DNA of 64,000 bases, taken from NCBI GenBank assembly GCA_020055645.1, contig CM034546.1, positions 24,490,001 to 24,554,000 on the forward strand, written 5' to 3'. The DNA is from Tomocerus qinae. Lineage: Eukaryota > Arthropoda > Collembola > Entomobryomorpha > Tomoceridae. The position numbers and the translations under genes are program-made. Of the stretch, positions 1 through 64,000 are shown in pieces; the first letter of the stretch is position 1, and every line of letters begins with the position of its first letter. The notes under the pieces were generated by a model. The model was not told where the DNA came from. It saw only the letters and a list, made by a program, of their open reading frames with translations, and did not search any database.

Positions 1-39
1 GTATAAAATAAGTGGCTTTTTTGTTCTCTGGTTTGTATG

Positions 40-210
40 CAAGGACGTATTCAGTGGGTATTAGGGTGCTGAGCTGAAGTACCCCCTTAACTTCCCAAAA
101 ACATACTATAGACATTTTCTCAAAATTTAATAAATAGTATTTTTACACATAATAAAATTAATGAGACATGGTCAGGCACCCCCTAAATTTGTGTTCCAGA
201 TACACATTAG
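40..210. mobile_element. Short hAT-like MITE with 8-bp target duplication
   Basis: The left end reads CAAGGACGTATTCAG and the right end, reverse-complemented, reads CTAATGTGTATCTGG, an imperfect inverted pair. TTTGTATG flanks both sides (32-39 and 211-218) as a perfect 8-bp direct repeat, the length typical of hAT insertions. No coding potential is seen. A clearer relative with the same terminus lies at 11675-11839. Confidence 0.6.
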
Positions 211-452
211 TTTGTATGGAATTTTTATTGTTACTTAAAGACCCTTAGTACTAATACGAAGGGAAATTGCCTGTCAACAATTGAGCCTTTCAATAATTTT
301 TCAGGGATTTTAAATTATTTTAGCGACATAATAATATTAAATTTTTTTTATAATAAAAAACTGTAAAATTCATAAGAGAATTATAAATGTCTTGATGAAC
401 TAAAAACCAATCTAACCACATACCAACCTAAGCTTAATCAAACCTTCCGGTT

Positions 453-1512
453 TTAACGCCCTTTTCGGAGAGGCGATACTCTACCACGCAATTCGATATT
501 TACGCCATCCACCGGAAATACACCATTACTTCGTCGAACATCTTTGGAGAAGGTTATTATCCACTTTAAAATATTGGTAGCATTTGTTTTCAGCTTCAAT
601 CTAGAGTGCCACAACCATTCCAAAAGAAGAGTGATGAACGACCCAATTAGAAAGTATCCACAAACGAAGAAAATGGTATGGATTTTCATGGACAGACTAA
701 TAGGCAATGCCTCAGATTCTTGATGCTTCAGTTTTGAGTGGGATATTACATCTTTCAAATGATACACGAAATCCCATTGTTGTTTGAAATGTTTTAGAAA
801 ACCTCTCTTGCATGACTTGAAAATATGGAATTGAATCTATAACGGTAGCAATTTGTGAATATATAAGAGTGTGGATCAGCCAGATCTGTTTCTTTCACAG
901 TCATGCATATTCCATTAGCAGATATCTGAGATGGTATTAAGGGCACCAGGTGATGACTGTTTGCTTTTTCGTGTACATAAAATAGTTTCATTGAAAAGTT
1001 TGTCAACATTTTCTTTATAAAGGTGGTGAAGGTCATTTTATTGTGTTCAGGTGTTGCATCGGATTGCCAATCAAATCTGAAGACACTTGAATTCATCTTG
1101 TCCAGAATTTCATATTTTTCAAAAAATTCGTTTCTTTTCTCGTTCACACTCCACCGTTTATCTGTCTGCAACAACAACTTATATCCATTTTCAACGAGAT
1201 CTTTAAAGTCTACAAATTGTTTTCTGTCTGGCGGAGCAATAATCTCGCTTGTTATCCACGTTTCATATTGAGTAGCAATTACAAATCCCATGGAAACAAT
1301 TACCAAATACAAAATGTTTCTTCTTTTATTGGACACTTCCTGATTTAAAAGGACGGCTATTGTGGATACAAAAATAAACTCGAATTTCTTGTAGAAAGTA
1401 GAAATTCTAAAGCCTAAAGAATAAAATGAAATCGGGAATAGCAAAAATATCAGCCACCAGCAATAACCATCAAATGTATTTTGAATCAGAACTGATAAAG
1501 GAATGTCCTGGA
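453..1512 (-). pseudogene. Ionotropic-receptor-like gene copy 1, C-terminal half (channel part)
   Basis: Minus-strand coding sequence continues the protein started at 9262-10751 after the hAT insertion. It shows a first membrane segment (YCWWLIFLLFPISFYSLGF), a pore-side stretch with FEFIFVSTIAVL, and a second membrane segment followed by TQYETWITSEIIAPP. An S2-like extracellular part and a last membrane segment near FFVCGYFLIGSFITLLLEW follow, then a short basic tail ending in a stop at 453-455. This order is that of arthropod ionotropic receptors, which are ligand-gated cation channels of chemosensory neurons. Reading frame shifts by one base near 806, between the S2 part and the final segment. 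The hAT target duplication GTCCTGGA (1505-1512) abuts the broken edge. A paralogue sits at 50433-52549. Calling it an IR is from domain order and motifs; the exact subfamily is unknown. Confidence 0.8.
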
Positions 1513-1528
1513 CGGGGATGCAAAAACT
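1513..1528 (+). repeat. Left terminal inverted repeat of hAT copy 1
   Basis: CGGGGATGCAAAAACT, the exact inverse of 9246-9261. The preceding eight bases GTCCTGGA are the target duplication. Confidence 0.95.
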
Positions 1529-1651
1529 AAAGTATCCTAGTATCCAGGATACTTTGGGATTTTTGGCATTAACGCATGTAATAAGGCGGTACCCGCCCAA
1601 ACTCGCCCCCTTGGGGGCGGGTTTGGCTACACACACACGTGACTTTGCCGT

Positions 1652-1866
1652 AAAAGGCGAAAAGTGAGGCGCAAAAGTAAAAGAATGAGGCGGAAAGGCA
1701 AAAAATGAGGAGCAAAAGCAAAAAAATGAGGCGCAAAAGCAAAAAAATGAGGCGCAAAAGCAAAAAATGAGGCGCCAAGCCAAAAAATGAGGCGCAAAAG
1801 AAAAAATTAGGCGAAAAGCAAAAAATGAGAAGCAAGACCAAAAAAATGAGGCTCAAAAGCAAAGAA
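1652..1866 (+). repeat. Subterminal tandem array of GAGGCGC motifs, hAT copy 1
   Basis: About eleven degenerate copies of an 18-20 bp unit, AAAAAATGAGGCGCAAAAGC. The core AAAATGAGGCGC recurs once near the right end at about 9194-9206. Subterminal repeats of this kind are commonly bound by hAT transposases; binding here is inferred. The array is open on the minus strand and creates spurious long reading frames. Confidence 0.8.
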
Positions 1867-2431
1867 ATGTGAAAAGAGTCGAGAGACCCTGATACAATTT
1901 AATACATGTGCCTGTGCCTGGCCATGTGTATACTTAATATGAAAGAAATTGATATTATGATTCGATATTATGTATTGAAATTTCACTTCCCTCCAGAATC
2001 GCATATTTAAGATATTTATAATCAAAACAAGCTTTAAATTATTATTTTTACCTACCTGATTTATGAGTTGTGTTGTGGCATCTTAATTGTCAATGGAAAG
2101 GTGTTTTGGGGCGATTTGGATATCAATGCATGAATTCGCAGCATTTCATCGATAAATAAACATTTCGTTTGAAATTACCCCTAAGTATATGCAAATGTTA
2201 ATGAAGTAGTCCTTTATTATGTATCACATGATAAATGGGCACATGCACTTGAACGAACTGATTCAACAGATCGAGTTTATGAACGAATCAATCAATATCA
2301 ATCAACAGTTTTAAGTTTGAGGGATAATAAATTTAATAATATTAAAAGTTGTATTATCGTCTGTCATGTAGTAATAAATGTGTGCAGTTTGTCATAGACT
2401 ATAATTGATAATTTTTTCAATTGGCACCGAA

Positions 2432-2608
2432 ATGAGTGACAAGAGTAAAACAGGCCATGGGCATAGTGAGGTCAAATACGGCTGTAGAAAGCCCGGGTGT
2501 ACTTATAGTGGTAGGAAAGACAATTTAAAAAGACATTATACAAGTGCACATCCAGGGTTTAATCCTGAACATGAACCTGGGCAGCCAAAAGTTGATTCAT
2601 ATTTTTAA
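2432..2608 (+). CDS. hAT copy 1 ORF1, zinc-finger exon (frameshifted)
   Basis: Encodes a short protein starting MSDKSKTGHGHSEVKYG, followed by a single finger with C-x4-C-x11-H-x4-H spacing (CRKPGCTYSGRKDNLKRHYT then SAH). BED/C2H2-like fingers are common at the N terminus of hAT transposases, where they bind DNA. In this copy a T5 run at 2602-2606 shifts the frame and stops it at 2608. Copy 2 has T4 and stays open into a Ser/Glu-rich tail. The splice partner of this exon is unresolved; the next coding exon is probably 3028-3093. Confidence 0.65.
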   Translation: MSDKSKTGHGHSEVKYGCRKPGCTYSGRKDNLKRHYTSAHPGFNPEHEPGQPKVDSYF

Positions 2609-3027
2609 GAAATCATCATCAAGTGAAAGTGACGAGGCAAAGTCACCCGCATCTTCATTTCTTTCACCTACGTCTCCATTTGCATCAACGTTAGCTCTAT
2701 CTCCGAGGATTTTGTTTGCAGAAGAGTCATTATAGAGACGAAATAGTCATTATTTTGTAAAATTCAAGGTTTCCCAATTCCCACTTAGAAAAAGGTAATA
2801 ATAAAATCGAATTGGAAATGTGTGAAATAATGGGCATAGATAGTAAAGTATGCCAAAATTCTAATTTTTTGGCTTTATTTCCCACATTTCCCGCATTTCT
2901 CGAGCATCAAACTAAGTGGGGTGTGAAATGAAGACATTCGAAACCTGGGGTAAATTATCAATTTTTGGAATATCCATTCTGTAACGGAAGTCTACTTTTA
3001 AGTCATAATTAATATGTGTTATTACAG

Positions 3028-3093
3028 CCTAAGCCAAAAATAAAAGACCCAGTAACTGATGAAATTTTTAAAAGCGCCGAGACATCAACTCAG
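3028..3093 (+). CDS. hAT copy 1 ORF1, internal exon
   Basis: A 66-bp exon bounded by a TTATTACAG acceptor and a CAG|GTAAGA donor, phase 0, encoding PKPKIKDPVTDEIFKSAETS plus TQ. The same exon is identical in copy 2 (31691-31756). It joins in frame to the exon at 4658-4846. Confidence 0.6.
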
Positions 3094-4657
3094 GTAAGAA
3101 ATAGTAAAATCTAAATAGTTTAAATTACCTAAATAATGCCTATTACCCAAATACTGAAAGTCCTGTTGTCATTATCTCCATGTTGGCGGTAAACAGTTGC
3201 TTCATGCAATAAAGTGAATGTGCGTTATTCAAAAGCATTATTTTATATTTAAAATTTCGAAGACCAATTATGTAGCTCAATTCAATGTTTTCAAAGACAG
3301 CATTACTAGAGTCCAAAAATATTCCTATATTACCAAATTTTAAATTTGAACCCTTTGAAATGTCCTTATTAAGAAAACACATCTAATTTTGCCAAAATGA
3401 ATGACCCCATCAATTTTAGCTGCAAATATTTACAGTAGCGGCTCTAGGATTTGCGAGGCTTGGGCAAAATGTTCTCGGGAGGCCTTACATTAATATCTCA
3501 CAAAAAAGGCAATTACAAAATAAAAGTTGTAGGAAAGTCTGTGTTTCCTGAACGAACTTATTTAAATTAGCAAAATTTGACAAATAAACTAATTTTTGTG
3601 CCAAAATAAAATAAGAAATAAGAAATAATCGTTAATTTTTCGCTGGGGTCGGTAACCGGTGAAATCGTTGAAAATTCAAACAACTATTTTTACCCTACTA
3701 TCTAGTTCAGGCAGTTCATTCCTAGCTATTCCAAATCATTATTGGCCAGCTAAAATGGAATTTGGATAAGAATTTGCAGATAGAAAGAATGCACTAAGTT
3801 TTACAGATATTTAAAAATTGCATTTTTTACTATTAAATTCTCAAATACGTTTGCTAAGATAATTATAAAACGTTTGCTGAAGTTCAATACTTTCAATTTA
3901 CTATTATATTGACTATTAGTACAACAGGAGGGATTAATACATTTAGTACCGTTTTTCCCAATCGCCAAACATTTTTCTACAAACCATCTTTATATTAATT
4001 CAAATCTTTTAAATTGAATTTGGCATAAAATTACTGAAAGCAAGATGAAAAAATTAAAAATAAGGCCCTAAAACTCGCTAGTATTATCGCTAATTAGGCA
4101 TTTCAGCATTTGAATAGTTTCATTCCTTTTATTTACCAAAACTTTTTTCCTGTTTAAAATCAACAACTAATGGAAAATTAATTTTCTACAACTACTGCAA
4201 TTTTACAGTTGCATTGCAACAAAATCTGTTGCTGTTGAAATTCCTGATATATTATATGCGACTATGTGATCAAAACTACTAAAAACGACCAAGGCTAGCA
4301 AAGAGTATCGAGTCGAGAGTGCCGTAAATTCCGCATGCCGTTAATTGCCGTAAATGCCGTTAACAAATTTTGAGCTACAATAAGCCGTTATATGCAAAAT
4401 ATATTCAAAATACAACGCTTAATTTGTCATTCTTATTATTACTACCATAAATCATTCATTTAAATTCCCGCTGTATTTAATCTGTGAAAATTGTTATCAA
4501 AAAACATTTAATTTCAAAACTGAAATGTCAATTATTAAACTATATTAGTGTGCTTATAGTAGTTAACGGCAAGAGGCATCGGAAAAAAAATTACGGTCTG
4601 CCGATTTTATTCGGTGTAATTTACATTAAATTTTAAATATTCGGTTTTCATTAACAG
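3094..4657 (+). other. Large intron of hAT copy 1, no gene recognised
   Basis: AT-rich stretch between a GTAAGA donor and a TTAACAG acceptor. Copy 2 retains it apart from small indels, including a 12-bp deletion near 3845-3857. A minus-strand open frame of 79 codons (3143-3382) is preserved in both copies but matches nothing I recognise. Confidence 0.5.
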
Positions 4658-4846
4658 GAAACGGAAAATTTTCGTCATAAAAGAATACGATTGGACCAAA
4701 TGCATAGCAATGTGGAAGTTATTTTACTAAAGTGTGAAGAAATTTTGGGAAGTATTCAACAAAAATCTCTGCAACAAACTCGATATGTAATAGAACAAAA
4801 TATCTCAATATTTGACAGCATCAAAAGATTTTGTGAAAACTCTTAA
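4658..4846 (+). CDS. hAT copy 1 ORF1, last exon (coiled-coil)
   Basis: Begins after a TTAACAG acceptor in phase 0 and encodes 62 residues, rich in heptad-like Leu, Ile and Val, ending ...FDSIKRFCENS before TAA (4844-4846). Together with the finger exon and 3028-3093 it would make a small DNA-binding, possibly dimerising protein. The TAA is followed directly by TTG ATG of the OTU-transposase frame. Both frames are identical, so only this one stop separates the two products. The same stop is present in copy 2. Confidence 0.6.
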   Translation, partial: ETENFRHKRIRLDQMHSNVEVILLKCEEILGSIQQKSLQQTRYVIEQNISIFDSIKRFCENS

Positions 4847-4849
4847 TTG

Positions 4850-7800
4850 ATGCAAGCTAACTATTTTAATAAAGAAGATTCAATTGTTGCAGCTTGTCTG
4901 CCTAATGTTATGAAGTCAAATTATGTTCCAGCGAAAGTTAAAAGAGATGGAAATTGCTGGTATTCTGCAATTGCTATGGCCTTGTTTGGAGATGAAAAAA
5001 TTCATTCTATTATACGCTTGGGAGTTTTGCAACAGGTAGTAGAAAATGAAGAAAACTTATCGTCTGCAGTTAGAGCTACATATGGCGAGGATTTTAAGTT
5101 CTTGTTTAATGAAGTCGCCACAAACAACCATTGGTCGTTTAACACTGTAAATTTAATTACCAGTGAGGTTATTAACCGGCCAATAATTGTATTTGAAAAA
5201 TTCGATATCAACGACCCAGATCTCTTCGGAGACTCTTCGAAGGGCGAAGACTACTTCCGCAAATATTTGTCAGAACCAAGAAAAGAAAGCAATCATCTGC
5301 AGTATATATCAAATCCATTACACAGTGGCAAATCTCCTGTAAATGTTTTCCTTTATGACGAACATTTCACACCTTTGCTCCCTCGAAATATGTGTGAATT
5401 TAAACCTTTTGACGTGTCTACAAAAGCTTTAAAATCTATACACTACAAATATAATTATATCAAACCTTGCTCTTCGGCTAATAAGAAAAAATCTTCATCT
5501 ACCGTGATAATTGATTTAGATTTAAGGCCTACAGGGAAAGAGACAACAGCTCACAGCCACGAGAAGAAGAGAAAAGAAGACTTAAGTAGTGTTGATTCTA
5601 TGAAAATATCTACGGACATAAAAGTGCCTACAGTCCAGGAAGTTCCTACACACATGCATTTACCAACTATGGAAGGGGTTGCTACAAGTGCAACTGAACA
5701 GGAGCAACAAGTTAAAATTAGCACCAATTTAAAAAATAAACTGGAGCTTCCAGTAACATTAGAGTCACTAGCTTCACTTGTTATTGACATGAAATCAACC
5801 CTAGTTAAAAAAATAGAAATGCTGGAAACAGAAATATCGGAATTAAAAAAAGAGAAGCAAAAGCCATTGCTCACTAAAAAGCTGTCGCCTGAGGAAAAAG
5901 AGATAGCAGCCGTAGCAAAATGTAAAACATTGGACAAGCTAAGGGAGGTACTTCCTGGTTTTTCTTTCAAATATGTAGAAACAGTAGATGTTGATGAACC
6001 AGGCTGTAGCAAAGATGAAGATGAAGGAGTACCAAATTATTGTGAAGCAACGTGCATATGCTGCGTGATGAACGAAAGACCAACAAATTTGCCAAAATCT
6101 CCTGGAATTTTGAGATTCAAATTAACTAAGGGTAGTAAAAACTTTACTTCATTAACAGGCTCCCAATCCAGAGATTTCTTAAATTTCAAAAAAAAAATTA
6201 ATAGCCACCTTTCATTAAAATCGCATATTGAAGCGGCAGCTGAAATGGCCAAAGAAAATAAAGAATTAACAAACTATAATTATATTGCTGGGAAAGCTGT
6301 GGGCCAAATTGCGTACAAATCTGCTGGGAATTTCTCTGACTTTGAAAGGTTGTTGCAGTTACAGGCCTCTATCGGAACCAATATTGGACATATTAATCAT
6401 AGTAGGGAATTTTGTGCAGCTTTGCATAATCAATTTTACGATATTTTAAGAAATCAATTATCATTGGATCTAAAAGCTGAAATTCCAGCCACGGGAAAAC
6501 CAACCCCTGTATCGGTTATTGCAGACAAAATGACAACAAACAAACGAACCGGACAAATTGTGGGTTTAATAGGGTTTACAGCTGGAAAAATTCGACCTTA
6601 CTTCTATGATTACAGTGCTGTAAAAGACCATACTGGAAAGGGAATAGCTCAACAAATCCGTACATCCTTGTCAGCAGATTTTCCTGACAATTCGGAATTA
6701 AAAGCGAGGTCAGTAATACTTCATACTTCTATCAAATATTTCTTGCTTGTCATTATGATAATTATGATTTTACTTCATTGATAAGTTCAGTCAACTTTAT
6801 GCATCGGATGAAGAATATTTTGATTCAATATTGCATAGGCTCGTTGGAATCGCAGTGGATGGCCAGATTGTCCATTTGAAAGTAATGGATCATTTATTAC
6901 AAAATATGAACATTACTGATGGACAAGATTGGTTTTAGTTTATCGTGGGACCCGGCACATGTATTAGAACTTGCAGAACAAGATGCACAAAAAGTCAAAG
7001 GAAATATTGCGACAAAAATTAAACGACTAGTATCAGAAAATAATTCGACGTTCAATGGAAAGGCATATGAAGGGCTTCTAGAATTATCCGACAATTCAGC
7101 TATGAAGCCAATACAATTTTCGGACACTCGTTTTGCTACTTACAGTTACTTAGTGTACAAAAATTTTTTGCACAACTATGAGTATTACTACGCATACTTC
7201 AGTCAACAGCAAATTAGGAATGCAACGATGATTAGAGAATTGGAAGCAGCAGAATTTGTATATGGGGTTACTGCATTGTATGATGTGTATAAGCATATAA
7301 ATTTTCTTTCCCAAACATTTCAGAAAGTTGAGTTGCTTCCGTGGCAATTGGCAAAAGTTATTAATAAAGGTATACAGGATTTAGAGACCATGAAAACCAG
7401 ACTACTTTCAATAGAGTCTTTGGATGAAAGTGACGGGAAAGAGGACCCTTTAAAAACGTTTTTGTCTGCAAAGACTGAGTTAGAGTCTACCGCCCAATAT
7501 AAGAGGAAGGACATTTTATTTCGAAAGAATGTGATCCGAACACATAGAAGCATGGCACCACAATCAGTAGTGGCATCTGAGGCAGCGGAAGATAGTTTAA
7601 AAGTAGTTAGAGATGCTGTCTGCCAAAAGACTTGCGCAGAAGTTGCTAAATTCATTGCCTCATTTGCAAATCATCTTCGAGATCGATTTATTAAAAGCCA
7701 ACCGAAAATTGTTAAAATGTCGCAAGAAATTTTTGACATTCAATCAGTTTACAAACATTATATACATTCGTCAGTTCCAACTGATCTGAGCAGCTTAGTT

Positions 7801-8399
7801 GCCTTGGCTAAAGCAAATGGTGTATTAGACAATAATATAAGTCTACTATCAATAAGTAATGAGTATAGGGAATTTGTGAAAAGAATTTCAGTTGCCCTTA
7901 TTGATTCGGAACCCACTAAAAGAAACAGCAATTTCTTAAACTAGTAGCAGAAATTGGTAGAGAAGAAGCAGAAAAAAGAAGAACAGAAATCATGCTCAAT
8001 GAATATGTTGAAATAGATAGGGAGTTAGCTATATATTATGACTTTTGCAATAGCGTTGAAAATAGAGCAATAGAAAATATTTCACAGTTGCTAATTACAA
8101 GTATGTTGCGTACTCATTGCGAAGCTGTAGTGGAAGGAATGGGAAGTGTGGTTTCTGAAGATGCGGAGTTCCGTCCAAAATTGCATATTGACAGCCTTAA
8201 AAAGAAAGCGTTTGTAAAATGGAACGGACCAAAGGCAGGGAGCAGTTCAATAAAGTTAGTAGAAAAGGCATTGGACTTACACTTTGGTAGTCGCCAACAA
8301 TGGAGATTTTTTCAAGTTGGGGGGTCACTTTTAAAGTGGACTACCTCGAAGGTTGTCGATAGACTAGAGCAGATCGAAAGTCATATAAATATAAACTAA
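4850..8399 (+). CDS. OTU cysteine protease-hAT transposase fusion, copy 1
   Basis: Product of about 1,155 residues after removing one 82-bp intron (6709-6790, GTCAGT...TTCAG). Residues 20-180 form an OTU-like domain: the nucleophile motif KRDGNCWYSAIAMALFG near residue 36 and a candidate catalytic His in YDEHFTPLLP near 172. OTU domains cleave ubiquitin linkages. A coiled coil follows at about 290-330, then a Cys cluster (CEATCICC). The transposase core has a first Asp in VIADKMTTNKRTG (6524-6526), a second in SWDPAHVLELAEQDA (6949-6951) and a C-terminal Glu candidate in HCEAVVEGM (about 8122). This is the RNase H-like layout of hAT enzymes. Extra T in 6933-6936 and a missing A at 7918-7921 shift the frame in this copy. 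Copy 2 lacks both, so the family consensus is intact. Function is inferred from motifs. Confidence 0.8.
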
Positions 8400-9245
8400 A
8401 ACTTTCGAACTTAATTCCATTGATTATATACTATAGGGTCGCCCTGTCACTTATATATTTCTTTTCTCTGACATATTAATTAGGCTAGACTAGGTAACAA
8501 ATAGGTCTGTAAGCCATCCTGTAGAGCAGATAATCTGTTTTATCTGCAAACTAATCGACTGTGACAACACACAAATCTGTTGAAAATAAAACGTGATGTT
8601 TTCATTTCACCAATTTTTATCAAAATAGGGGCTGCTCAATTTTTTGCAATATTTGTGCAATACAGGGAATTTGTCATAATTAAAAGAAATAAAGTTGTAA
8701 AATAGAAGACCTCCGATTTTAATAAAACGTTCTTAAATAAATTGGAACTTGAAATTAACCTTAACCTATTATATATATTGGAAATACTTTTTCAAAAGCA
8801 ATAGTATATGAAATTAATTGCAAATATACAGGAAGAGTAGCTACTGGGTATATCCATTCATATGATGTATTGAAGCATTGTCATATTATATACAATAAAA
8901 GATAAAAATAAACATTCTAAATAAAAGGTTATATAATATTTTTAATCAAATTTTTTAAGGAAACGGAAAGAATTGAAAATTTTTCTGTGATTGGGAAAAA
9001 TTGCACAATTACGTCAATTTTGGTTTATTTTCAGCACAAAAATGTCAAAATTGGGACAATTTTTTATGTCGCTCAAGTCATATTTAAAGGGGGTTTTCCT
9101 ATACTCGCCGTCACATGACCCCAAAAAAATTTCGCGCCCCGTAAGGGGCGCGGGCCCCACCCCCCGCCCCCCCACCCCCCACCTTCCCGTCCCAAAATGA
9201 GGCGCGCTATCTGAGTCCGCCATCTTGGATACTGAGGCGCTGAGA
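8400..9245 (+). other. Right subterminal noncoding region of hAT copy 1
   Basis: AT-rich 3' flank of the transposase gene. Near the end it becomes strongly GC/C-rich with a hairpin (CGCGCCCC...GGGGCGCG around 9133-9150), followed by a poly-C tract and one AAAATGAGGCGC motif. No gene is seen. Confidence 0.6.
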
Positions 9246-9261
9246 AGTTTTTGCATCCCCG
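9246..9261 (-). repeat. Right terminal inverted repeat of hAT copy 1
   Basis: Exact inverse of 1513-1528, followed by the second GTCCTGGA target copy at 9262-9269. Confidence 0.95.
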
Positions 9262-10133
9262 GTCCTGGAATCGAGGGTTGGCTTCACAGTAAAATGGAAT
9301 CATCTCCTGAAAGTATTGAATGAAAATGGTATTATACCATGGTTTATAATAAGTGTTTGTGTAAAAGCGTAACATCGAAATGTGCCCACATCGAAGTTGT
9401 TCTGCTTCTAGATGTTTGTATATCCTTGCATATATGGCAGTGAAGTTCATTCTTTCAGCCATCAATCCAACAGCTCTCACCGAATCTCGACAAGGTTCAT
9501 ATGGACGAGGCATTTTTATCATTGGCATCATTTTACACTCTGGCATTTTTCTAGGAGCACTGAAAACAAATTCACCATATAAGCTGCCAATTTGAAGGCC
9601 ATTAAGATTCCCATTTAAAGAATTCCAAACTCTTTCCCATTCTTCTTCGGAGTTTTCTATTTTAATTGGATAAAGTGGAGAATCAGCCTGCGAACTGTAG
9701 AGAATTGTCGTGTAAATCGAATATTCGTTTCCAAATTTCATTGCCAATATAAACAGAGGAGCCACCAATTGTCGAGAAAGAAAGTATCGCCACTTAGAAT
9801 TCATCCATTTCAATTCATCTTTGATGACCATTATGAGTCTCGAATTCAGACGATTTAATTCTTTACCTAAAATAAAGACGAAAAATATCAAAGCAGGGTC
9901 TGGTTCCATTAGAATATTCACCGTGCACAAACTTCTAGATAGTTCGCGTGGATTATTTCTATGACGACCGAAGAGAGTTTGATTATAGTTTGATGTTGCC
10001 AAAGTCCAAGGTTGACCATTTTGGTTAGACAGAATAAAATCTGTCTGCCATTTGGATTGATTGAAAGTAATCATGTTAAAATCACAATTTCTATAGAACG
10101 ACAAATTTCGAAAGCAGTTGATGCTGTTTATAA
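9262..10133 (-). pseudogene. Ionotropic-receptor-like gene copy 1, N-terminal (ligand-binding) half
   Basis: Minus-strand frame encodes the extracellular part: INCFRNLSFYRNCDFNMITF at the start, then SNQNGQPWTLA, RNNPRELSRSLCTVNILMEP, KDELKWMNSKWRYFLSRQLV and SVRAVGLMAERMNFTAIYAR. It ends YYKPWYNTIFIQYFQEMIPF before breaking off at the hAT insertion. The frame is open throughout. It resumes at 1504 as IPLSVLIQNTFDGYCWWL. The 5' edge at 10133 is broken by a MITE. Together the pieces give a receptor of roughly 620 residues, normal for insect IRs. Similarity to the paralogue at 50433-52549 is high over the whole length. Confidence 0.8.
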
Positions 10134-10706
10134 CACTCTTACAAATCCCTACATGAGATTAGGTTGAAATCAACGTGATTTCAAGTAATTTCTCCTGTTT
10201 TTTGTGTCCTACATTAATTTGTGTTAAAATAACATGATTGAATAATGTTGATAATGTGACATTATTGAAAGTTAATAATTTACATTAGTTTATGTAAAAA
10301 ATTAACAGTATATAATGTAAGCCATGCAAAAACAAATTCCATCGTAGGAAACGTTCTCCTTACCTTCCCACCAGTTACTGGAGCCTACTACCACTGTACT
10401 GTAACTGTTCTTGAGGGAAATGGGGCTACTTAGCTGTGTTTGATTTGCATGGATTATGGTTAACATTATATTTCGTTATTTTGACGGGATATAATGTTAT
10501 CATTAACATTACGAAAACTGTAACTTGCATTACAGTTTAAAAATGTTAATTTCACATGAATTGATGTGAAATATACTTGACAGTGAATAAAATGTTATTT
10601 GAAAAGTCAAGCTACATTATTTTAATGTTAGCTTGACTCTTTATAATGTTAATGATAACATTTTCGGAACAACGTTAGTCCATTTTAACGTGGAGTTCTA
10701 AGAGTG
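10134..10706. mobile_element. MITE inserted in the signal-peptide region of IR copy 1
   Basis: A 573-bp insertion absent from the paralogue near 52500. Its ends are CACTCTTACAAATCC and, inverted, CACTCTTAGAACTCC (13 of 15 matches). The flanks suggest a short AT-rich duplication (AA, TAA or ATAA; ambiguous). The interior is built of inverted AACATTAT/ATAATGTT motifs. It splits the first codons of the IR gene from the rest and has no splice signals at its edges, so it should be disruptive. Confidence 0.7.
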
Positions 10707-10751
10707 AATAAGAGAAACTAAAAATGGTACAATGGGATTCATGAAATACAT
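10707..10751 (-). pseudogene. IR copy 1 start codon and partial signal peptide
   Basis: Fifteen codons beginning ATG at 10751 (MYFMNPIVPFLVSLI) match the hydrophobic start of the paralogue (MYSKYTIVLFLVSLI) and run straight into the MITE edge. This establishes the true start of the IR gene and shows where the insertion cut it. Confidence 0.7.
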
Positions 10752-11674
10752 TTTGAAACCAATTTTGCCAAATTGTGTCTGAAATGCCAAGTAATAACTG
10801 GATAACTGGATAAAAATTATTTTTTGTTTGAAATAACGTCGCACTAAATGTTTTATACCTAGCTAGCCAGTGAGGCACTGGCGAAGTAGGAAGTAAAGGC
10901 AAGCAGTTAATAGCAAAATAGAAACCATCGACTGTCAACTATACCTTAAATTATAAATCTTACCGTAAAAGTCAGAATAGTTCCCCTAGTTTAACTATCA
11001 ATCAATTTTACTATTATCCACAGACAGCTCTACATGGAGGCAAATAATGCGGTTCCACTTTTTGGAAAATTCAATGCAAAGAAACACTTCTAGGGCATGG
11101 AAAAATTGAATTTTGAATTTTTGTGGTTAAAACAATTTACCGAAGGAGCTGAACTTTTTTTACTAACCATAAAATAAAAACTATTAAATCCCTTTTCGAC
11201 CTAACATTTGTTAGAACATTTTCTGCATAACGTTTGTAATATTCTTACAAGCAGTAAATAGTTAAACATTAAAATATTATTTGTTAATATTATTTGTATT
11301 ATATTTGTAAACGTTATTGGCAGAGCAAACTTTCTTATTTTTTAAATTAATTTTATCTAAATTTAGTTTTATATCGTGTAGCCGAAATAATTAATTTTTG
11401 GGTACCGGTACTTCTGAGGTTAGGAGTACCGACGGTACTGGCACCTGTACTCCCGGTTTTTCCCGGTGCCAGAATACTGGTAAAGGATTCTCTAGAAATG
11501 ACAGTAAGTTGAGAGAAAGACCTTCTACGGAAAAGCAGAATTGTTCTAAGCCAATCAAAGGCTTTAACGTTTCGATCAATGTAACTATGTAAACAATTCT
11601 TGAATAATTAAGTGTTCGTTCTTTGTACACATATATTGTGTTTTTGCATGTGGAAATGTTAAACAACGTATAAT
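10752..11674. other. Upstream flank of IR copy 1, no gene seen
   Basis: AT-rich DNA that is collinear with the flank of IR copy 2 (52,550-53,820), including a GGTACC-rich patch at 11,400-11,470. Short open frames here are not conserved as proteins between the copies. Confidence 0.5.
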
Positions 11675-11839
11675 CAAGGGCGTATCCAGAAATCAAATTA
11701 AGGGGGTGCTTAAACATACCAGCAGATTTTTCTTATGTATAAAACTACTTTTTATCATTTTTGAGAATTATCTAGTGTGATTTTGGGAAATTTAGGGGGT
11801 GCTTAAGCACCCTAGAACCCCCCCCTAAATACGTCCTTG
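11675..11839. mobile_element. 165-bp hAT-like MITE with perfect 8-bp target duplication
   Basis: Ends CAAGGGCGTATCCAG and, inverted, CAAGGACGTATTTAG. CGTATAAT flanks both sides (11667-11674, 11840-11847). The paralogous segment near 53,825 lacks the element, giving an empty-site comparison. Inside, GGGTGCTTAAGCACCC forms a palindrome. It belongs to the same family as 40-210. Confidence 0.85.
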
Positions 11840-11847
11840 CGTATAAT

Positions 11848-12600
11848 ATATTCTTGTATTAGTATCTTTTTGGTCTATTATTACCTGAAACATTATGTCC
11901 TCTTGTAGCATTTAGAATTTAAATATAATATCAGTTACCATATACACCTATTTATATAATTGACTCTATGTGGACGAAAGTTTTACCTTTGATACCCCGA
12001 AAAGAAGTACGTTTTATCATTAGGGGATTAATGATTTCGTAATGAATAGTGTAAATCTTTATATGTGAGCATTATCTTATCTTACTATCTCATATCAGTT
12101 TATTTTACCCATCTTATTCCTCACAAATGCCAATAAGCAAACGTTAGCAGGTTTCCTATGCATACGGAAATAACAAATGTTTTAAAACTTTGTTCACTTT
12201 GGTACAGCCAGTTTTATATTAAGGTGAAAAGCTCATTAAAATAAATCATGTATTGTAAAGCAATGAAAAAAACAATTATTCTGGTTACGAAATAAATGTG
12301 GAGTGTTTGTAATTATTAATTATTAAGGAACAAGTGATTAACATAAATAGCCACTACAACGTCAGTTAATACTTGTTCGTATAGATGCAAGCAATGACAA
12401 GTAAAGCAACATGACATATTATATGTTATACTACTTCGGAAATAAAGGCCATAATATATACCCTTATTTTTAGCCAATAGTAGAGGGGTGTATTACGTTG
12501 GCGTGCAATGAGGGTGGCGATAGATTCACTTTCAGCCATCTTTATTTAGGGGGAGTGGGCTGGGCAAGCCAACTCCCACCCACCCCCAGCCAGTCCCTAC
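11848..12600. other. Noncoding flank; end of the duplicated segment near 12,480
   Basis: Collinearity with 53,840-54,475 continues to about 12,480 (shared ATAATATATACCCTTATTTT). After that the sequence becomes GC-rich with inverted C/G tracts (12,550-12,595). No gene is seen. Confidence 0.5.
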
Positions 12601-12603
12601 AAA

Positions 12604-12636
12604 AATTGGCGCCAAGTTATGTACTTGGCGCCAATT
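12604..12636. promoter_or_regulatory. Double TTGGCGCCAA palindrome (E2F-like sites)
   Basis: A perfect 14-bp inverted repeat, AATTGGCGCCAAGT and ACTTGGCGCCAATT, separated by five bases. Each arm contains the self-complementary TTGGCGCCAA, which resembles an E2F site (TTTSGCGC). It starts a GC-rich patch of about 300 bp that has no convincing gene. Regulatory function is inferred. Confidence 0.4.
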
Positions 12637-13000
12637 CCTAAGAGCGGTAAAAGCCATAAAAGCAAGCAAGCAAGGCAGGAGAGGCATGTTTCCAGCTCGG
12701 GGCATCGCACACCGACTGAGCTCCTGCTCCCCGAGTGCCGCTATTTATGCCTCCCGTCCCCCTACCCAGGCTGTAGCTCCGCCCTAGTCTCTGGTGATTC
12801 GCTGCTACCACTCGCCCCTCTCCTTCCCATTGCTTTCTCTCATATCCCTATAGAACCTACTATACTCTACTACAAGCCGTCCATGCTGCCGCAGTAGAGC
12901 ACGTGATTCCCATGCTGCATGCTTCCCAAGTGCTTACCATGCCGCTCCGTGATGCTCTGTTAGTACGCTCTGCTCCATCTATCGCAATTATTTTGAACAA

Positions 13001-13283
13001 TCTATTCACTATAACTATACACTACATGTATACTATCTATTCACTATAACTATACACTACATGTATACTATCTATTCACTATAACTATACACTACATGTA
13101 TACTATCTATTCACTATAACTATACACTACATGTATACTATCTATTTACTATAACTATACACTACATGCATACTATCTATTCACTATAACTATACACTAC
13201 ATGTATACTATCTATTCACTATAACTATACACTACATGTACACTATCTATTCACTATAACTATATAATAGATGTATACTAGTT
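13001..13283 (+). repeat. 35-bp tandem repeat, about eight copies
   Basis: Unit begins TCTATTCACTATAACTATAC and continues ACTACATGTATACTA. Copies are nearly identical, with a few substitutions and a degenerate last copy. A local minisatellite. Confidence 0.9.
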
Positions 13284-14442
13284 ATATAAATGAGTAAAAC
13301 GTTGCTGCTTTGTTTCGAGAACGAGAGGCAAGCAAAGGAAGCTGTTAGTTCTCGACAACACAATGAGTTAATTAGCTTGACCAAAGGCAGAATAGCCAAT
13401 GGTCAAGCGGTCAACAGTAAACTTTCCCAAAGTAGACAGTCTGCGTATATTGATACAATAGAATAAATCCATTTCTCATATCGCATGGTCACAATATCTA
13501 TGCAATAAAATTAAGCTAAACGTTGCTGCTTTGAGCAGAGTGTAAGCCGGTAGTTCACGGAAACACAATGAGTTAATTAGCTTCACCATAGACTGAATAG
13601 TCAATGGTCAAGCGCTCAATAATGAATAAAAGAAGAGAGAAAAATATTTGTTGCGTTGTGTGTAGAGGCTGAGAAGAGACTGAGCAGATGAGGGTAGTTA
13701 TTTTTAGATTTCTCTCCCCCCCACTTTCGTTCACAGAACGTTTTCGATGCCAGATATACTTATGACTGTAAACAGTAGATATACTTTGTATGTATGTATG
13801 TAGATATACTAAGTATGGAAAGTAGATATAACTATAGCTGTAGATATTACATATTCACTAAAAGTTTCTATGGCAAAGCATAAACTAAAATTTCTTTCAT
13901 TCATGCATCTGTATTTGTCTATACTTATGATGTGTGAATGTGTACTTGTGTGTGTGTAACTGTATTATGTGTATGTAGCTATGTAAGGAATGAGTAGGTG
14001 TATGTATGTATAGCTATGCAGCAAGTATAACTGTGATGTAGATATGTAGTGAGTGTGTGTGTACTTGTGCAGCTGTGCTATGTTATGATGTATGTAAGCA
14101 TGGCTATGATAAAGGAGTTTTATGTGTAAGTAGATATATTCAATGTAAGGCTATCCTATGTTATGATGTATAGGTAGATGAGTGTATAATATGTTTATAA
14201 CTAATGAAAACTACTAAAAGCTAAACAAATATGCGTAAGCTAGAAATAATATTCTATGCGAAAGCAAAAAGCAAAGCTTGATATTAATTAGTTGCACTTT
14301 ATTTTATTTTAAATCAAAGTCAGCATTGCATATTTTTTTATAATAATGACCTATTCACTGTCAAAATAGTTTTAAATAAATGCATTGAAACTGCATAAGT
14401 CATAAATTAAAGCCCTTAGGCACGAAAGCACAAAATAAAAGA
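13284..14442. other. Noncoding; diverged direct duplication and TATG/TGTA-rich simple sequence
   Basis: 13,302-13,440 and 13,515-13,625 are diverged direct copies sharing AAACGTTGCTGCTTTG and ACACAATGAGTTAATTAGCT. 13,780-14,200 is a TGTATGTAGATATA-rich simple-sequence stretch. No gene is seen. Confidence 0.5.
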
Positions 14443-15530
14443 TTAATCAAATGAGGAGAGGTTGATGAGAGCAGCTGCTGCAGTGGCTTCGTTTCTCTCA
14501 ATTGCTGTTAAGATGGGCGCGTTTTCCTTGTCTCCCTGTAATTAAATAATAAAATATTAGTATCATTCTTTATGTCAAACTATAATAAAAATTTAATTGG
14601 GAAAGCACTTACTCCACAACTTCAGATGTGACGCTTGATGTTATTAAATGTCGAGGTCTTGCCACAATTGTCGCACATCTTCCTTGCCCTTCCTATGTGC
14701 ACCCCCTTGTAGTGCTGGACAGCGCCGTTTCTGGTCTTAAACTCCTCGCCGCAACGTTGGCACCGATAGGCTTCCTGTAATAAAAATCAGAAAAATAAAA
14801 TTAGTAAATTTAGAAATTATAAAACTTGAGAAAGTGAAAAACTTAAGAAAGGGAATTTAGAAAAATTATATAGAATCGGAATGTAAAAAAATTATTTAGA
14901 AACGGAATTTAGGAAAATTATTTAGAAATGGAATGTAGAAATTATTTAATTACCTTGCGGCCACTGTCAGTCTCCAAGGGGATGTAGATCAGTTCATCAT
15001 ATTTCATTCTTCCCCGCAACTTCAACTCACCATGGGTCTGCAGTCTCTTTAGAGGTTTGGACAACTTTCAGTGTTGCTGGACGATTTTTCTTCCCTCAAC
15101 GCTGAAAGAGACCAAAACCTCGATGGAACGTTTCTTATCCTTTAAAAGCAGCTGTAAAATAGAAAACAAAATTAATTTTTCCTGGTAAAAAATGGTAAGT
15201 CTAAATAATTATTTTCTAAATATTTGAAAATTAAAATAATTAATTCCTAAATATTTTTAAAATTAAAATAATTAATAGTTAAATATTTTATAATTTTAGA
15301 CTTTAAAAAAAACTTACCACTACTTTCCTCACCGTGGCGGTAATAATTTTTCTTCTGAAGCCTTCCAGAAGGCTGCTTTGGAGCGGTTCGGACGACGGAC
15401 CCATGGCAAAGATCGGTAGAGGAGACGACAAAGGAGACGACGAAGAAGATCGTTGGGCGATGTCCTGTAGCAAGAGCTGAACGGCGAGAAGTTGTGATGA
15501 AGACTGGACATCGCCCAACATTTCACTTTC
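14443..15530 (-). pseudogene. Four-exon zinc-finger gene with two in-frame TGA codons
   Basis: Four minus-strand exons, all phase 0 with good splice sites: 15530-15318, 15151-14954, 14774-14613 and 14535-14443 (stop TAA), about 221 codons. Exon 1 is Ser-rich (start ATG possibly at 15521, though an upstream exon is possible). Exon 3 carries two fingers: CQRCGEEFKTRNGAVQHYKG then VH, and CDNCGKTSTFNNIKRHI followed by TGA-S-C, a C2HC pattern. The only defects are TGA at 15070-15068 (between QQH and KLSKPL) and TGA at 14624-14622. Both would be Arg (CGA) before a CpG-to-TpG change. A nuclear DNA-binding protein is likely from the fingers. Either a young pseudogene or a truncated product is possible. 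Confidence 0.65.
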
Positions 15531-17758
15531 CTAAAATAAGAAGAAGAAACAAAGAGTCAGGTTATCAACATTTATTATAAATATTGATGCATTTATGACT
15601 TTATTATTAGCAAAAGGGGACATTTTGTAATGATTGTAATGTGGTTACATGTGGTAATAGCATGTTAAGGCTTCTAATACAAATTTGCTACATCGAGAAA
15701 CTTATTTACTACTTTACCTTTACCACCAGTCAAATAACAGTACTGCATAACTAATTATTCTTTAAAAATATGTTCGTTTGTCTACTCTTAGAAAAATGTC
15801 TAAATTCTGTCTTAGAAATATAAGATTCCCAGGGGGAATCTTATTTTTCTGATTTAAAGGGGAGATTTGTGGTGACTTTGCACGATTTTTTCCCAAAAAA
15901 TATCTTTCATATTTACCTGTATCTACAGATATTATTTTGGTTTAGGAAATTCCTTTTCTATCAGCAAGTTGAGGCTGCAACTAATTTTACCAACCACTGT
16001 AGAAAATAAAAGTATATTAATTTAAGTATAGTTTGTATTTACAAAGTTGACATAATAACGTATGGAATGTTTTCACGATTGTTTTTACTACTTTGAAGGA
16101 TGGACTGCTGAATTTCTCTCGAGCGCTAGATTTGCCCCCCAGCTGGGTTTAGTAGTAGTAAATATTATTCCGTAACTTGAGAATGGCTTCAGATAGATGC
16201 TTCATACTTTTTGTGCGCAGTCAAGGGATGAATGGTGAGGTTGAGTTTGAAAATGAACTAAATCGCCATACCCAGAGGGAAGAAATAAAAATGGTCCCAT
16301 ATTGACGTAACTTCCGTCTCATTAGTCAGAATTGGGTCGTGTCATAGCTCATTCGAAAGCTAACAGCCTCAGTATGTCGAGATTTGACTCGCTTAAACTT
16401 TTCAATTTGCTATAATTTCGAAAAAACTAGCGGTTTTTTAAAACTGACACAATGTCTTCCACTAATGCCACCCCTATCGTGTTTTTTCATATTTAAGGGG
16501 CAACGGAGACCTATCTTAGCCTTACCCAGCTGACTGTAGGCAAAAAACATTTTCAATAGCAATGTTTACGTTAGAAAGCAGATGACGAGGCATTTGGCTA
16601 AAAATTAAGGAAAATACTCCTCACTCTCTGATCCCGAGAACCGGGTTTTGTAAAAATCAGAATTCGGCCAACAATTTTCTTGTCCATGGAATTTTATTTG
16701 CCTTAAGAATCACTCAAAACAACATTTGAAGAGAGCTACCTTTAGACAAACAGGGACCATAGTATCCCCGCGCAGATTCGCACTTCTCCTAAGTGCCCTT
16801 GATCAGGCTCCAGGCCTCTTTTCTTTACAGATCTACCCTTCTTTGCACATCATTAAGGATTTAGAGTCATAGTTACTCCCGCAGTAAAAGCCTAGTTCTT
16901 TCTATTATATTGTATCAATATGTGATGTAAATACTATTTTAAATAATTTTCATCCTTCCACATCTGTTTATTAAATAGTTATATTTATAGTAAATAATAA
17001 AAATAAGACAACTACCGACAATTTCAAATAATAATAAAAATAATACAACTACAGACAATTTAAAATAATAATAACATAACTATAGACAATTTAAAATAAT
17101 ACCATTTGATTGGAAATATTAGCACATTATAAGTACCTATATGTAAATTTAAAAAAATATTTAGTAATTAAAATAATGAGAAGACGAACTTAGAAAATAA
17201 AATAAAGAGCAATAGTGAGAGAGGGAAGTTAGAAAATGAAACTGGTGATAAATAATGAGTAGATGAAGTTAGAAAAGATAATTTTAAAGTATACTGGCGA
17301 TTAATAACATTTTTGGAACGGATTTTTTAAATTTAAACAGATTACATTGTGACACATAATATTTTGAGTTGTAATTTGATAATTACTTTTTTGTCTCCGT
17401 TTGCAAATATTCAGTTTTCTAATAACATCCAACACCTCGATAGATATTAAAAAACGCAAAGATCTTGTAAACAGTCCACGACGTTTAGCTGGGAATGGAT
17501 TGCATTTGAGATGAGTAAAGTTGAGCGGAGACTGGAGTAGCCACTTTCAGATTTTTCTCTCGGTTTCTTTAGGTTCATTCTGCAATCCTAATAGTTGAGA
17601 AGTAGTTTCATGAAGATCGCAAAGGTCATCGTTAAGCCTGACAAAAAATATCCACATTTTAAAAAATATATCCACTTTTTCAAAAACTTCCTCTCTGCAG
17701 ATAAGATAAAATTTAATAATTACTCTTTCTCAAGAATAAATATTTTGAATACTTTACC
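15531..17758. other. Noncoding region; hairpin and short tandem repeats
   Basis: 15820-15844 is a perfect 11-bp inverted repeat (ATAAGATTCCC) followed by a T5 run. 16,990-17,110 holds three diverged ~40-bp copies of an ACAATTTAAAATAATAATA-type unit. 16,080-16,900 is more complex in composition but shows no frame of note. No gene is seen. Confidence 0.45.
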
Positions 17759-18491
17759 TCAACTTTTCCGATACTCCCGTGTAGTTTCAGTAATCGGTGT
17801 CGCGGCTGTAGTAGTCGCAGTACTGTAATCCTCGGCTGATGAAGTCTGGGGAATTATTGTCTCGGTGGTTGAAGACTCGTTGTCTTAGTTCGTGAATTTG
17901 TCGTCTCAGTTGATGTAGTTATTGTCTCAGTTGATGCGGTTGATGTCTCAGTGGTTGAAGTTTTTGTTGGCGTCTCAGATATTATTACAGTGTCATTAAC
18001 CAAAATCTCCTTACTAGGTACATCTTCACTAGTAATTATATTCTCTCCTCTTTCACTTGGCATGTACTCAGTTACAGTGGATGCAATATCACTGCTTGTA
18101 CTAGAAATCATTACAGCAGTCTCAGTAGGTAGAATTTCTGTAGGTGGAATTTTTGTAGTAGTTTCACTTTTAGCGGTATGAGCGGATCTAATAGTTGTTT
18201 CCATTGAACATTGAGTGAAGGAAGAATCGAATATTGGAGACGTGGTAATTAATTGCGAATACTCAGTTGTAGAAACTGTGGGTGTTGTAGAGAAAACAAC
18301 AGGGCACTGAGAAGGTTCGAAATAAATCACTCGGATCTTCACTTTGTAATCAGGCTGACTCTGACATCGCGAACATACTTTATATGTTACGTAAACGCAC
18401 CTTGACCTCAAACAATGAGTGCATGTGTTTAAGTACTGCCCGCACCCTAAAACCGAAGTTAATAATGCTAAAATTTAAAAAACTGTGCCAT
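17759..18491 (-). CDS. Secreted Cys-rich, Thr-rich (PSI/mucin-like) protein, minus-strand member
   Basis: Start ATG at 18491 gives MAQFFK, then, after one apparently missing base in an A-run (18474-18476), a hydrophobic LALLTSVLG signal stretch. A Cys-rich module follows: CGQYLNTCTHCLRSRC, VCSRC and QCP. Then comes a ~130-residue Ser/Thr-rich tail typical of O-glycosylated stalks. The spacing C-x5-C-x2-C-x4-C resembles the start of PSI domains. A second frame change near 17,870 lets the Thr-rich part run on to a TGA at 17761-17759. A TATA-like GTATTTAAAG lies about 100 bp upstream on the minus strand. It is divergent from the related gene at 19293. Secretion is inferred from the signal; function is unknown. 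Confidence 0.55.
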
Positions 18492-19130
18492 TGTTCTAGC
18501 TATAAAGTAGAATTGAAGATGAGAGTAAAAGAAATAAACTAAGACTAAAGAAAAATCTCAACCAATTCTCACTATTTCTTATCAAAGCTTTAAATACAGC
18601 AATCGGCACGAAATGTAAACAAACTCATCTCTTATTGTCATATATACGAAACGTTCATTTGCATTTCCATTCCTCGGCACCCGCCTAGCAGTCTTCCTAA
18701 TTCAGCATATTTGAATATTGTACATTGTCCCCCGCCATCCTCTGCATAATATCTCCGTCTATTAACATTCATCTCGTTTGAATATTGTACTGTAACCCCC
18801 GCCATCCTCAGCATAAATTCTACGTCTAGCAATATTCATCTCATTTGAATATTGTACTTTGTCTCTCCGCCCAAACACACAGCTCACAGTTTAATCAGCT
18901 CATTTGCATATTCTACTCTTGGCTTTATATTATATTATTCAAATCAGAAAATTTGAATATTAGCTCCCCCCTCCCTACCCCTCTCAACGCATTTCCACTT
19001 CTCCATCTATTAATTTTCAAATTCAAGATTTTGGATATTATTATACTTTGACCCTTGCAAACTTTAGCAGTGAATTAATTTATACAGCATACTGCGGGCT
19101 TCCACCACGTTCTGGGGAGGACTATAAAAA
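18492..19130. promoter_or_regulatory. Shared divergent promoter region with ~65-bp tandem repeats
   Basis: Lies between two related genes that point apart. It contains a minus-strand TATA-like box near 18,590 and a plus-strand TATAAAAA at 19123-19130. Three imperfect ~65-bp units (about 18,660-18,870) repeat TTTGAATATTGTAC and CCCCGCCATCCTC. The repeats could hold shared regulatory sites; that is inference. Confidence 0.4.
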
Positions 19131-19292
19131 GGGAATTCGAAACAAGCAATTTCTCATAAACTCTCCTGCTCTCTTGGAAAAAACAACTCTCTTCCCCAGA
19201 AGTCTACTCTACTTGCCTGGAAAACCTCTTCTCGGATCAATTCTGCTCTGCCCAAACCCTGCTCGGAAGAAACTCTGCCGCTTTATTCAGCA

Positions 19293-19650
19293 ATGGGTAT
19301 TACTACAATTACTACAAATCCTAATTCGTCTCTTTATTTCAGCTTCTTGTGGGTTTCACAAGTATTGTGAGAGTTGCTTGAAGGCGTCCTGTGCCTGGAT
19401 ACTTCAAGAGGAAGGACAATTCCGCTGGACACCGTCCCTCGTGGGCAAAAAAGGACCCTTCAGCGCGATTGACAGTGGGAACTCTTTACTATGCCAGTTT
19501 ATACCGTCCTCGGGCTTGGCTGCAACCACAACAACAACTTCTACTACTACCGAAGCCACTACTACCGATCCCACCACAGCAGGTACTACAGCTCCTCCTC
19601 CTGGAAATTCTACTCCTCAACTAATGGAACACGAAAGCTTTAACTCTGGC
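19293..19650 (+). CDS. Secreted Cys-rich, Thr-rich (PSI/mucin-like) protein, plus-strand member
   Basis: A TATA box (19123-19130) precedes ATG at 19293. The frame that carries the domain has a hydrophobic leader (VLLQLLQILIRLFISAS). It joins the ATG only if the GGG at 19295-19297 has one G fewer, again a homopolymer issue. The Cys module follows: CGFHKYCESCLKASCAW, EEGQFRW, then LLCQF. After it come a TTTTTSTTTEATTTDPTTAG tail and a Pro-rich end. Cys spacing C-x5-C-x2-C-x4-C matches the minus-strand neighbour at 17759-18491, so the two are probably diverged paralogues. The 3' end is unclear because the frame runs into an AT minisatellite at 19,700. An alternative reading with a 50-bp intron would remove the leader. 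Confidence 0.5.
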
Positions 19651-19699
19651 TTTACATATAATACTAACATATACATATATTTAACACTTTACATAAATA

Positions 19700-20600
19700 T
19701 ATTATTTGAAATATGTATTATATTTATGTATTATATTATATTTATATTTATGTATTATGTATTATATTTATGTATTATATTATATTTATATTTATATTTA
19801 TGTATTATATTTATGTATTATATTATATTTATATTTATGTATTATGTATTATATTTATGTATTATATTATATTTATATTTATGTATTATGTATTATATTT
19901 ATGTATTATATTATATTTATATTTATGTATTATGTATTATATTTATGTATTATATTATATTTATATTTATGTATTATGTATTATATTTATATTTATGTAT
20001 TATATTATATTTATATTTATGTATTATGTATTATATTTATGTATTATATTATATTTATATTTATGTATTATGTATTATATTTATGTATTATATTATATTT
20101 ATATTTATGTATTATGTATTTAATTTATGTATTATATTATATTTATATTTATGTATTATGTATTATATTATATTTATATTTATGTATTATGTATTATATT
20201 ATATTTATATTTATGTATTATGTATTATATTATATTTATATTTATGTATTATGTATTATATTATATTTATATTTATGTATTATGTATTATATTTATGTAT
20301 TATTTTATATTTATATTTATGTATTATGTATTATATTTATGTATTATTTTATATTTATATTTATGTATTATGTATTATATTTATGTATTATTTTATATTT
20401 ATATTTATGTATTATGTATTATATTTATGTATTATGTATTATATTTATGTATTATTTTATATTTATATTTATGTATTATGTATTATATTTATGTATTATG
20501 TATTATATTTATGTATTATGTATTATATTTATTATATTATATTTATATTTATGTATTATATTATATTTATATTTATGTATTATGTATTATATTTATAAAT
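19700..20600 (+). repeat. AT minisatellite of TATTTATGTATTAT units
   Basis: About 900 bp built from 14-45 bp variants of TATTATATTTATATTTATG and TATTATG. The plus strand has almost no stop codon in any frame, so three overlapping long open frames appear that encode only Ile, Tyr, Leu, Phe, Met, Cys and Val. I regard these as composition artefacts. Confidence 0.9.
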
Positions 20601-20639
20601 ATATTATTGGTTTATATAAAACTTTTCTTTGTCTTTGTA

Positions 20640-21315
20640 AACCTTAGCGGTCTTTTCTATCATTTTCGTTGTGAACCTGTTCGACCCTGCAGACAATTGG
20701 AGGAGGCGATTCGTGCGTTGGTTCTCTTCCCTTCCTGCATCGACCTTGGGTTGGCTCTCTTCTCTTCCAGCATCGGCCTGGGGTTGGCTGCGATCAAAGT
20801 TCACCTCTGCACCGACCACAACCAGTCTCTGAAGTCGAATTTCTGGAATTTCAGAATAAGAATTGGCTTTTGTCGATGTAAGTATGATACTTACTTTTTA
20901 ATATAATAAATGTAGATATTATTATATTAAAAATGTTATTGTACATGATTGCTATAAAATTTATTGTTCTCATTGCAGGCGGTTGAGCATCAGCAGCAGC
21001 AGGAAAGATTGGAAATGGACGTGCTCTCATCCGGTCTTCGTCGTGGCCGTTTTCTCCTCCATCAACTTCTCGTCGGCAGCCACTGCCTCCGCTTTCCACT
21101 AGCCCTCAACAGGAAACCTCTTTCTCTCCATCCGCTACTTCCACTCCTCAGCAGCAGCGCCGTGTAATTTGAATTACAGCATGTCATTTGAATCCAACAC
21201 TTCTGTTCAGGGGACATCTCGGATTGGCTCTGCTGTACAGTCTCTACGGAATGCTGCACCGGGGACCACATTTGCTATAAGGAAGATGAAGATGCGTTGC
21301 GGCAAGGAATATTAA
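20640..21315 (+). other. Possible exon pair of an unidentified gene
   Basis: A GC-richer island contains a strong intron signature on the plus strand: donor CGAT|GTAAGTATG near 20,879 and acceptor CATTGCAG near 20,979. Downstream frames are Ser/Pro/Gln-rich or end in ...NLNYSMSFESNTSVQG and a TAA at 21,315, with one in-frame TAG. On the minus strand, 20,604-20,860 also reads as a coherent peptide with a repeated QADAGREE/KVDAGREE motif. I cannot decide the coding strand. Confidence 0.3.
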
Positions 21316-22175
21316 GCCGTACTTATATTTTGATGAATTTATATTTACAGCCTAATAGTTAATATACCTAATTAATAAGTTTACATGTTTAATATTCTCT
21401 ATTATTTAATGAATGCACATATTGAACGTTTATCTTTCCCGTCGACTGGAATGATTACGTCTTTGTTATATGAGAAATTAAACAATGTGGTTCAAAGTCT
21501 AAAATGCAACTGAACTTTATTGTGAATAAGTACTTATATTTATCAACATCATCTTATCCTAAATAAAACTACATTCTAAAGTAAAAGGAGACCAGTAACC
21601 TTACGTAATAATTAGATAGTAGTTTTTATCATTACCAATTCTGATTACGTAAATTTATCTAATGTCTAGAATTATGCGACACAATCACAATCCTCCAATC
21701 TCCCACCCTTAGTATCTCCAATTGCTAATTGTGAACCAAAAAACCCTTGCTAGTGTTATCCGAGTCATGGACCTCTCCCTCTTTCATCTTCTAGTGACCT
21801 TGAAACGCTTAAAGCTGAGTTCTATGCTGCATCTGCCCAGATTTCCAGAGGTCATTCATCCACAGGTCCAGGAATGTCATAGGAAGTGATTCATGAATAG
21901 TTTTAGTTGAACACATTAGTCTTTGTCTTGCCTGAAGTTGAAACAAGAATACAAATTAATGGTGAATGAATAGGATTATAAATTGATGTCAAATAACAAT
22001 ATTTTTATGTTAGAATTTGATTAGCACGCAATTTTTACTGACTCCATTCATACCTTGAATTTTTACATAAATGAGAGAAATCGCGTAAGATTATTTAATA
22101 TGCTGAGTAAGGAGTCCTTTTTTCGAACATTATTTTTGTGTACAACATTCATTTTTAATTAGACAGTTTTTTGAG
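21316..22175. other. No gene seen
   Basis: AT-rich spacer with a moderately GC-rich patch at 21,670-21,950 that has no long open frame or recognisable motif. Confidence 0.4.
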
Positions 22176-22185
22176 CATATATAAG
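22176..22185 (+). promoter_or_regulatory. TATA box of the secreted gene at 22261
   Basis: CATATATAAG lies about 80 bp upstream of the start codon, giving a plausible start of transcription near 22,205-22,215. Confidence 0.5.
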
Positions 22186-22260
22186 CAGATTACTGCACTC
22201 CATAATTTTATCCGGAATAAGAACCAAGTAATTCAAGCCTTTCTCCGTACTATCCAAAAA

Positions 22261-22751
22261 ATGAAGGTAACATCACTACTATTATTTCATTATTGATACA
22301 ATAATCCCTTCACCGTATAATTATATTACCAGGATTTGATCGTATATATCCTGTTGGTGACCTCAATCTACTCCAGACACTTTTACGCTCCGTATTTAGT
22401 GGAGCGAAGCTGCGAATTTTGCCAAATATATATACTACAATGTATACTACAATGGACGCACAGGAGACCCGTTACTTTATTGTAACATATCGTCATGTAT
22501 ATTGTCTGAAGCATGCAGCCCCGGTATACTTATATCATTCGACCTTAGTAGGTATCTATTCTAGGCTTACATAATCTTAAATGACATAAATTAATTGTAG
22601 ATTAATAATATATGTTCCAGCACGGGCGGTGATTTGTCCTGAGACTTCGTGCTCTTTGCTCTGGACGCTGGACCTATATGCTCCCGTTTTGCATTCTATC
22701 TTAGCGGCTGATCGAGAAGGAAATCTTGTTTTCAATTGTACCCAATTATAA
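22261..22751 (+). CDS. Small secreted Cys-rich protein, three exons
   Basis: Exon 1 holds only ATG AAG (22261-22266) before a GTAACA donor. Exon 2 runs 22334-22547 after a TTACCAG acceptor. Exon 3 runs 22621-22751 after a TTCCAG acceptor and ends in TAA. The product starts MKDLIVYILLVTSIYSRHFY, a clear signal peptide. Paired cysteines follow (SCEFC, YCNISSC, EAC, ICPETSC) and the end is LVFNCTQL. Within exon 2 a one-base frame change is needed near a small duplication, TATATACTACAATGTATACT (22,425-22,450). Without it the frame stops at 22,485. The mix of signal peptide, six or more cysteines and short length suggests an extracellular effector or structural peptide. No family is recognised. 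Confidence 0.5.
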
Positions 22752-22882
22752 TTTGTAAAGCAATATTTCGTATAATGAATTAATGATTTACTTATGGTCG
22801 GAAATATACAATGGTATAGATATACACATATATAGATATATAGATATTATGTATGTGTGCATACACATACATACAATGTAAA

Positions 22883-22980
22883 AAGTACCTAAACCAACAA
22901 CCCAACAAGTGGCCTACGTGACGTGTACCCAACACGTCACGTGTATAAATAGACCACTTGTGTTGTTGGTTTAGGTACCT
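22883..22980. promoter_or_regulatory. Long palindrome with TATA box and CACGTGA sites
   Basis: Nearly the whole 98 bp folds back: the outer arms read GTACCTAAACCAACAA and TTGTTGGTTTAGGTAC. Further in come AAGTGGCCTACGTG and its partner, and the centre is ACGTGACGTGT-acccA-ACACGTCACGT. TATAAAT sits in the right arm (22944-22950), about 160 bp before the next coding frame. CACGTGACG motifs resemble bZIP/bHLH sites. A related palindrome lies at 26986-27116 before an unrelated gene. A regulatory role or a fold-back MITE origin are both possible. Confidence 0.6.
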
Positions 22981-23052
22981 TCTACCTAAACCAACCCACC
23001 ACCACCCCCAACCGTGTTGTTGGTTTAGGTACCTTCTACCTAAACCAACTCA
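22971..23052 (+). repeat. Direct repeat of a TTTAGGTACC...ACCTAAA hairpin
   Basis: The unit TTGTTGGTTTAGGTACCTTC followed by TACCTAAACCAAC occurs twice in a row, each itself an inverted repeat. It belongs to the same motif family as the arms of the preceding palindrome. Confidence 0.7.
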
Positions 23053-23157
23053 CCACCATATCCCCAACCAATAATCACCTTCACTTGCTGCTTGACCTTT
23101 ATCAATGGAGCACCTTTTTCTCCTTACGCTCCTTTCTACAAACAATACTTTGTCACC

Positions 23158-23514
23158 ATGCTACCTACAGAATGTTATTCTGTTGACGTCCAGACATACC
23201 GCCTTGTTTATCCCTACGACCTCGACAATTTACCATCACTTACAATCCTAACTCCCAAAGGAGACTTATTTGGACCTCTTTTTGACGACGACATCTACTA
23301 CTACATCGACAAAGACCACCCAAACTGTGTACTTGTCGACTTCACCAAGTACTGGGACGGTAATTACGTCATTACGGCGACATACAAAAACTTGACAATG
23401 ACTTTTACAATTGCACATCCATACACTCCAGAACAACTGTACGGATTCAACCTGCCCAATACTTCCCGGACAAACTCCCACTCTTCTTGCAACAAACCTC
23501 ACTACTTAATTTAA
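23158..23514 (+). CDS. Unknown small protein, possibly beta-sandwich/secreted
   Basis: Open frame from ATG at 23158 (context ACCATGC) to TAA at 23514, 118 codons. The frame stays open upstream to 23044 (ITFTCCLTFINGAPFSPYAP), so a longer product with an unseen 5' exon is possible. Alternating hydrophobic residues and WDGNYVITATYKNLTMTFTI look like Ig-like or other beta-sandwich strands. It also contains an acidic, Tyr-rich stretch, FDDDIYYYIDKDHP. A TATA box in the palindrome at 22,944 lies upstream. An ATG at 23105 in another frame opens a 48-codon frame with a leader-like start; I consider it less likely. No family is recognised. Confidence 0.5.
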   Translation: MLPTECYSVDVQTYRLVYPYDLDNLPSLTILTPKGDLFGPLFDDDIYYYIDKDHPNCVLVDFTKYWDGNYVITATYKNLTMTFTIAHPYTPEQLYGFNLPNTSRTNSHSSCNKPHYLI

Positions 23515-24599
23515 ACTTTTTTTTCTGAATTATTATTCCTTATTCCTTTCGCATTAAAAAATGGTCGTCGTACCAAAAAAAATTTTTTTAATTTGTTGTC
23601 TCCATTGTTAGGATTAACCTTCCGACTAGACTCAAACAGCTTAGTCGGTTGGACAGCGTAAACCGAAACCACGCCCAAAGTCATGTTTTTCGGCCTACTT
23701 GGCTTACATTTACAAGAAAACGCAACATATAGGTTGACTTATTGACAAATGATAGCGTAAATTTAAAAATTCATACTTCTTTCACATGTTTTGGAAGGCA
23801 TTTTTAACTTATTATTATTAATAGTAACTGTAAAATAAGACTTGCAAAAAATAAGCTTTCATTTATTGCCCGCCTGATTTGTGTTTATTTATTTATAGAT
23901 TTGGGGACATGTAAGGCCAGAAGCTATAAGCCTGTAACGATCAAGTGAAAAACCCTTTTGATTTAGTGTATTATAATATTATATTGATTGATATGATATG
24001 ATATACTTACCAGGCTTTATGAAATAATTTAGGGAAGGCTGTAAAACATATAAATTTAAAGAAATGACTACTTGCATCAATATGAAATTTAAAATAAAAA
24101 TGATTGATTATGTTATTATCATCGTCACGAATTGTTTAGTTATTTTTGCCTTATACCGGAACACCAAAGCTATTTGTTATATTTGGATCAGAAAAATCAT
24201 CTATTTCGTCGTTATATTATACTAGTAGCCCCCAGGGCAGGACTCAATTTCAAAAGGTATGCAATCATCATGCGTATTGGACATACAAATATTTATTTGT
24301 GTCAAATTTATAAATATTTATTTGTTCACGCTTTTCACCCTACCACACATAGTTACATACATAGATATATAGGCATGTAAATTTATTACACCATCTAAAA
24401 CGGTGATTATAAAATAGATTATTATTCCAATTGTTGTCCAACGAATTAGGGCTCCAAAGCTCAAAAATTATAAAACAGATTTTAGTAATTCAGTCTAATT
24501 ATTACATTTCGTTCTGAGCAAATAAAATTTAGGAGCAGAATGAATAAATTCATAAAGATTAATAATATATTATACAGTATTTTATTAACTGCTTGATAC
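23515..24599. other. AT-rich spacer, no gene seen
   Basis: Contains a short ACTAGTAGCCCCCAGGGCAG stretch near 24,220 that recurs, slightly changed, near 56,800. This suggests a dispersed repeat fragment. Otherwise nothing is recognised. Confidence 0.4.
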
Positions 24600-26480
24600 T
24601 ATAAATTAACTGTTAAAGTGACTACTATTGCATCCCCTTTTTCATGCAATGATGGAAATAAATATGTGCAGTACCATCATCTTCTGGCTGATAATAGCCA
24701 GCCCCCCATAACATTCATAGTCATTACGCGTCATAGTTATATTTATTCTCACTGTCGGATATCTTTTTACGAATTTCAGCAATGTACGTAGTCGGGGTTT
24801 GTCATATTGCGGAGTAGCTGAACATAACAATTTGACAGTCCGTTTTACAATCTGCATTTTCAAAATTCATAATCCCATTCCGAGTGCAAATAATGTTTTA
24901 AAAATGTTATTTTTTATGTAATTATTTCACGTGTCAACATTACTTGTTCGACATTGTCTATGATGTCTTTGTCGAAAGGATCTCCCAATTTCGTTCTCTG
25001 AGCTCAAGTGTGCTTGAATGCTTCTGCAATTCTTTGGTAAGTAACAATATTCTCCTCCAAATTATCGGTGTTGGGGACTGTTACATGCCCATCCAACAGC
25101 AGTTAGTTGCATCATATACGCCACTAGAATTCCACTACCCGGTGGGGGTACAGAGCGTGCATTGTAAATGAATCCTCCTTTTAGTTCCACCTTGAATGAC
25201 TCATCATTTACTGAAATACTATCTTTTGTAACCTTTCAGTGAAATCCACTGCATTATCCAATTTTGCTGGGAATTTTAATTGTTCATTTATTATTAAATT
25301 GCAAGTTACTCACTTGTAATTTACCATACCTTCTTCTTTGAACTTTCCTCCTAAATCTTTCAAATCTTTGACAAAATTCTTCATGATGTCTCCTGTATAA
25401 AATTCTTCACTGTCCCTGTCTTCTTCTGCAATAATGGTAGCTAATGTTTTATGCTAATTATGGTCTCGTCATCAACACTTTGCCTTCTTTGTAGACATCG
25501 TTGGTGGCTGGATTCCATAAAATTTCTTTCATAGACGGTGTTCTACTGATCGTAGCTGATTTGTGCTGATCCATGGCTATATTATTGTAGCAAAACTGGC
25601 AGACACACGGATACCGTTGCTGCACAAATTTATCCCTGGCTGCAGAACTGCATTTTTATTCCACTCTAATTTTCCACTCTCTCTGTCTATGCAGTTCCAT
25701 GAGTCCTTTTATTTCCCCTGGAATTACGGCAACAGCCAAAGGGCCTCTGGCCGATGATGCCTGCTCGTCTCTATTGAACATAGTAATAATATTATTATCT
25801 TCATAGGCAGCACCTGGACCTACTTTTCTCGGGCATTAATAATAACCTTAAAAATGAACGTAGAAAATGTCACGGTCAGTTAAATTGCAGCAGGATATTT
25901 TTCTTATTTGGCGTTACACATAATAAATTGAATGCATTGTTAAATATTGTTACACTGCTGCCTTCTTTTGTAATGGCGTTGTACATGACCATGAGAAATC
26001 CTCCCCTGATTCCACTGCTGCTAAATAGATGCATTGCTCCCATACATAACAGCGCCGCAACCGCAGCGTCGACAACGCTTCCACCCAACTTGAGCATATC
26101 TCTAACAATAATAATAATTGCAAATACAAAAAATGACATCATTTCTGATTAACGGAAATTATAACTTTTATTACCTAAAATAAAATACAGTATTCATACT
26201 TTCCGACAATAGCACATTCTGGATGATCTGCAAAACAACGGCAGCGTTGTCATCATACACTCCCATTTATTCGGTAGGTTAACAACAACCACACGTCCAT
26301 CGTCTGAATCTGTTGTTTTCAATAATAATATATTACTATGCCTGCAATAATTCCAACAATCACAACCAGTAAAACAACCTCCCCTACGGTATAATACTTG
26401 TTGGTTCTACGGCTGTACGGTTTCCTAATCTTTGGGATATTTGGCCGGGGTTTTTATAGGGTACTACAATATAGACGGAA
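24600..26480 (-). pseudogene. Gamma-glutamyltransferase (GGT)-like pseudogene
   Basis: Minus-strand pieces follow the order of GGT. First comes a membrane-anchor exon (RKPYSRRTNKYYTVGEVVLL then VVIVGIIAGIV), then HPECAIVG and RDMLKLGGSVVDAAVAALLC (about 26,100). SSSGIRGGFLMVMYNA and RGPLAVAVIPGEIKGLMELH (25,740) follow. After these come TPSMKEILWNPATNDVYKEG (25,510), IIAEEDRDSEEFYTGDIMKN (25,420), PPPGSGILVAYMM (25,130), RTKLGDPFDKDIIDNV (24,960) and PEDDGTAHISIIA (24,650). GGT cleaves gamma-glutamyl bonds of glutathione outside the cell and is an Ntn hydrolase with an autoprocessing Thr. That Thr lies in the TS/T motif expected after GTAHISI, and the sequence is degraded there. Several frameshifts and stops occur, so it is non-functional as given. 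Confidence 0.85.
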
Positions 26481-26600
26481 AGTGATCTTTATAGTGTCTA
26501 AACCTAAACTTTTGAGAAAAAATTGTGTGCGGACTATTTAACACTGATTTTTAATTGTCCTTTAATTTTAACTACCTTAGTCATCCAAAAATCAATACAA

Positions 26601-26663
26601 ACCTGCAAGGGTAGTAGTAGCAGATATATTATTATAAATAACTGCTAGACTACCCTTGCAGGT
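26601..26663. repeat. Near-perfect 22-bp hairpin
   Basis: ACCTGCAAGGGTAGTAGTAG pairs with CTACTACCC-type sequence in CTGCTAGACTACCCTTGCAG, with a small bulge and a ~19-base AT loop. It is pre-miRNA-like in size, but expression cannot be judged. Confidence 0.5.
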
Positions 26664-26738
26664 AAAGTGTAATAATAATAATACCTTTCACTTACGATCC
26701 TAACCTAATTTAAAGCAACTTTATGACTGTCAAAAATA

Positions 26739-26811
26739 AACAAATAAATAAATAAACAAAAAATAAACAAATAAATAAACAAATAAATAAATAAATAAAC
26801 AAATAAACAAA

Positions 26812-26846
<35 letters not shown>

Positions 26847-26903
26847 ACAAATAAACAAATGAATAAATAAATAAACAAATAAATAAATAAATAAATAAAT
26901 AAA
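26739..26903 (+). repeat. (AAAT)n/(AAAC) microsatellite
   Basis: About 165 bp of AAATAAATAAAC-type tetranucleotide repeats, followed near 26,920 by TTAGGTTAGGTTAGG, three arthropod telomere-type units. Confidence 0.95.
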
Positions 26904-26985
26904 TCTCCTAGTCCCTATTCCTTAGGTTAGGTTAGGTCACACACAACACATACATATAATATATAATATATATAAATATAGAACA

Positions 26986-27116
26986 AAGTACCTAAAACAA
27001 CAACAACCCAAGTGGCCTACGTGACGGGTTGGCTATAATTGGATGGCCGGCCTTTCTAGTTATTACCCAACACGGCACGTAGACCACTTGTGTTGTGTTG
27101 GTTGGTTTAGGTACCT
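26986..27116. promoter_or_regulatory. Second copy of the GTACCTAAAC palindrome, upstream of the SIM-rich gene
   Basis: Same modules and order as 22883-22980: GTACCTAAA, CCAAGTGGCCTACGTGACG, then CAACACGGCACGTAGACCAC and TTGTGTTG...GGTTTAGGTAC. The loop is longer and TATAAATA has been lost from the right arm. An upstream ATATATAAATATAG (26,967-26,980) could substitute. The likeness to the first palindrome, with unrelated genes downstream, implies a mobile or duplicated regulatory cassette. Confidence 0.6.
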
Positions 27117-27374
27117 TGTACCTAAACCAACCCACTACCACCACCCCCAACCAACCAACCAACCAACAGGTACAAAAGACTACAATCAGTATTCTTTTGT
27201 TCCTTATTGTGTCAACAATATTCTACTTGTTTTATAGCCGTCTCGTCTTCTTATTACGGTAATTTTTTACTATTGTTTATTTAAATTATTTTATTTTTAT
27301 TATTTTAATATTTCATTAATCATTTTATTAAATATTTATTCAATTTGTTTGAAAAATTGCAGATATCCAGTACA

Positions 27375-27942
27375 ATGGCATCTACTTCTTCAAGCATTCA
27401 AGTGGTGGTCGACCTTGACGCCACTATCATCATCCCTGAAGAAGGCTACATGGTAAAACATTTTATTCATTTACTTTATTCATTTTTTATTCATTTTATT
27501 TAAAATCTTTTCATTCTTTTTCCCAAGACTTTGATTTTAATCATATTTATGTTGTTTTCTTCTTTGCAGGATTATCAACCTGCAGCTGTGGACGTCGCAG
27601 AGGATGACCGTCTTCCCATTGACAATGTCGTCAACAACATTGTTGACGACGAACAACAACCTCAACTTGTCGTACCAGACAACCAAATCCTGGTAAGAAT
27701 TTTAATTATTTTTTATTATTTAATTTGATAACTATTAATTTATTTAAAACAATTTATTAAACTATTTTTAGTTTCATTAACTATTATTTCATTAATAATA
27801 ATAATTTTTTTTATTTATTATTCTTTAGGTTCGTCCAGAACCTGTTGTCATCACTATCGAAGACAGTGATGACGATGAGGATGACGTCATCATCATTGAC
27901 GACCAAGACGACGACGTCATCGTTTTGGGTGAGGAAATTTAG
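27375..27942 (+). CDS. Small acidic protein with repeated SUMO-interaction-like motifs
   Basis: Three coding exons, all phase 0: 27375-27452, 27570-27692 and 27829-27942 (TAG). A 5' UTR exon ending at 27258 (ACG|GTAATT) is joined at acceptor TTGCAG (27361-27362). The 104-residue product contains IQVVVDLD, PVVITIEDSDDDEDD, VIIIDDQDDD and VIVLGEE. Each is a short Val/Ile core next to acids, which is the SUMO-interacting motif pattern. A nuclear SUMO-binding adaptor is the simplest reading. No folded domain is seen. The TAG sits where a run of eight GAG codons begins, and the same frame stays open after it, so the stop may be a recent GAG-to-TAG change or a readthrough site. It is preceded by the palindrome at 26986-27116. 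Confidence 0.65.
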
Positions 27943-28169
27943 GAGGAGGAGGAGGAGGAGGAGGAGGACATACAGGAAATAATTCGAGTGGCGATGGAGG
28001 ACCCATCCAGGGTCGAAGTTCCTGAACTCAGGAGCAGGTCACCGTCCTGATGCAGGCGCCATCAATGGGAAGCGGGTTCCTGATTTGGAACATCCAAAAC
28101 GCCAGGAGACTTTTGTCCTTTCCCCCTCAAATTCTCGCAGAAATGACTTTGAGGGTTGTTCGTCAATAA
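27943..28169 (+). other. In-frame and shifted coding continuation after the TAG
   Basis: Directly after TAG the same frame reads eight Glu, then DIQEIIRVAMEDPSRVEVPE up to TGA at 28048-28050. With one base shift near 28,035 the adjoining frame reads MQAPSMGSGFLIWNIQNARR and ends TLRVVRQ at TAA 28167-28169. The protein-like quality suggests the gene once had a longer C-terminal domain. Alternatively this is 3' UTR. Confidence 0.4.
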
Positions 28170-28720
28170 CCTAAACTCTGTAACATTATTTTTTATTTAT
28201 GTTGTCTTAATTTTTTTATTTATATTGTCCTTATATTTTTATTTATTAATTCATTGTTGTAATTAAAACAAAATATATTTTTTTACATAAATTCATATAA
28301 TTAATGTCACAAAAACTCATAAAAAATAAAAAATAATAATAAAACATCAAAAAAAACCAAAATAAACATTAAAAAAAACAAAAATATTAAAAACTCGAGC
28401 TCATTTGAGTTCAACTCGAGCTCAATTGAGTTCAACTCGAGCTCTCGAGATTTTATGGAGTGTTTATTATTAAAAATAGAGTATTTCAATGTTGCCTGTA
28501 TTTGATGCTACGATCTACCTAATTGTACTGTTATTACTTTGGTTTAGGTTAGGTTAGGTTAGTCCGAATACAAAATCTGCATAGCTGAGATTGACCTCTC
28601 GACTTACCAGGGCTTTTTTTAGGTAACAAACTTTTCTTCTTCTCTTTGGTGGACTTGCACTCGTCAAAGGATTTGTATAAAAAACAATATACCAAACAAA
28701 AACAAAATAACAACATTTAA
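28170..28720. other. AT-rich spacer with 21-bp palindromic tandem repeat
   Basis: 28,393-28,448 holds three copies of ACTCGAGCTCAATTGAGTTC, a self-complementary unit. TTTAGGTTAGGTTAGGTTAG near 28,540 is a short telomere-type run. No gene is seen. Confidence 0.6.
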
Positions 28721-28905
28721 TTTAGGGTTAGTTTAATTTAGTTGTAAATTATATTTAGGGTTAGTTTAATTTAGTTGTAAATTATATTTAGGGTTAGTTT
28801 AATTTAGTTGTAAATTATATTTAGGGTTAGTTTAATTTAGTTGTAAATTATATTTAGGGTTAGTTTAATTTAGTTGTAAATTATATTTAGGGTTAGTTTA
28901 ATTTT
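28721..28905 (+). repeat. 33-bp tandem repeat, about 5.5 copies
   Basis: Unit starts TTTAGGGTTAGTTTAATTTA and continues GTTGTAAATTATA; the copies are almost identical. Confidence 0.95.
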
Positions 28906-28910
28906 AATTA

Positions 28911-29004
28911 TTTTGGTGGGAACAGTGTCTCGGATGTAGTTTATCCGAGACAGCAGTAGTACTTTCTCTGATAAACTACATCCGAGACACTGTTCCCACC
29001 AAAA
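28911..29004. repeat. Perfect 34-bp inverted repeat at the LINE edge
   Basis: 28911-28944 (starting TTTTGGTGGGAACAG) is the exact complement of 28971-29004, with a 26-base spacer. The right arm is part of the LINE coding sequence and the left arm lies at its 3' breakpoint. This looks like a snap-back event during integration or repair. Confidence 0.85.
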
Positions 29005-30101
29005 CAATTTTGAATATTCATCAAGTACATATTGCTTGCGTTAGAATGCGGTAATAACCTACACGAATATTGAACAAGAAATTCATTTGTAATTTGATCC
29101 GGCCCAGGTGCCTTGTTGTATTTCATCTTTTTTAGTGCCCCCACTAACTCGTCCATGATTATTGGGGTCGTTAGCATTGGGTGTCCAGCGTATTGATATT
29201 CTGCTACAAATTGAAATTTCTGTGGCATTGAATCTCTGTAGTATCTTTCCCAGTCTTCAGAACGTATAGGAATTTTACTACTTGGTTTTCGCCTTAGGCA
29301 TTTTACTCTTTTCCAAAATGCCGCTCCAGGTTTGGTGGAATTAATATTGTTTCGTTGCTTTGTCCAAAAATCTTTCTTTTTAGCTTTTCGGCAATTTATA
29401 TAATCCTTTTTGGCTTTAAAGTAACTGGCCGCATCCTGCTCTTTCCATTTTGATCTTTTTGCTATTTTGAATTTGTCTTTGCAGCGATTAAACATTTCTC
29501 AGCACACCGAATCAAACCAAATTGCATCCGGATATTCTTTCCTCCTTCCAACCATTTTTGATTTAATCGCCACCTTGTGGATGGTATCACACATTGATTT
29601 GCAGTTCTGAATGCTGTCCGTGAGTGAATTCAAATTTCTTAGGAAGTCTTTGGAATGTTCATTTTTCCATTTAATTTTTCGCTCTCTCGCACTTTTCATT
29701 GTCTGTTCCTGCCCAGAGTTACCACTATTGGGAAATGATAAGATTCATTTATATTTAGCACCTTAAAATCTATTGTGTAAGCTGCTGTGTATTTATTAGT
29801 TAGCATAATATCGATGGAACTTTTACCGTTATTATTTACAAACGTAAACTCCCCATTACGATCCCTGGCTGTGGTCCCAATTAGTATTATTATGTCATTG
29901 TTTTCTACGAGATCGATAAAAGTTTCACCGTTTTTATTACATACCTTGTCCTGTGATTGTCTGTGTTTAATATTGTGTGATTTATAATACAATTCCTCAT
30001 TTTGGTATTGCCCAATACGAGCATTAAAATCGCCCCTAAGCAGGATTGGAATAGAATTTAGCGTCTGCAGGTTTTCTATTACACCGTCCAATAGCTGAAT
30101 A
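28945..30101 (-). pseudogene. Truncated non-LTR retrotransposon (endonuclease and start of RT)
   Basis: Minus strand. The AP endonuclease part has LLRGDFNARIGQY, GKSSIDIMLTNKY and ESYHFPIVV (30,091-29,696), the metal/catalytic motifs of LINE endonucleases. A linker (29,699-29,499) and an RT N terminus follow, with MKYNKAPGPDQITNEF (about 29,110). The rest of RT and the 3' end are missing. There is a one-base overlap shift at 29,696-29,699 and an in-frame TGA (VC-TGA-EMF) near 29,497. The 5' truncation at about 30,101 abuts an unrelated plus-strand coding sequence. The endonuclease type is that of the CR1/L2/Jockey group; the clade is uncertain. Confidence 0.8.
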
Positions 30102-30178
30102 CAAGGATCACAGAACTAGATCACATAACTTGTGAACAGGTGGCAACTATCCTCACTAGCTTCTTCCAAATCCTCCAC
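30102..30178 (+). pseudogene. Left fragment of an unidentified plus-strand coding sequence
   Basis: Open frame LNTRITELDHITCEQVATIL plus TSFFQILH runs to the hAT insertion and resumes in frame at 37927 after the second TCCTCCAC copy. It is therefore the same gene as 37919-38277, split by the transposon. Confidence 0.5.
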
Positions 30179-30317
30179 CGGGGATGCAAAAACTAAAGTA
30201 TCCTAGTATCCAGGATACTTTGGGATTTTTGGCATTAACGCATGTAATAAGGCGGTACCCGCCCAAACTCGCCCCCTTGGGGGCGGGTTTGGCTACACAC
30301 ACACGTGACTTTGCCGT

Positions 30318-30532
30318 AAAAGGCGAAAAGTGAGGCGCAAAAGTAAAAGAATGAGGCGGAAAGGCAAAAAATGAGGAGCAAAAGCAAAAAAATGAGGCGC
30401 AAAAGCAAAAAAATGAGGCGCAAAAGCAAAAAATGAGGCGCCAAGCCAAAAAATGAGGCGCAAAAGAAAAAATTAGGCGAAAAGCAAAAAATGAGAAGCA
30501 AGACCAAAAAAATGAGGCTCAAAAGCAAAGAA
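30318..30532 (+). repeat. Subterminal GAGGCGC array, hAT copy 2
   Basis: Identical in layout to 1652-1866 in copy 1; candidate transposase-binding repeats. Confidence 0.8.
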
Positions 30533-31096
30533 ATGTGAAAAGAGTCGAGAGACCCTGATACAATTTAATACATGTGCCTGTGCCTGGCCATGTGTATACT
30601 TAATATGAAAGAAATTGATATTATGATTCGATATTATGTATTGAAATTTCACTTCCTCCAGAATCGCATATTTAAGATATTTATAATCAAAACAAGCTTT
30701 AAATTATTATTTTTACCTACCTGATTTATGAGTTGTGTTGTGGCATCTTAATTGTCAATGGAAAGGTGTTTTGGGGCGATTTGGATATCAATGCATGAAT
30801 TCGCAGCATTTCATCGATAAATAAACATTTCGTTTGAAATTACCCCTAAGTATATGCAAATGTTAATGAAGTAGTCCTTTATTATGTATCACATGATAAA
30901 TGGGCACATGCACTTGAACGAACTGATTCAACAGATCGAGTTTATGAACGAATCAATCAATATCAATCAACAGTTTTAAGTTTGAGGGATAATAAATTTA
31001 ATAATATTAAAAGTTGTATTATCGTCTGTCATGTAGTAATAAATGTGTGCAGTTTGTCATAGACTATAATTGATAATTTTTTCAATTGGCACCGAA

Positions 31097-31399
31097 ATGA
31101 GTGACAAGAGTAAAACAGGCCATGGGCATAGTGAGGTCAAATACGGCTGTAGAAAGCCCGGGTGTACTTATAGTGGTAGGAAAGACAATTTAAAAAGACA
31201 TTATACAAGTGCACATCCAGGGTTTAATCCTGAACATGAACCTGGGCAGCCAAAAGTTGATTCATATTTTAAGAAATCATCATCAAGTGAAAGTGACGAG
31301 GCAAAGTCACCCGCATCTTCATTTCTTTCACCTACGTCTCCATTTGCATCAACGTTAGCTCTATCTCCGAGGATTTTGTTTGCAGAAGAGTCATTATAG
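31097..31399 (+). CDS. hAT copy 2 ORF1, zinc-finger exon (open)
   Basis: Same finger as in copy 1 but with T4 at 31267-31270, so the frame continues into a Ser/Glu-rich tail (KKSSSSESDEAKSPASSF) and stops at 31399. This is probably the correct form of the exon. How it splices to 31691-31756 is unclear, since no consensus donor is seen in frame before the stop. Confidence 0.65.
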   Translation: MSDKSKTGHGHSEVKYGCRKPGCTYSGRKDNLKRHYTSAHPGFNPEHEPGQPKVDSYFKKSSSSESDEAKSPASSFLSPTSPFASTLALSPRILFAEESL

Positions 31400-31690
31400 A
31401 GACGAAATAGTCATTATTTTGTAAAATTCAAGGTTTCCCAATTCCCACTTAGAAAAAGGTAATAATAAAATCGAATTGGAAATGTGTGAAATAATGGGCA
31501 TAGATAGTAAAGTATGCCAAAATTCTAATTTTTTGGCTTTATTTCCCACATTTCCCGCATTTCTCGAGCATCAAACTAAGTGGGGTGTGAAATGAAGACA
31601 TTCGAAACCTGGGGTAAATTATCAATTTTTGGAATATCCATTCTGTAACGAAGTCTACTTTTAAGTCATAATTAATATGTGTTATTACAG

Positions 31691-31756
31691 CCTAAGCCAA
31701 AAATAAAAGACCCAGTAACTGATGAAATTTTTAAAAGCGCCGAGACATCAACTCAG
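31691..31756 (+). CDS. hAT copy 2 ORF1, internal exon
   Basis: Identical to 3028-3093: TTATTACAG acceptor, CAG|GTAAGA donor, phase 0, 22 residues rich in Lys, Pro and Glu. Confidence 0.6.
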
Positions 31757-33307
31757 GTAAGAAATAGTAAAATCTAAATAGTTTAAATTACCTAAATAAT
31801 GCCTATTACCCAAATACTGAAAGTCCTGTTGTCATTATCTCCATGTTGGCGGTAAACAGTTGCTTCATGCAATAAAGTGAATGTGCGTTATTCAAAAGCA
31901 TTATTTTATATTTAAAATTTCGAAGACCAATTATGTAGCTCAATTCAATGTTTTCAAAGACAGCATTACTAGAGTCCAAAAATATTCCTATATTACCAAA
32001 TTTTAAATTTGAACCCTTTGAAATGTCCTTATTAAGAAAACACATCTAATTTTGCCAAAATGAATGACCCCATCAATTTTAGCTGCAAATATTTACAGTA
32101 GCGGCTCTAGGATTTGCGAGGCTTGGGCAAAATGTTCTCGGGAGGCCTTACATTAATATCTCACAAAAAAGGCAATTACAAAATAAAAGTTGTAGGAAAG
32201 TCTGTGTTTCCTGAACGAACTTATTTAAATTAGCAAAATTAGACAAATAAACTAATTTTTGTGCCAAAATAAAATAAAAAATAAGAAATAATCGTTAATT
32301 TTTCGCTGGGGTCGGTAACCGGTGAAATCGTTGAAAATTCAAACAACTATTTTTACCCTACTATCTAGTTCAGGCAGTTCATTCCTAGCTATTCCAAATC
32401 ATTATTGGCCAGCTAAAATGGAATTTGGATAAGAATTTGCAGATAGAAAGAATGCACTAAGTTTTACAGATATTTAAAAATTGCATTTTTTACTATTAAA
32501 TTCTCAAATATTATTATAAAACGTTTGCTGAAGTTCAATACTTTCAATTTACTATTATATTGACTATTAGTACAACAGGAGGGATTAATACATTTAGTAC
32601 CGTTTTTCCCAATCGCCAAACATTTTTCTACAAACCATCTTTATATTAATTCAAATCTTTTAAATTGAATTTGGCATAAAATTACTGAAAGCAAGATGAA
32701 AAAATTAAAAATAAGGCCCTAAAACTCGCTAGTATTATCGCTAATTAGGCATTTCAGCATTTGAATAGTTTCATTCCTTTTATTTACCAAAACTTTTTTC
32801 CTGTTTAAAATCAACAACTAATGGAAAATTAATTTTCTACAACTACTGCAATTTTACAGTTGCATCGCAACAAAATCTGTTGCTGTTGAAATTCCTGATA
32901 TATTATATGCGACTATGTGATCAAAACTACTAAAAACGACCAAGGCTAGCAAAGAGTATCGAGTCGAGAGTGCCGTAAATTCCGCATGCCGTTAATTGCC
33001 GTAAATGCCGTTAACAAATTTTGAGCTACAATAAGCCGTTATATGCAAATATATTCAAAATACAACGCTTAATTTGTCATTCTTATTATTACTACCATAA
33101 ATCATTCATTTAAATTCCCGCTGTATTTAATCTGTGAAAATTGTTATCAAAAAACATTTAATTTCAAAACTGAAATGTCAATTATTAAACTATATTAGTG
33201 TGCTTATAGTAGTTAACGGCAAGAGGCATCGGAAAAAAAATTACGGTCTGCCGATTTTATTCGGTGTAATTTACATTAAATTTTAAATATTCGGTTTTCA
33301 TTAACAG
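31757..33307 (+). other. Large intron of hAT copy 2, no gene recognised
   Basis: Matches 3094-4657 of copy 1 apart from small indels. Confidence 0.5.
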
Positions 33308-33496
33308 GAAACGGAAAATTTTCGTCATAAAAGAATACGATTGGACCAAATGCATAGCAATGTGGAAGTTATTTTACTAAAGTGTGAAGAAATTTTGGGA
33401 AGTATTCAACAAAAATCTCTGCAACAAACTCGATATGTAATAGAACAAAATATCTCAATATTTGACAGCATCAAAAGATTTTGTGAAAACTCTTAA
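33308..33496 (+). CDS. hAT copy 2 ORF1, last exon (coiled-coil)
   Basis: Identical reading to 4658-4846, ending in TAA at 33494-33496. TTG ATG of the OTU-transposase follows in the same frame. Conservation of the stop in both copies shows it is ancestral to both, not a sequencing slip. Confidence 0.6.
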   Translation, partial: ETENFRHKRIRLDQMHSNVEVILLKCEEILGSIQQKSLQQTRYVIEQNISIFDSIKRFCENS

Positions 33497-33499
33497 TTG

Positions 33500-36400
33500 A
33501 TGCAAGCTAACTATTTTAATAAAGAAGATTCAATTGTTGCAGCTTGTCTGCCTAATGTTATGAAGTCAAATTATGTTCCAGCGAAAGTTAAAAGAGATGG
33601 AAATTGCTGGTATTCTGCAATTGCTATGGCCTTGTTTGGAGATGAAAAAATTCATTCTATTATACGCTTGGGAGTTTTGCAACAGGTAGTAGAAAATGAA
33701 GAAAACTTATCGTCTGCAGTTAGAGCTACATATGGCGAGGATTTTAAGTTCTTGTTTAATGAAGTCGCCACAAACAACCATTGGTCGTTTAACACTGTAA
33801 ATTTAATTACCAGTGAGGTTATTAACCGGCCAATAATTGTATTTGAAAAATTCGATATCAACGACCCAGATCTCTTCGGAGACTCTTCGAAGGGCGAAGA
33901 CTACTTCCGCAAATATTTGTCAGAACCAAGAAAAGAAAGCAATCATCTGCAGTATATATCAAATCCATTACACAGTGGCAAATCTCCTGTAAATGTTTTC
34001 CTTTATGACGAACATTTCACACCTTTGCTCCCTCGAAATATGTGTGAATTTAAACCTTTTGACGTCTACAAAAGCTTTAAAATCTATACACTACAAATAT
34101 AATTATATCAAACCTTGCTCTTCGGCTAATAAGAAAAAATCTTCATCTACCGTGATAATTGATTTAGATTTAAGGCCTACAGGGAAAGAGACAACAGCTC
34201 ACAGCCACGAGAAGAAGAGAAAAGAAGACTTAAGTAGTGTTGATTCTATGAAAATATCTACGGACATAAAAGTGCCTACAGTCCAGGAAGTTCCTACACA
34301 CATGCATTTACCAACTATGGAAGGGGTTGCTACAAGTGCAACTGAACAGGAGCAACAAGTTAAAATTAGCACCAATTTAAAAAATAAACTGGAGCTTCCA
34401 GTAACATTAGAGTCACTAGCTTCACTTGTTATTGACATGAAATCAACCCTAGTTAAAAAAATAGAAATGCTGGAAACAGAAATATCGGAATTAAAAAAAG
34501 AGAAGCAAAAGCCATTGCTCACTAAAAAGCTGTCGCCTGAGGAAAAAGAGATAGCAGCCGTAGCAAAATGTAAAACATTGGACAAGCTAAGGGAGGTACT
34601 TCCTGGTTTTTCTTTCAAATATGTAGAAACAGTAGATGTTGATGAACCAGGCTGTAGCAAAGATGAAGATGAAGGAGTACCAAATTATTGTGAAGCAACG
34701 TGCATATGCTGCGTGATGAACGAAAGACCAACAAATTTGCCAAAATCTCCTGGAATTTTGAGATTCAAATTAACTAAGGGTAGTAAAAACTTTACTTCAT
34801 TAACAGGCTCCCAATCCAGAGATTTCTTAAATTTCAAAAAAATTAATAGCCACCTTTCATTAAAATCGCATATTGAAGCGGCAGCTGAAATGGCCAAAGA
34901 AAATAAAGAATTAACAAACTATAATTATATTGCTGGGAAAGCTGTGGGCCAAATTGCGTACAAATCTGCTGGGAATTTCTCTGACTTTGAAAGGTTGTTG
35001 CAGTTACAGGCCTCTATCGGAACCAATATTGGACATATTAATCATAGTAGGGAATTTTGTGCAGCTTTGCATAATCAATTTTACGATATTTTAAGAAATC
35101 AATTATCATTGGATCTAAAAGCTGAAATTCCAGCCACGGGAAAACCAACCCCTGTATCGGTTATTGCAGACAAAATGACAACAAACAAACGAACCGGACA
35201 AATTGTGGGTTTAATAGGGTTTACAGCTGGAAAAATTCGACCTTACTTCTATGATTACAGTGCTGTAAAAGACCATACTGGAAAGGGAATAGCTCAACAA
35301 ATCCGTACATCCTTGTCAGCAGATTTTCCTGACAATTCGGAATTAAAAGCGAGGTCAGTAATACTTCATACTTCTATCAAATATTTCTTGCTTGTCATTA
35401 TGATAATTATGATTTTACTTCATTGATAAGTTCAGTCAACTTTATGCATCGGATGAAGAATATTTTGATTCAATATTGCATAGGCTCGTTGGAATCGCAG
35501 TGGATGGCCAGATTGTCCATTTGAAAGTAATGGATCATTTATTACAAAATATGAACATTACTGATGGACAAGATTGGTTTAGTTTATCGTGGGACCCGGC
35601 ACATGTATTAGAACTTGCAGAACAAGATGCACAAAAAGTCAAAGGAAATATTGCGACAAAAATTAAACGACTAGTATCAGAAAATAATTCGACGTTCAAT
35701 GGAAAGGCATATGAAGGGCTTCTAGAATTATCCGACAATTCAGCTATGAAGCCAATACAATTTTCGGACACTCGTTTTGCTACTTACAGTTACTTAGTGT
35801 ACAAAAATTTTTTGCACAACTATGAGTATTACTACGCATACTTCAGTCAACAGCAAATTAGGAATGCAACGATGATTAGAGAATTGGAAGCAGCAGAATT
35901 TGTATATGGGGTTACTGCATTGTATGATGTGTATAAGCATATAAATTTTCTTTCCCAAACATTTCAGAAAGTTGAGTTGCTTCCGTGGCAATTGGCAAAA
36001 GTTATTAATAAAGGTATACAGGATTTAGAGACCATGAAAACCAGACTACTTTCAATAGAGTCTTTGGATGAAAGTGACGGGAAAGAGGACCCTTTAAAAA
36101 CGTTTTTGTCTGCAAAGACTGAGTTAGAGTCTACCGCCCAATATAAGAGGAAGGACATTTTTATTTCGAAAGAATGTGATCCGAACACATAGAAGCATGG
36201 CACCACAATCAGTAGTGGCATCTGAGGCAGCGGAAGATAGTTTAAAAGTAGTTAGAGATGCTGTCTGCCAAAAGACTTGCGCAGAAGTTGCTAAATTCAT
36301 TGCCTCATTTGCAAATCATCTTCGAGATCGATTTATTAAAAGCCAACCGAAAATTGTTAAAATGTCGCAAGAAATTTTTGACATTCAATCAGTTTACAAA

Positions 36401-37045
36401 CATTATATACATTCGTCAGTTCCAACTGATCTGAGCAGCTTAGTTGCCTTGGCTAAAGCAAATGGTGTATTAGACAATAATATAAGTCTACTATCAATAA
36501 GTAATGAGTATAGGGAATTTGTGAAAAGAATTTCAGTTGCCCTTATTGATTCGGAACCCACTAAAAAGAAACAGCAATTTCTTAAACTAGTAGCAGAAAT
36601 TGGTAGAGAAGAAGCAGAAAAAAGAAGAACAGAAATCATGCTCAATGAATATGTTGAAATAGATAGGGAGTTAGCTATATATTATGACTTTTGCAATAGC
36701 GTTGAAAATAGAGCAATAGAAAATATTTCACAGTTGCTAATTACAAGTATGTTGCGTACTCATTGCGAAGCTGTAGTGGAAGGAATGGGAAGTGTGGTTT
36801 CTGAAGATGCGGAGTTCCGTCCAAAATTGCATATTGACAGCCTTAAAAAGAAAGCGTTTGTAAAATGGAACGGACCAAAGGCAGGGAGCAGTTCAATAAA
36901 GTTAGTAGAAAAGGCATTGGACTTACACTTTGAAAGTCGCCAACAATGGAGATTTTTTCAAGTTGGGGGGTCACTTTTAAAGTGGACTACCTCGAAGGTT
37001 GTCGATAGACTAGAGCAGATCGAAAGTCATATAAATATAAACTAA
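33500..37045 (+). CDS. OTU cysteine protease-hAT transposase fusion, copy 2
   Basis: Same product as 4850-8399: OTU domain with RDGNCWYSAIAMALFG and DEHFTPLLP, coiled coil, Cys cluster and hAT-like catalytic core. The exon break is a GTCAGT donor near 35,357 and TTCAG acceptor near 35,438. Two lesions are seen: loss of TG at about 34,063 (GACGTCTAC versus GACGTGTCTAC in copy 1) and an extra T in 36,158-36,162. Where copy 1 is shifted (around 6,935 and 7,919), this copy is intact, with DGQDWFSLSWDPAHVLELAE and PTKKKQQFLKLVAEIGREEA. Each copy therefore corrects the other. One polymorphic Lys codon is missing near 34,840. Confidence 0.8.
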
Positions 37046-37918
37046 AACTTTCGAACTTAATTCCATTGATTATATACTATAGGGTCGCCCTGTCACTTAT
37101 ATATTTCTTTTCTCTGACATATTAATTAGGCTAGACTAGGTAACAAATAGGTCTGTAAGCCATCCTGTAGAGCAGATAATCTGTTTTATCTGCAAACTAA
37201 TCGACTGTGACAACACACAAATCTGTTGAAAATAAAACGTGATGTTTTCATTTCACCAATTTTTATCAAAATAGGGGCTGCTCAATTTTTTGCAATATTT
37301 GTGCAATACAGGGAATTTGTCATAATTAAAAGAAATAAAGTTGTAAAATAGAAGACCTCCGATTTTAATAAAACGTTCTTAAATAAATTGGAACTTGAAA
37401 TTAACCTTAACCTATTATATATATTGGAAATACTTTTTCAAAAGCAATGGTATATGAAATTAATTGCAAATATACAGGAAGAGTAGCTACTGGGTATATC
37501 CATTCATATGATGTATTGAAGCATTGTCATATTATATACAATAAAAGATAAAAATAAACATTCTAAATAAAAGGTTATATAATATTTTTAATCAAATTTT
37601 TTAAGGAAACGGAAAGAATTGAAAATTTTTCTGTGATTGGGAAAAATTGCACAAGTACGTCAATTTTGGTTTATTTTCAGCACAAAAATGTCAAAATTGG
37701 GACAATTTTTTATGTCGCTCAAGTCATATTTAAAGGGGGTTTTCCTATACTCGCCGTCACATGACCCCAAAAAAATTTCGCGCCCCTTAAGGGGCGGGGG
37801 CCCCACCCCCCGCCCCCCCACCCCCCCTCCACCCCCCACCTTCCCGTCCCAAAATGAGGCGCGCTATCTGAGTCCGCCATCTTGGATACTGAGGCGCTGA
37901 GAAGTTTTTGCATCCCCG

Positions 37919-38277
37919 TCCTCCACAGTAGTGGAAAATGGACCGATGCATTAGCCGAACACACCTCAGTGTGTGACGTAAAAATTAAACTCAATAACCC
38001 CAAATTTGAATTTAATTTAGTCGCTACACTGATACAACAAAACGGTATCAAAGCCCTAACTAGCAGACTCTACACAATGGCCACAATTAGGGGAGCATAC
38101 TTCAAAATGGAGCCCTTAAAGCCCTTGATCTACAAAGCCCTTAAACGACAGAATCAAAGGATTCTCCCATTTACCCCCCAAACTAGAAATACAGATAAAA
38201 AATTACTAATCGAACAAGCAACCGCATGGTTTGCTAAATTACAAAATATAGCCGTCAATACTATACTAAAATACTAA
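37919..38277 (+). pseudogene. Unidentified A/C-rich coding sequence, interrupted by hAT copy 2
   Basis: Frame from 30102-30178 resumes as SSGKWTDALAEHTSVCDVKI and continues NPKFEFNLVATLIQQNGIKA and LYTMATIRGAYFKMEPLKPL to a stop at 38277. Codon use is A/C-rich and G-poor, like 44,229-44,690, which suggests the same original element. I do not recognise the family. Frames after the stop (LAELAATRFIQDYASHREIN near 38,310-38,370) also look protein-like, indicating further frameshifts. Confidence 0.45.
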
Positions 38278-38373
38278 CCGACACTGACTGGACACAATTT
38301 CGGCCCTAACTTGCCGAACTGGCGGCAACCAGGTTCATCCAAGACTATGCCAGCCATAGAGAAATAAACTAAT

Positions 38374-38877
38374 ATGTACTCCATAGTACTTACAGAACTC
38401 ATCCATAAAACCCCAGCCATAGTCGATAAAGCTAATATAGACGAGAGCGTTAAAAAGCAGTCACAGTTCAATACTGCAATCTCTAAAGATATAAATAAAT
38501 ATCAAAAACATATAGACGACTACCAAAAACGAGCCACAGCCATGCTAAAGGCTAAATACACTGAACCAAGACTATTAACAACTAACACAACCCTAATAAT
38601 AGAGCAAGAGGAAGAGGGCGAGCACCCCCTCCCCACACTCATATCCCAAATACGATAAACCCATTCACATATACAAACAACAAACAGACTTACGAAAATC
38701 CCAATACGGGCACAGACGACGAAATAACAGATATAAACACAATAGGCTGCTTCCCAGAAGACACCTCCAGTAACCATTATGTGGAATTAGGAGCCATAGC
38801 AATGGATACACTCAACCAAATATCCCTACCGCCCAAACACGTCAAGAAAAAAGCGAGAACACAATCAAACGATTACT
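38374..38877 (+). pseudogene. Continuation of the A/C-rich element, helical coding pieces
   Basis: Frame 38374-38658 (NKYQKHIDDYQKRATAMLKA, coiled-coil-like). A shifted frame follows with DEITDINTIGCFPEDTSSNH and ends VKKKARTQSNDY before TGA near 38,877. No catalytic motif is seen. It may be an ORF1-type protein of the Penelope-like element whose RT start is at 44,229; this is inference. Confidence 0.4.
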
Positions 38878-39295
38878 GACAGAATACTTACTCCTGCACA
38901 CAACAGAACCATAGTCACTCTCCTACAAATAATCTCTGCAAACAAAAAAATACCAACATCAACGACAATATCAATCACTAACATTAGATTATATTAATAA
39001 ACAAAAAAACATGACCTTATAACAAGACTTGCATTAAAACATTAATTGACCCAGACGAATTATTGCAAATAGTAATATCACCACCTGTAATTAAATTAAA
39101 TTAAGATAATTAAACATCATAGTACTAATACCTACACTATAAAAATTAATTACACCCTAAAATAACTCCAAATCATAATAACCAATCTACTAATTAATTT
39201 TACTTATATTAAGCCTATTCAATAAACTTATATAAATAAAACTCCACATAAACAACCCAACAAATAAAATGTTAATCATAATATTTTCAGATTAC
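38878..39295 (+). other. AT-rich intron-like stretch
   Basis: No open frame. It ends with ATATTTTCAG just before the LTR element's target site, a plausible splice acceptor for the frame that resumes at 44,229. Confidence 0.4.
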
Positions 39296-39300
39296 AACAC

Positions 39301-39650
39301 TATGAGGAGGCTCCCATGCAAATGCCTCCCACCTCCCAGTCTCACCCACTACGACTCCTTATACTGAAGGAGAAGGAGACGGACTCACCATTTGGTCGGG
39401 AACCCTCGTCGTCGTCAGTCAGTCAGGTCGGGTTTTGGAGAACTTAGAGTAAATACGATCGTGTCATAATTTCGAGAATAATAAACCACTACTTTGTCTG
39501 TGTCCAAATCTCGTCGTTCTCTATTTTGTGCAGTCATTTCACTCCATCCCGATCATAAATACTAGTAGTTTTAGGTGCATTGAGCCGAACCAGAGTCAGG
39601 AATACAAGGAAACGGGCATCTTTCAGTCTAACCCGGATTTCCCTCCCGAC
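39301..39650 (+). repeat. 5' LTR
   Basis: 350 bp, contains GTCGTCGTCAGTCAGTCAGG and CGAACCAGAGTCAGGAATAC, both found in the 3' LTR. The two LTRs differ by two internal deletions in the 3' copy. Confidence 0.8.
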
Positions 39651-39653
39651 AAG

Positions 39654-39667
39654 TGGTGCCGAACCCG
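39654..39667 (+). other. Candidate primer-binding site
   Basis: TGGTGCCGAACCCG three bases after the 5' LTR. It begins with TGG, the complement of a tRNA CCA end, as in LTR retroelements. The tRNA is not identified. Confidence 0.55.
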
Positions 39668-41770
39668 ACTTTCTTTCACCTATTTTCGGACTGCAAAGTT
39701 TTTTTTCGGTGTTTGGTGTGACGGAGTACTGCGGGGCGTTGTGAGAGAGCAGTTTGGCAAAGGAAATAGTGAAGTGTGTTTTACTTTAGGCTTGGGTGTG
39801 TTCACCAAAGCAGAGAGAAGCTGAAAGGAATCGGTGCCCAGCGGACTGGAGGTATAATTTTCGGAGAAATTGTGTGTGCCTGCGGGACTTACCTGTTGTC
39901 TTCTCGGGAACGGAATACATTGAAAATTCGGAGTCTACAACTTGGGAAATTCGGACTCGCCGCCAAGGACTTTTGCAGCGGTGGACTATAGTACTGGTAT
40001 CGTTCCAAAAATTATTTATTTTCTCTTCAGTAACAATTACAAATATTTCATAATTTTATTGTGAGTGCAAGCACAATTTTCGTACAAAAATATTTATTCG
40101 GAGCACAATTTTCAATTTTATTTGCCCGTAAATTCTTACCTATTTGGTTTCATACATTCATTTTATTATATAAAATACCGAAACGGAAACATCTTTTCAA
40201 AATTTTGATTATAAGACAAGACACTGTACTTAAAAAGTGTGTGTGAATCGGAAATTTCAATTCGTGAGCGTTAAATATATGTGCAAACGACGGACAAAGG
40301 ACATATCCGTCAAATTAAGCATTCATGGTTCTTGGTGGAATTTATGCTAATCGCCTTTGTCATTGAGTTCTAGTGACGCTTCGGAAACGCTCAAAACTTC
40401 AACGACCAATCAGCGATAGGGACCAGAGCAAGGCTATTGCACTTAAAGGACGGTGGCGTCAAGTCAAAACGACGGTGGTGATACACACAGATTTGGTGGT
40501 GACACAAAAATCTGGTGTTGTTATAGTGATACGAGTGTTCTCGTATATGCTACCTTGTGCATTAAGGATATAGCTTTGTGGGCTCACAAAAATCGCGTAT
40601 TGCGACTTACCTACAGGAAAGAAGAACTTAGTGATACGAGTGTTCTCGTACTATGTATCGCCTGGTGCATCCAGAAGTAAGCGCGTATAACGCGTGCTTT
40701 GCGTATTGGAATGGTTATATGCACACTACGACTAAAAGCTGCGATGGACATCAGAAATGACTCCAGTACATATTTCATGATCTACAAACACAAATTGGAA
40801 GGAGAAGATCACAAGTTTTCATATGCTGGGAACGGTCATATGGAATAACACTAAATGCTGCCATAAGCAACATAAGATTCAAATATATTAACAGCAAGTA
40901 TTGATACACCATATAGTGAATATAACTAGACGTCATGAAGCTAAATAGGCATCACACAAAATATACTCAGATACGGCGGGTTTAACAACCGTGGGTAAAT
41001 TTATTCTATCGGCGGGTCACGGCGGGTTCGCGTATTAAGTGACCCAAGTCATCTCTAAGCATCAAGATACTCGGCGGGTTTGGCCAATAAATATTGTTGG
41101 GAAGCCCTGAGCATCTTCTACTTACGGCGGGTTTGGCGGGTTCGGTTTAGCCGTCAAAAGATAAACTTAGTCAAAAATACCCGGTGGGGTTAACCCTTCT
41201 GGTGGTGATCACTCATTTTGGTGGTGACTACCATTCTGGTATTGATTACTCATTTTGGTGGTGACTACCATTTTGGTGGTGATTAACCCTTTTGGTGGTG
41301 ACAGTCTGGTGGTGCGTTAACTTCAAGGTGATGATGCGTTCACCTCTCCAATGCAGTTAGGCAGAATACGGTGAAGTTGGACAGAGAAACGTATTCAACA
41401 AATATGGAACCACAGTCTTCATTAGTGCTATACTAACTTATGGAAGAATATAAAAATTAAAAAAGAAACCAGTGTATTTGGTGGGGATATGAGATTCCCT
41501 ATGCTAAATGTGTTTCACATGAAGCCTTTTCGGAAGAATTCTTGGGACCAACACAGTTACATGCAATACACGACACAGGACGAAAATACCTAAGAAACAA
41601 GAAATTTTACGATGTATACCATTTCATTAATATAAGCCAGTAATATGGAAGCCAGCGCTACAAGATATCCAGACTATATGAAGCTACAAAAGAAAAATAA
41701 TACAAGCAAGCATTTTCAATGGGAAACCAAGTATACACTTTATTGCACCAAGCAAGCAACAGAATAGTAT
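39668..41770 (+). other. LTR element interior, no gene recognised
   Basis: Contains a repeated GTGATACGAGTGTTCTCGTA (about 40,528 and 40,631), GGCGGGTTT motifs (40,976-41,140) and a GGTGGTGA-rich patch (41,190-41,330). Open frames are short and do not resemble gag or pol. Confidence 0.45.
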
Positions 41771-43396
41771 CTACAGCTTAAGGAAACGCTCACATGAGAC
41801 GAGTTTCGCGTGCTTTGTCAAGCTATCCTTACGAGAGAACGATTTCCCACAGATGGCACACTTGTGCATTCCAGCCTTGCCTAGGTGAAGATCGCGGCAT
41901 CGTGAGCGGCCCTTAGCACTCACATGTTGCCCACCTATGAAAAATCAAACAACATTATTAATTAAAATCAATATAATATATACACAATATAACTACAAGA
42001 ATTTTGACAAGTTAGATGGAAAAATGGTTACTTACCACAAAACAAACAGTTCGATTCAGGCTTCACAACAGAGGGGCCAGGCATCTCTACAGACATCTTC
42101 TGAACAACTACAGGACTTCCCATTACACCAATGGCGGAATCAATCTTCTCCTCTTTGGGTTCGTCCACACAAGTCGGTTCATTTGGGGCTGTCTTCGCCA
42201 ATGTGCTAATACCCAAGTTACGAGCAACTTTCCACAATTGTAGACTTGGATGGGACTGAGGAGGCTGAAGCTCTACAATTGGGTTGGGTTTGGAATCGCG
42301 GACAAATTTTCTTATTAATTTGCATCGGTCACCTTCGGCCTTGCGTGCTCGCTTCTTAGCTACAAACACAAAATAATAATTATTAATATACAATGCATTA
42401 CAACAACCAACGTATATATCTCTTTGGAAATCAAAGAAAATGACTTACCATTCGTTATCGTTTTATTGCTGCTCAACCTCATCAACTTGATGCGAGACTG
42501 CAAGCGACGGATTCTCCGTTTCAACGCAGCAACGCGCGGTCCATTGACAGTATAAGCAGTCACATCGGCAGCCATCACAACATCTTTTACACGTGAAGCA
42601 TTACATCCAATAGAAGCCGGGGGCACTAAATTACAGAAATACGGTATATAATAATATACTAATATTACGGTGGAATTACATCAGAAATGCGGGTATTGCA
42701 ATTCATAAAGTGAGATTACTGAATGAAATTACCTTCTGAGATTTCGGGCATCATTTTTTTCAGGATAATAGTTCGGGAATTTTGCTCCAAAATATCCCGG
42801 AAAATCCCGAATTTGCCACCTCCAACGGAAAAACGGGTCATGTCCACCGACAAAGTGCATGGCAAAGCTTTGGCTAAAGCTGCACATAGAGTTTCACACT
42901 CCTTAGACTCCTCTTGGACTTGGACAGCCGTCAGTTTTTGGGCCGCATCTAATGCTTGCTTAGACGAGCAAGCCGGGACATCCACATCCAAACCGGGCAC
43001 ATAGCTCAAATCCTTCTTGCCGGCTGAAACCATAAATTAATGCCTGGAAAATTTCAGAAAATCTTATCCATACTATACACTATGGAGTAGACATGAACAA
43101 AAATAAAATGCATACCACGCTCCAGTGCTTTCTCAACTCGCAGATTCCGGGCATATTCAGATTTCGCATCTTCCAGCAACTGAGGCACGAAATTATCAGG
43201 GTGGGTCATCACGTACATCCTATTGCGACGTTTCTCCTCTTGTTTTTTGCGGGATATGGCCTTAGTCTTCTTCGACTTCGCACAATCCTCAATGGACGGA
43301 ATAATCTTCCCACTACATGTGTAACCTACACTTTGGCACCTTTATATGTTGGTACTTGTCACCACCAACTCTCTCAGCACCCTTAAAATGAGCCAT
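41771..43396 (-). CDS. Five-exon C2H2/C2HC zinc-finger gene, antisense inside the LTR element
   Basis: Minus-strand exons 43396-43116, 43023-42733, 42625-42449, 42359-42036 and 41934-41771 are joined by four GT-AG introns, all phase 1, giving about 411 residues. The N terminus starts MAHFKGAERVGGDKYQHIKV. Later come KKQEEKRRNRMYVMTHPDNF, a basic ALKRRIRRLQSRIKLMR helix, an acidic/Pro linker and a C-terminal Cys/His part. That part has CLFCGGQHVSAKGRSRCRDL, then CAICGKSFSRKDSLTKHAKL and VSC. The last motif is a C2HC-type finger. One frame change is needed in exon 1 near 43,322 (AAGTGTAGG/TTACACATG). A nuclear DNA-binding protein is likely. Retained introns fit an antisense position, because reverse-transcribed sense RNA would not be spliced on this strand. 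No named family is recognised. Confidence 0.65.
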
Positions 43397-44032
43397 TACA
43401 GCTAACTCAAACACTACTAAAATGTCAACAACAACTATACAAAATATAAACAAAAAAATGTACACTTATTCACAGGAAGTCCACTTCGAAATTCCAAACA
43501 AATGTCCAAAAAAAAATCACACCAAAAATAACTCACCAACAAACAAATCCACGACCGCACGACAGGAGAAACACTTTTTGAATGAAGCAGAGAAATTTAC
43601 TTAAACTCAACCACTTCTGGACAAAAATTTCTCCAAGGAATTCTCTACGTACCTGTCTTATCTGAGTTTATGTCAGTATACCCCAAATTAAGACTCATGT
43701 TGTATAATATGTTATAATTTTACTTTTTGCATGCTCTTACATAATAATTAGTACTAACAAACTAAAACTGTTCAATTTAATATTATTATTGTATAAAGGA
43801 CACATATGTTAATATAGACAAGCTAATGTATCAAAATCAAATTAGGTAATATTTATGTAATACCAATACATTCAAACACACTGTACACACATATTACACG
43901 AAATTACACCAAAATTATTATAACATGATGTACTATGCTTTTTATATGATTGTTGTAATATTGGAAGGGAATATCATTTTATTTACTTAACCCTTCCATT
44001 CTCAACCCGTTCCACACCACAGGTTGTGGGGG
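43397..44032. other. LTR element 3' interior, AT-rich
   Basis: Upstream flank of the antisense zinc-finger gene. No other gene is seen. Confidence 0.4.
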
Positions 44033-44050
44033 ACTTGTTGGGTGGGGTGA
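44033..44050 (+). other. Polypurine tract
   Basis: GTTGGGTGGGGTGA-type purine-rich sequence immediately upstream of the 3' LTR, the usual plus-strand primer site. Confidence 0.6.
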
Positions 44051-44223
44051 TATGAGGAGGCTCCCATGCAAATGCCTCCCACCTCCCAGACTCACCAGGA
44101 GACGGACTCACCAGTTGGTCGGGAACCCTCGTCGTCGTCAGTCAGTCAGGTCGGGTTCCGAACCAGAGTCAGGAATACAAGGAAACGGGCATCTTTCAGT
44201 CTAACCCGGATTTCCCTCCCGAC
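44051..44223 (+). repeat. 3' LTR (internally deleted)
   Basis: 173 bp. Both termini match the 5' LTR, but it lacks about 30 bp near its start and about 150 bp in the middle. Confidence 0.75.
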
Positions 44224-44228
44224 AACAC

Positions 44229-44733
44229 CTCTTAAAAAGAGAAAATTTCGAAGAGCAACCAAATTATTCCCACACATATCAATACCCAACAAAGAAACAT
44301 CAAACACATTATTACACTTACACCATTTAACATTATTAACTCCCAATAGCTTACACAATCTAGCCAACATTATCATACCCAACGAAATTAAAGTAAATCT
44401 ATTAGCCGGAAACACGTTTAATTTTGAATTCATCCACACTAAAAAACAATTACAAACAGAAATATTACGAAACCTACATAAAGTGAGTTGGAAGATATTC
44501 TTCCAAAACAGAAACCTAATAAACACAAACGACTACGGCCCATTAGAACAACTAGCAACCAAATATAGTAAATTAAAAGATTCAAATGCATACACACCAG
44601 CCCCAAACATTGGCACAATTTTTCCAGACTGCAGAGAATTTCTCAATCAAATACATAATCATAATTTATCTTCGAAAATAACATAATAATAAAGCCAGCA
44701 GATAAAAATGCAGACATTACAGCACTAAACGCA
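44229..44733 (+). pseudogene. Penelope-like retroelement, N-terminal region and RT start
   Basis: After the second AACAC the frame reads LKKRKFRRATKLFPHI, then LLHLHHLTLLTPNSLHNLAN and TFNFEFIHTKKQLQTEILRN to a stop near 44,686. In the next frame IIIKPADKNADITALN follows directly, matching the (I/V)xKPADK motif at the start of Penelope-type reverse transcriptases. The shift falls in an A4 run (44675-44678). The sequence is then cut off by a LINE, so no catalytic YxDD or GIY-YIG part is present. Upstream sequence before the LTR element (…TTTTCAG|ATTACAACA) would join in frame. Confidence 0.6.
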
Positions 44734-46317
44734 GGACCAGGTCCCGTAGTGAAAACTATTCGACGGACTCTGGTCCTGTCAATAAAAGACAGGCAATGTC
44801 CACTAATGTTCCTCAGGCTACGAATAGCAGGGGTGTTATTCACCCTCCCAAAACGAACGACGAGAGAGACGTGCACATCACCTACAGTTGCAACTCGTCC
44901 ACCCCCTTTAGTAATTTGGCCCTAGAGGCCTTCGATGTATATATAGGACAGTGCATGTTCGAAAACACCAGTCCTAATTTCAAATATGGCCTTAACTTCA
45001 GAAAGATTTCAGGTATACACGGTATGGTCAGGTGCTCCAATGAGAAATTTACGGAGTGGCTGATCACACGTGTGGATGCCTGGAATTTTAAAGGACAAGC
45101 TACAAAAGGATGGCTTGAAGATACAAGAACAAGAATGAGTTTCACCTTAACCTTTAAAACTTTAGGTCATCTTCATAATGTCATGCCATTAAGAGATGAT
45201 ATACTAGTTGGACTAGTGAATTGCAATTAACTGTTTCTGCAGTCATTCATATTCACTAATATCAAATCAGAAGAGCAACTATTCGGATTAGTTTATTTTC
45301 GCATTGCAGCTAACGAACCGCTAACTCCTTAGAGCCAATACTGACTCTAAGACTGGAAAATGTGCCCTTCGGTATTATACCCGAACGGCACATTTAAAAG
45401 AGTCGAAATAAACCCCATGAACCCTAACATAGATTTTTTTCCGAATGGCAACGGATTTTCTTGTTTTTCTTTATTATTCCATTTACTATTTTTTGATTTT
45501 TCTATATTTCGTATGTGGTAGAAGTGTTTTACTCCCCTTGCAACTGAAAATAAAAAACATTAAACTAAAAGAGGACACTAATGTATTCACAATGATACTG
45601 CCCAGTTGTTTATTTTTATTTTACAGTTTCTGATGACACACTACATGGTCACGGTAATCCTGGTCGGATACAAAGGTAACCAGTTTATATTTACAGTTAC
45701 ACATCTTAACACAAGAGCATTCGCCGACTATCGGAACTAGGTCGGCGGCAAAAGTATAAATACCCCAACCTCTGTGGATAATAAATGCATTATCTCAAAC
45801 AAACTTAGATGCTTGCAGATTAACTTGGAGCATTTTAAAGCCACCACTGCTTTAGTTAGTAACCGCCAACTAGGCAACACATACATAATATTTATACAAG
45901 AACCTTATGCATATAAGGGAAAGATTTGTGTCATAAATGGGAAAACTTCATGCCATCGAAGGTCCTGAAAACCCTAGATCATGTATTGTTACATCAAATA
46001 ATTTGGAAGTCTGGCCTCTCTGCTCCTTCTGGAGTAGAGATTTGGTTGCCCTAAAAATTAGAATTAATGATAGGCATATTGTACTTGCATCAGCATATTT
46101 ACCAGATAAGGAAAAGCATCCACCCTCTAAAGAAGTTGGGAATTTAATCTACTACTGCTATCAAAAATCATTGCCTATATTGTTTGCAAGCGACGCTAAT
46201 GCCCACAATACAGTGTGGGGTAGCACTAATACCAATGAGCGTGGGGAAGATTCACATATACAAATACCTACATTGTTAATTATTACACACGGCAACAAAT
46301 ATGCACTGATACTTTAA
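44734..46317 (+). pseudogene. Second LINE, plus strand: ORF1-like protein and partial endonuclease
   Basis: An ORF1-like frame (44796-45230, MSTNVPQATNSRGVIHPPKT ... EWLITRVDAWNFKGQATKGW) is followed by 540 bp of noncoding sequence. An endonuclease start comes next at 45774: KLRCLQINLEHFKATTALVS, then TYIIFIQEPYAYKGKI, PILFASDANAHNTVWGST and NERGED. These match R1/LOA-type LINE endonucleases (QIN, QEPY, D-N-AH-xxW motifs). The frame shifts near 45,940 and the element ends at about 46,317, before RT. A short inverted repeat (CAGGACCAG/CTGGTCCTG) sits at 44,732-44,780, near its apparent 5' end. Confidence 0.7.
45355..45405 (+). other. Hairpin between LINE ORF1 and endonuclease
   Basis: TGTGCCCTTCGGTA and TACCCGAACGGCACA can pair around a short loop, inside the LINE inter-ORF region. 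Possibly structural RNA; function unknown. Confidence 0.35.
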
Positions 46318-46607
46318 TAATTTTAATCTTTACATGCTGTATACAAGTCCTAATCTCCCTTTCATATTAGCCTTATTGATTATAAGTTATACTATTTGTT
46401 AAAGAACAAATTATAGAGTCTCCGAATCAGTACTATTCGACAATGAACCTAGTGAAATATTATACATAGATTTTTTTATGACTTTCTGTTGTGGTTTTCG
46501 CGGTCTTGACTGCGTTTGCTGACGCTATTGCTGCGGTTAGTTGTGCGGTTAGTGAGGTTGGTCTAGAATTTTTGAATGTTAGACTATGTAAATGTCTGTG
46601 TCTATCC

Positions 46608-48377
46608 GATTCACCCCCGAATTGTCAACCCTTTTTTGTCAACACACGAAAATTTAATATACTAATATACTAAAAAGTTTAATATACTGGACAGCATGTG
46701 AACATTTTATAAGGTTCATTTACACTGAAACCTTATTTGACTATCTTTGCTATTAGCAGCTGTGCTGTTAATAGCAAAGTTATTGTTATATGATAGAAAT
46801 ATAGTTAAGTACCTACTTATTGATTTGCTATGTTTCCTAATTCTAAGTTAGTTAAATTTCGGTTCCATAAGAACCATGTCTAAGACTTTTTGTTTGTTAT
46901 CTAGTAAAATAACATAAATTAAAAAGTACCGTTAAGTACCTTTCTGTTAAAAAACAATGCATTTCGGAAACTATAAAAGGAATCCGAAATGCATTGTTCG
47001 TGACACTTGCCTTCTCCTAGCTAACTGAACAAGTAGCACTCCCTAATAGCTGATCAAGCTATATTCCTTCCAACTGTTCAAGTTGCCCCTTCTCGTCTTA
47101 GCGACATCACACTGGGTCAAGTGTGACATCAATCTCTGGACAAGAGGTCAACGGTCACTGTCCAAGTGTCAACGTCGCTGTCCGGTCATCCCCTCCGATT
47201 GTCACAGCCCCAGCAGCAACTGACCAAGTTGTAAGTCCCCAGTACTCTGTTTCTGTAGTTTGTATTTAGTTTGTATTCTAGATTTATTTAGTATTAAGGA
47301 GTTTGTCTGTGGACCGTTCCTTTTAGGTCGGCACACAGAGAAACTCCAATTCTCATATTCATTCATTGAATTGTTATCAATGTATGTAAAGTCACTTTGA
47401 CTTGACTGTTTTTGATTTGAGAAATATATATATATCTAATACCTATAACGACTTTGGCTTATCGTTATCTTATTCTCGTGAGCTCGAGTTCGCTCGACTC
47501 ACTTTGCATATACTATTTAGCATACACCATTTCATCTTAACCTAGCACTATTTACTAAGCTTATAGATATAGCATACAGTAATGCCTATAACTAATCTTA
47601 TCTCTTTCTTGACTCGCGACTTCGATCGTCCGAGTCTTATCTAGACTTTGCATAATCCTAATCTGCCTATGCGCACTCGTCCTAACCTATCATTATTTAC
47701 TTAGCCATTTTCTCATAGCTTTTAGTCGTACCCTTCGTAATATTGGCCTAACAGGATATCTTATATACCTAACTAAGCTATATTACAATTTCTTGTTAGG
47801 AAACTTATTTCGCTCGACAATCCTAGCCAATTTCCAATCAAGCCTCAATTTTCGCTGCGATGTTCATTAACGAAATTCCACATCGATGCACAGAACGATC
47901 AACTGCGACTGGTAGCGATTTAATCGGTCATTTTCAAAAAATTATTTAAACTCAGAAACGGTTTCAAAAAATTCTTAGCGATATTTGAGAACGATTCTGT
48001 TAATTTCAAATTTTTAACTTTTGTTGAACCAAGAAAATTATTTGTCCAAGTTTTGACCATGCAATATTAAAGTTCGTACTCTTTTACTTGTATATTATAT
48101 ATTGATAATATTGGACTTTCATTTGCAATTTTTCCAGCTGCTCATAAATGCCCCATTTCGAGCAAAATTTTTTTCAAAGAATGATTATTTAAAGTACCAG
48201 CACTGTGCTCCACCCAAAAAATGAATTGTGATACATAAATCGTGGAAAAGAGATGCTAAACGTGTGTTGACAAAAAGTCTAAATGGGTTGACAAAAAGGT
48301 GTTGGCGACCAAAGGGGTCAAAATTGTGTTGACAATTCGGTGTTGACAAAAAGGTGTTGACAATTTGGGGTGGTCCC
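46608..48377. mobile_element. MULE-like 1.77-kb element with 10-bp target duplication
   Basis: GTGTCTATCC flanks both ends (46598-46607, 48378-48387). The ends are imperfect inverted repeats: left CACCCCCGAATTGTCAACCC and TTTTTTGTCAACAC, right (inverted) CACCCCAAATTGTCAACACC and TTTTTGTCAACAC. A 9-10 bp duplication suits Mutator-like elements. The interior has no transposase. It contains a TATA-bearing hairpin at 46953-46998, a GTCAAG/GTCAACG-rich part at 47,090-47,230 and a region rich in CTCGAG/CGACTC motifs. A short relative is at 55836-55945. Confidence 0.6.
46953..46998. promoter_or_regulatory. Hairpin enclosing a TATA box
   Basis: AACAATGCATTTCGGA and its exact complement TCCGAAATGCATTGTT flank a 14-base loop containing CTATAAAAGG. 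It may be a promoter within the MULE-like element. Confidence 0.5.
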
Positions 48378-48387
48378 GTGTCTATCC

Positions 48388-49770
48388 ATGTCTGTCGACT
48401 GTTTTCAAAAGTTTCCGAGTATTTAGTAATAAATTGGCAACATATTAGGAAAAATTTTCACATTGCGGTATGATAATTCCTATTTAAGTCTAAGCTAAGT
48501 AAGTAAGAATTAAGCTAATATATGACACATAATATCTATATAATTTATATAATATTAATTAGCAATAATGAATACGAGTTAAACGATCACACGAGTTAAA
48601 TTTCTGACATGCACTGGTATTACTACCTCAGAGTGTGAATTATTATCACACATGATTAGTAACAAAAATATTCTTAGTAAAGGCCGTCGCAGAATTAAAA
48701 TATAAGGTGCGTAAGTTGAAACCAACTTACGCTCCAGGTACTAGAAAAGGTTTAATGTAAATCCTTTTCTGAGAAAGGATTTTTGACTAAAGGTCATAGC
48801 AACTCTTTTGTTTCAAACGTACTCCAGTTTAGGAAATAACTTATTTCCATTACCTGGATATTTTATAGTACTAAAATGCGTATGTCTGTACAATGTTGTA
48901 ATGCATCTTTACAGGTACCTTCCCTGTCCACTACATACCATTGTATTTAACCCCTTTCCATATCCCTTCATTGCTTACACTTATCCTTACATGTAAAGTC
49001 ATACACATAGATATTTACAATGTTTTTGTCCTACACACCATTATGTTCATCAAATATAAGTACTCACAGGGATATAGTTTAGCTTATTGTTTATTATATG
49101 TTATCGTTACTGTATTCAATTCTTATAGATTGGTATGCGATATACCCATAATCTGACACAAACTTTGAAAATACATTTAAACATTCAATGATGTATTAAT
49201 AAATTGTCAAATGCTACTATTCTGACTATCCAAACATTGGAGTGTACATGACATAACCACATGTAGTCTCAGGTATATGGAACTTTGTTTTCGAGTGTAC
49301 TTTTAAAATTAGGTTGCTAAATGCACATAACCTCAATAAAATAACAAGTTTTTATTATGTAAATAACAGTGTTTATACAGTATTTGATACAATTATTGAT
49401 GAAATTTCTTTAGATTTTTATAGTTAGTTTTATAGAAAGTTTTATAAATTGTTCGTCTTAACACTTAATAACGAATAATCGACAATCTATGATAATTTAA
49501 TTAATATAATCTGGTTTACACTATCGTGTCTATGTGTACACTTTGTATCTATTTAATTAAAATTATAAAATTAATATTAACAGGAGGTGTCTACACACAT
49601 TGTCTCTCATCATTATCATGGAGTATTCAAAGATCCAATTTGCATTGTCATTTATTATATTTCATAGTAATTACCCTTATAAATATGCATATATGAATAT
49701 GATATACCTATATTGCATCACGTTAATTATATGCTAGCTTTAAATTGTGAATGATGTATTAATAAATTGT
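48388..49770. other. AT-rich spacer, no gene seen
   Basis: Holds a short inverted AAAGGTTTAATGTAAATCC/GGATTTTTGACTAAAGG patch near 48,745-48,795. ATGATGTATTAATAAATTGTCA at 49,189 recurs at 49,751. No coding sequence is recognised. Confidence 0.4.
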
Positions 49771-50040
49771 CACAAAGTATGGCTGCTACTATCCAAGTGT
49801 ACGAGTTAGGTTAGTACCTGTACTTTCATGAGTCCCGTATGCTATTTTGGGAAATGTTAGAGCAGAACGGTACCTTAGATCTGCCTTAGGCTATGGCTGT
49901 GACTATCCAACCATAAGAGTAAAGTTAGTGCCTGTTCCCATAGTGTATGGCTATAAGTAACCAAGCGTAAGAGTAAGGTTAGTGCCTGTCCTTTCATGAG
50001 TGCCATAGGCTATGGCTGTAAGTGTCCGAGCAACCAGAAT
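49771..50040 (+). repeat. Degenerate ~65-bp tandem repeat, about four copies
   Basis: Units share TATGGCTGT(A/G)A, CTATCCAA, AGAGTAAGGTTAGTGCCTGT and TTTCATGAGTGCC(A/G)TA. The array is diverged and noncoding. Confidence 0.6.
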
Positions 50041-50432
50041 CCAAAATGGCGGGGTTGGCTGTCTCCTACGTCCCACTACTACTTTAAATATACGCCCATT
50101 ATTTCTGGTTAGATTTCTATTAATTTTTTTATATTATTTAGTTATTGTGATTTTGATATGCATGCATTCCTAAATACAATGGATTTGTCTCCTAATTGCA
50201 ATTAATTGTCGCATTGAAATTAATATTGTAATAATAATAATAATTTAATATTACAATTATTATAACACATAGCATGACTGGGCTTAATTCTACTTCTATT
50301 ACATTCGATTTACTAATAAAAAATCAAACATGAATTCCGCTAAATATTAGTGTACATAATAATAATAAATGTATTTTGACACTAAAATTAATCTAGCTAT
50401 ATACCAAACAAGCTTAAGCAAGCCTTCCTGTT
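50041..50432. other. Spacer before IR copy 2; duplicated segment begins near 50,390
   Basis: Collinear similarity with 400-450 begins around 50,390 (AAGCTTAAGCAAGCCTTCC versus AAGCTTAATCAAACCTTCC). No gene is seen. Confidence 0.5.
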
Positions 50433-52549
50433 TTAACGCCCTTTTCGAATAGACAATACTGCGTCACCCATTTCGATATTCACGCCATCCAACGGAAATA
50501 CACGATTACTTCGTCGAACATCTTTGGTGAAGGTTATTATCCAGTTTAAAATATTCGTAGTGCTTGTTTTCAGCTTCAATCTAGTGCGCCAAAACCATTC
50601 CAAAAGAAGAGTGATGAATGATCCAAGTAAAAAGTATCCACAAACCAAGAAAATAGTATGGATTTTCATGGACAAACTTATAGGCAATGCCTCAGAATCT
50701 TTATGCTTTAGTTTTGCATGGGATTAATAATATGGAATCATCTCTTGAAAGTATTCAATGAAAAGAGTAACATACCATGGTTTATTGTAAGGGCGGGCGG
50801 AAGCTGTTAACATCCAAATGTGCCCACATCGACTTTGTTCCTTTAGATGTTCATATTGCCTTGCATATATGGCAGTGAAGTTCAGTCTTTCAGCCATCAA
50901 TCCAACCGCTCTCACCGAATTTTGACAAAGATGACTGAAACGATTAGTTATTATCAATGAATTAAGCAGCAACCTTTTACACTCTGGCAATTTTCTAGGA
51001 CTATTCAATGCAAATTGACCAAATAAAATGCCAATTTGAATGCCATTAAGATTCCCGTTTAAAGTATTCCAAATTCTTTCCCATTCTTCTTCGGAGTCTT
51101 CTGTTTTAATTGGATGAAGTGAAAATGAAGAATCACCCTTCGGACTGTAGAGAATTGTCGTGTAAATCGAATATTCGCTTCCAACTTTTATTGCTAATAT
51201 AAAGAGAGGAGCCACCAATTGTCGAGTGAGAAAGTATCGCCACTTTGGATTCATCCATTTCAACTCATCTTTGATGACCATCATGATTCTCGAATTCAGA
51301 CTATTTAATTCTTTGCCAAGAATATTGAAGAGATACTTCAAGGCAGGGTCTGGTTCCATTAGAATATTCACCGCGTGCACGGTTCCCGGATATATGTGCC
51401 AACGGTCAAATGTGCCAATTATTTTTTTCAGAGATTTTGAGAAGTGCCAAAAACAAAAGTGCCAATGAAATTAAATGCCAATGCAAGTTTAATTAGTCAT
51501 TGTTAAGTCTCATGTTATGTACAAGGGTATTACTTTGTAAATTATAATCCTATGTGAGTTTAAGTCTTTCATCCTTGATTATTCCGTCCCACTAAATGTG
51601 TACATGCATTTAAATAATCGATAATAATATTAGGTTTTGTGAGATACTGTACAACCTGAAAAGAAATCTTTTCATCAAGCTCCCTGTACCTTTTCTTTTG
51701 AGGTGTTGCCATTCCGCTGTTAAAGTAAACGATCATAAGCGAACAATTACTTTATTCGCTTTGGAAATGGGACAATAACATCTAAATTGATGGATGCGGT
51801 TTATTCACTCTAGATAATAATTAAAACCATGATGCCAACTTCCAAGCAATTTGTTGTTCTTAGTACATCTTCTTGTACATGTTTCCAATATCTTACGTTT
51901 TTAACAACACATGTTTTATATAGGAATACCTGTGCAGGTGTTTCTTTTCAACTACTGGGGCCAAGGCAAATGATAAACAGAAATAAATGTAGGATACTTG
52001 TTCCCTAAGCTAGGACTTTAGCTTATCAGCTTAGCGTTTACATATCAGCGTATTCAAATTACACAAGGCTTTCTTGATTGATCTAAGTTCGTTAGTCTTC
52101 CATTTACTATGAACTACAAATAGAATTGCTAGAAAAGCATAAATATTTTAGCATAGATCATCCAACGCAAACTTTTTGGGATTTTGGCATTAAATGCCTT
52201 GGCACTTAAGTTTTTGGCACTTTTGAAATTGACACTTATGGACATTGAAAGTGCCAATTGGCACTTTTATTTTGGCACTTATATCCGGACACCGCGTGCA
52301 CAAACTTCTAGATAGTTCGCGTGGATTATTTACATGACGACCGAAGACAGTTTGATTATACTTTGACGGTGCCAAAGTCCATGGTTGGCCATTTTGGTTA
52401 GACAGAATAAAATCTGTCTGCCATTCGGATTGATTGAAAGTAATCATGTTAAAATCACAATTACTATAGGACGACAAATTTCGAAAGCAGTTGATGTTGT
52501 TTATAATAAGAGAAACTAAAAATAGAACAATTGTATACTTTGAATACAT
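50433..52549 (-). pseudogene. Ionotropic-receptor-like gene copy 2, with insertion and internal deletion
   Basis: Start ATG at 52549 gives a good signal peptide (MYSKYTIVLFLVSLIINN), then the ligand-binding half to 52,302. An insertion (51381-52289) follows, then coding resumes at 51,368 with NILMEPDPALKYLFNILGKE. It continues to SVRAVGLMAERLNFTAIYAR and EYFQEMIPYY at about 50,726. The gene then jumps directly to the last membrane segment (LPISLSMKIHTIFLVCGYFL) and stops at 50,433. About 750 bp encoding the first two membrane segments, pore and S2 region of copy 1 are missing, so no channel could form. An ancient paralogue of 453-10751. Confidence 0.8.
51381..52289. mobile_element. 909-bp fold-back MITE with GTGCCAA repeats
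   Basis: Inserted in IR copy 2. CACCGCGTGCAC occurs on both sides (51369-51380, 52290-52301). The ends are GGTTCCCGGATATATGTGCC and, inverted, GTCCGGATATAAGTGCC. Clusters of GTGCCAA (left) and TTGGCAC (right) fill the outer 100 bp of each end. No coding potential. The 9-12 bp duplication is MULE-like. Confidence 0.75.
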
Positions 52550-54475
52550 TTTAACACGAAAATTAAATTATGTCTGAACGATGCCAAGTAAGAGATAGAA
52601 AGTTCTATTTTAACTGAAGTCACACTAAATGTTGTATATGTACATAACCAGTGAGGCACCAGCGAAGTGGAACTCAGAAAGTCAAGGACTTGCAAGGCTG
52701 ACAGTTTATATCAAAGTAGCAACCGGACACAAACAACTGTAACCTCAAATTGCTAATCATACACCGTGAAATTCAAAATGGTTCCCCTAGTATAACTATC
52801 AATCAATTTCCCTATTATTCACAGGCCGTCCTACATGGATAGGCAATAATTGCGGTTCTACATTTTGGAAAATGCCATTCGATGAAACACTTCTAGAGCA
52901 CGGAAATATTAAAATTTTTTTGAGGTTGTAACACAATTTAGCAAAAAAGCTGCACTTTTTGGTGGCTAACCATAAAATTGTAAACACAAGTAAATTTCCT
53001 TGCAACCGAACATGAAATAACATTCCTTACATATAGAGAGAAAGGAATGAAATTTTGGAAGCCATTGAGCTGACCATTTACCTGTATCAAATAAAATATG
53101 TCTTTGATTAATTTCTGACATTGGTAATTCATCTTAACACTTAGCAAGAAACTAGGTCTTTATTTCTTATGAAGCACAATGTTGGAACACAATTATGCAA
53201 CATTTATTTGTTGAACAGTAGTACTTTAATATTTCAATAAAACATATTTCCTCCTTTCCACTTCAAGATGAAGCGTGAGATGATACTGCAATAGTTTTCA
53301 ACCAAACATTTTAAAACTACTGTGAAGTCTTTAAGTCTCTAAATATTTTGATAGCTAATCTATTGATATATTTAATATTCTAATTTACCAGTATTGTCTT
53401 CAATATTTGCTTGTATATTGAGAAATGTTAGTTAAAAGGTCTCTAGAAACGGTTTGCATTTTATCCATTTGTCTTATGCAAGTTATTAGCAGAGCAAACC
53501 TTTTTATTTTTTTATCTAAATTTAGTATTATATAGTGTAGCAAAAATACTTCATTTTTCGGTACTCCTATCGGTACTGAGATTAAGAGTACCGACCGTAG
53601 TGGTACCGCACCGGTACTCCCGGTACCAACCGGTAATGGATTCTCTAGAAATGACAGTGAGTTGAGAGAAAGACCTTCAAAGGAAAAGCAGAATTGTTCT
53701 AAGCCAATCAAAGGCTTTAACGTGTCGATCAATGCTACTATTTAAACATTTCCTGAATACTTTAGTGTTCGTTCTTCGTATTGTAGACATATATTGTGTT
53801 TTTGCATGTTGAAATGTTAAACAACGCAAAATATGCTCTTGTATTAGTATATTATTGGTCTTTTATTACCTGAAAAAAATTATGTCCTCTTGTAGTATTT
53901 AGAATTTAAATAGAATATCAGATACCATATACACTTATTTATATAGTTAACTCTATGTTGACGAAAGTTTTACCTTTGATAACCCGAAAAGAAGTAAGTT
54001 TTATAATTTGGGGATTAATGATTTCGTAATGAATAGTGTAAATCTTTATATGTGAGCATTATCTTATCTTACTTTACTATCTCATATCAGTTTATTTTGC
54101 CCATCTTATTCCTCACAAATGACAATAAGCAAACGTTAGCAGGTTTCCTATGCATACGAAAGTAACAAATGTTTTAAAACTTTGTTCACTTTTAGTGAGC
54201 CAGTTTTATATTAAGGTGAAAAGTGCATTAAAATAAGTCATGTATTGTTAATTAATGAAAAATCAATTATTCTGGTTACAAAATAAATTTGGAGTGTTTG
54301 TAATTATTTAGTAACAAGTGATTAACATAAATAGCTACAACAACGCCAGTTAATATTTGTTCGTATAGATGTTAATGTTCCATTATGGCAAGTTCAAGTT
54401 TCCCTTTGAGATGTTTGTTATACTACTCAAGAAATTAAGGCCATAATATATACCCTTATTTTTAGTCAATTCTCT
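52550..54475. other. Upstream flank of IR copy 2, duplicated and noncoding
   Basis: Collinear with 10,752-12,480 but lacking the 11675-11839 MITE. It includes the GGTACCGG-rich patch near 53,560-53,640. Confidence 0.55.
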
Positions 54476-55470
54476 CTACTGCCAGAAGTAGTTGGTTATT
54501 TATATTAAACATAAAACACTAATACACTATATTTTCTACCTTACAACATTTTTATATACAAATGTTCCGTTAGGTAATTAATTAACAGCAAGTATTCAAT
54601 GCCGTTGTGAATCAATCAACTCCCAAAGCAATTGACTACTATGGGTTCGGCGTTTACTCAACTCACATCCGTGTCAGGCTGTCAGGTGTCAGTATTACCA
54701 TTGTTTCTAATAAATCAGATTATCTGTTCGCACAATACACATAAATATATACGCACAAAATGAATAACAAGATTTTGTCTGCATTCTCTTGAGTATCAAT
54801 CAATACACAGTTTGTGGGCTTCTCTAAATTAGTATAAACATTAAATACATTCAATTAACAAGAAACTAATTTTAGAAATTTTTATTTCTCTACTAGTCTG
54901 GAAGGTATTTGAATTGAACTATTCGTCAATTTTCCTTTTGGGGGCCGGAGGTGGAGATTATTCTTAGTTAGATATATGGAATTTAAAAATTTAAAATGGC
55001 CTTACTTTTGGTTGTGGGACACTAAGGAATTTGTACTAGCTCTGAAATCTGAGTCAAAATGGTTCAATTTGTCTCACTTACACAGGCCAAGTATCTCCAC
55101 TCTGTGAGGAGGAACCACAGTTTTCTAAAATGTCCCTATATCTGTCAATGTAAAATCTTTACCTCCGGCCCACTAAATGGCACACTGCGAAAAGCTCAAA
55201 TGTTATATTCGTTTTGTTCTCTTCAAGATATATTTAATGATACAAGTTAAAGTTCCTCAATAATAATTGAAACTGCCAATGCGGAGTGATGCGTTCCTTT
55301 GTGTAGTTATTAGTTAAGGTCCTACATAATGTTTGATAATTTAAAATGTACCTGTAAATGCTGAAATGGTACATGAATATTTGTAATTATTTACATAAAA
55401 GGGTTATAGTTTTCTGTTTCAAGCATAATTATAACAGTTAAAGGCGAGAGGTCCCATTCAGTGTTCAGTG
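54476..55470. other. Spacer, no gene seen
   Basis: AT-rich. An open frame at 55,059-55,250 (63 codons) shows no family features. Confidence 0.4.
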
Positions 55471-55620
55471 ACCAGCCGGCTGGTCGGCTAAAATGGCTGG
55501 CTAAGTTGGCCGGCCAGCTAGTTAAAATGGGGCTATGGGAAGTGAGAAAATCATGATTTTTGGCCATTTTGGCCACTAGCCATTTCAGCCATTTTAGCCG
55601 ACTGGCTGGTCAAAATCATT
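55471..55620. repeat. Inverted repeat of GGCTAAAATGG motifs
   Basis: ACCAGCCGGCTGGTCGGCTA and AAATGGCTGGCTA on the left mirror TAGCCATTTCAGCCATTTTA and GCCGACTGGCTGGT on the right. It resembles a small fold-back MITE; no clear target duplication is seen. Confidence 0.6.
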
Positions 55621-55835
55621 TTCAGCCGGCTAAAATGGAAAACTGTTTCTGCATTAATTGCACCAGACCAGTAGGTTGAACTATTGTTGTCATTGTTGAC
55701 CAAATTGCTGGATACCGATACGTGTCTGATGCCAATAGATGTAAATACATGGATGTATACTATTTATACGATAAGCTAAGTTATCAAAATATATATTACG
55801 TCGCACCTTAACAAAAGTATCATAGTGAGAACCCA

Positions 55836-55945
55836 AAATTGTCAACACATTTTTGTCAAAACATTTATTATACATAGTTAGGTTATATTAGATTGAGAAT
55901 AGGTTATAGTGTCGACAAAAAGGTATGGACAATTTGGGAGTGAGT
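55836..55945. mobile_element. Short relative of the MULE-like element
   Basis: Left AACCCAAAATTGTCAACACA and TTTTTGTCAA, right GTCGACAAAAAGGT and GGACAATTTGGGAG form the same terminal pattern as 46608-48377. AGTGAG lies on both sides, possibly part of the target duplication. Confidence 0.5.
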
Positions 55946-57215
55946 CGAATCATAAGGTTTGGTCGAATTGTAAACTAATTGTAAAAAAGTTTTAAAATGA
56001 TATGTAAATGAAGTATGAAATAGTAAGACAATTACTATGGAAATAAATTACAACCCACAATTATGAGATTTTCGGGATTATTTTGAGGAATAATACTTAA
56101 TTCAAAATAAAAGTTTATTTTAAAAGTCTAATAAATAGAAACAAAGACTTGGGTGAAAAAAGTCATTTCGCCCTAGGGCAGTGGTAAAATTAAAAAGAAT
56201 GATAAAACCAGCATGTGTTGTAGAAAATTAATATATCTGAGCCAATTTGGATCAAACTCGGTACAAAAACCGATCGATATTGTACTTAGGAATATGTTTC
56301 AAAATAATTTCAAGAATTTGTCCATTGCGATTATGACCGTGAATTTAGAAATAGTATACAGTGCCTAGGTGCAGTTTTAATCGAAAGTTTTGGTAGTTAA
56401 ATAGCATCCTAATATTCACAAAAATATTTTCTATTCCAAATTTTGTTTTGCGATCCTAAAAGTCAATGGCCTAATCCTAATCGTCTGTCCCCAATATGAG
56501 GTATACATTACGACTAGACACTTCTCCCAAACAGACAGAAGCCGCTACTCTATACACTTTCTAAGAAATGAGTGAAAGGAGTAAAGCTATCACGGAGAAT
56601 AATTATAATGTGAAATCTGATCCTCTACATAGTCTGTGGTAATGGATATTTCCAGTTATTCTTTATAACTAGACACAGAAGCGATAAGCTTTCTTATTGT
56701 TTTACTTACATCGTTACAAAAATACTAAACCCATTATATATCTTTTCTACCTAATAAGTTTGTATCCAATCGTAAGAACAGTATATTATAAGAAACTAGT
56801 AGCCCCCAGTGCAGTACTGTCACTATGTCATACCTCCACTGCTGCTATTTAACTTCACAAAAAATGCATAAACTAGCTCCAAAAGGAAGTTAGCGAGCAG
56901 TAAAAAGTAGCACCAGCTCTACTGGAAGAAGCCGCAGTATTAAATGACTATCCGGAGAATTGTTATTTTATGGGCTATTTTGCTCCTGAAATGGAAAAAT
57001 ACTTATAATATGAAGATTTAAGGATTTTTTCTTTCTAGTTATTGGAAGAGACGGTGTAGATTTGGCCATTATTTGTATTAAATAGCGGAATTGGGGACAA
57101 TCTTTCTGATCGTTAAGTACAATAAGTAATCAGTTCCTTCATGGTCAGGCATATTAACATAATCAGACTTAGAAGGGTCAACTATCCCGGAAGGAAGTAC
57201 AAAATGTATAAAACT
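55946..57215. other. AT-rich spacer, no gene seen
   Basis: Contains ACTAGTAGCCCCCAGTGCAG near 56,797, a relative of the fragment at 24,220. Nothing else is recognised. Confidence 0.4.
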
Positions 57216-57463
57216 TACCTGTATTACCATATTCAGCCAACGTTTCCAGTTCATTTTTAAATTAGTCTTTTATTCTTTGCTGACGAAGCAATGAGCTGCG
57301 AAGAAATCGTCATTGAGAATCAATAGACCACCCCACCAAGCAAATTGGGTGGCTTACTCTTCTCCAGTCCTTCGCAGCTCACTTCTTCGCCAGCCAAGAA
57401 CAAAAGGTAAATTAAAGGGATAAAAAATGAGTTGGAAAAGTTGGCTGAATAGGGTAATACCTA
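57216..57463. repeat. Long imperfect palindrome (about 100-bp arms)
   Basis: Left arm GTATTACCATATTCAGCCAA ... GACGAAGCAATGAGCTGCGA. The right arm is its inverse, CTTCGCAGCTCACTTCTTCG ... TTGGCTGAATAGGGTAATAC. A small inner hairpin (CCACCCCACC...GGGTGG) sits in the centre. It is a fold-back element, or a source of hairpin RNA. Confidence 0.75.
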
Positions 57464-58294
57464 TAATTACAGTCAAAATTATTAGTAGATATTTAGACGA
57501 TTTTATTTCCGCCAGCTCAGAAAGAAAAATTATCGCCTGTCTTATCGTTAGATTATAAAAATGTAAGGATTACCGATATAGCGACAGAATGTCAAACATA
57601 CATAGCAAAATTACAAAGATCTATCTACAACGTTTGATTTCCTTTGTTGAAATGTATGTATGTCAATATAGTTAGGTACATAAATAAATGTGACAGAAAC
57701 AGCTAAGATATGAATATGCAAATGCGGATACTATAATAATATCAGAAGAATGTGCTTATGTTAAGAATGCTGAATTTGCGACTTACTGGGAAATCCGAAT
57801 TGAGGAGGTGTTAACATTAAGCATTTGTAAAATTCATGAAATTAAAATACATGTAAAAGTCCCATATTATTGTTTTAAATGACTAACCCTAACCGTGTAA
57901 ATTTACATTTTACATAAATACACATCGACTGTGTATATTGCACTTAAGTTTTTTCTGTTTACATTGGTTTCCAATCAAATCAGGCAATAAGACCAGGCAT
58001 TAATGCCTGAATTTACTTATTGCCGTTAACAGCAGCATCGAATGTGGCATGGAACATACATATAACATAGATAGACACATGCAATTTAGAGCTTTTATTA
58101 TTAGTTATTTCACAAGAGAAATCGCTTAAAAGATGAACATTTTCCCCCAACTACAATATATTTTATATACTATTGTAAAATTACATTTAAAATCTGAATT
58201 AGTAGAGTTCAAGTTATTGAATTTGAATTGATATGGGAAAGTTGTGTTCAAAAATCATTATAGTGAAACTGAAATCAACCAAAGCAACCTTTAG
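57464..58294. other. AT-rich spacer, no gene seen
   Basis: 3' flank of the first small secreted precursor gene. No coding sequence or repeat is recognised. Confidence 0.4.
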
Positions 58295-58904
58295 CTACTG
58301 TATGAAGTCTGTAGCGCTCTTACGTGCTGCTGCTGCCTTAGGGCTAGTTCTTATTCCTCTGACTCTTGGTATTAAAGAATACTGCTGAGCCACCTGCATG
58401 AAGGAAATGTAGCAGAACTTGAAACAGTTGTATATAGCAATTACATGACTCGTGTGTTTAAATACAAAGACGTACATATTCTTGACGTATGTCATCAGGC
58501 CAAACCAAAACAACAGGGTTGGCTACCTCTGTTTGTAAAATTCCAAGGCTGCGACGGACTAAAGGTCCTCCAGAAACGCCACCAACAATTAAGAAAAGAA
58601 GAAAGGAGAACTAAAATCAAAACAATTGTCTTGAAATTTCTTGAAAATTATATTTATTTAAATAAAGTTTTAATTAATTAGTATACAGACATTATATGGC
58701 ATTCTAATTGATATTCAAACTATTGGTTTGGAATGTTGACTAAAGGTTGCGTAATCCTTTTTTTTTTTAAATTCCTTTATAATATATATTTTGTGAATTT
58801 GAGGATTCATTAAAATATTCCAAAAATTGTCTTACCGACTGCGAGACAAAGATTGAGAGCATTAAGCTGGCAGTTAATCCCAAAAATATATTTATTTTCT
58901 GCAT
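58295..58904 (-). CDS. Small secreted cationic precursor, tandem gene 1
   Basis: Three phase-0 exons on the minus strand: 58904-58836, 58610-58476 and 58393-58295, encoding exactly 100 residues. Exon 1 is a 23-residue leader (MQKINIFLGLTASLMLSIFV then SQS). Exon 2 has a hydrophobic LLFLIVGGVSGG, then LVRRSLGILQTEV and VVLVWPDDIRQEY. Exon 3 is basic: VAQQYSLIPRVRGIRTSPKA then AAARKSATDFIQ. All splice sites are consensus (GTAAGA, GTACGT; TTTTAG, TGCAG). RR in exon 2 is a possible proprotein cleavage site. Exon structure and the leader are shared with genes 2 and 3. The layout leader/propeptide/cationic C terminus suggests an antimicrobial peptide, neuropeptide or other secreted effector. No known family is recognised. 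Confidence 0.75.
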
Positions 58905-59675
58905 TGCTTTTTTAGAGAATCTTGTACTTCAATGTGATATTTAGGCTTCCCTAGTAGCAATACGCTTTCGATAAATGTTGTATGCCAGTGAAATGGATGA
59001 TACAAACATACATCAAAGTTTTATTGTTTACCATTACTGTGAAAGATACAGATATCTGAGTATGTAAATCATGGAGAAAACGATATGAGTTGCGTCATTT
59101 ATGAGCATTGTTAGATTGTACCATAATTTGAATTTAGTTATTTGTTTTACATTGTTTCGGCTTTAACTATGTTTCACTGTCATAACTTACAATGTTTTCT
59201 ACAACTGGAAAATATTAAAATCAGCGGTAATTAGAAAAATATCGAAATAGAGTCAAAACGTTGGGATTAGTTTACCTTTATTTTGCACTTCCCACTCTAC
59301 ATTAAATTTTGTTGGAAATTGATAATGTAAATTTCACGGTAGTTAATACCTGTCAATAATTTAACTAGAGATATTTCCCAAATTCCCAATTGAAACCTTG
59401 GTTTCTTTATATCACCATTAGTTTCATATCAATAATGTGAGTGTAATCATTTCTTAGTAATTGCACTTGAACGTATATTGGTTTTGTATCTCAGCTAACG
59501 GCTTAGGGTAATTAGGGTATAGCTGATATTTAAAGTTTAGTGGAAGGTCACAAATTTTAGTTTGGGAATTAATTGCTTTATTGCGTCGTTATTCACAACA
59601 TAAGGAAATATTTATTGGTGACTATCAGTTAGTTCTATCAAAATAGCAGTAAAGAACTTAAGTTATTTTTTGGTC
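58905..59675. other. Intergenic, no gene seen
   Basis: AT-rich; presumably contains the promoter of gene 1. No leader-like exon similar to the three genes is found here. Confidence 0.4.
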
Positions 59676-59777
59676 TTAATGATGAACTGCACTGTGATAT
59701 GTGCTTTGAATACGCATTCGAGGCTGTAGTATCGAGGTTGGGATCTGTGTGTGGACTCCTCTTCCTTGTTCGAAATA
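59676..59777 (-). CDS. Possible orphan terminal exon of a fourth family member
   Basis: A TTTACAG acceptor opens a phase-0 frame of 33 codons, YFEQGRGVHTQIPTSILQPR and MRIQSTYHSAVHH, then TAA. Length, phase and basic character resemble the third exons of the flanking genes. However, no matching leader or middle exon is seen upstream before gene 2. It may be a remnant or an alternative exon. Confidence 0.3.
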   Translation of the reverse strand, partial: YFEQGRGVHTQIPTSILQPRMRIQSTYHSAVHH

Positions 59778-60407
59778 CTGTAAATTTTAGAAAATTGAGA
59801 CTGATGTTTTGGATTACAATTTCAGAATAAAGAAAAAAATCTTGATTTTTACACAATAGAACAACCATTTATTTTCTTATAACGTCGTTTCTTTCTTAGT
59901 AATTTGATGCCACTATATGCTAATTTTTGTGATTTTTATGCAAATTAAATATTGATTTTTTACAATATGAGGCATTCATTTATTTGAAACCAAATAATTA
60001 AGACATTATACAAAAATTTGTTCACTCTAATGGAGTCCGGGAGTTGCTATCAAACCCCATTTATGTTATACGGATATATTACAAATGAAATACATGTAAG
60101 GGAAAGCTGACAATTTATAAACAGCAAAATAGCAATTGGGATTTTTTGCTATTTTTACAAGGTTAATATTTTATTTTATTATAAGCAAATGCTTAATGTG
60201 CTTCCAACCTTTTGATTCATAATAATTCATTGTTCACGGATAAAGGCTACCAAAGTATATTTAATTAAAATATTTTTCAAGCTTTCGACATGAATTATTA
60301 TTAATTATAAGCACTGATTTTTGTCCCAGCTTTTTGTAAACAAAGATTTTTCAAAATTTAAATTCGTTTATATTAGGTACTCCAGATCAAAATCTCATCG
60401 ACCTTTT
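59778..60407. other. Intergenic, no gene seen
   Basis: AT-rich spacer between the orphan exon and gene 2. Confidence 0.35.
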
Positions 60408-61188
60408 TTAGTTCATGAAGTCTGAAGATCTCTTAAATCCTGTTTGCTTTCTTGTGATTTGTGAAAGAAAAGAGTTATGCTGGGTATCTGGAGCCTACAA
60501 AATTAAAAGTAGTAGTAACAAATATTTACATAAGACATAACTGTAAAGTTGTAGTATACAGTTGAAGTAAGAGAGGCTGCAAATTTTAATACTGCTAAAT
60601 ATTTTTTTAATTCATACATGTTCATATTTCTGCTACCCAATGAAACGAAAAATCAAGTTACCATAAATTATTTTTAAGATTAAGTAATATTTTATATATA
60701 TCGCAGTCCAATGACCAATGTAAGTTAAAAGTTACCGTTAGTAAAACGTAATATTGTACGTTGTTAGTACTCCAAAAGTTATTTTGAGTGTATTATTATA
60801 GTAGTAAATGCTTACTTTTTGAAGGACATCAACAGGCCACACCATAACTACAGGGTCTACTTCTGTCTTCAAAATTTCGAGGCTGCGACGAACCAAAGAT
60901 TCTCCAGAAATACCCCCAACAATTAGGAACAAAGCGAAGAACTAAAGTCCAAAAAAATTTGGCAATGCTATTACTTGAGACATTGACTATATATCACTGT
61001 TTCAACTACTAAAATTGCCTTCATATTTTAAATGTTGTATTTAAAAGATTCATTAATTACTAATATTGAAGGAATTTAAATGTTTACGAGAAAGTTAATT
61101 ACAAAAAATTATTTATTACCGACTGGGAGACAAAGATTGATAGGAATACGCTAGCCGTTAATCCCAAAAACAATTTTATTTTCTGCAT
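60408..61188 (-). CDS. Small secreted cationic precursor, tandem gene 2
   Basis: Minus-strand exons 61188-61120, 60941-60816 and 60494-60408, all phase 0, encode 93 residues. The leader MQKIKLFLGLTASVFLSIFV plus SQS differs from gene 1 at few positions. Exon 2 reads LFLIVGGISGESLVRRSLEI then VVMVWPVDVLQK. Exon 3 reads APDTQHNSFLSQITRKQTGF then KRSSDFMN. The ends of exon 3 in genes 1 and 2 align (RKSATDFIQ, KRSSDFMN), while the middle is unlike. Conserved leader plus diverged tail is the usual signature of secreted peptide families under diversifying evolution. Confidence 0.75.
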
Positions 61189-62441
61189 GGTTTTTAAGGT
61201 CTTATTTAGTCTATTGAAAGTTCCTTCTGCTGCTAACTTTTTCAGCTAAATATGCGAACAACTTAAATTTCACACAGCGTATAATTTTTTAAACCATTGT
61301 TTTTTATCTAATTTTAGTTGGATTGATAAATGAAGGGAAACGCAACAGAATACAAAATTTCTAGCTATTCGTTAAATCGTATTATAATTGCAATTTAATT
61401 ATCTCATACAGTTTTATATATTATTTCATAAATCACCTAATTTATTTCGTATACATGGAAAATATTCATGAAAAGTAGTAAAATAGTGGGAAATAAAAAT
61501 GCATGGAAAAATTTGGAAAATAGAACTAAAGTTTTTGCCTATCCATAAGTTTTTTTTTAAATTTTCCAATTCCCATTCTACATTGAATGTTATTTGGAAA
61601 TGAAGCATGCCTATTATATAACTGCTATCATATCAACACTATTGCATAATACGTGAGTTTACAACATTTCCAACAAATCTACAGAAAAAACGTGCAACGA
61701 CTACTAATTAGTTTTATAATTTTTACTTTGTAAGGTTAAGTTCATTTTGGTTAGAACGTCACGTAATTTGATTTCTGAACTAATTGCTTGTCATGCTAAT
61801 ATTCACGTCACGAATTTTATTTTACATCATTATTTTTATTCACGTCTCATGTAATTGTATAGTGTTTGATTTTCTCACACATCTGTATCAGTTTAGTCGC
61901 TACGCATATAATTCATGAATTTAGTTATTTAGTGCAGTTAATACCGATAGTAACCCGATAGCTTGTTTAAATGCGCAATTGTATCGAAAAGGGTCAGCAC
62001 ATGTGATTTACATTCTGTAGTATATAAGCTATCCAGGGGTGGGTCGTGTTATTTATCAGCGTAGCAAAGTGGTCCCATTTTTAAATATAAATGTACATCA
62101 AAATTCAGGAAATTTTAAATATAGTGAGAGAAATGCATTCTTGACAAATACGAAATCCAAAAGTCTATATGACATAGGTATCTGCTCTCGTTCTCAGATA
62201 TCGGAAAGATAAAGCAAGTATAATGAAATTCATTCCTGGAGCAAGTATACAGTATCGGATTATATAAATAACGAAGGTTTTAATTATTTTATTTTTGATG
62301 TTGCAATTCATATATTTGAGGTCACAACCTAAGAGTATTAATAAAGACATATTTATGTATTTGTTGAGTCCGACACAATTATATCTTACAAATACAGTGT
62401 TTATTAACTATATTAAATAAAAGAACTTAGAAAATCTTAGA
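61189..62441. other. Intergenic, no firm gene
   Basis: AT-rich. A plus-strand TATATAAGC at about 62,021 and a minus-strand hydrophobic frame (62,165-62,350, 61 codons) are noted but unsupported. Confidence 0.35.
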
Positions 62442-62552
62442 CTAGGAACATTTGGGACAAAAACATGTTAGCCCGGTATATTTGTTCTTGCAGCAGTGCT
62501 GGCTGCTCGTTATGACAGAATTAATCCCACTGACTGACATCGCTGTAGACAT
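62442..62552 (-). CDS. Short Cys-rich open frame
   Basis: 36 codons from ATG at 62552, ending HCCKNKYTGLTCFCPKCS then TAG. Five cysteines in the last 17 residues resemble the end of a disulfide-rich peptide. It has no leader of its own, so if real it is a terminal exon. It sits between genes 2 and 3 of the secreted precursor cluster. Confidence 0.25.
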   Translation of the reverse strand: MSTAMSVSGINSVITSSQHCCKNKYTGLTCFCPKCS

Positions 62553-62599
62553 TAATTATGCATAATTCTTATCGAAATTTCTTTGTTTGCAAAGTGATA

Positions 62600-62811
62600 T
62601 GTGTTATGGATTTTTTGTCTTTGTACTTATTGCTCTGGATATTTTCTTGTACATCTTCGGTTTGTTGTTGTTAGATATGCCTTTTAGTCTGGTCACAAAA
62701 CATAATATATCGAACGTTTTCTTCATCTTCACCTACATGTATTATACCGTCCCAGATTACTATAAGTTAACAAAAACTTGGTTCGGCAACATTTTATTTT
62801 TAGAAGGTTGA
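62600..62811 (+). CDS. Short hydrophobic open frame
   Basis: From ATG at about 62,599 (MCYGFFVFVLIALDIFLYIF ...) to a stop at 62811, roughly 70 codons with two membrane-like segments. It could be a small membrane protein or a receptor fragment. No supporting signals. Confidence 0.2.
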
Positions 62812-62830
62812 TTATTTAATGACAATTACA

Positions 62831-63654
62831 TTACTTATTTTGTTGATTATATGCGTCGGTCAGGGTTGATAAATTTGGTAAGGGCCTACGGGAAGGTCTC
62901 TTAAAAATTGGCCTTCTTGATCTTTTAAATCTTGGCCATACCGTCAAATGGACACTGCCATTCCCCTGCAAATACCAAAACAATATTACAATTTTAGAAA
63001 CTTTTTATTGTGTTCTAAATGTATTGGATTGTGATTAAAACTCAATTTGGTACGATTTTAAGTCAAATAAATATCAGATGCTTGTACATATAAACAAGTG
63101 ACTCGGAAATTTTAAGTTTTGCTTACATGACGATAAAAATTTAGTTTACTTAGTTACTATTAGCTATAATAACTGCATTTACATTTTTCCCACGGATATC
63201 AACATGCGACATGTCCAACGGTTGTGTCTGCAAGCCATGGCTTTGGTCAGCTAAAGTTCCTCCAGAAACACCTCCGATGATTAGGAAAAATATAGAATAC
63301 TGTGAATCAAAAACAAAAATATCAATTTCAATTTTCAAAGCTGCTTGAATTATAAATACTTTATTATTATTACTGCTTACTTTATTAAGAGTTAAATTAA
63401 AAATTAGAAGTCGGTATTTGTATTTGAAATCCAAAATCAAAAACATAGGGATTTTTATTCTTGAATATTTGTTTCGCCGAAAATTTATTTCCTGTGTTTA
63501 AAACGTTTTAGAATTATTATTATTTATCTGAATTCAGGTCATCATTTTGGACATGACGGAAGGGTTAATTGCAAAAGTAACTTACCGGCTGCGAGACAAA
63601 AACTGATGCAAGTAAGCTAGCTATTAATCCCAAAATTAAATTTGTTTTCTGCAT
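62831..63654 (-). CDS. Small secreted cationic precursor, tandem gene 3 (Pro/Arg-rich C terminus)
   Basis: Minus-strand exons 63654-63586, 63299-63183 and 62965-62831, all phase 0, encode 106 residues. The leader is MQKTNLILGLIASLLASVFV plus SQP. Exon 2 is IFFLIIGGVSGGTLADQSHG then LDMSHVDIRGKN. Exon 3 is strongly basic and proline-rich (WPRFKRSRRPIFKRPSRRPL then PNLSTLTDAYNQQNK). Arg/Pro-rich tails of this kind occur in proline-rich antimicrobial peptides of insects (apidaecin and drosocin types), although the repeat pattern is not the same. The exon 2 donor is GTAAAT. If unspliced, exon 2 stops after 12 further residues, giving a 74-residue form. Exon boundaries match genes 1 and 2 exactly. 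Confidence 0.7.
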
Positions 63655-64000
63655 GACCAAATTTTCATTCTGTTCAGAGGCTTTATGATAGTATTGTGAT
63701 TTTTCTTTTCTCCTGTTTTGTCTTGAATGTTTTTCAGTTAAAATTCGTATTCGATAAGAATATTTTAAGAATATATTAAATAGTACACAAAATTGTTAGT
63801 TAGGTGACTGAAATGGTAAAATAGAATGTAATAAATGTTCTTAATTGATGTTTAATTACTTTCTAATGGTCCATAGATTTGTATCAATTTCCTTATTATG
63901 ATAAAAGTAGGATAATGCTATTGTCAAAAACTGTAAGACTTTTTATTGTATTTAACACTTACTTATGAAACGATGCACAACAATTACAAACGAGAACAGC
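63655..64000. other. Upstream region of gene 3, no gene seen
   Basis: AT-rich; presumably includes the promoter of gene 3. No further leader exon is visible before the window ends. Confidence 0.35.

Follow-up and report, generated by a model that had tools for sequence, protein, structure and literature searches.

Three tandem genes for putative secreted prepropeptides with a conserved front and a variable basic tail

Gene models and exon structure

In a 64-kb stretch of DNA (hereafter the window), we read from the sequence three genes on the minus strand, namely, A (63654-62831), B (61188-60408), and C (58904-58295), each with three exons separated by GT-AG introns. Open frames with intact GT donors and AG acceptors were found for all nine predicted exons, and these lie where the original prediction had placed them. 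The exon lengths are divisible by three, so the phases are 0/0 in all three genes, as had also been claimed. The introns measure 82 to 321 bases according to the exon limits. The products have 106, 93, and 100 residues, respectively, and none contains cysteine.

The first exon has 23 codons in every gene, running from MQK to VSQP in A (63586..63654; MQKTNLILGLIASLLASVFVSQP) and from MQK to VSQS in B (61120..61188; MQKIKLFLGLTASVFLSIFVSQS) and C (58836..58904; MQKINIFLGLTASLMLSIFVSQS), in agreement with the leader exon described earlier; in A, it encodes the first part of the predicted signal peptide. The second exon encodes the end of the predicted signal peptide, followed by a propeptide-like stretch in A (63183..63299) and by an LVRR site and an acidic stretch in both B (60816..60941) and C (58476..58610). 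Across copies, its motif reads LI[IV]GG[VI]SG[GE]. The middle motif LIVGGxSGG of the original prediction therefore stands as a related motif in all three genes, but the exact form LIVGGVSGG occurs in C only (LIIGGVSGG in A and LIVGGISGE in B).

The third exons, stop codons included, encode tails with net charges of +9 in A (62831..62965; basic with Arg/Pro), +2 in B (60408..60494), and +5 in C (58295..58393), such that the tail of B is only mildly basic. An AATAAA starts 32 bases past the stop of A. A 10-kb control contained 11 open frames of at least 24 codons that follow a pyrimidine-rich AG. Such frames are thus frequent in this region, and an open frame by itself does not establish any one exon 3. 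A frame between B and C (59777-59679) was considered as an alternative last exon of B; it was set aside as unproven because comparable frames are this frequent and the seven top-scoring rows in its search all fell elsewhere than on a tail.

Paralogy and searches for relatives

For the similarity test, pairwise exon scores were compared with those of 306 control segments. For exons 1 and 2, no control reached the score in any of the six pairs. For exon 3, the result differed by pair: B and C are homologous (0/306), A and B are borderline (2/306), and A and C are not above chance (57/306). Judged by these similarities, the three genes are paralogues and tandem duplicates. The claim that the third exons are basic yet very different fits the charges and the unlike tails of A and C, but not the mildly basic tail of B or the homology between the B and C tails.

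In the B-C alignment, the z-scores against shuffles were 15.3 for exon 1, 15.1 for exon 2, 2.4 and 2.0 for the introns, and 0.1 for the downstream region. Exons 1 and 2 are thus islands of similarity, while introns and flanks mostly barely exceed shuffles. Gaps with lengths in multiples of three accounted for 2/4 (B-C), 2/5 (A-C), and 4/6 (A-B) of those in the DNA alignments of exon 2, and these lengths do not help the gene models. Upstream of gene B is a minus-strand block common to gene C (61357..61601), with 62% identity to its counterpart upstream of C (59319-59097; 59097..59319 on the minus strand; E about 1e-7), which is a candidate for a duplicated or regulatory segment; both blocks also fall inside a longer match.

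Every exon was used as a query for a fourth copy in the window. At a threshold of E 0.05, no exon 1 or exon 2 had a match beyond the cluster. Only the tail of A had any, both weak, at 27084-27010 (E 0.002; 0.010 once corrected for composition) and 44181-44270 (E 0.028; 0.31 once corrected). No leader was seen adjoining the former, and same-frame stops lie close by. Both were rejected as further copies and taken as composition matches.

The family had not been recognised in the original prediction, and the searches agreed. In Pfam, A and B had no match at E 1, and the one match of C (RESP18, 12.7 bits vs 25) was sub-threshold, so that all three products stayed below every family cut-off. The prokaryote library NCBIfam matched 0/3 products, no relative was found in PDB, and five peptide strings matched no paper in the literature. 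Among proteins, there was no relative of C at E 1 among 22 candidates and none at E 10 among 930 candidates for the three-row alignment of A, B, and C. In viral contigs, 0 of 151 pattern matches were confirmed, and Rfam had no match in the window. As a control, a piece of another gene in the window was likewise without a match at E 1 among 821 candidates, and these negative searches for relatives are therefore weak. Elsewhere in the window are intronless pieces that we take to be receptor-like. Pfam gave no support to this reading of those pieces. In their lack of introns, they resemble the ionotropic receptors of the dipluran Campodea augens, which are described as largely intronless (PMC6938034).

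Predicted signal, protein constraint, and tail composition

All three products have a hydrophobic N-terminus with two hydrophobic runs, at about residues 5-21 and 24-33. Cleavage sites were scored with a hand-entered matrix, and each score was compared with the 95% level of shuffles. The best sites were VSG↓G in C (10.6 vs 9.0), ISG↓E in B (8.3 vs 8.6), and TLA↓DQ in A (6.3 vs 7.7), such that only the score of C exceeds its own level; the best site of B is at the place homologous to that of C. The signal and its cleavage are predicted features, and the 23-codon exon probably encodes no more than half of the signal, with the remainder in exon 2. Since the signal seems to extend into exon 2, the shared middle motif would more probably close the signal than belong to a mature peptide, a reading of moderate strength. 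The original claim of secreted precursors is consistent with the hydrophobic N-termini but is qualified by a leader exon that is probably not the whole signal and by the scores of A and B.

Protein conservation was tested against a neutral simulation, exon by exon, for pairs of copies. Conservation beyond neutral expectation was found for B-C (exon 1, P 0.026; exon 2, P 0.0011; both together, P 0.0001) and for A-C exon 2 (P 0.00015), while A-B exon 1 (0.23), A-C exon 1 (0.18), and B-C exon 3 (0.25) were inside it. Codon-position counts gave no significant bias in A-B or A-C. At the sequence level, protein constraint on the front is evident in exons 1 and 2 of B-C and in exon 2 of A-C. The B-C dN/dS was 0.31 (interval 0.09-0.97) for the signal, 0.21 (0.06-0.64) for the rest of exon 2, which is the lowest of the regions, and 0.96 (0.34-2.58) or 1.56 (0.65-5.25) for the tail in two alignments. 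The point estimates go in the direction of the expected contrast between a conserved leader and a diverging tail, with a tail value of about 1, but the tail intervals are wide and the intervals of the three regions overlap.

Exon 2 has a net charge of -1 in all three products, also after the predicted signal cut. Dibasic pairs, which are candidate cleavage sites, number four in A, three in B, and two in C. The LVRR site is found in B and C; A lacks it together with most of that exon-2 stretch. In the tail of A, basic pairs alternate with Pro (RRPIFKRPSRRPLP); the 29 residues that follow RFKR include four Pro but lack the PRP motif, and neither the B tail nor the C tail is Pro-rich. The amidation signal G[KR][KR] is absent in all three products, and no tail motif is kept in A, B, and C.

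Candidate roles and comparison with known systems

We tentatively favor, as plausible at somewhat less than an even chance, the explanation that these tandem duplicates encode secreted prepropeptides with a conserved front and a variable basic tail freed by cleavage, most likely for host defence. A long signal peptide of 36 to 40 residues, encoded by exon 1 plus the initial 13 to 17 codons of exon 2, would direct the chain into the secretory pathway, and the remainder of exon 2 would be a mildly acidic propeptide. Exon 3 would be a variable basic tail, released or activated by cutting at basic sites, namely, RFKR↓S in A, GFKR↓S in B, and AARK↓S in C, the last being a poor convertase site. LVRR↓S at the propeptide start may be a further cutting site in B and C. 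Once the genes had duplicated, selection on the tail would have been weak or diversifying, and the tail would have changed with the front retained. By analogy, a conserved front with a changed tail is typical of host-defence and venom peptides. We rank host defence first among the roles, given basic tails that lack cysteine. We infer splicing in vivo, processing, and an antimicrobial role. Upstream of A (346 bases), B, and C (600 bases each), none of three kB-like immune site patterns was found; GATA-type hexamers in the same spans numbered one, two, and zero, respectively, as raw counts with no chance comparison.

The known systems that come closest differ in several respects. Apidaecin and drosocin are insect proline-rich antimicrobial peptides, a class marked by high Pro content and a PRP-type motif; the tail of A resembles them in its alternation of basic pairs and Pro but differs in Pro content (4/29) and in lacking PRP, as do the B and C tails in not being Pro-rich. 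Neuropeptide precursors have a conserved or repeated peptide, convertase sites, and often, but not universally, an amidation Gly. Without G[KR][KR] or a tail conserved in all three, our genes are unlike them, such that of the suggested antimicrobial, venom, or neuropeptide layout, the neuropeptide option is weakened.

Cone-snail conotoxin precursor genes are described as having three coding exons that roughly track the signal, pro, and mature regions, with dN and dS climbing from exon 1 toward exon 3 in several superfamilies, exon 2 holding the final 9 and 11 signal bases in the I2 and P superfamilies, and introns of >3 kb mostly in phases 1 and 2 (PMC3862624). Relative to this description, A, B, and C are similar in having three coding exons and a signal predicted to reach exon 2, but unlike in their short, phase 0 introns and the absence of a cysteine framework; general searches gave no sequence link between them and conotoxins. 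Myticalins, the linear cationic antimicrobial peptides of mussels, are reported as multigene and taxonomically restricted, with a hypervariable mature part between conserved regions, opposite in charge to the pro part, and a dibasic site; the order is signal, mature part, and anionic C-terminus, with signal and mature part in one exon and the second intron in phase 1 (PMC5577615). Our genes share with these the multigene organization, the variable cationic part, a predicted pro part of opposite charge, and dibasic sites, but they have the acidic piece before the tail, signal and tail in separate exons, and phase 0 introns. The collembolan antimicrobial families described are diapausin, Alo, defensin, cecropin, and diptericin, of which three are cysteine-rich, one glycine-rich, and one linear helical (PMC10051947). 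These are small defence peptides of soil hexapods, and A, B, and C reach no Pfam cut-off.

Other explanations were considered. The same architecture could belong to other secreted effectors, such as venom, saliva, seminal fluid, or cuticle proteins, a possible but rather doubtful reading for which the evidence of secretion and the fast-changing end are identical and the sequence carries no tissue clue. Most disulfide-rich venom toxins have a cysteine frame, which speaks against venom and the like for these cysteine-free products. It is unlikely that the active peptide resides in exon 2, where a cut at LVRR↓S in B and C would free a conserved SL(E/G)IL(K/Q)TEV...PVV(M/L)VWP... and leave exon 3 as a loosely constrained extension. 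The lowest dN/dS and the shared LVRR fit this, but A has neither the site nor most of the stretch, and B and C could just be more recent duplicates.

We consider it quite improbable that the long hydrophobic N-terminus remains uncleaved in small single-pass membrane proteins, as the two hydrophobic runs and the sub-threshold cleavage scores of A (weak) and B would allow, given that the site in C clears its control and the best site in B is homologously placed. Decaying duplicates, with only some copies expressed or with exon 3 mispredicted in A or elsewhere, are the least credible; the A-C tails with no similarity above chance, the frequent open tails after AG, and an exon 1 inside neutral expectation in A-B and A-C agree with decay, but all nine exons are open with intact splice sites and exon 3 is homologous between B and C. 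The sequences are compatible with antimicrobial, venom, and other secreted roles alike.

The secreted prepropeptide explanation is retained, and the genes are best read as a family that is itself new but belongs to a familiar type, namely, fast-evolving effectors. More specifically, and with considerable doubt, they could be lineage-specific, cysteine-free cationic host-defence peptides with the signal split over two exons, a conserved acidic middle, and a tail exon that was rapidly rewritten, once into an Arg/Pro form. More generally, tandem paralogy may make short spliced genes recognisable where database searches return nothing. If expressed, these genes would represent a peptide family not described before, in which a single scaffold carries three distinct natural tails, and a convenient case for the divergence of a mature exon with its leader kept.

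Gene structure and paralogy

The three tandem minus-strand genes each consist of three predicted exons that were located by exact matches, namely, gene A (63654-63586, 63299-63183, and 62965-62831; 106 aa), gene B (61188-61120, 60941-60816, and 60494-60408; 93 aa), and gene C (58904-58836, 58610-58476, and 58393-58295; 100 aa). Because all introns are GT-AG and all nine exon lengths are divisible by three, both introns are in phase 0 in all three genes, consistent with the original prediction, which was correct in all but two details, the middle motif and the charge of the B tail. Every ATG has an upstream in-frame stop (codon -48 in A, -20 in B, and -9 in C), and no additional in-frame ATG was found between this stop and the start.

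Based on z scores of DNA alignments against mononucleotide shuffles, calculated by exon, intron, and flank, the similarity among these genes is concentrated in exon islands. For B-C, the scores are 15.3, 15.1, and 4.8 in exons 1, 2, and 3, compared to 2.4 in intron 1, 2.0 in intron 2, 0.1 in the 200 bases downstream, and 0.9 in the 200 bases upstream; extending the upstream region to 400 bases gives 5.8. For A-B and A-C, the scores are 13.1 and 13.1 (exon 1), 7.8 and 9.0 (exon 2), and 0.5 and 2.5 (exon 3), with introns and flanks between -1.7 and 2.4 except for A-C intron 1 (4.3). In local alignments, 0/306 control segments attained the exon 1 or exon 2 score in each of the six pairs, whereas for exon 3 the numbers are 0/306 (B-C), 2/306 (A-B), and 57/306 (A-C). 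Exon 1 alignments are gap-free in every pair; gaps in the DNA alignments of exons 2 and 3 do not clearly favor multiples of three.

Surroundings of the cluster

A block upstream of gene B (61601-61357) recurs upstream of gene C (59319-59097; 62% identity, E about 1e-7) and may be either regulatory or simply duplicated. The nearest 200 upstream bases of the two genes align no better than shuffles, and no kB-like site was found upstream of A, B, or C. A candidate extra last exon (59777-59679) is no better than background, and a weak match of the gene A tail, i.e., the exon 3 product, at 27084-27010 (E 0.002 to 0.010) was read as a composition match.

Elsewhere in the window, a 7.75-kb stretch is present as two same-orientation copies (1513-9266 and 30179-37922; 99.4% identical) and is probably a recently active mobile element; the first copy has an OTU-like protease frame (Pfam OTU, 21.1 bits, below the cut-off of 23.3). 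Two related receptor-like genes (453-1512 with 9267-10158, and 50434-52551; both minus strand) share 83.6% DNA identity over 9290-9923 with 50728-51373 and 94.3% over 9922-10133 with 52295-52506. These are putative intronless ionotropic receptors, a reading for which Pfam gave no support. Both genes look disrupted: the 7.75-kb element appears to split the first, and the second is apparently broken between 52294 and 51374. Upstream of both, duplicated non-coding stretches (11351-12478 and 53510-54470; 84-87% identical) suggest an older segmental duplication. Also found were a minus-strand gamma-glutamyltranspeptidase gene fragment (25876-26148; Pfam G_glu_transpept, 37.1 bits), a minus-strand retroelement endonuclease (29696-30115; Pfam Exo_endo_phos_2, 33.3 bits), and a long AT-rich tandem array (19712-20607; period 44, about 20 copies).

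Precursor anatomy and conservation

The N-terminus has two hydrophobic runs, the first encoded before intron 1 and the second after it. With a von Heijne-type matrix, the best predicted cleavages all fall in exon 2: after VSG at residue 37 in C (score 10.6), after ISG at residue 36 in B (8.3), and after TLA at residue 40 in A (6.3). The second-best scores are 8.2 (C, residue 25), 4.2 (B, residue 16), and 4.7 (A, residue 16), and gene A's own VSG↓G site scores 2.5. Because the best scores of A and B are under the 95% levels of shuffled N-termini (7.7 for A, 8.6 for B, and 9.0 for C), C alone stands clear of this control. With moderate confidence, we consider that the signal peptide is encoded across two exons and ends at the common middle motif. 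This motif had been predicted as LIVGGxSGG; it is indeed common to the three genes, but its actual form is LI[IV]GG[VI]SG[GE].

The remainder of exon 2 has a net charge of -1 in all three products. The predicted basic third exons hold for A (+9) and C (+5), but the B tail is only weakly basic (+2). None of the products contains cysteine. Dibasic sites are LVRR↓S, TRK↓Q, and GFKR↓S in B, LVRR↓S and AARK↓S in C, and RFKR↓S plus three others in A; each of those three is followed by Pro, which hinders convertases.

In neutral simulations, the observed number of changes was placed randomly and the share of runs that kept as many amino acids and gained no stop was recorded, covering B-C exons 1-3, A-C exons 1-2, and A-B exon 1. 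The shares are 0.026, 0.0011, and 0.0001 for B-C exon 1, exon 2, and both jointly, and 0.00015 for A-C exon 2; A-B exon 1 (0.23), A-C exon 1 (0.18), and B-C exon 3 (0.25) do not depart from the neutral expectation. Changes at codon positions 1, 2, and 3 number 13, 5, and 21 in B-C exons 1+2 (P 0.007), with no significant bias in A-C (P 0.13), A-B (P 0.81), or B-C exon 3 (P 0.31). The dN/dS (NG86) values of exons 1, 2, and 3 are 0.28, 0.21, and 0.96 for B-C and 0.53, 0.12 (dS 3.47, near saturation), and 1.81 for A-C; those of A-B are 0.63 and 0.49, exon 3 being not computable. Divided at the predicted cut, B-C gives 0.31 (95% bootstrap 0.09-0.97) for the signal part, 0.21 (0.06-0.64) for the rest of exon 2, and, depending on the alignment, 0.96 (0.34-2.58) or 1.56 (0.65-5.25) for the tail. 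The predicted contrast between a conserved leader and a diverging tail thus appears in B-C as a trend, with overlapping intervals and uncertain tail alignments.

Relatives and putative role

In line with the original prediction, in which the family was not recognized, no curated protein family above cut-off, solved structure, or relative in a large protein collection or viral contigs was found for A, B, or C. A control piece of another window gene likewise matched no protein, so these missing relatives are weak evidence. According to PMC3862624, conotoxin precursors also have three exons; in several superfamilies, substitution climbs from exon 1 to exon 3, and in two, the signal extends 9 to 11 bases into exon 2. 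A, B, and C share the three-exon organization but differ in intron phase, intron size, and the lack of cysteine. Myticalins (PMC5577615) provide a linear cationic parallel with a different domain order. The products of A, B, and C failed a test for proline-rich peptides.

The products would be prepropeptides, with predicted secretion and presumed processing, whose basic tails may act extracellularly. The main rival places the active peptide in the exon 2 stretch that is conserved in B and C. In favor of this reading, the stretch shows the lowest B-C dN/dS of the parts compared; against it, most of the stretch is missing from gene A, as is the LVRR site. Of the antimicrobial, venom, and neuropeptide layouts originally proposed, neuropeptide precursors are less likely, as the three products have neither an amidation signal nor a common tail motif. 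A venom, salivary, or seminal role is possible, as is an uncleaved N-terminus serving as a membrane anchor. Host defense is the most likely putative role of the basic tails. Taken together, A, B, and C are a real, small tandem family, probably functional, whose products would be secreted precursors of a well-known type.
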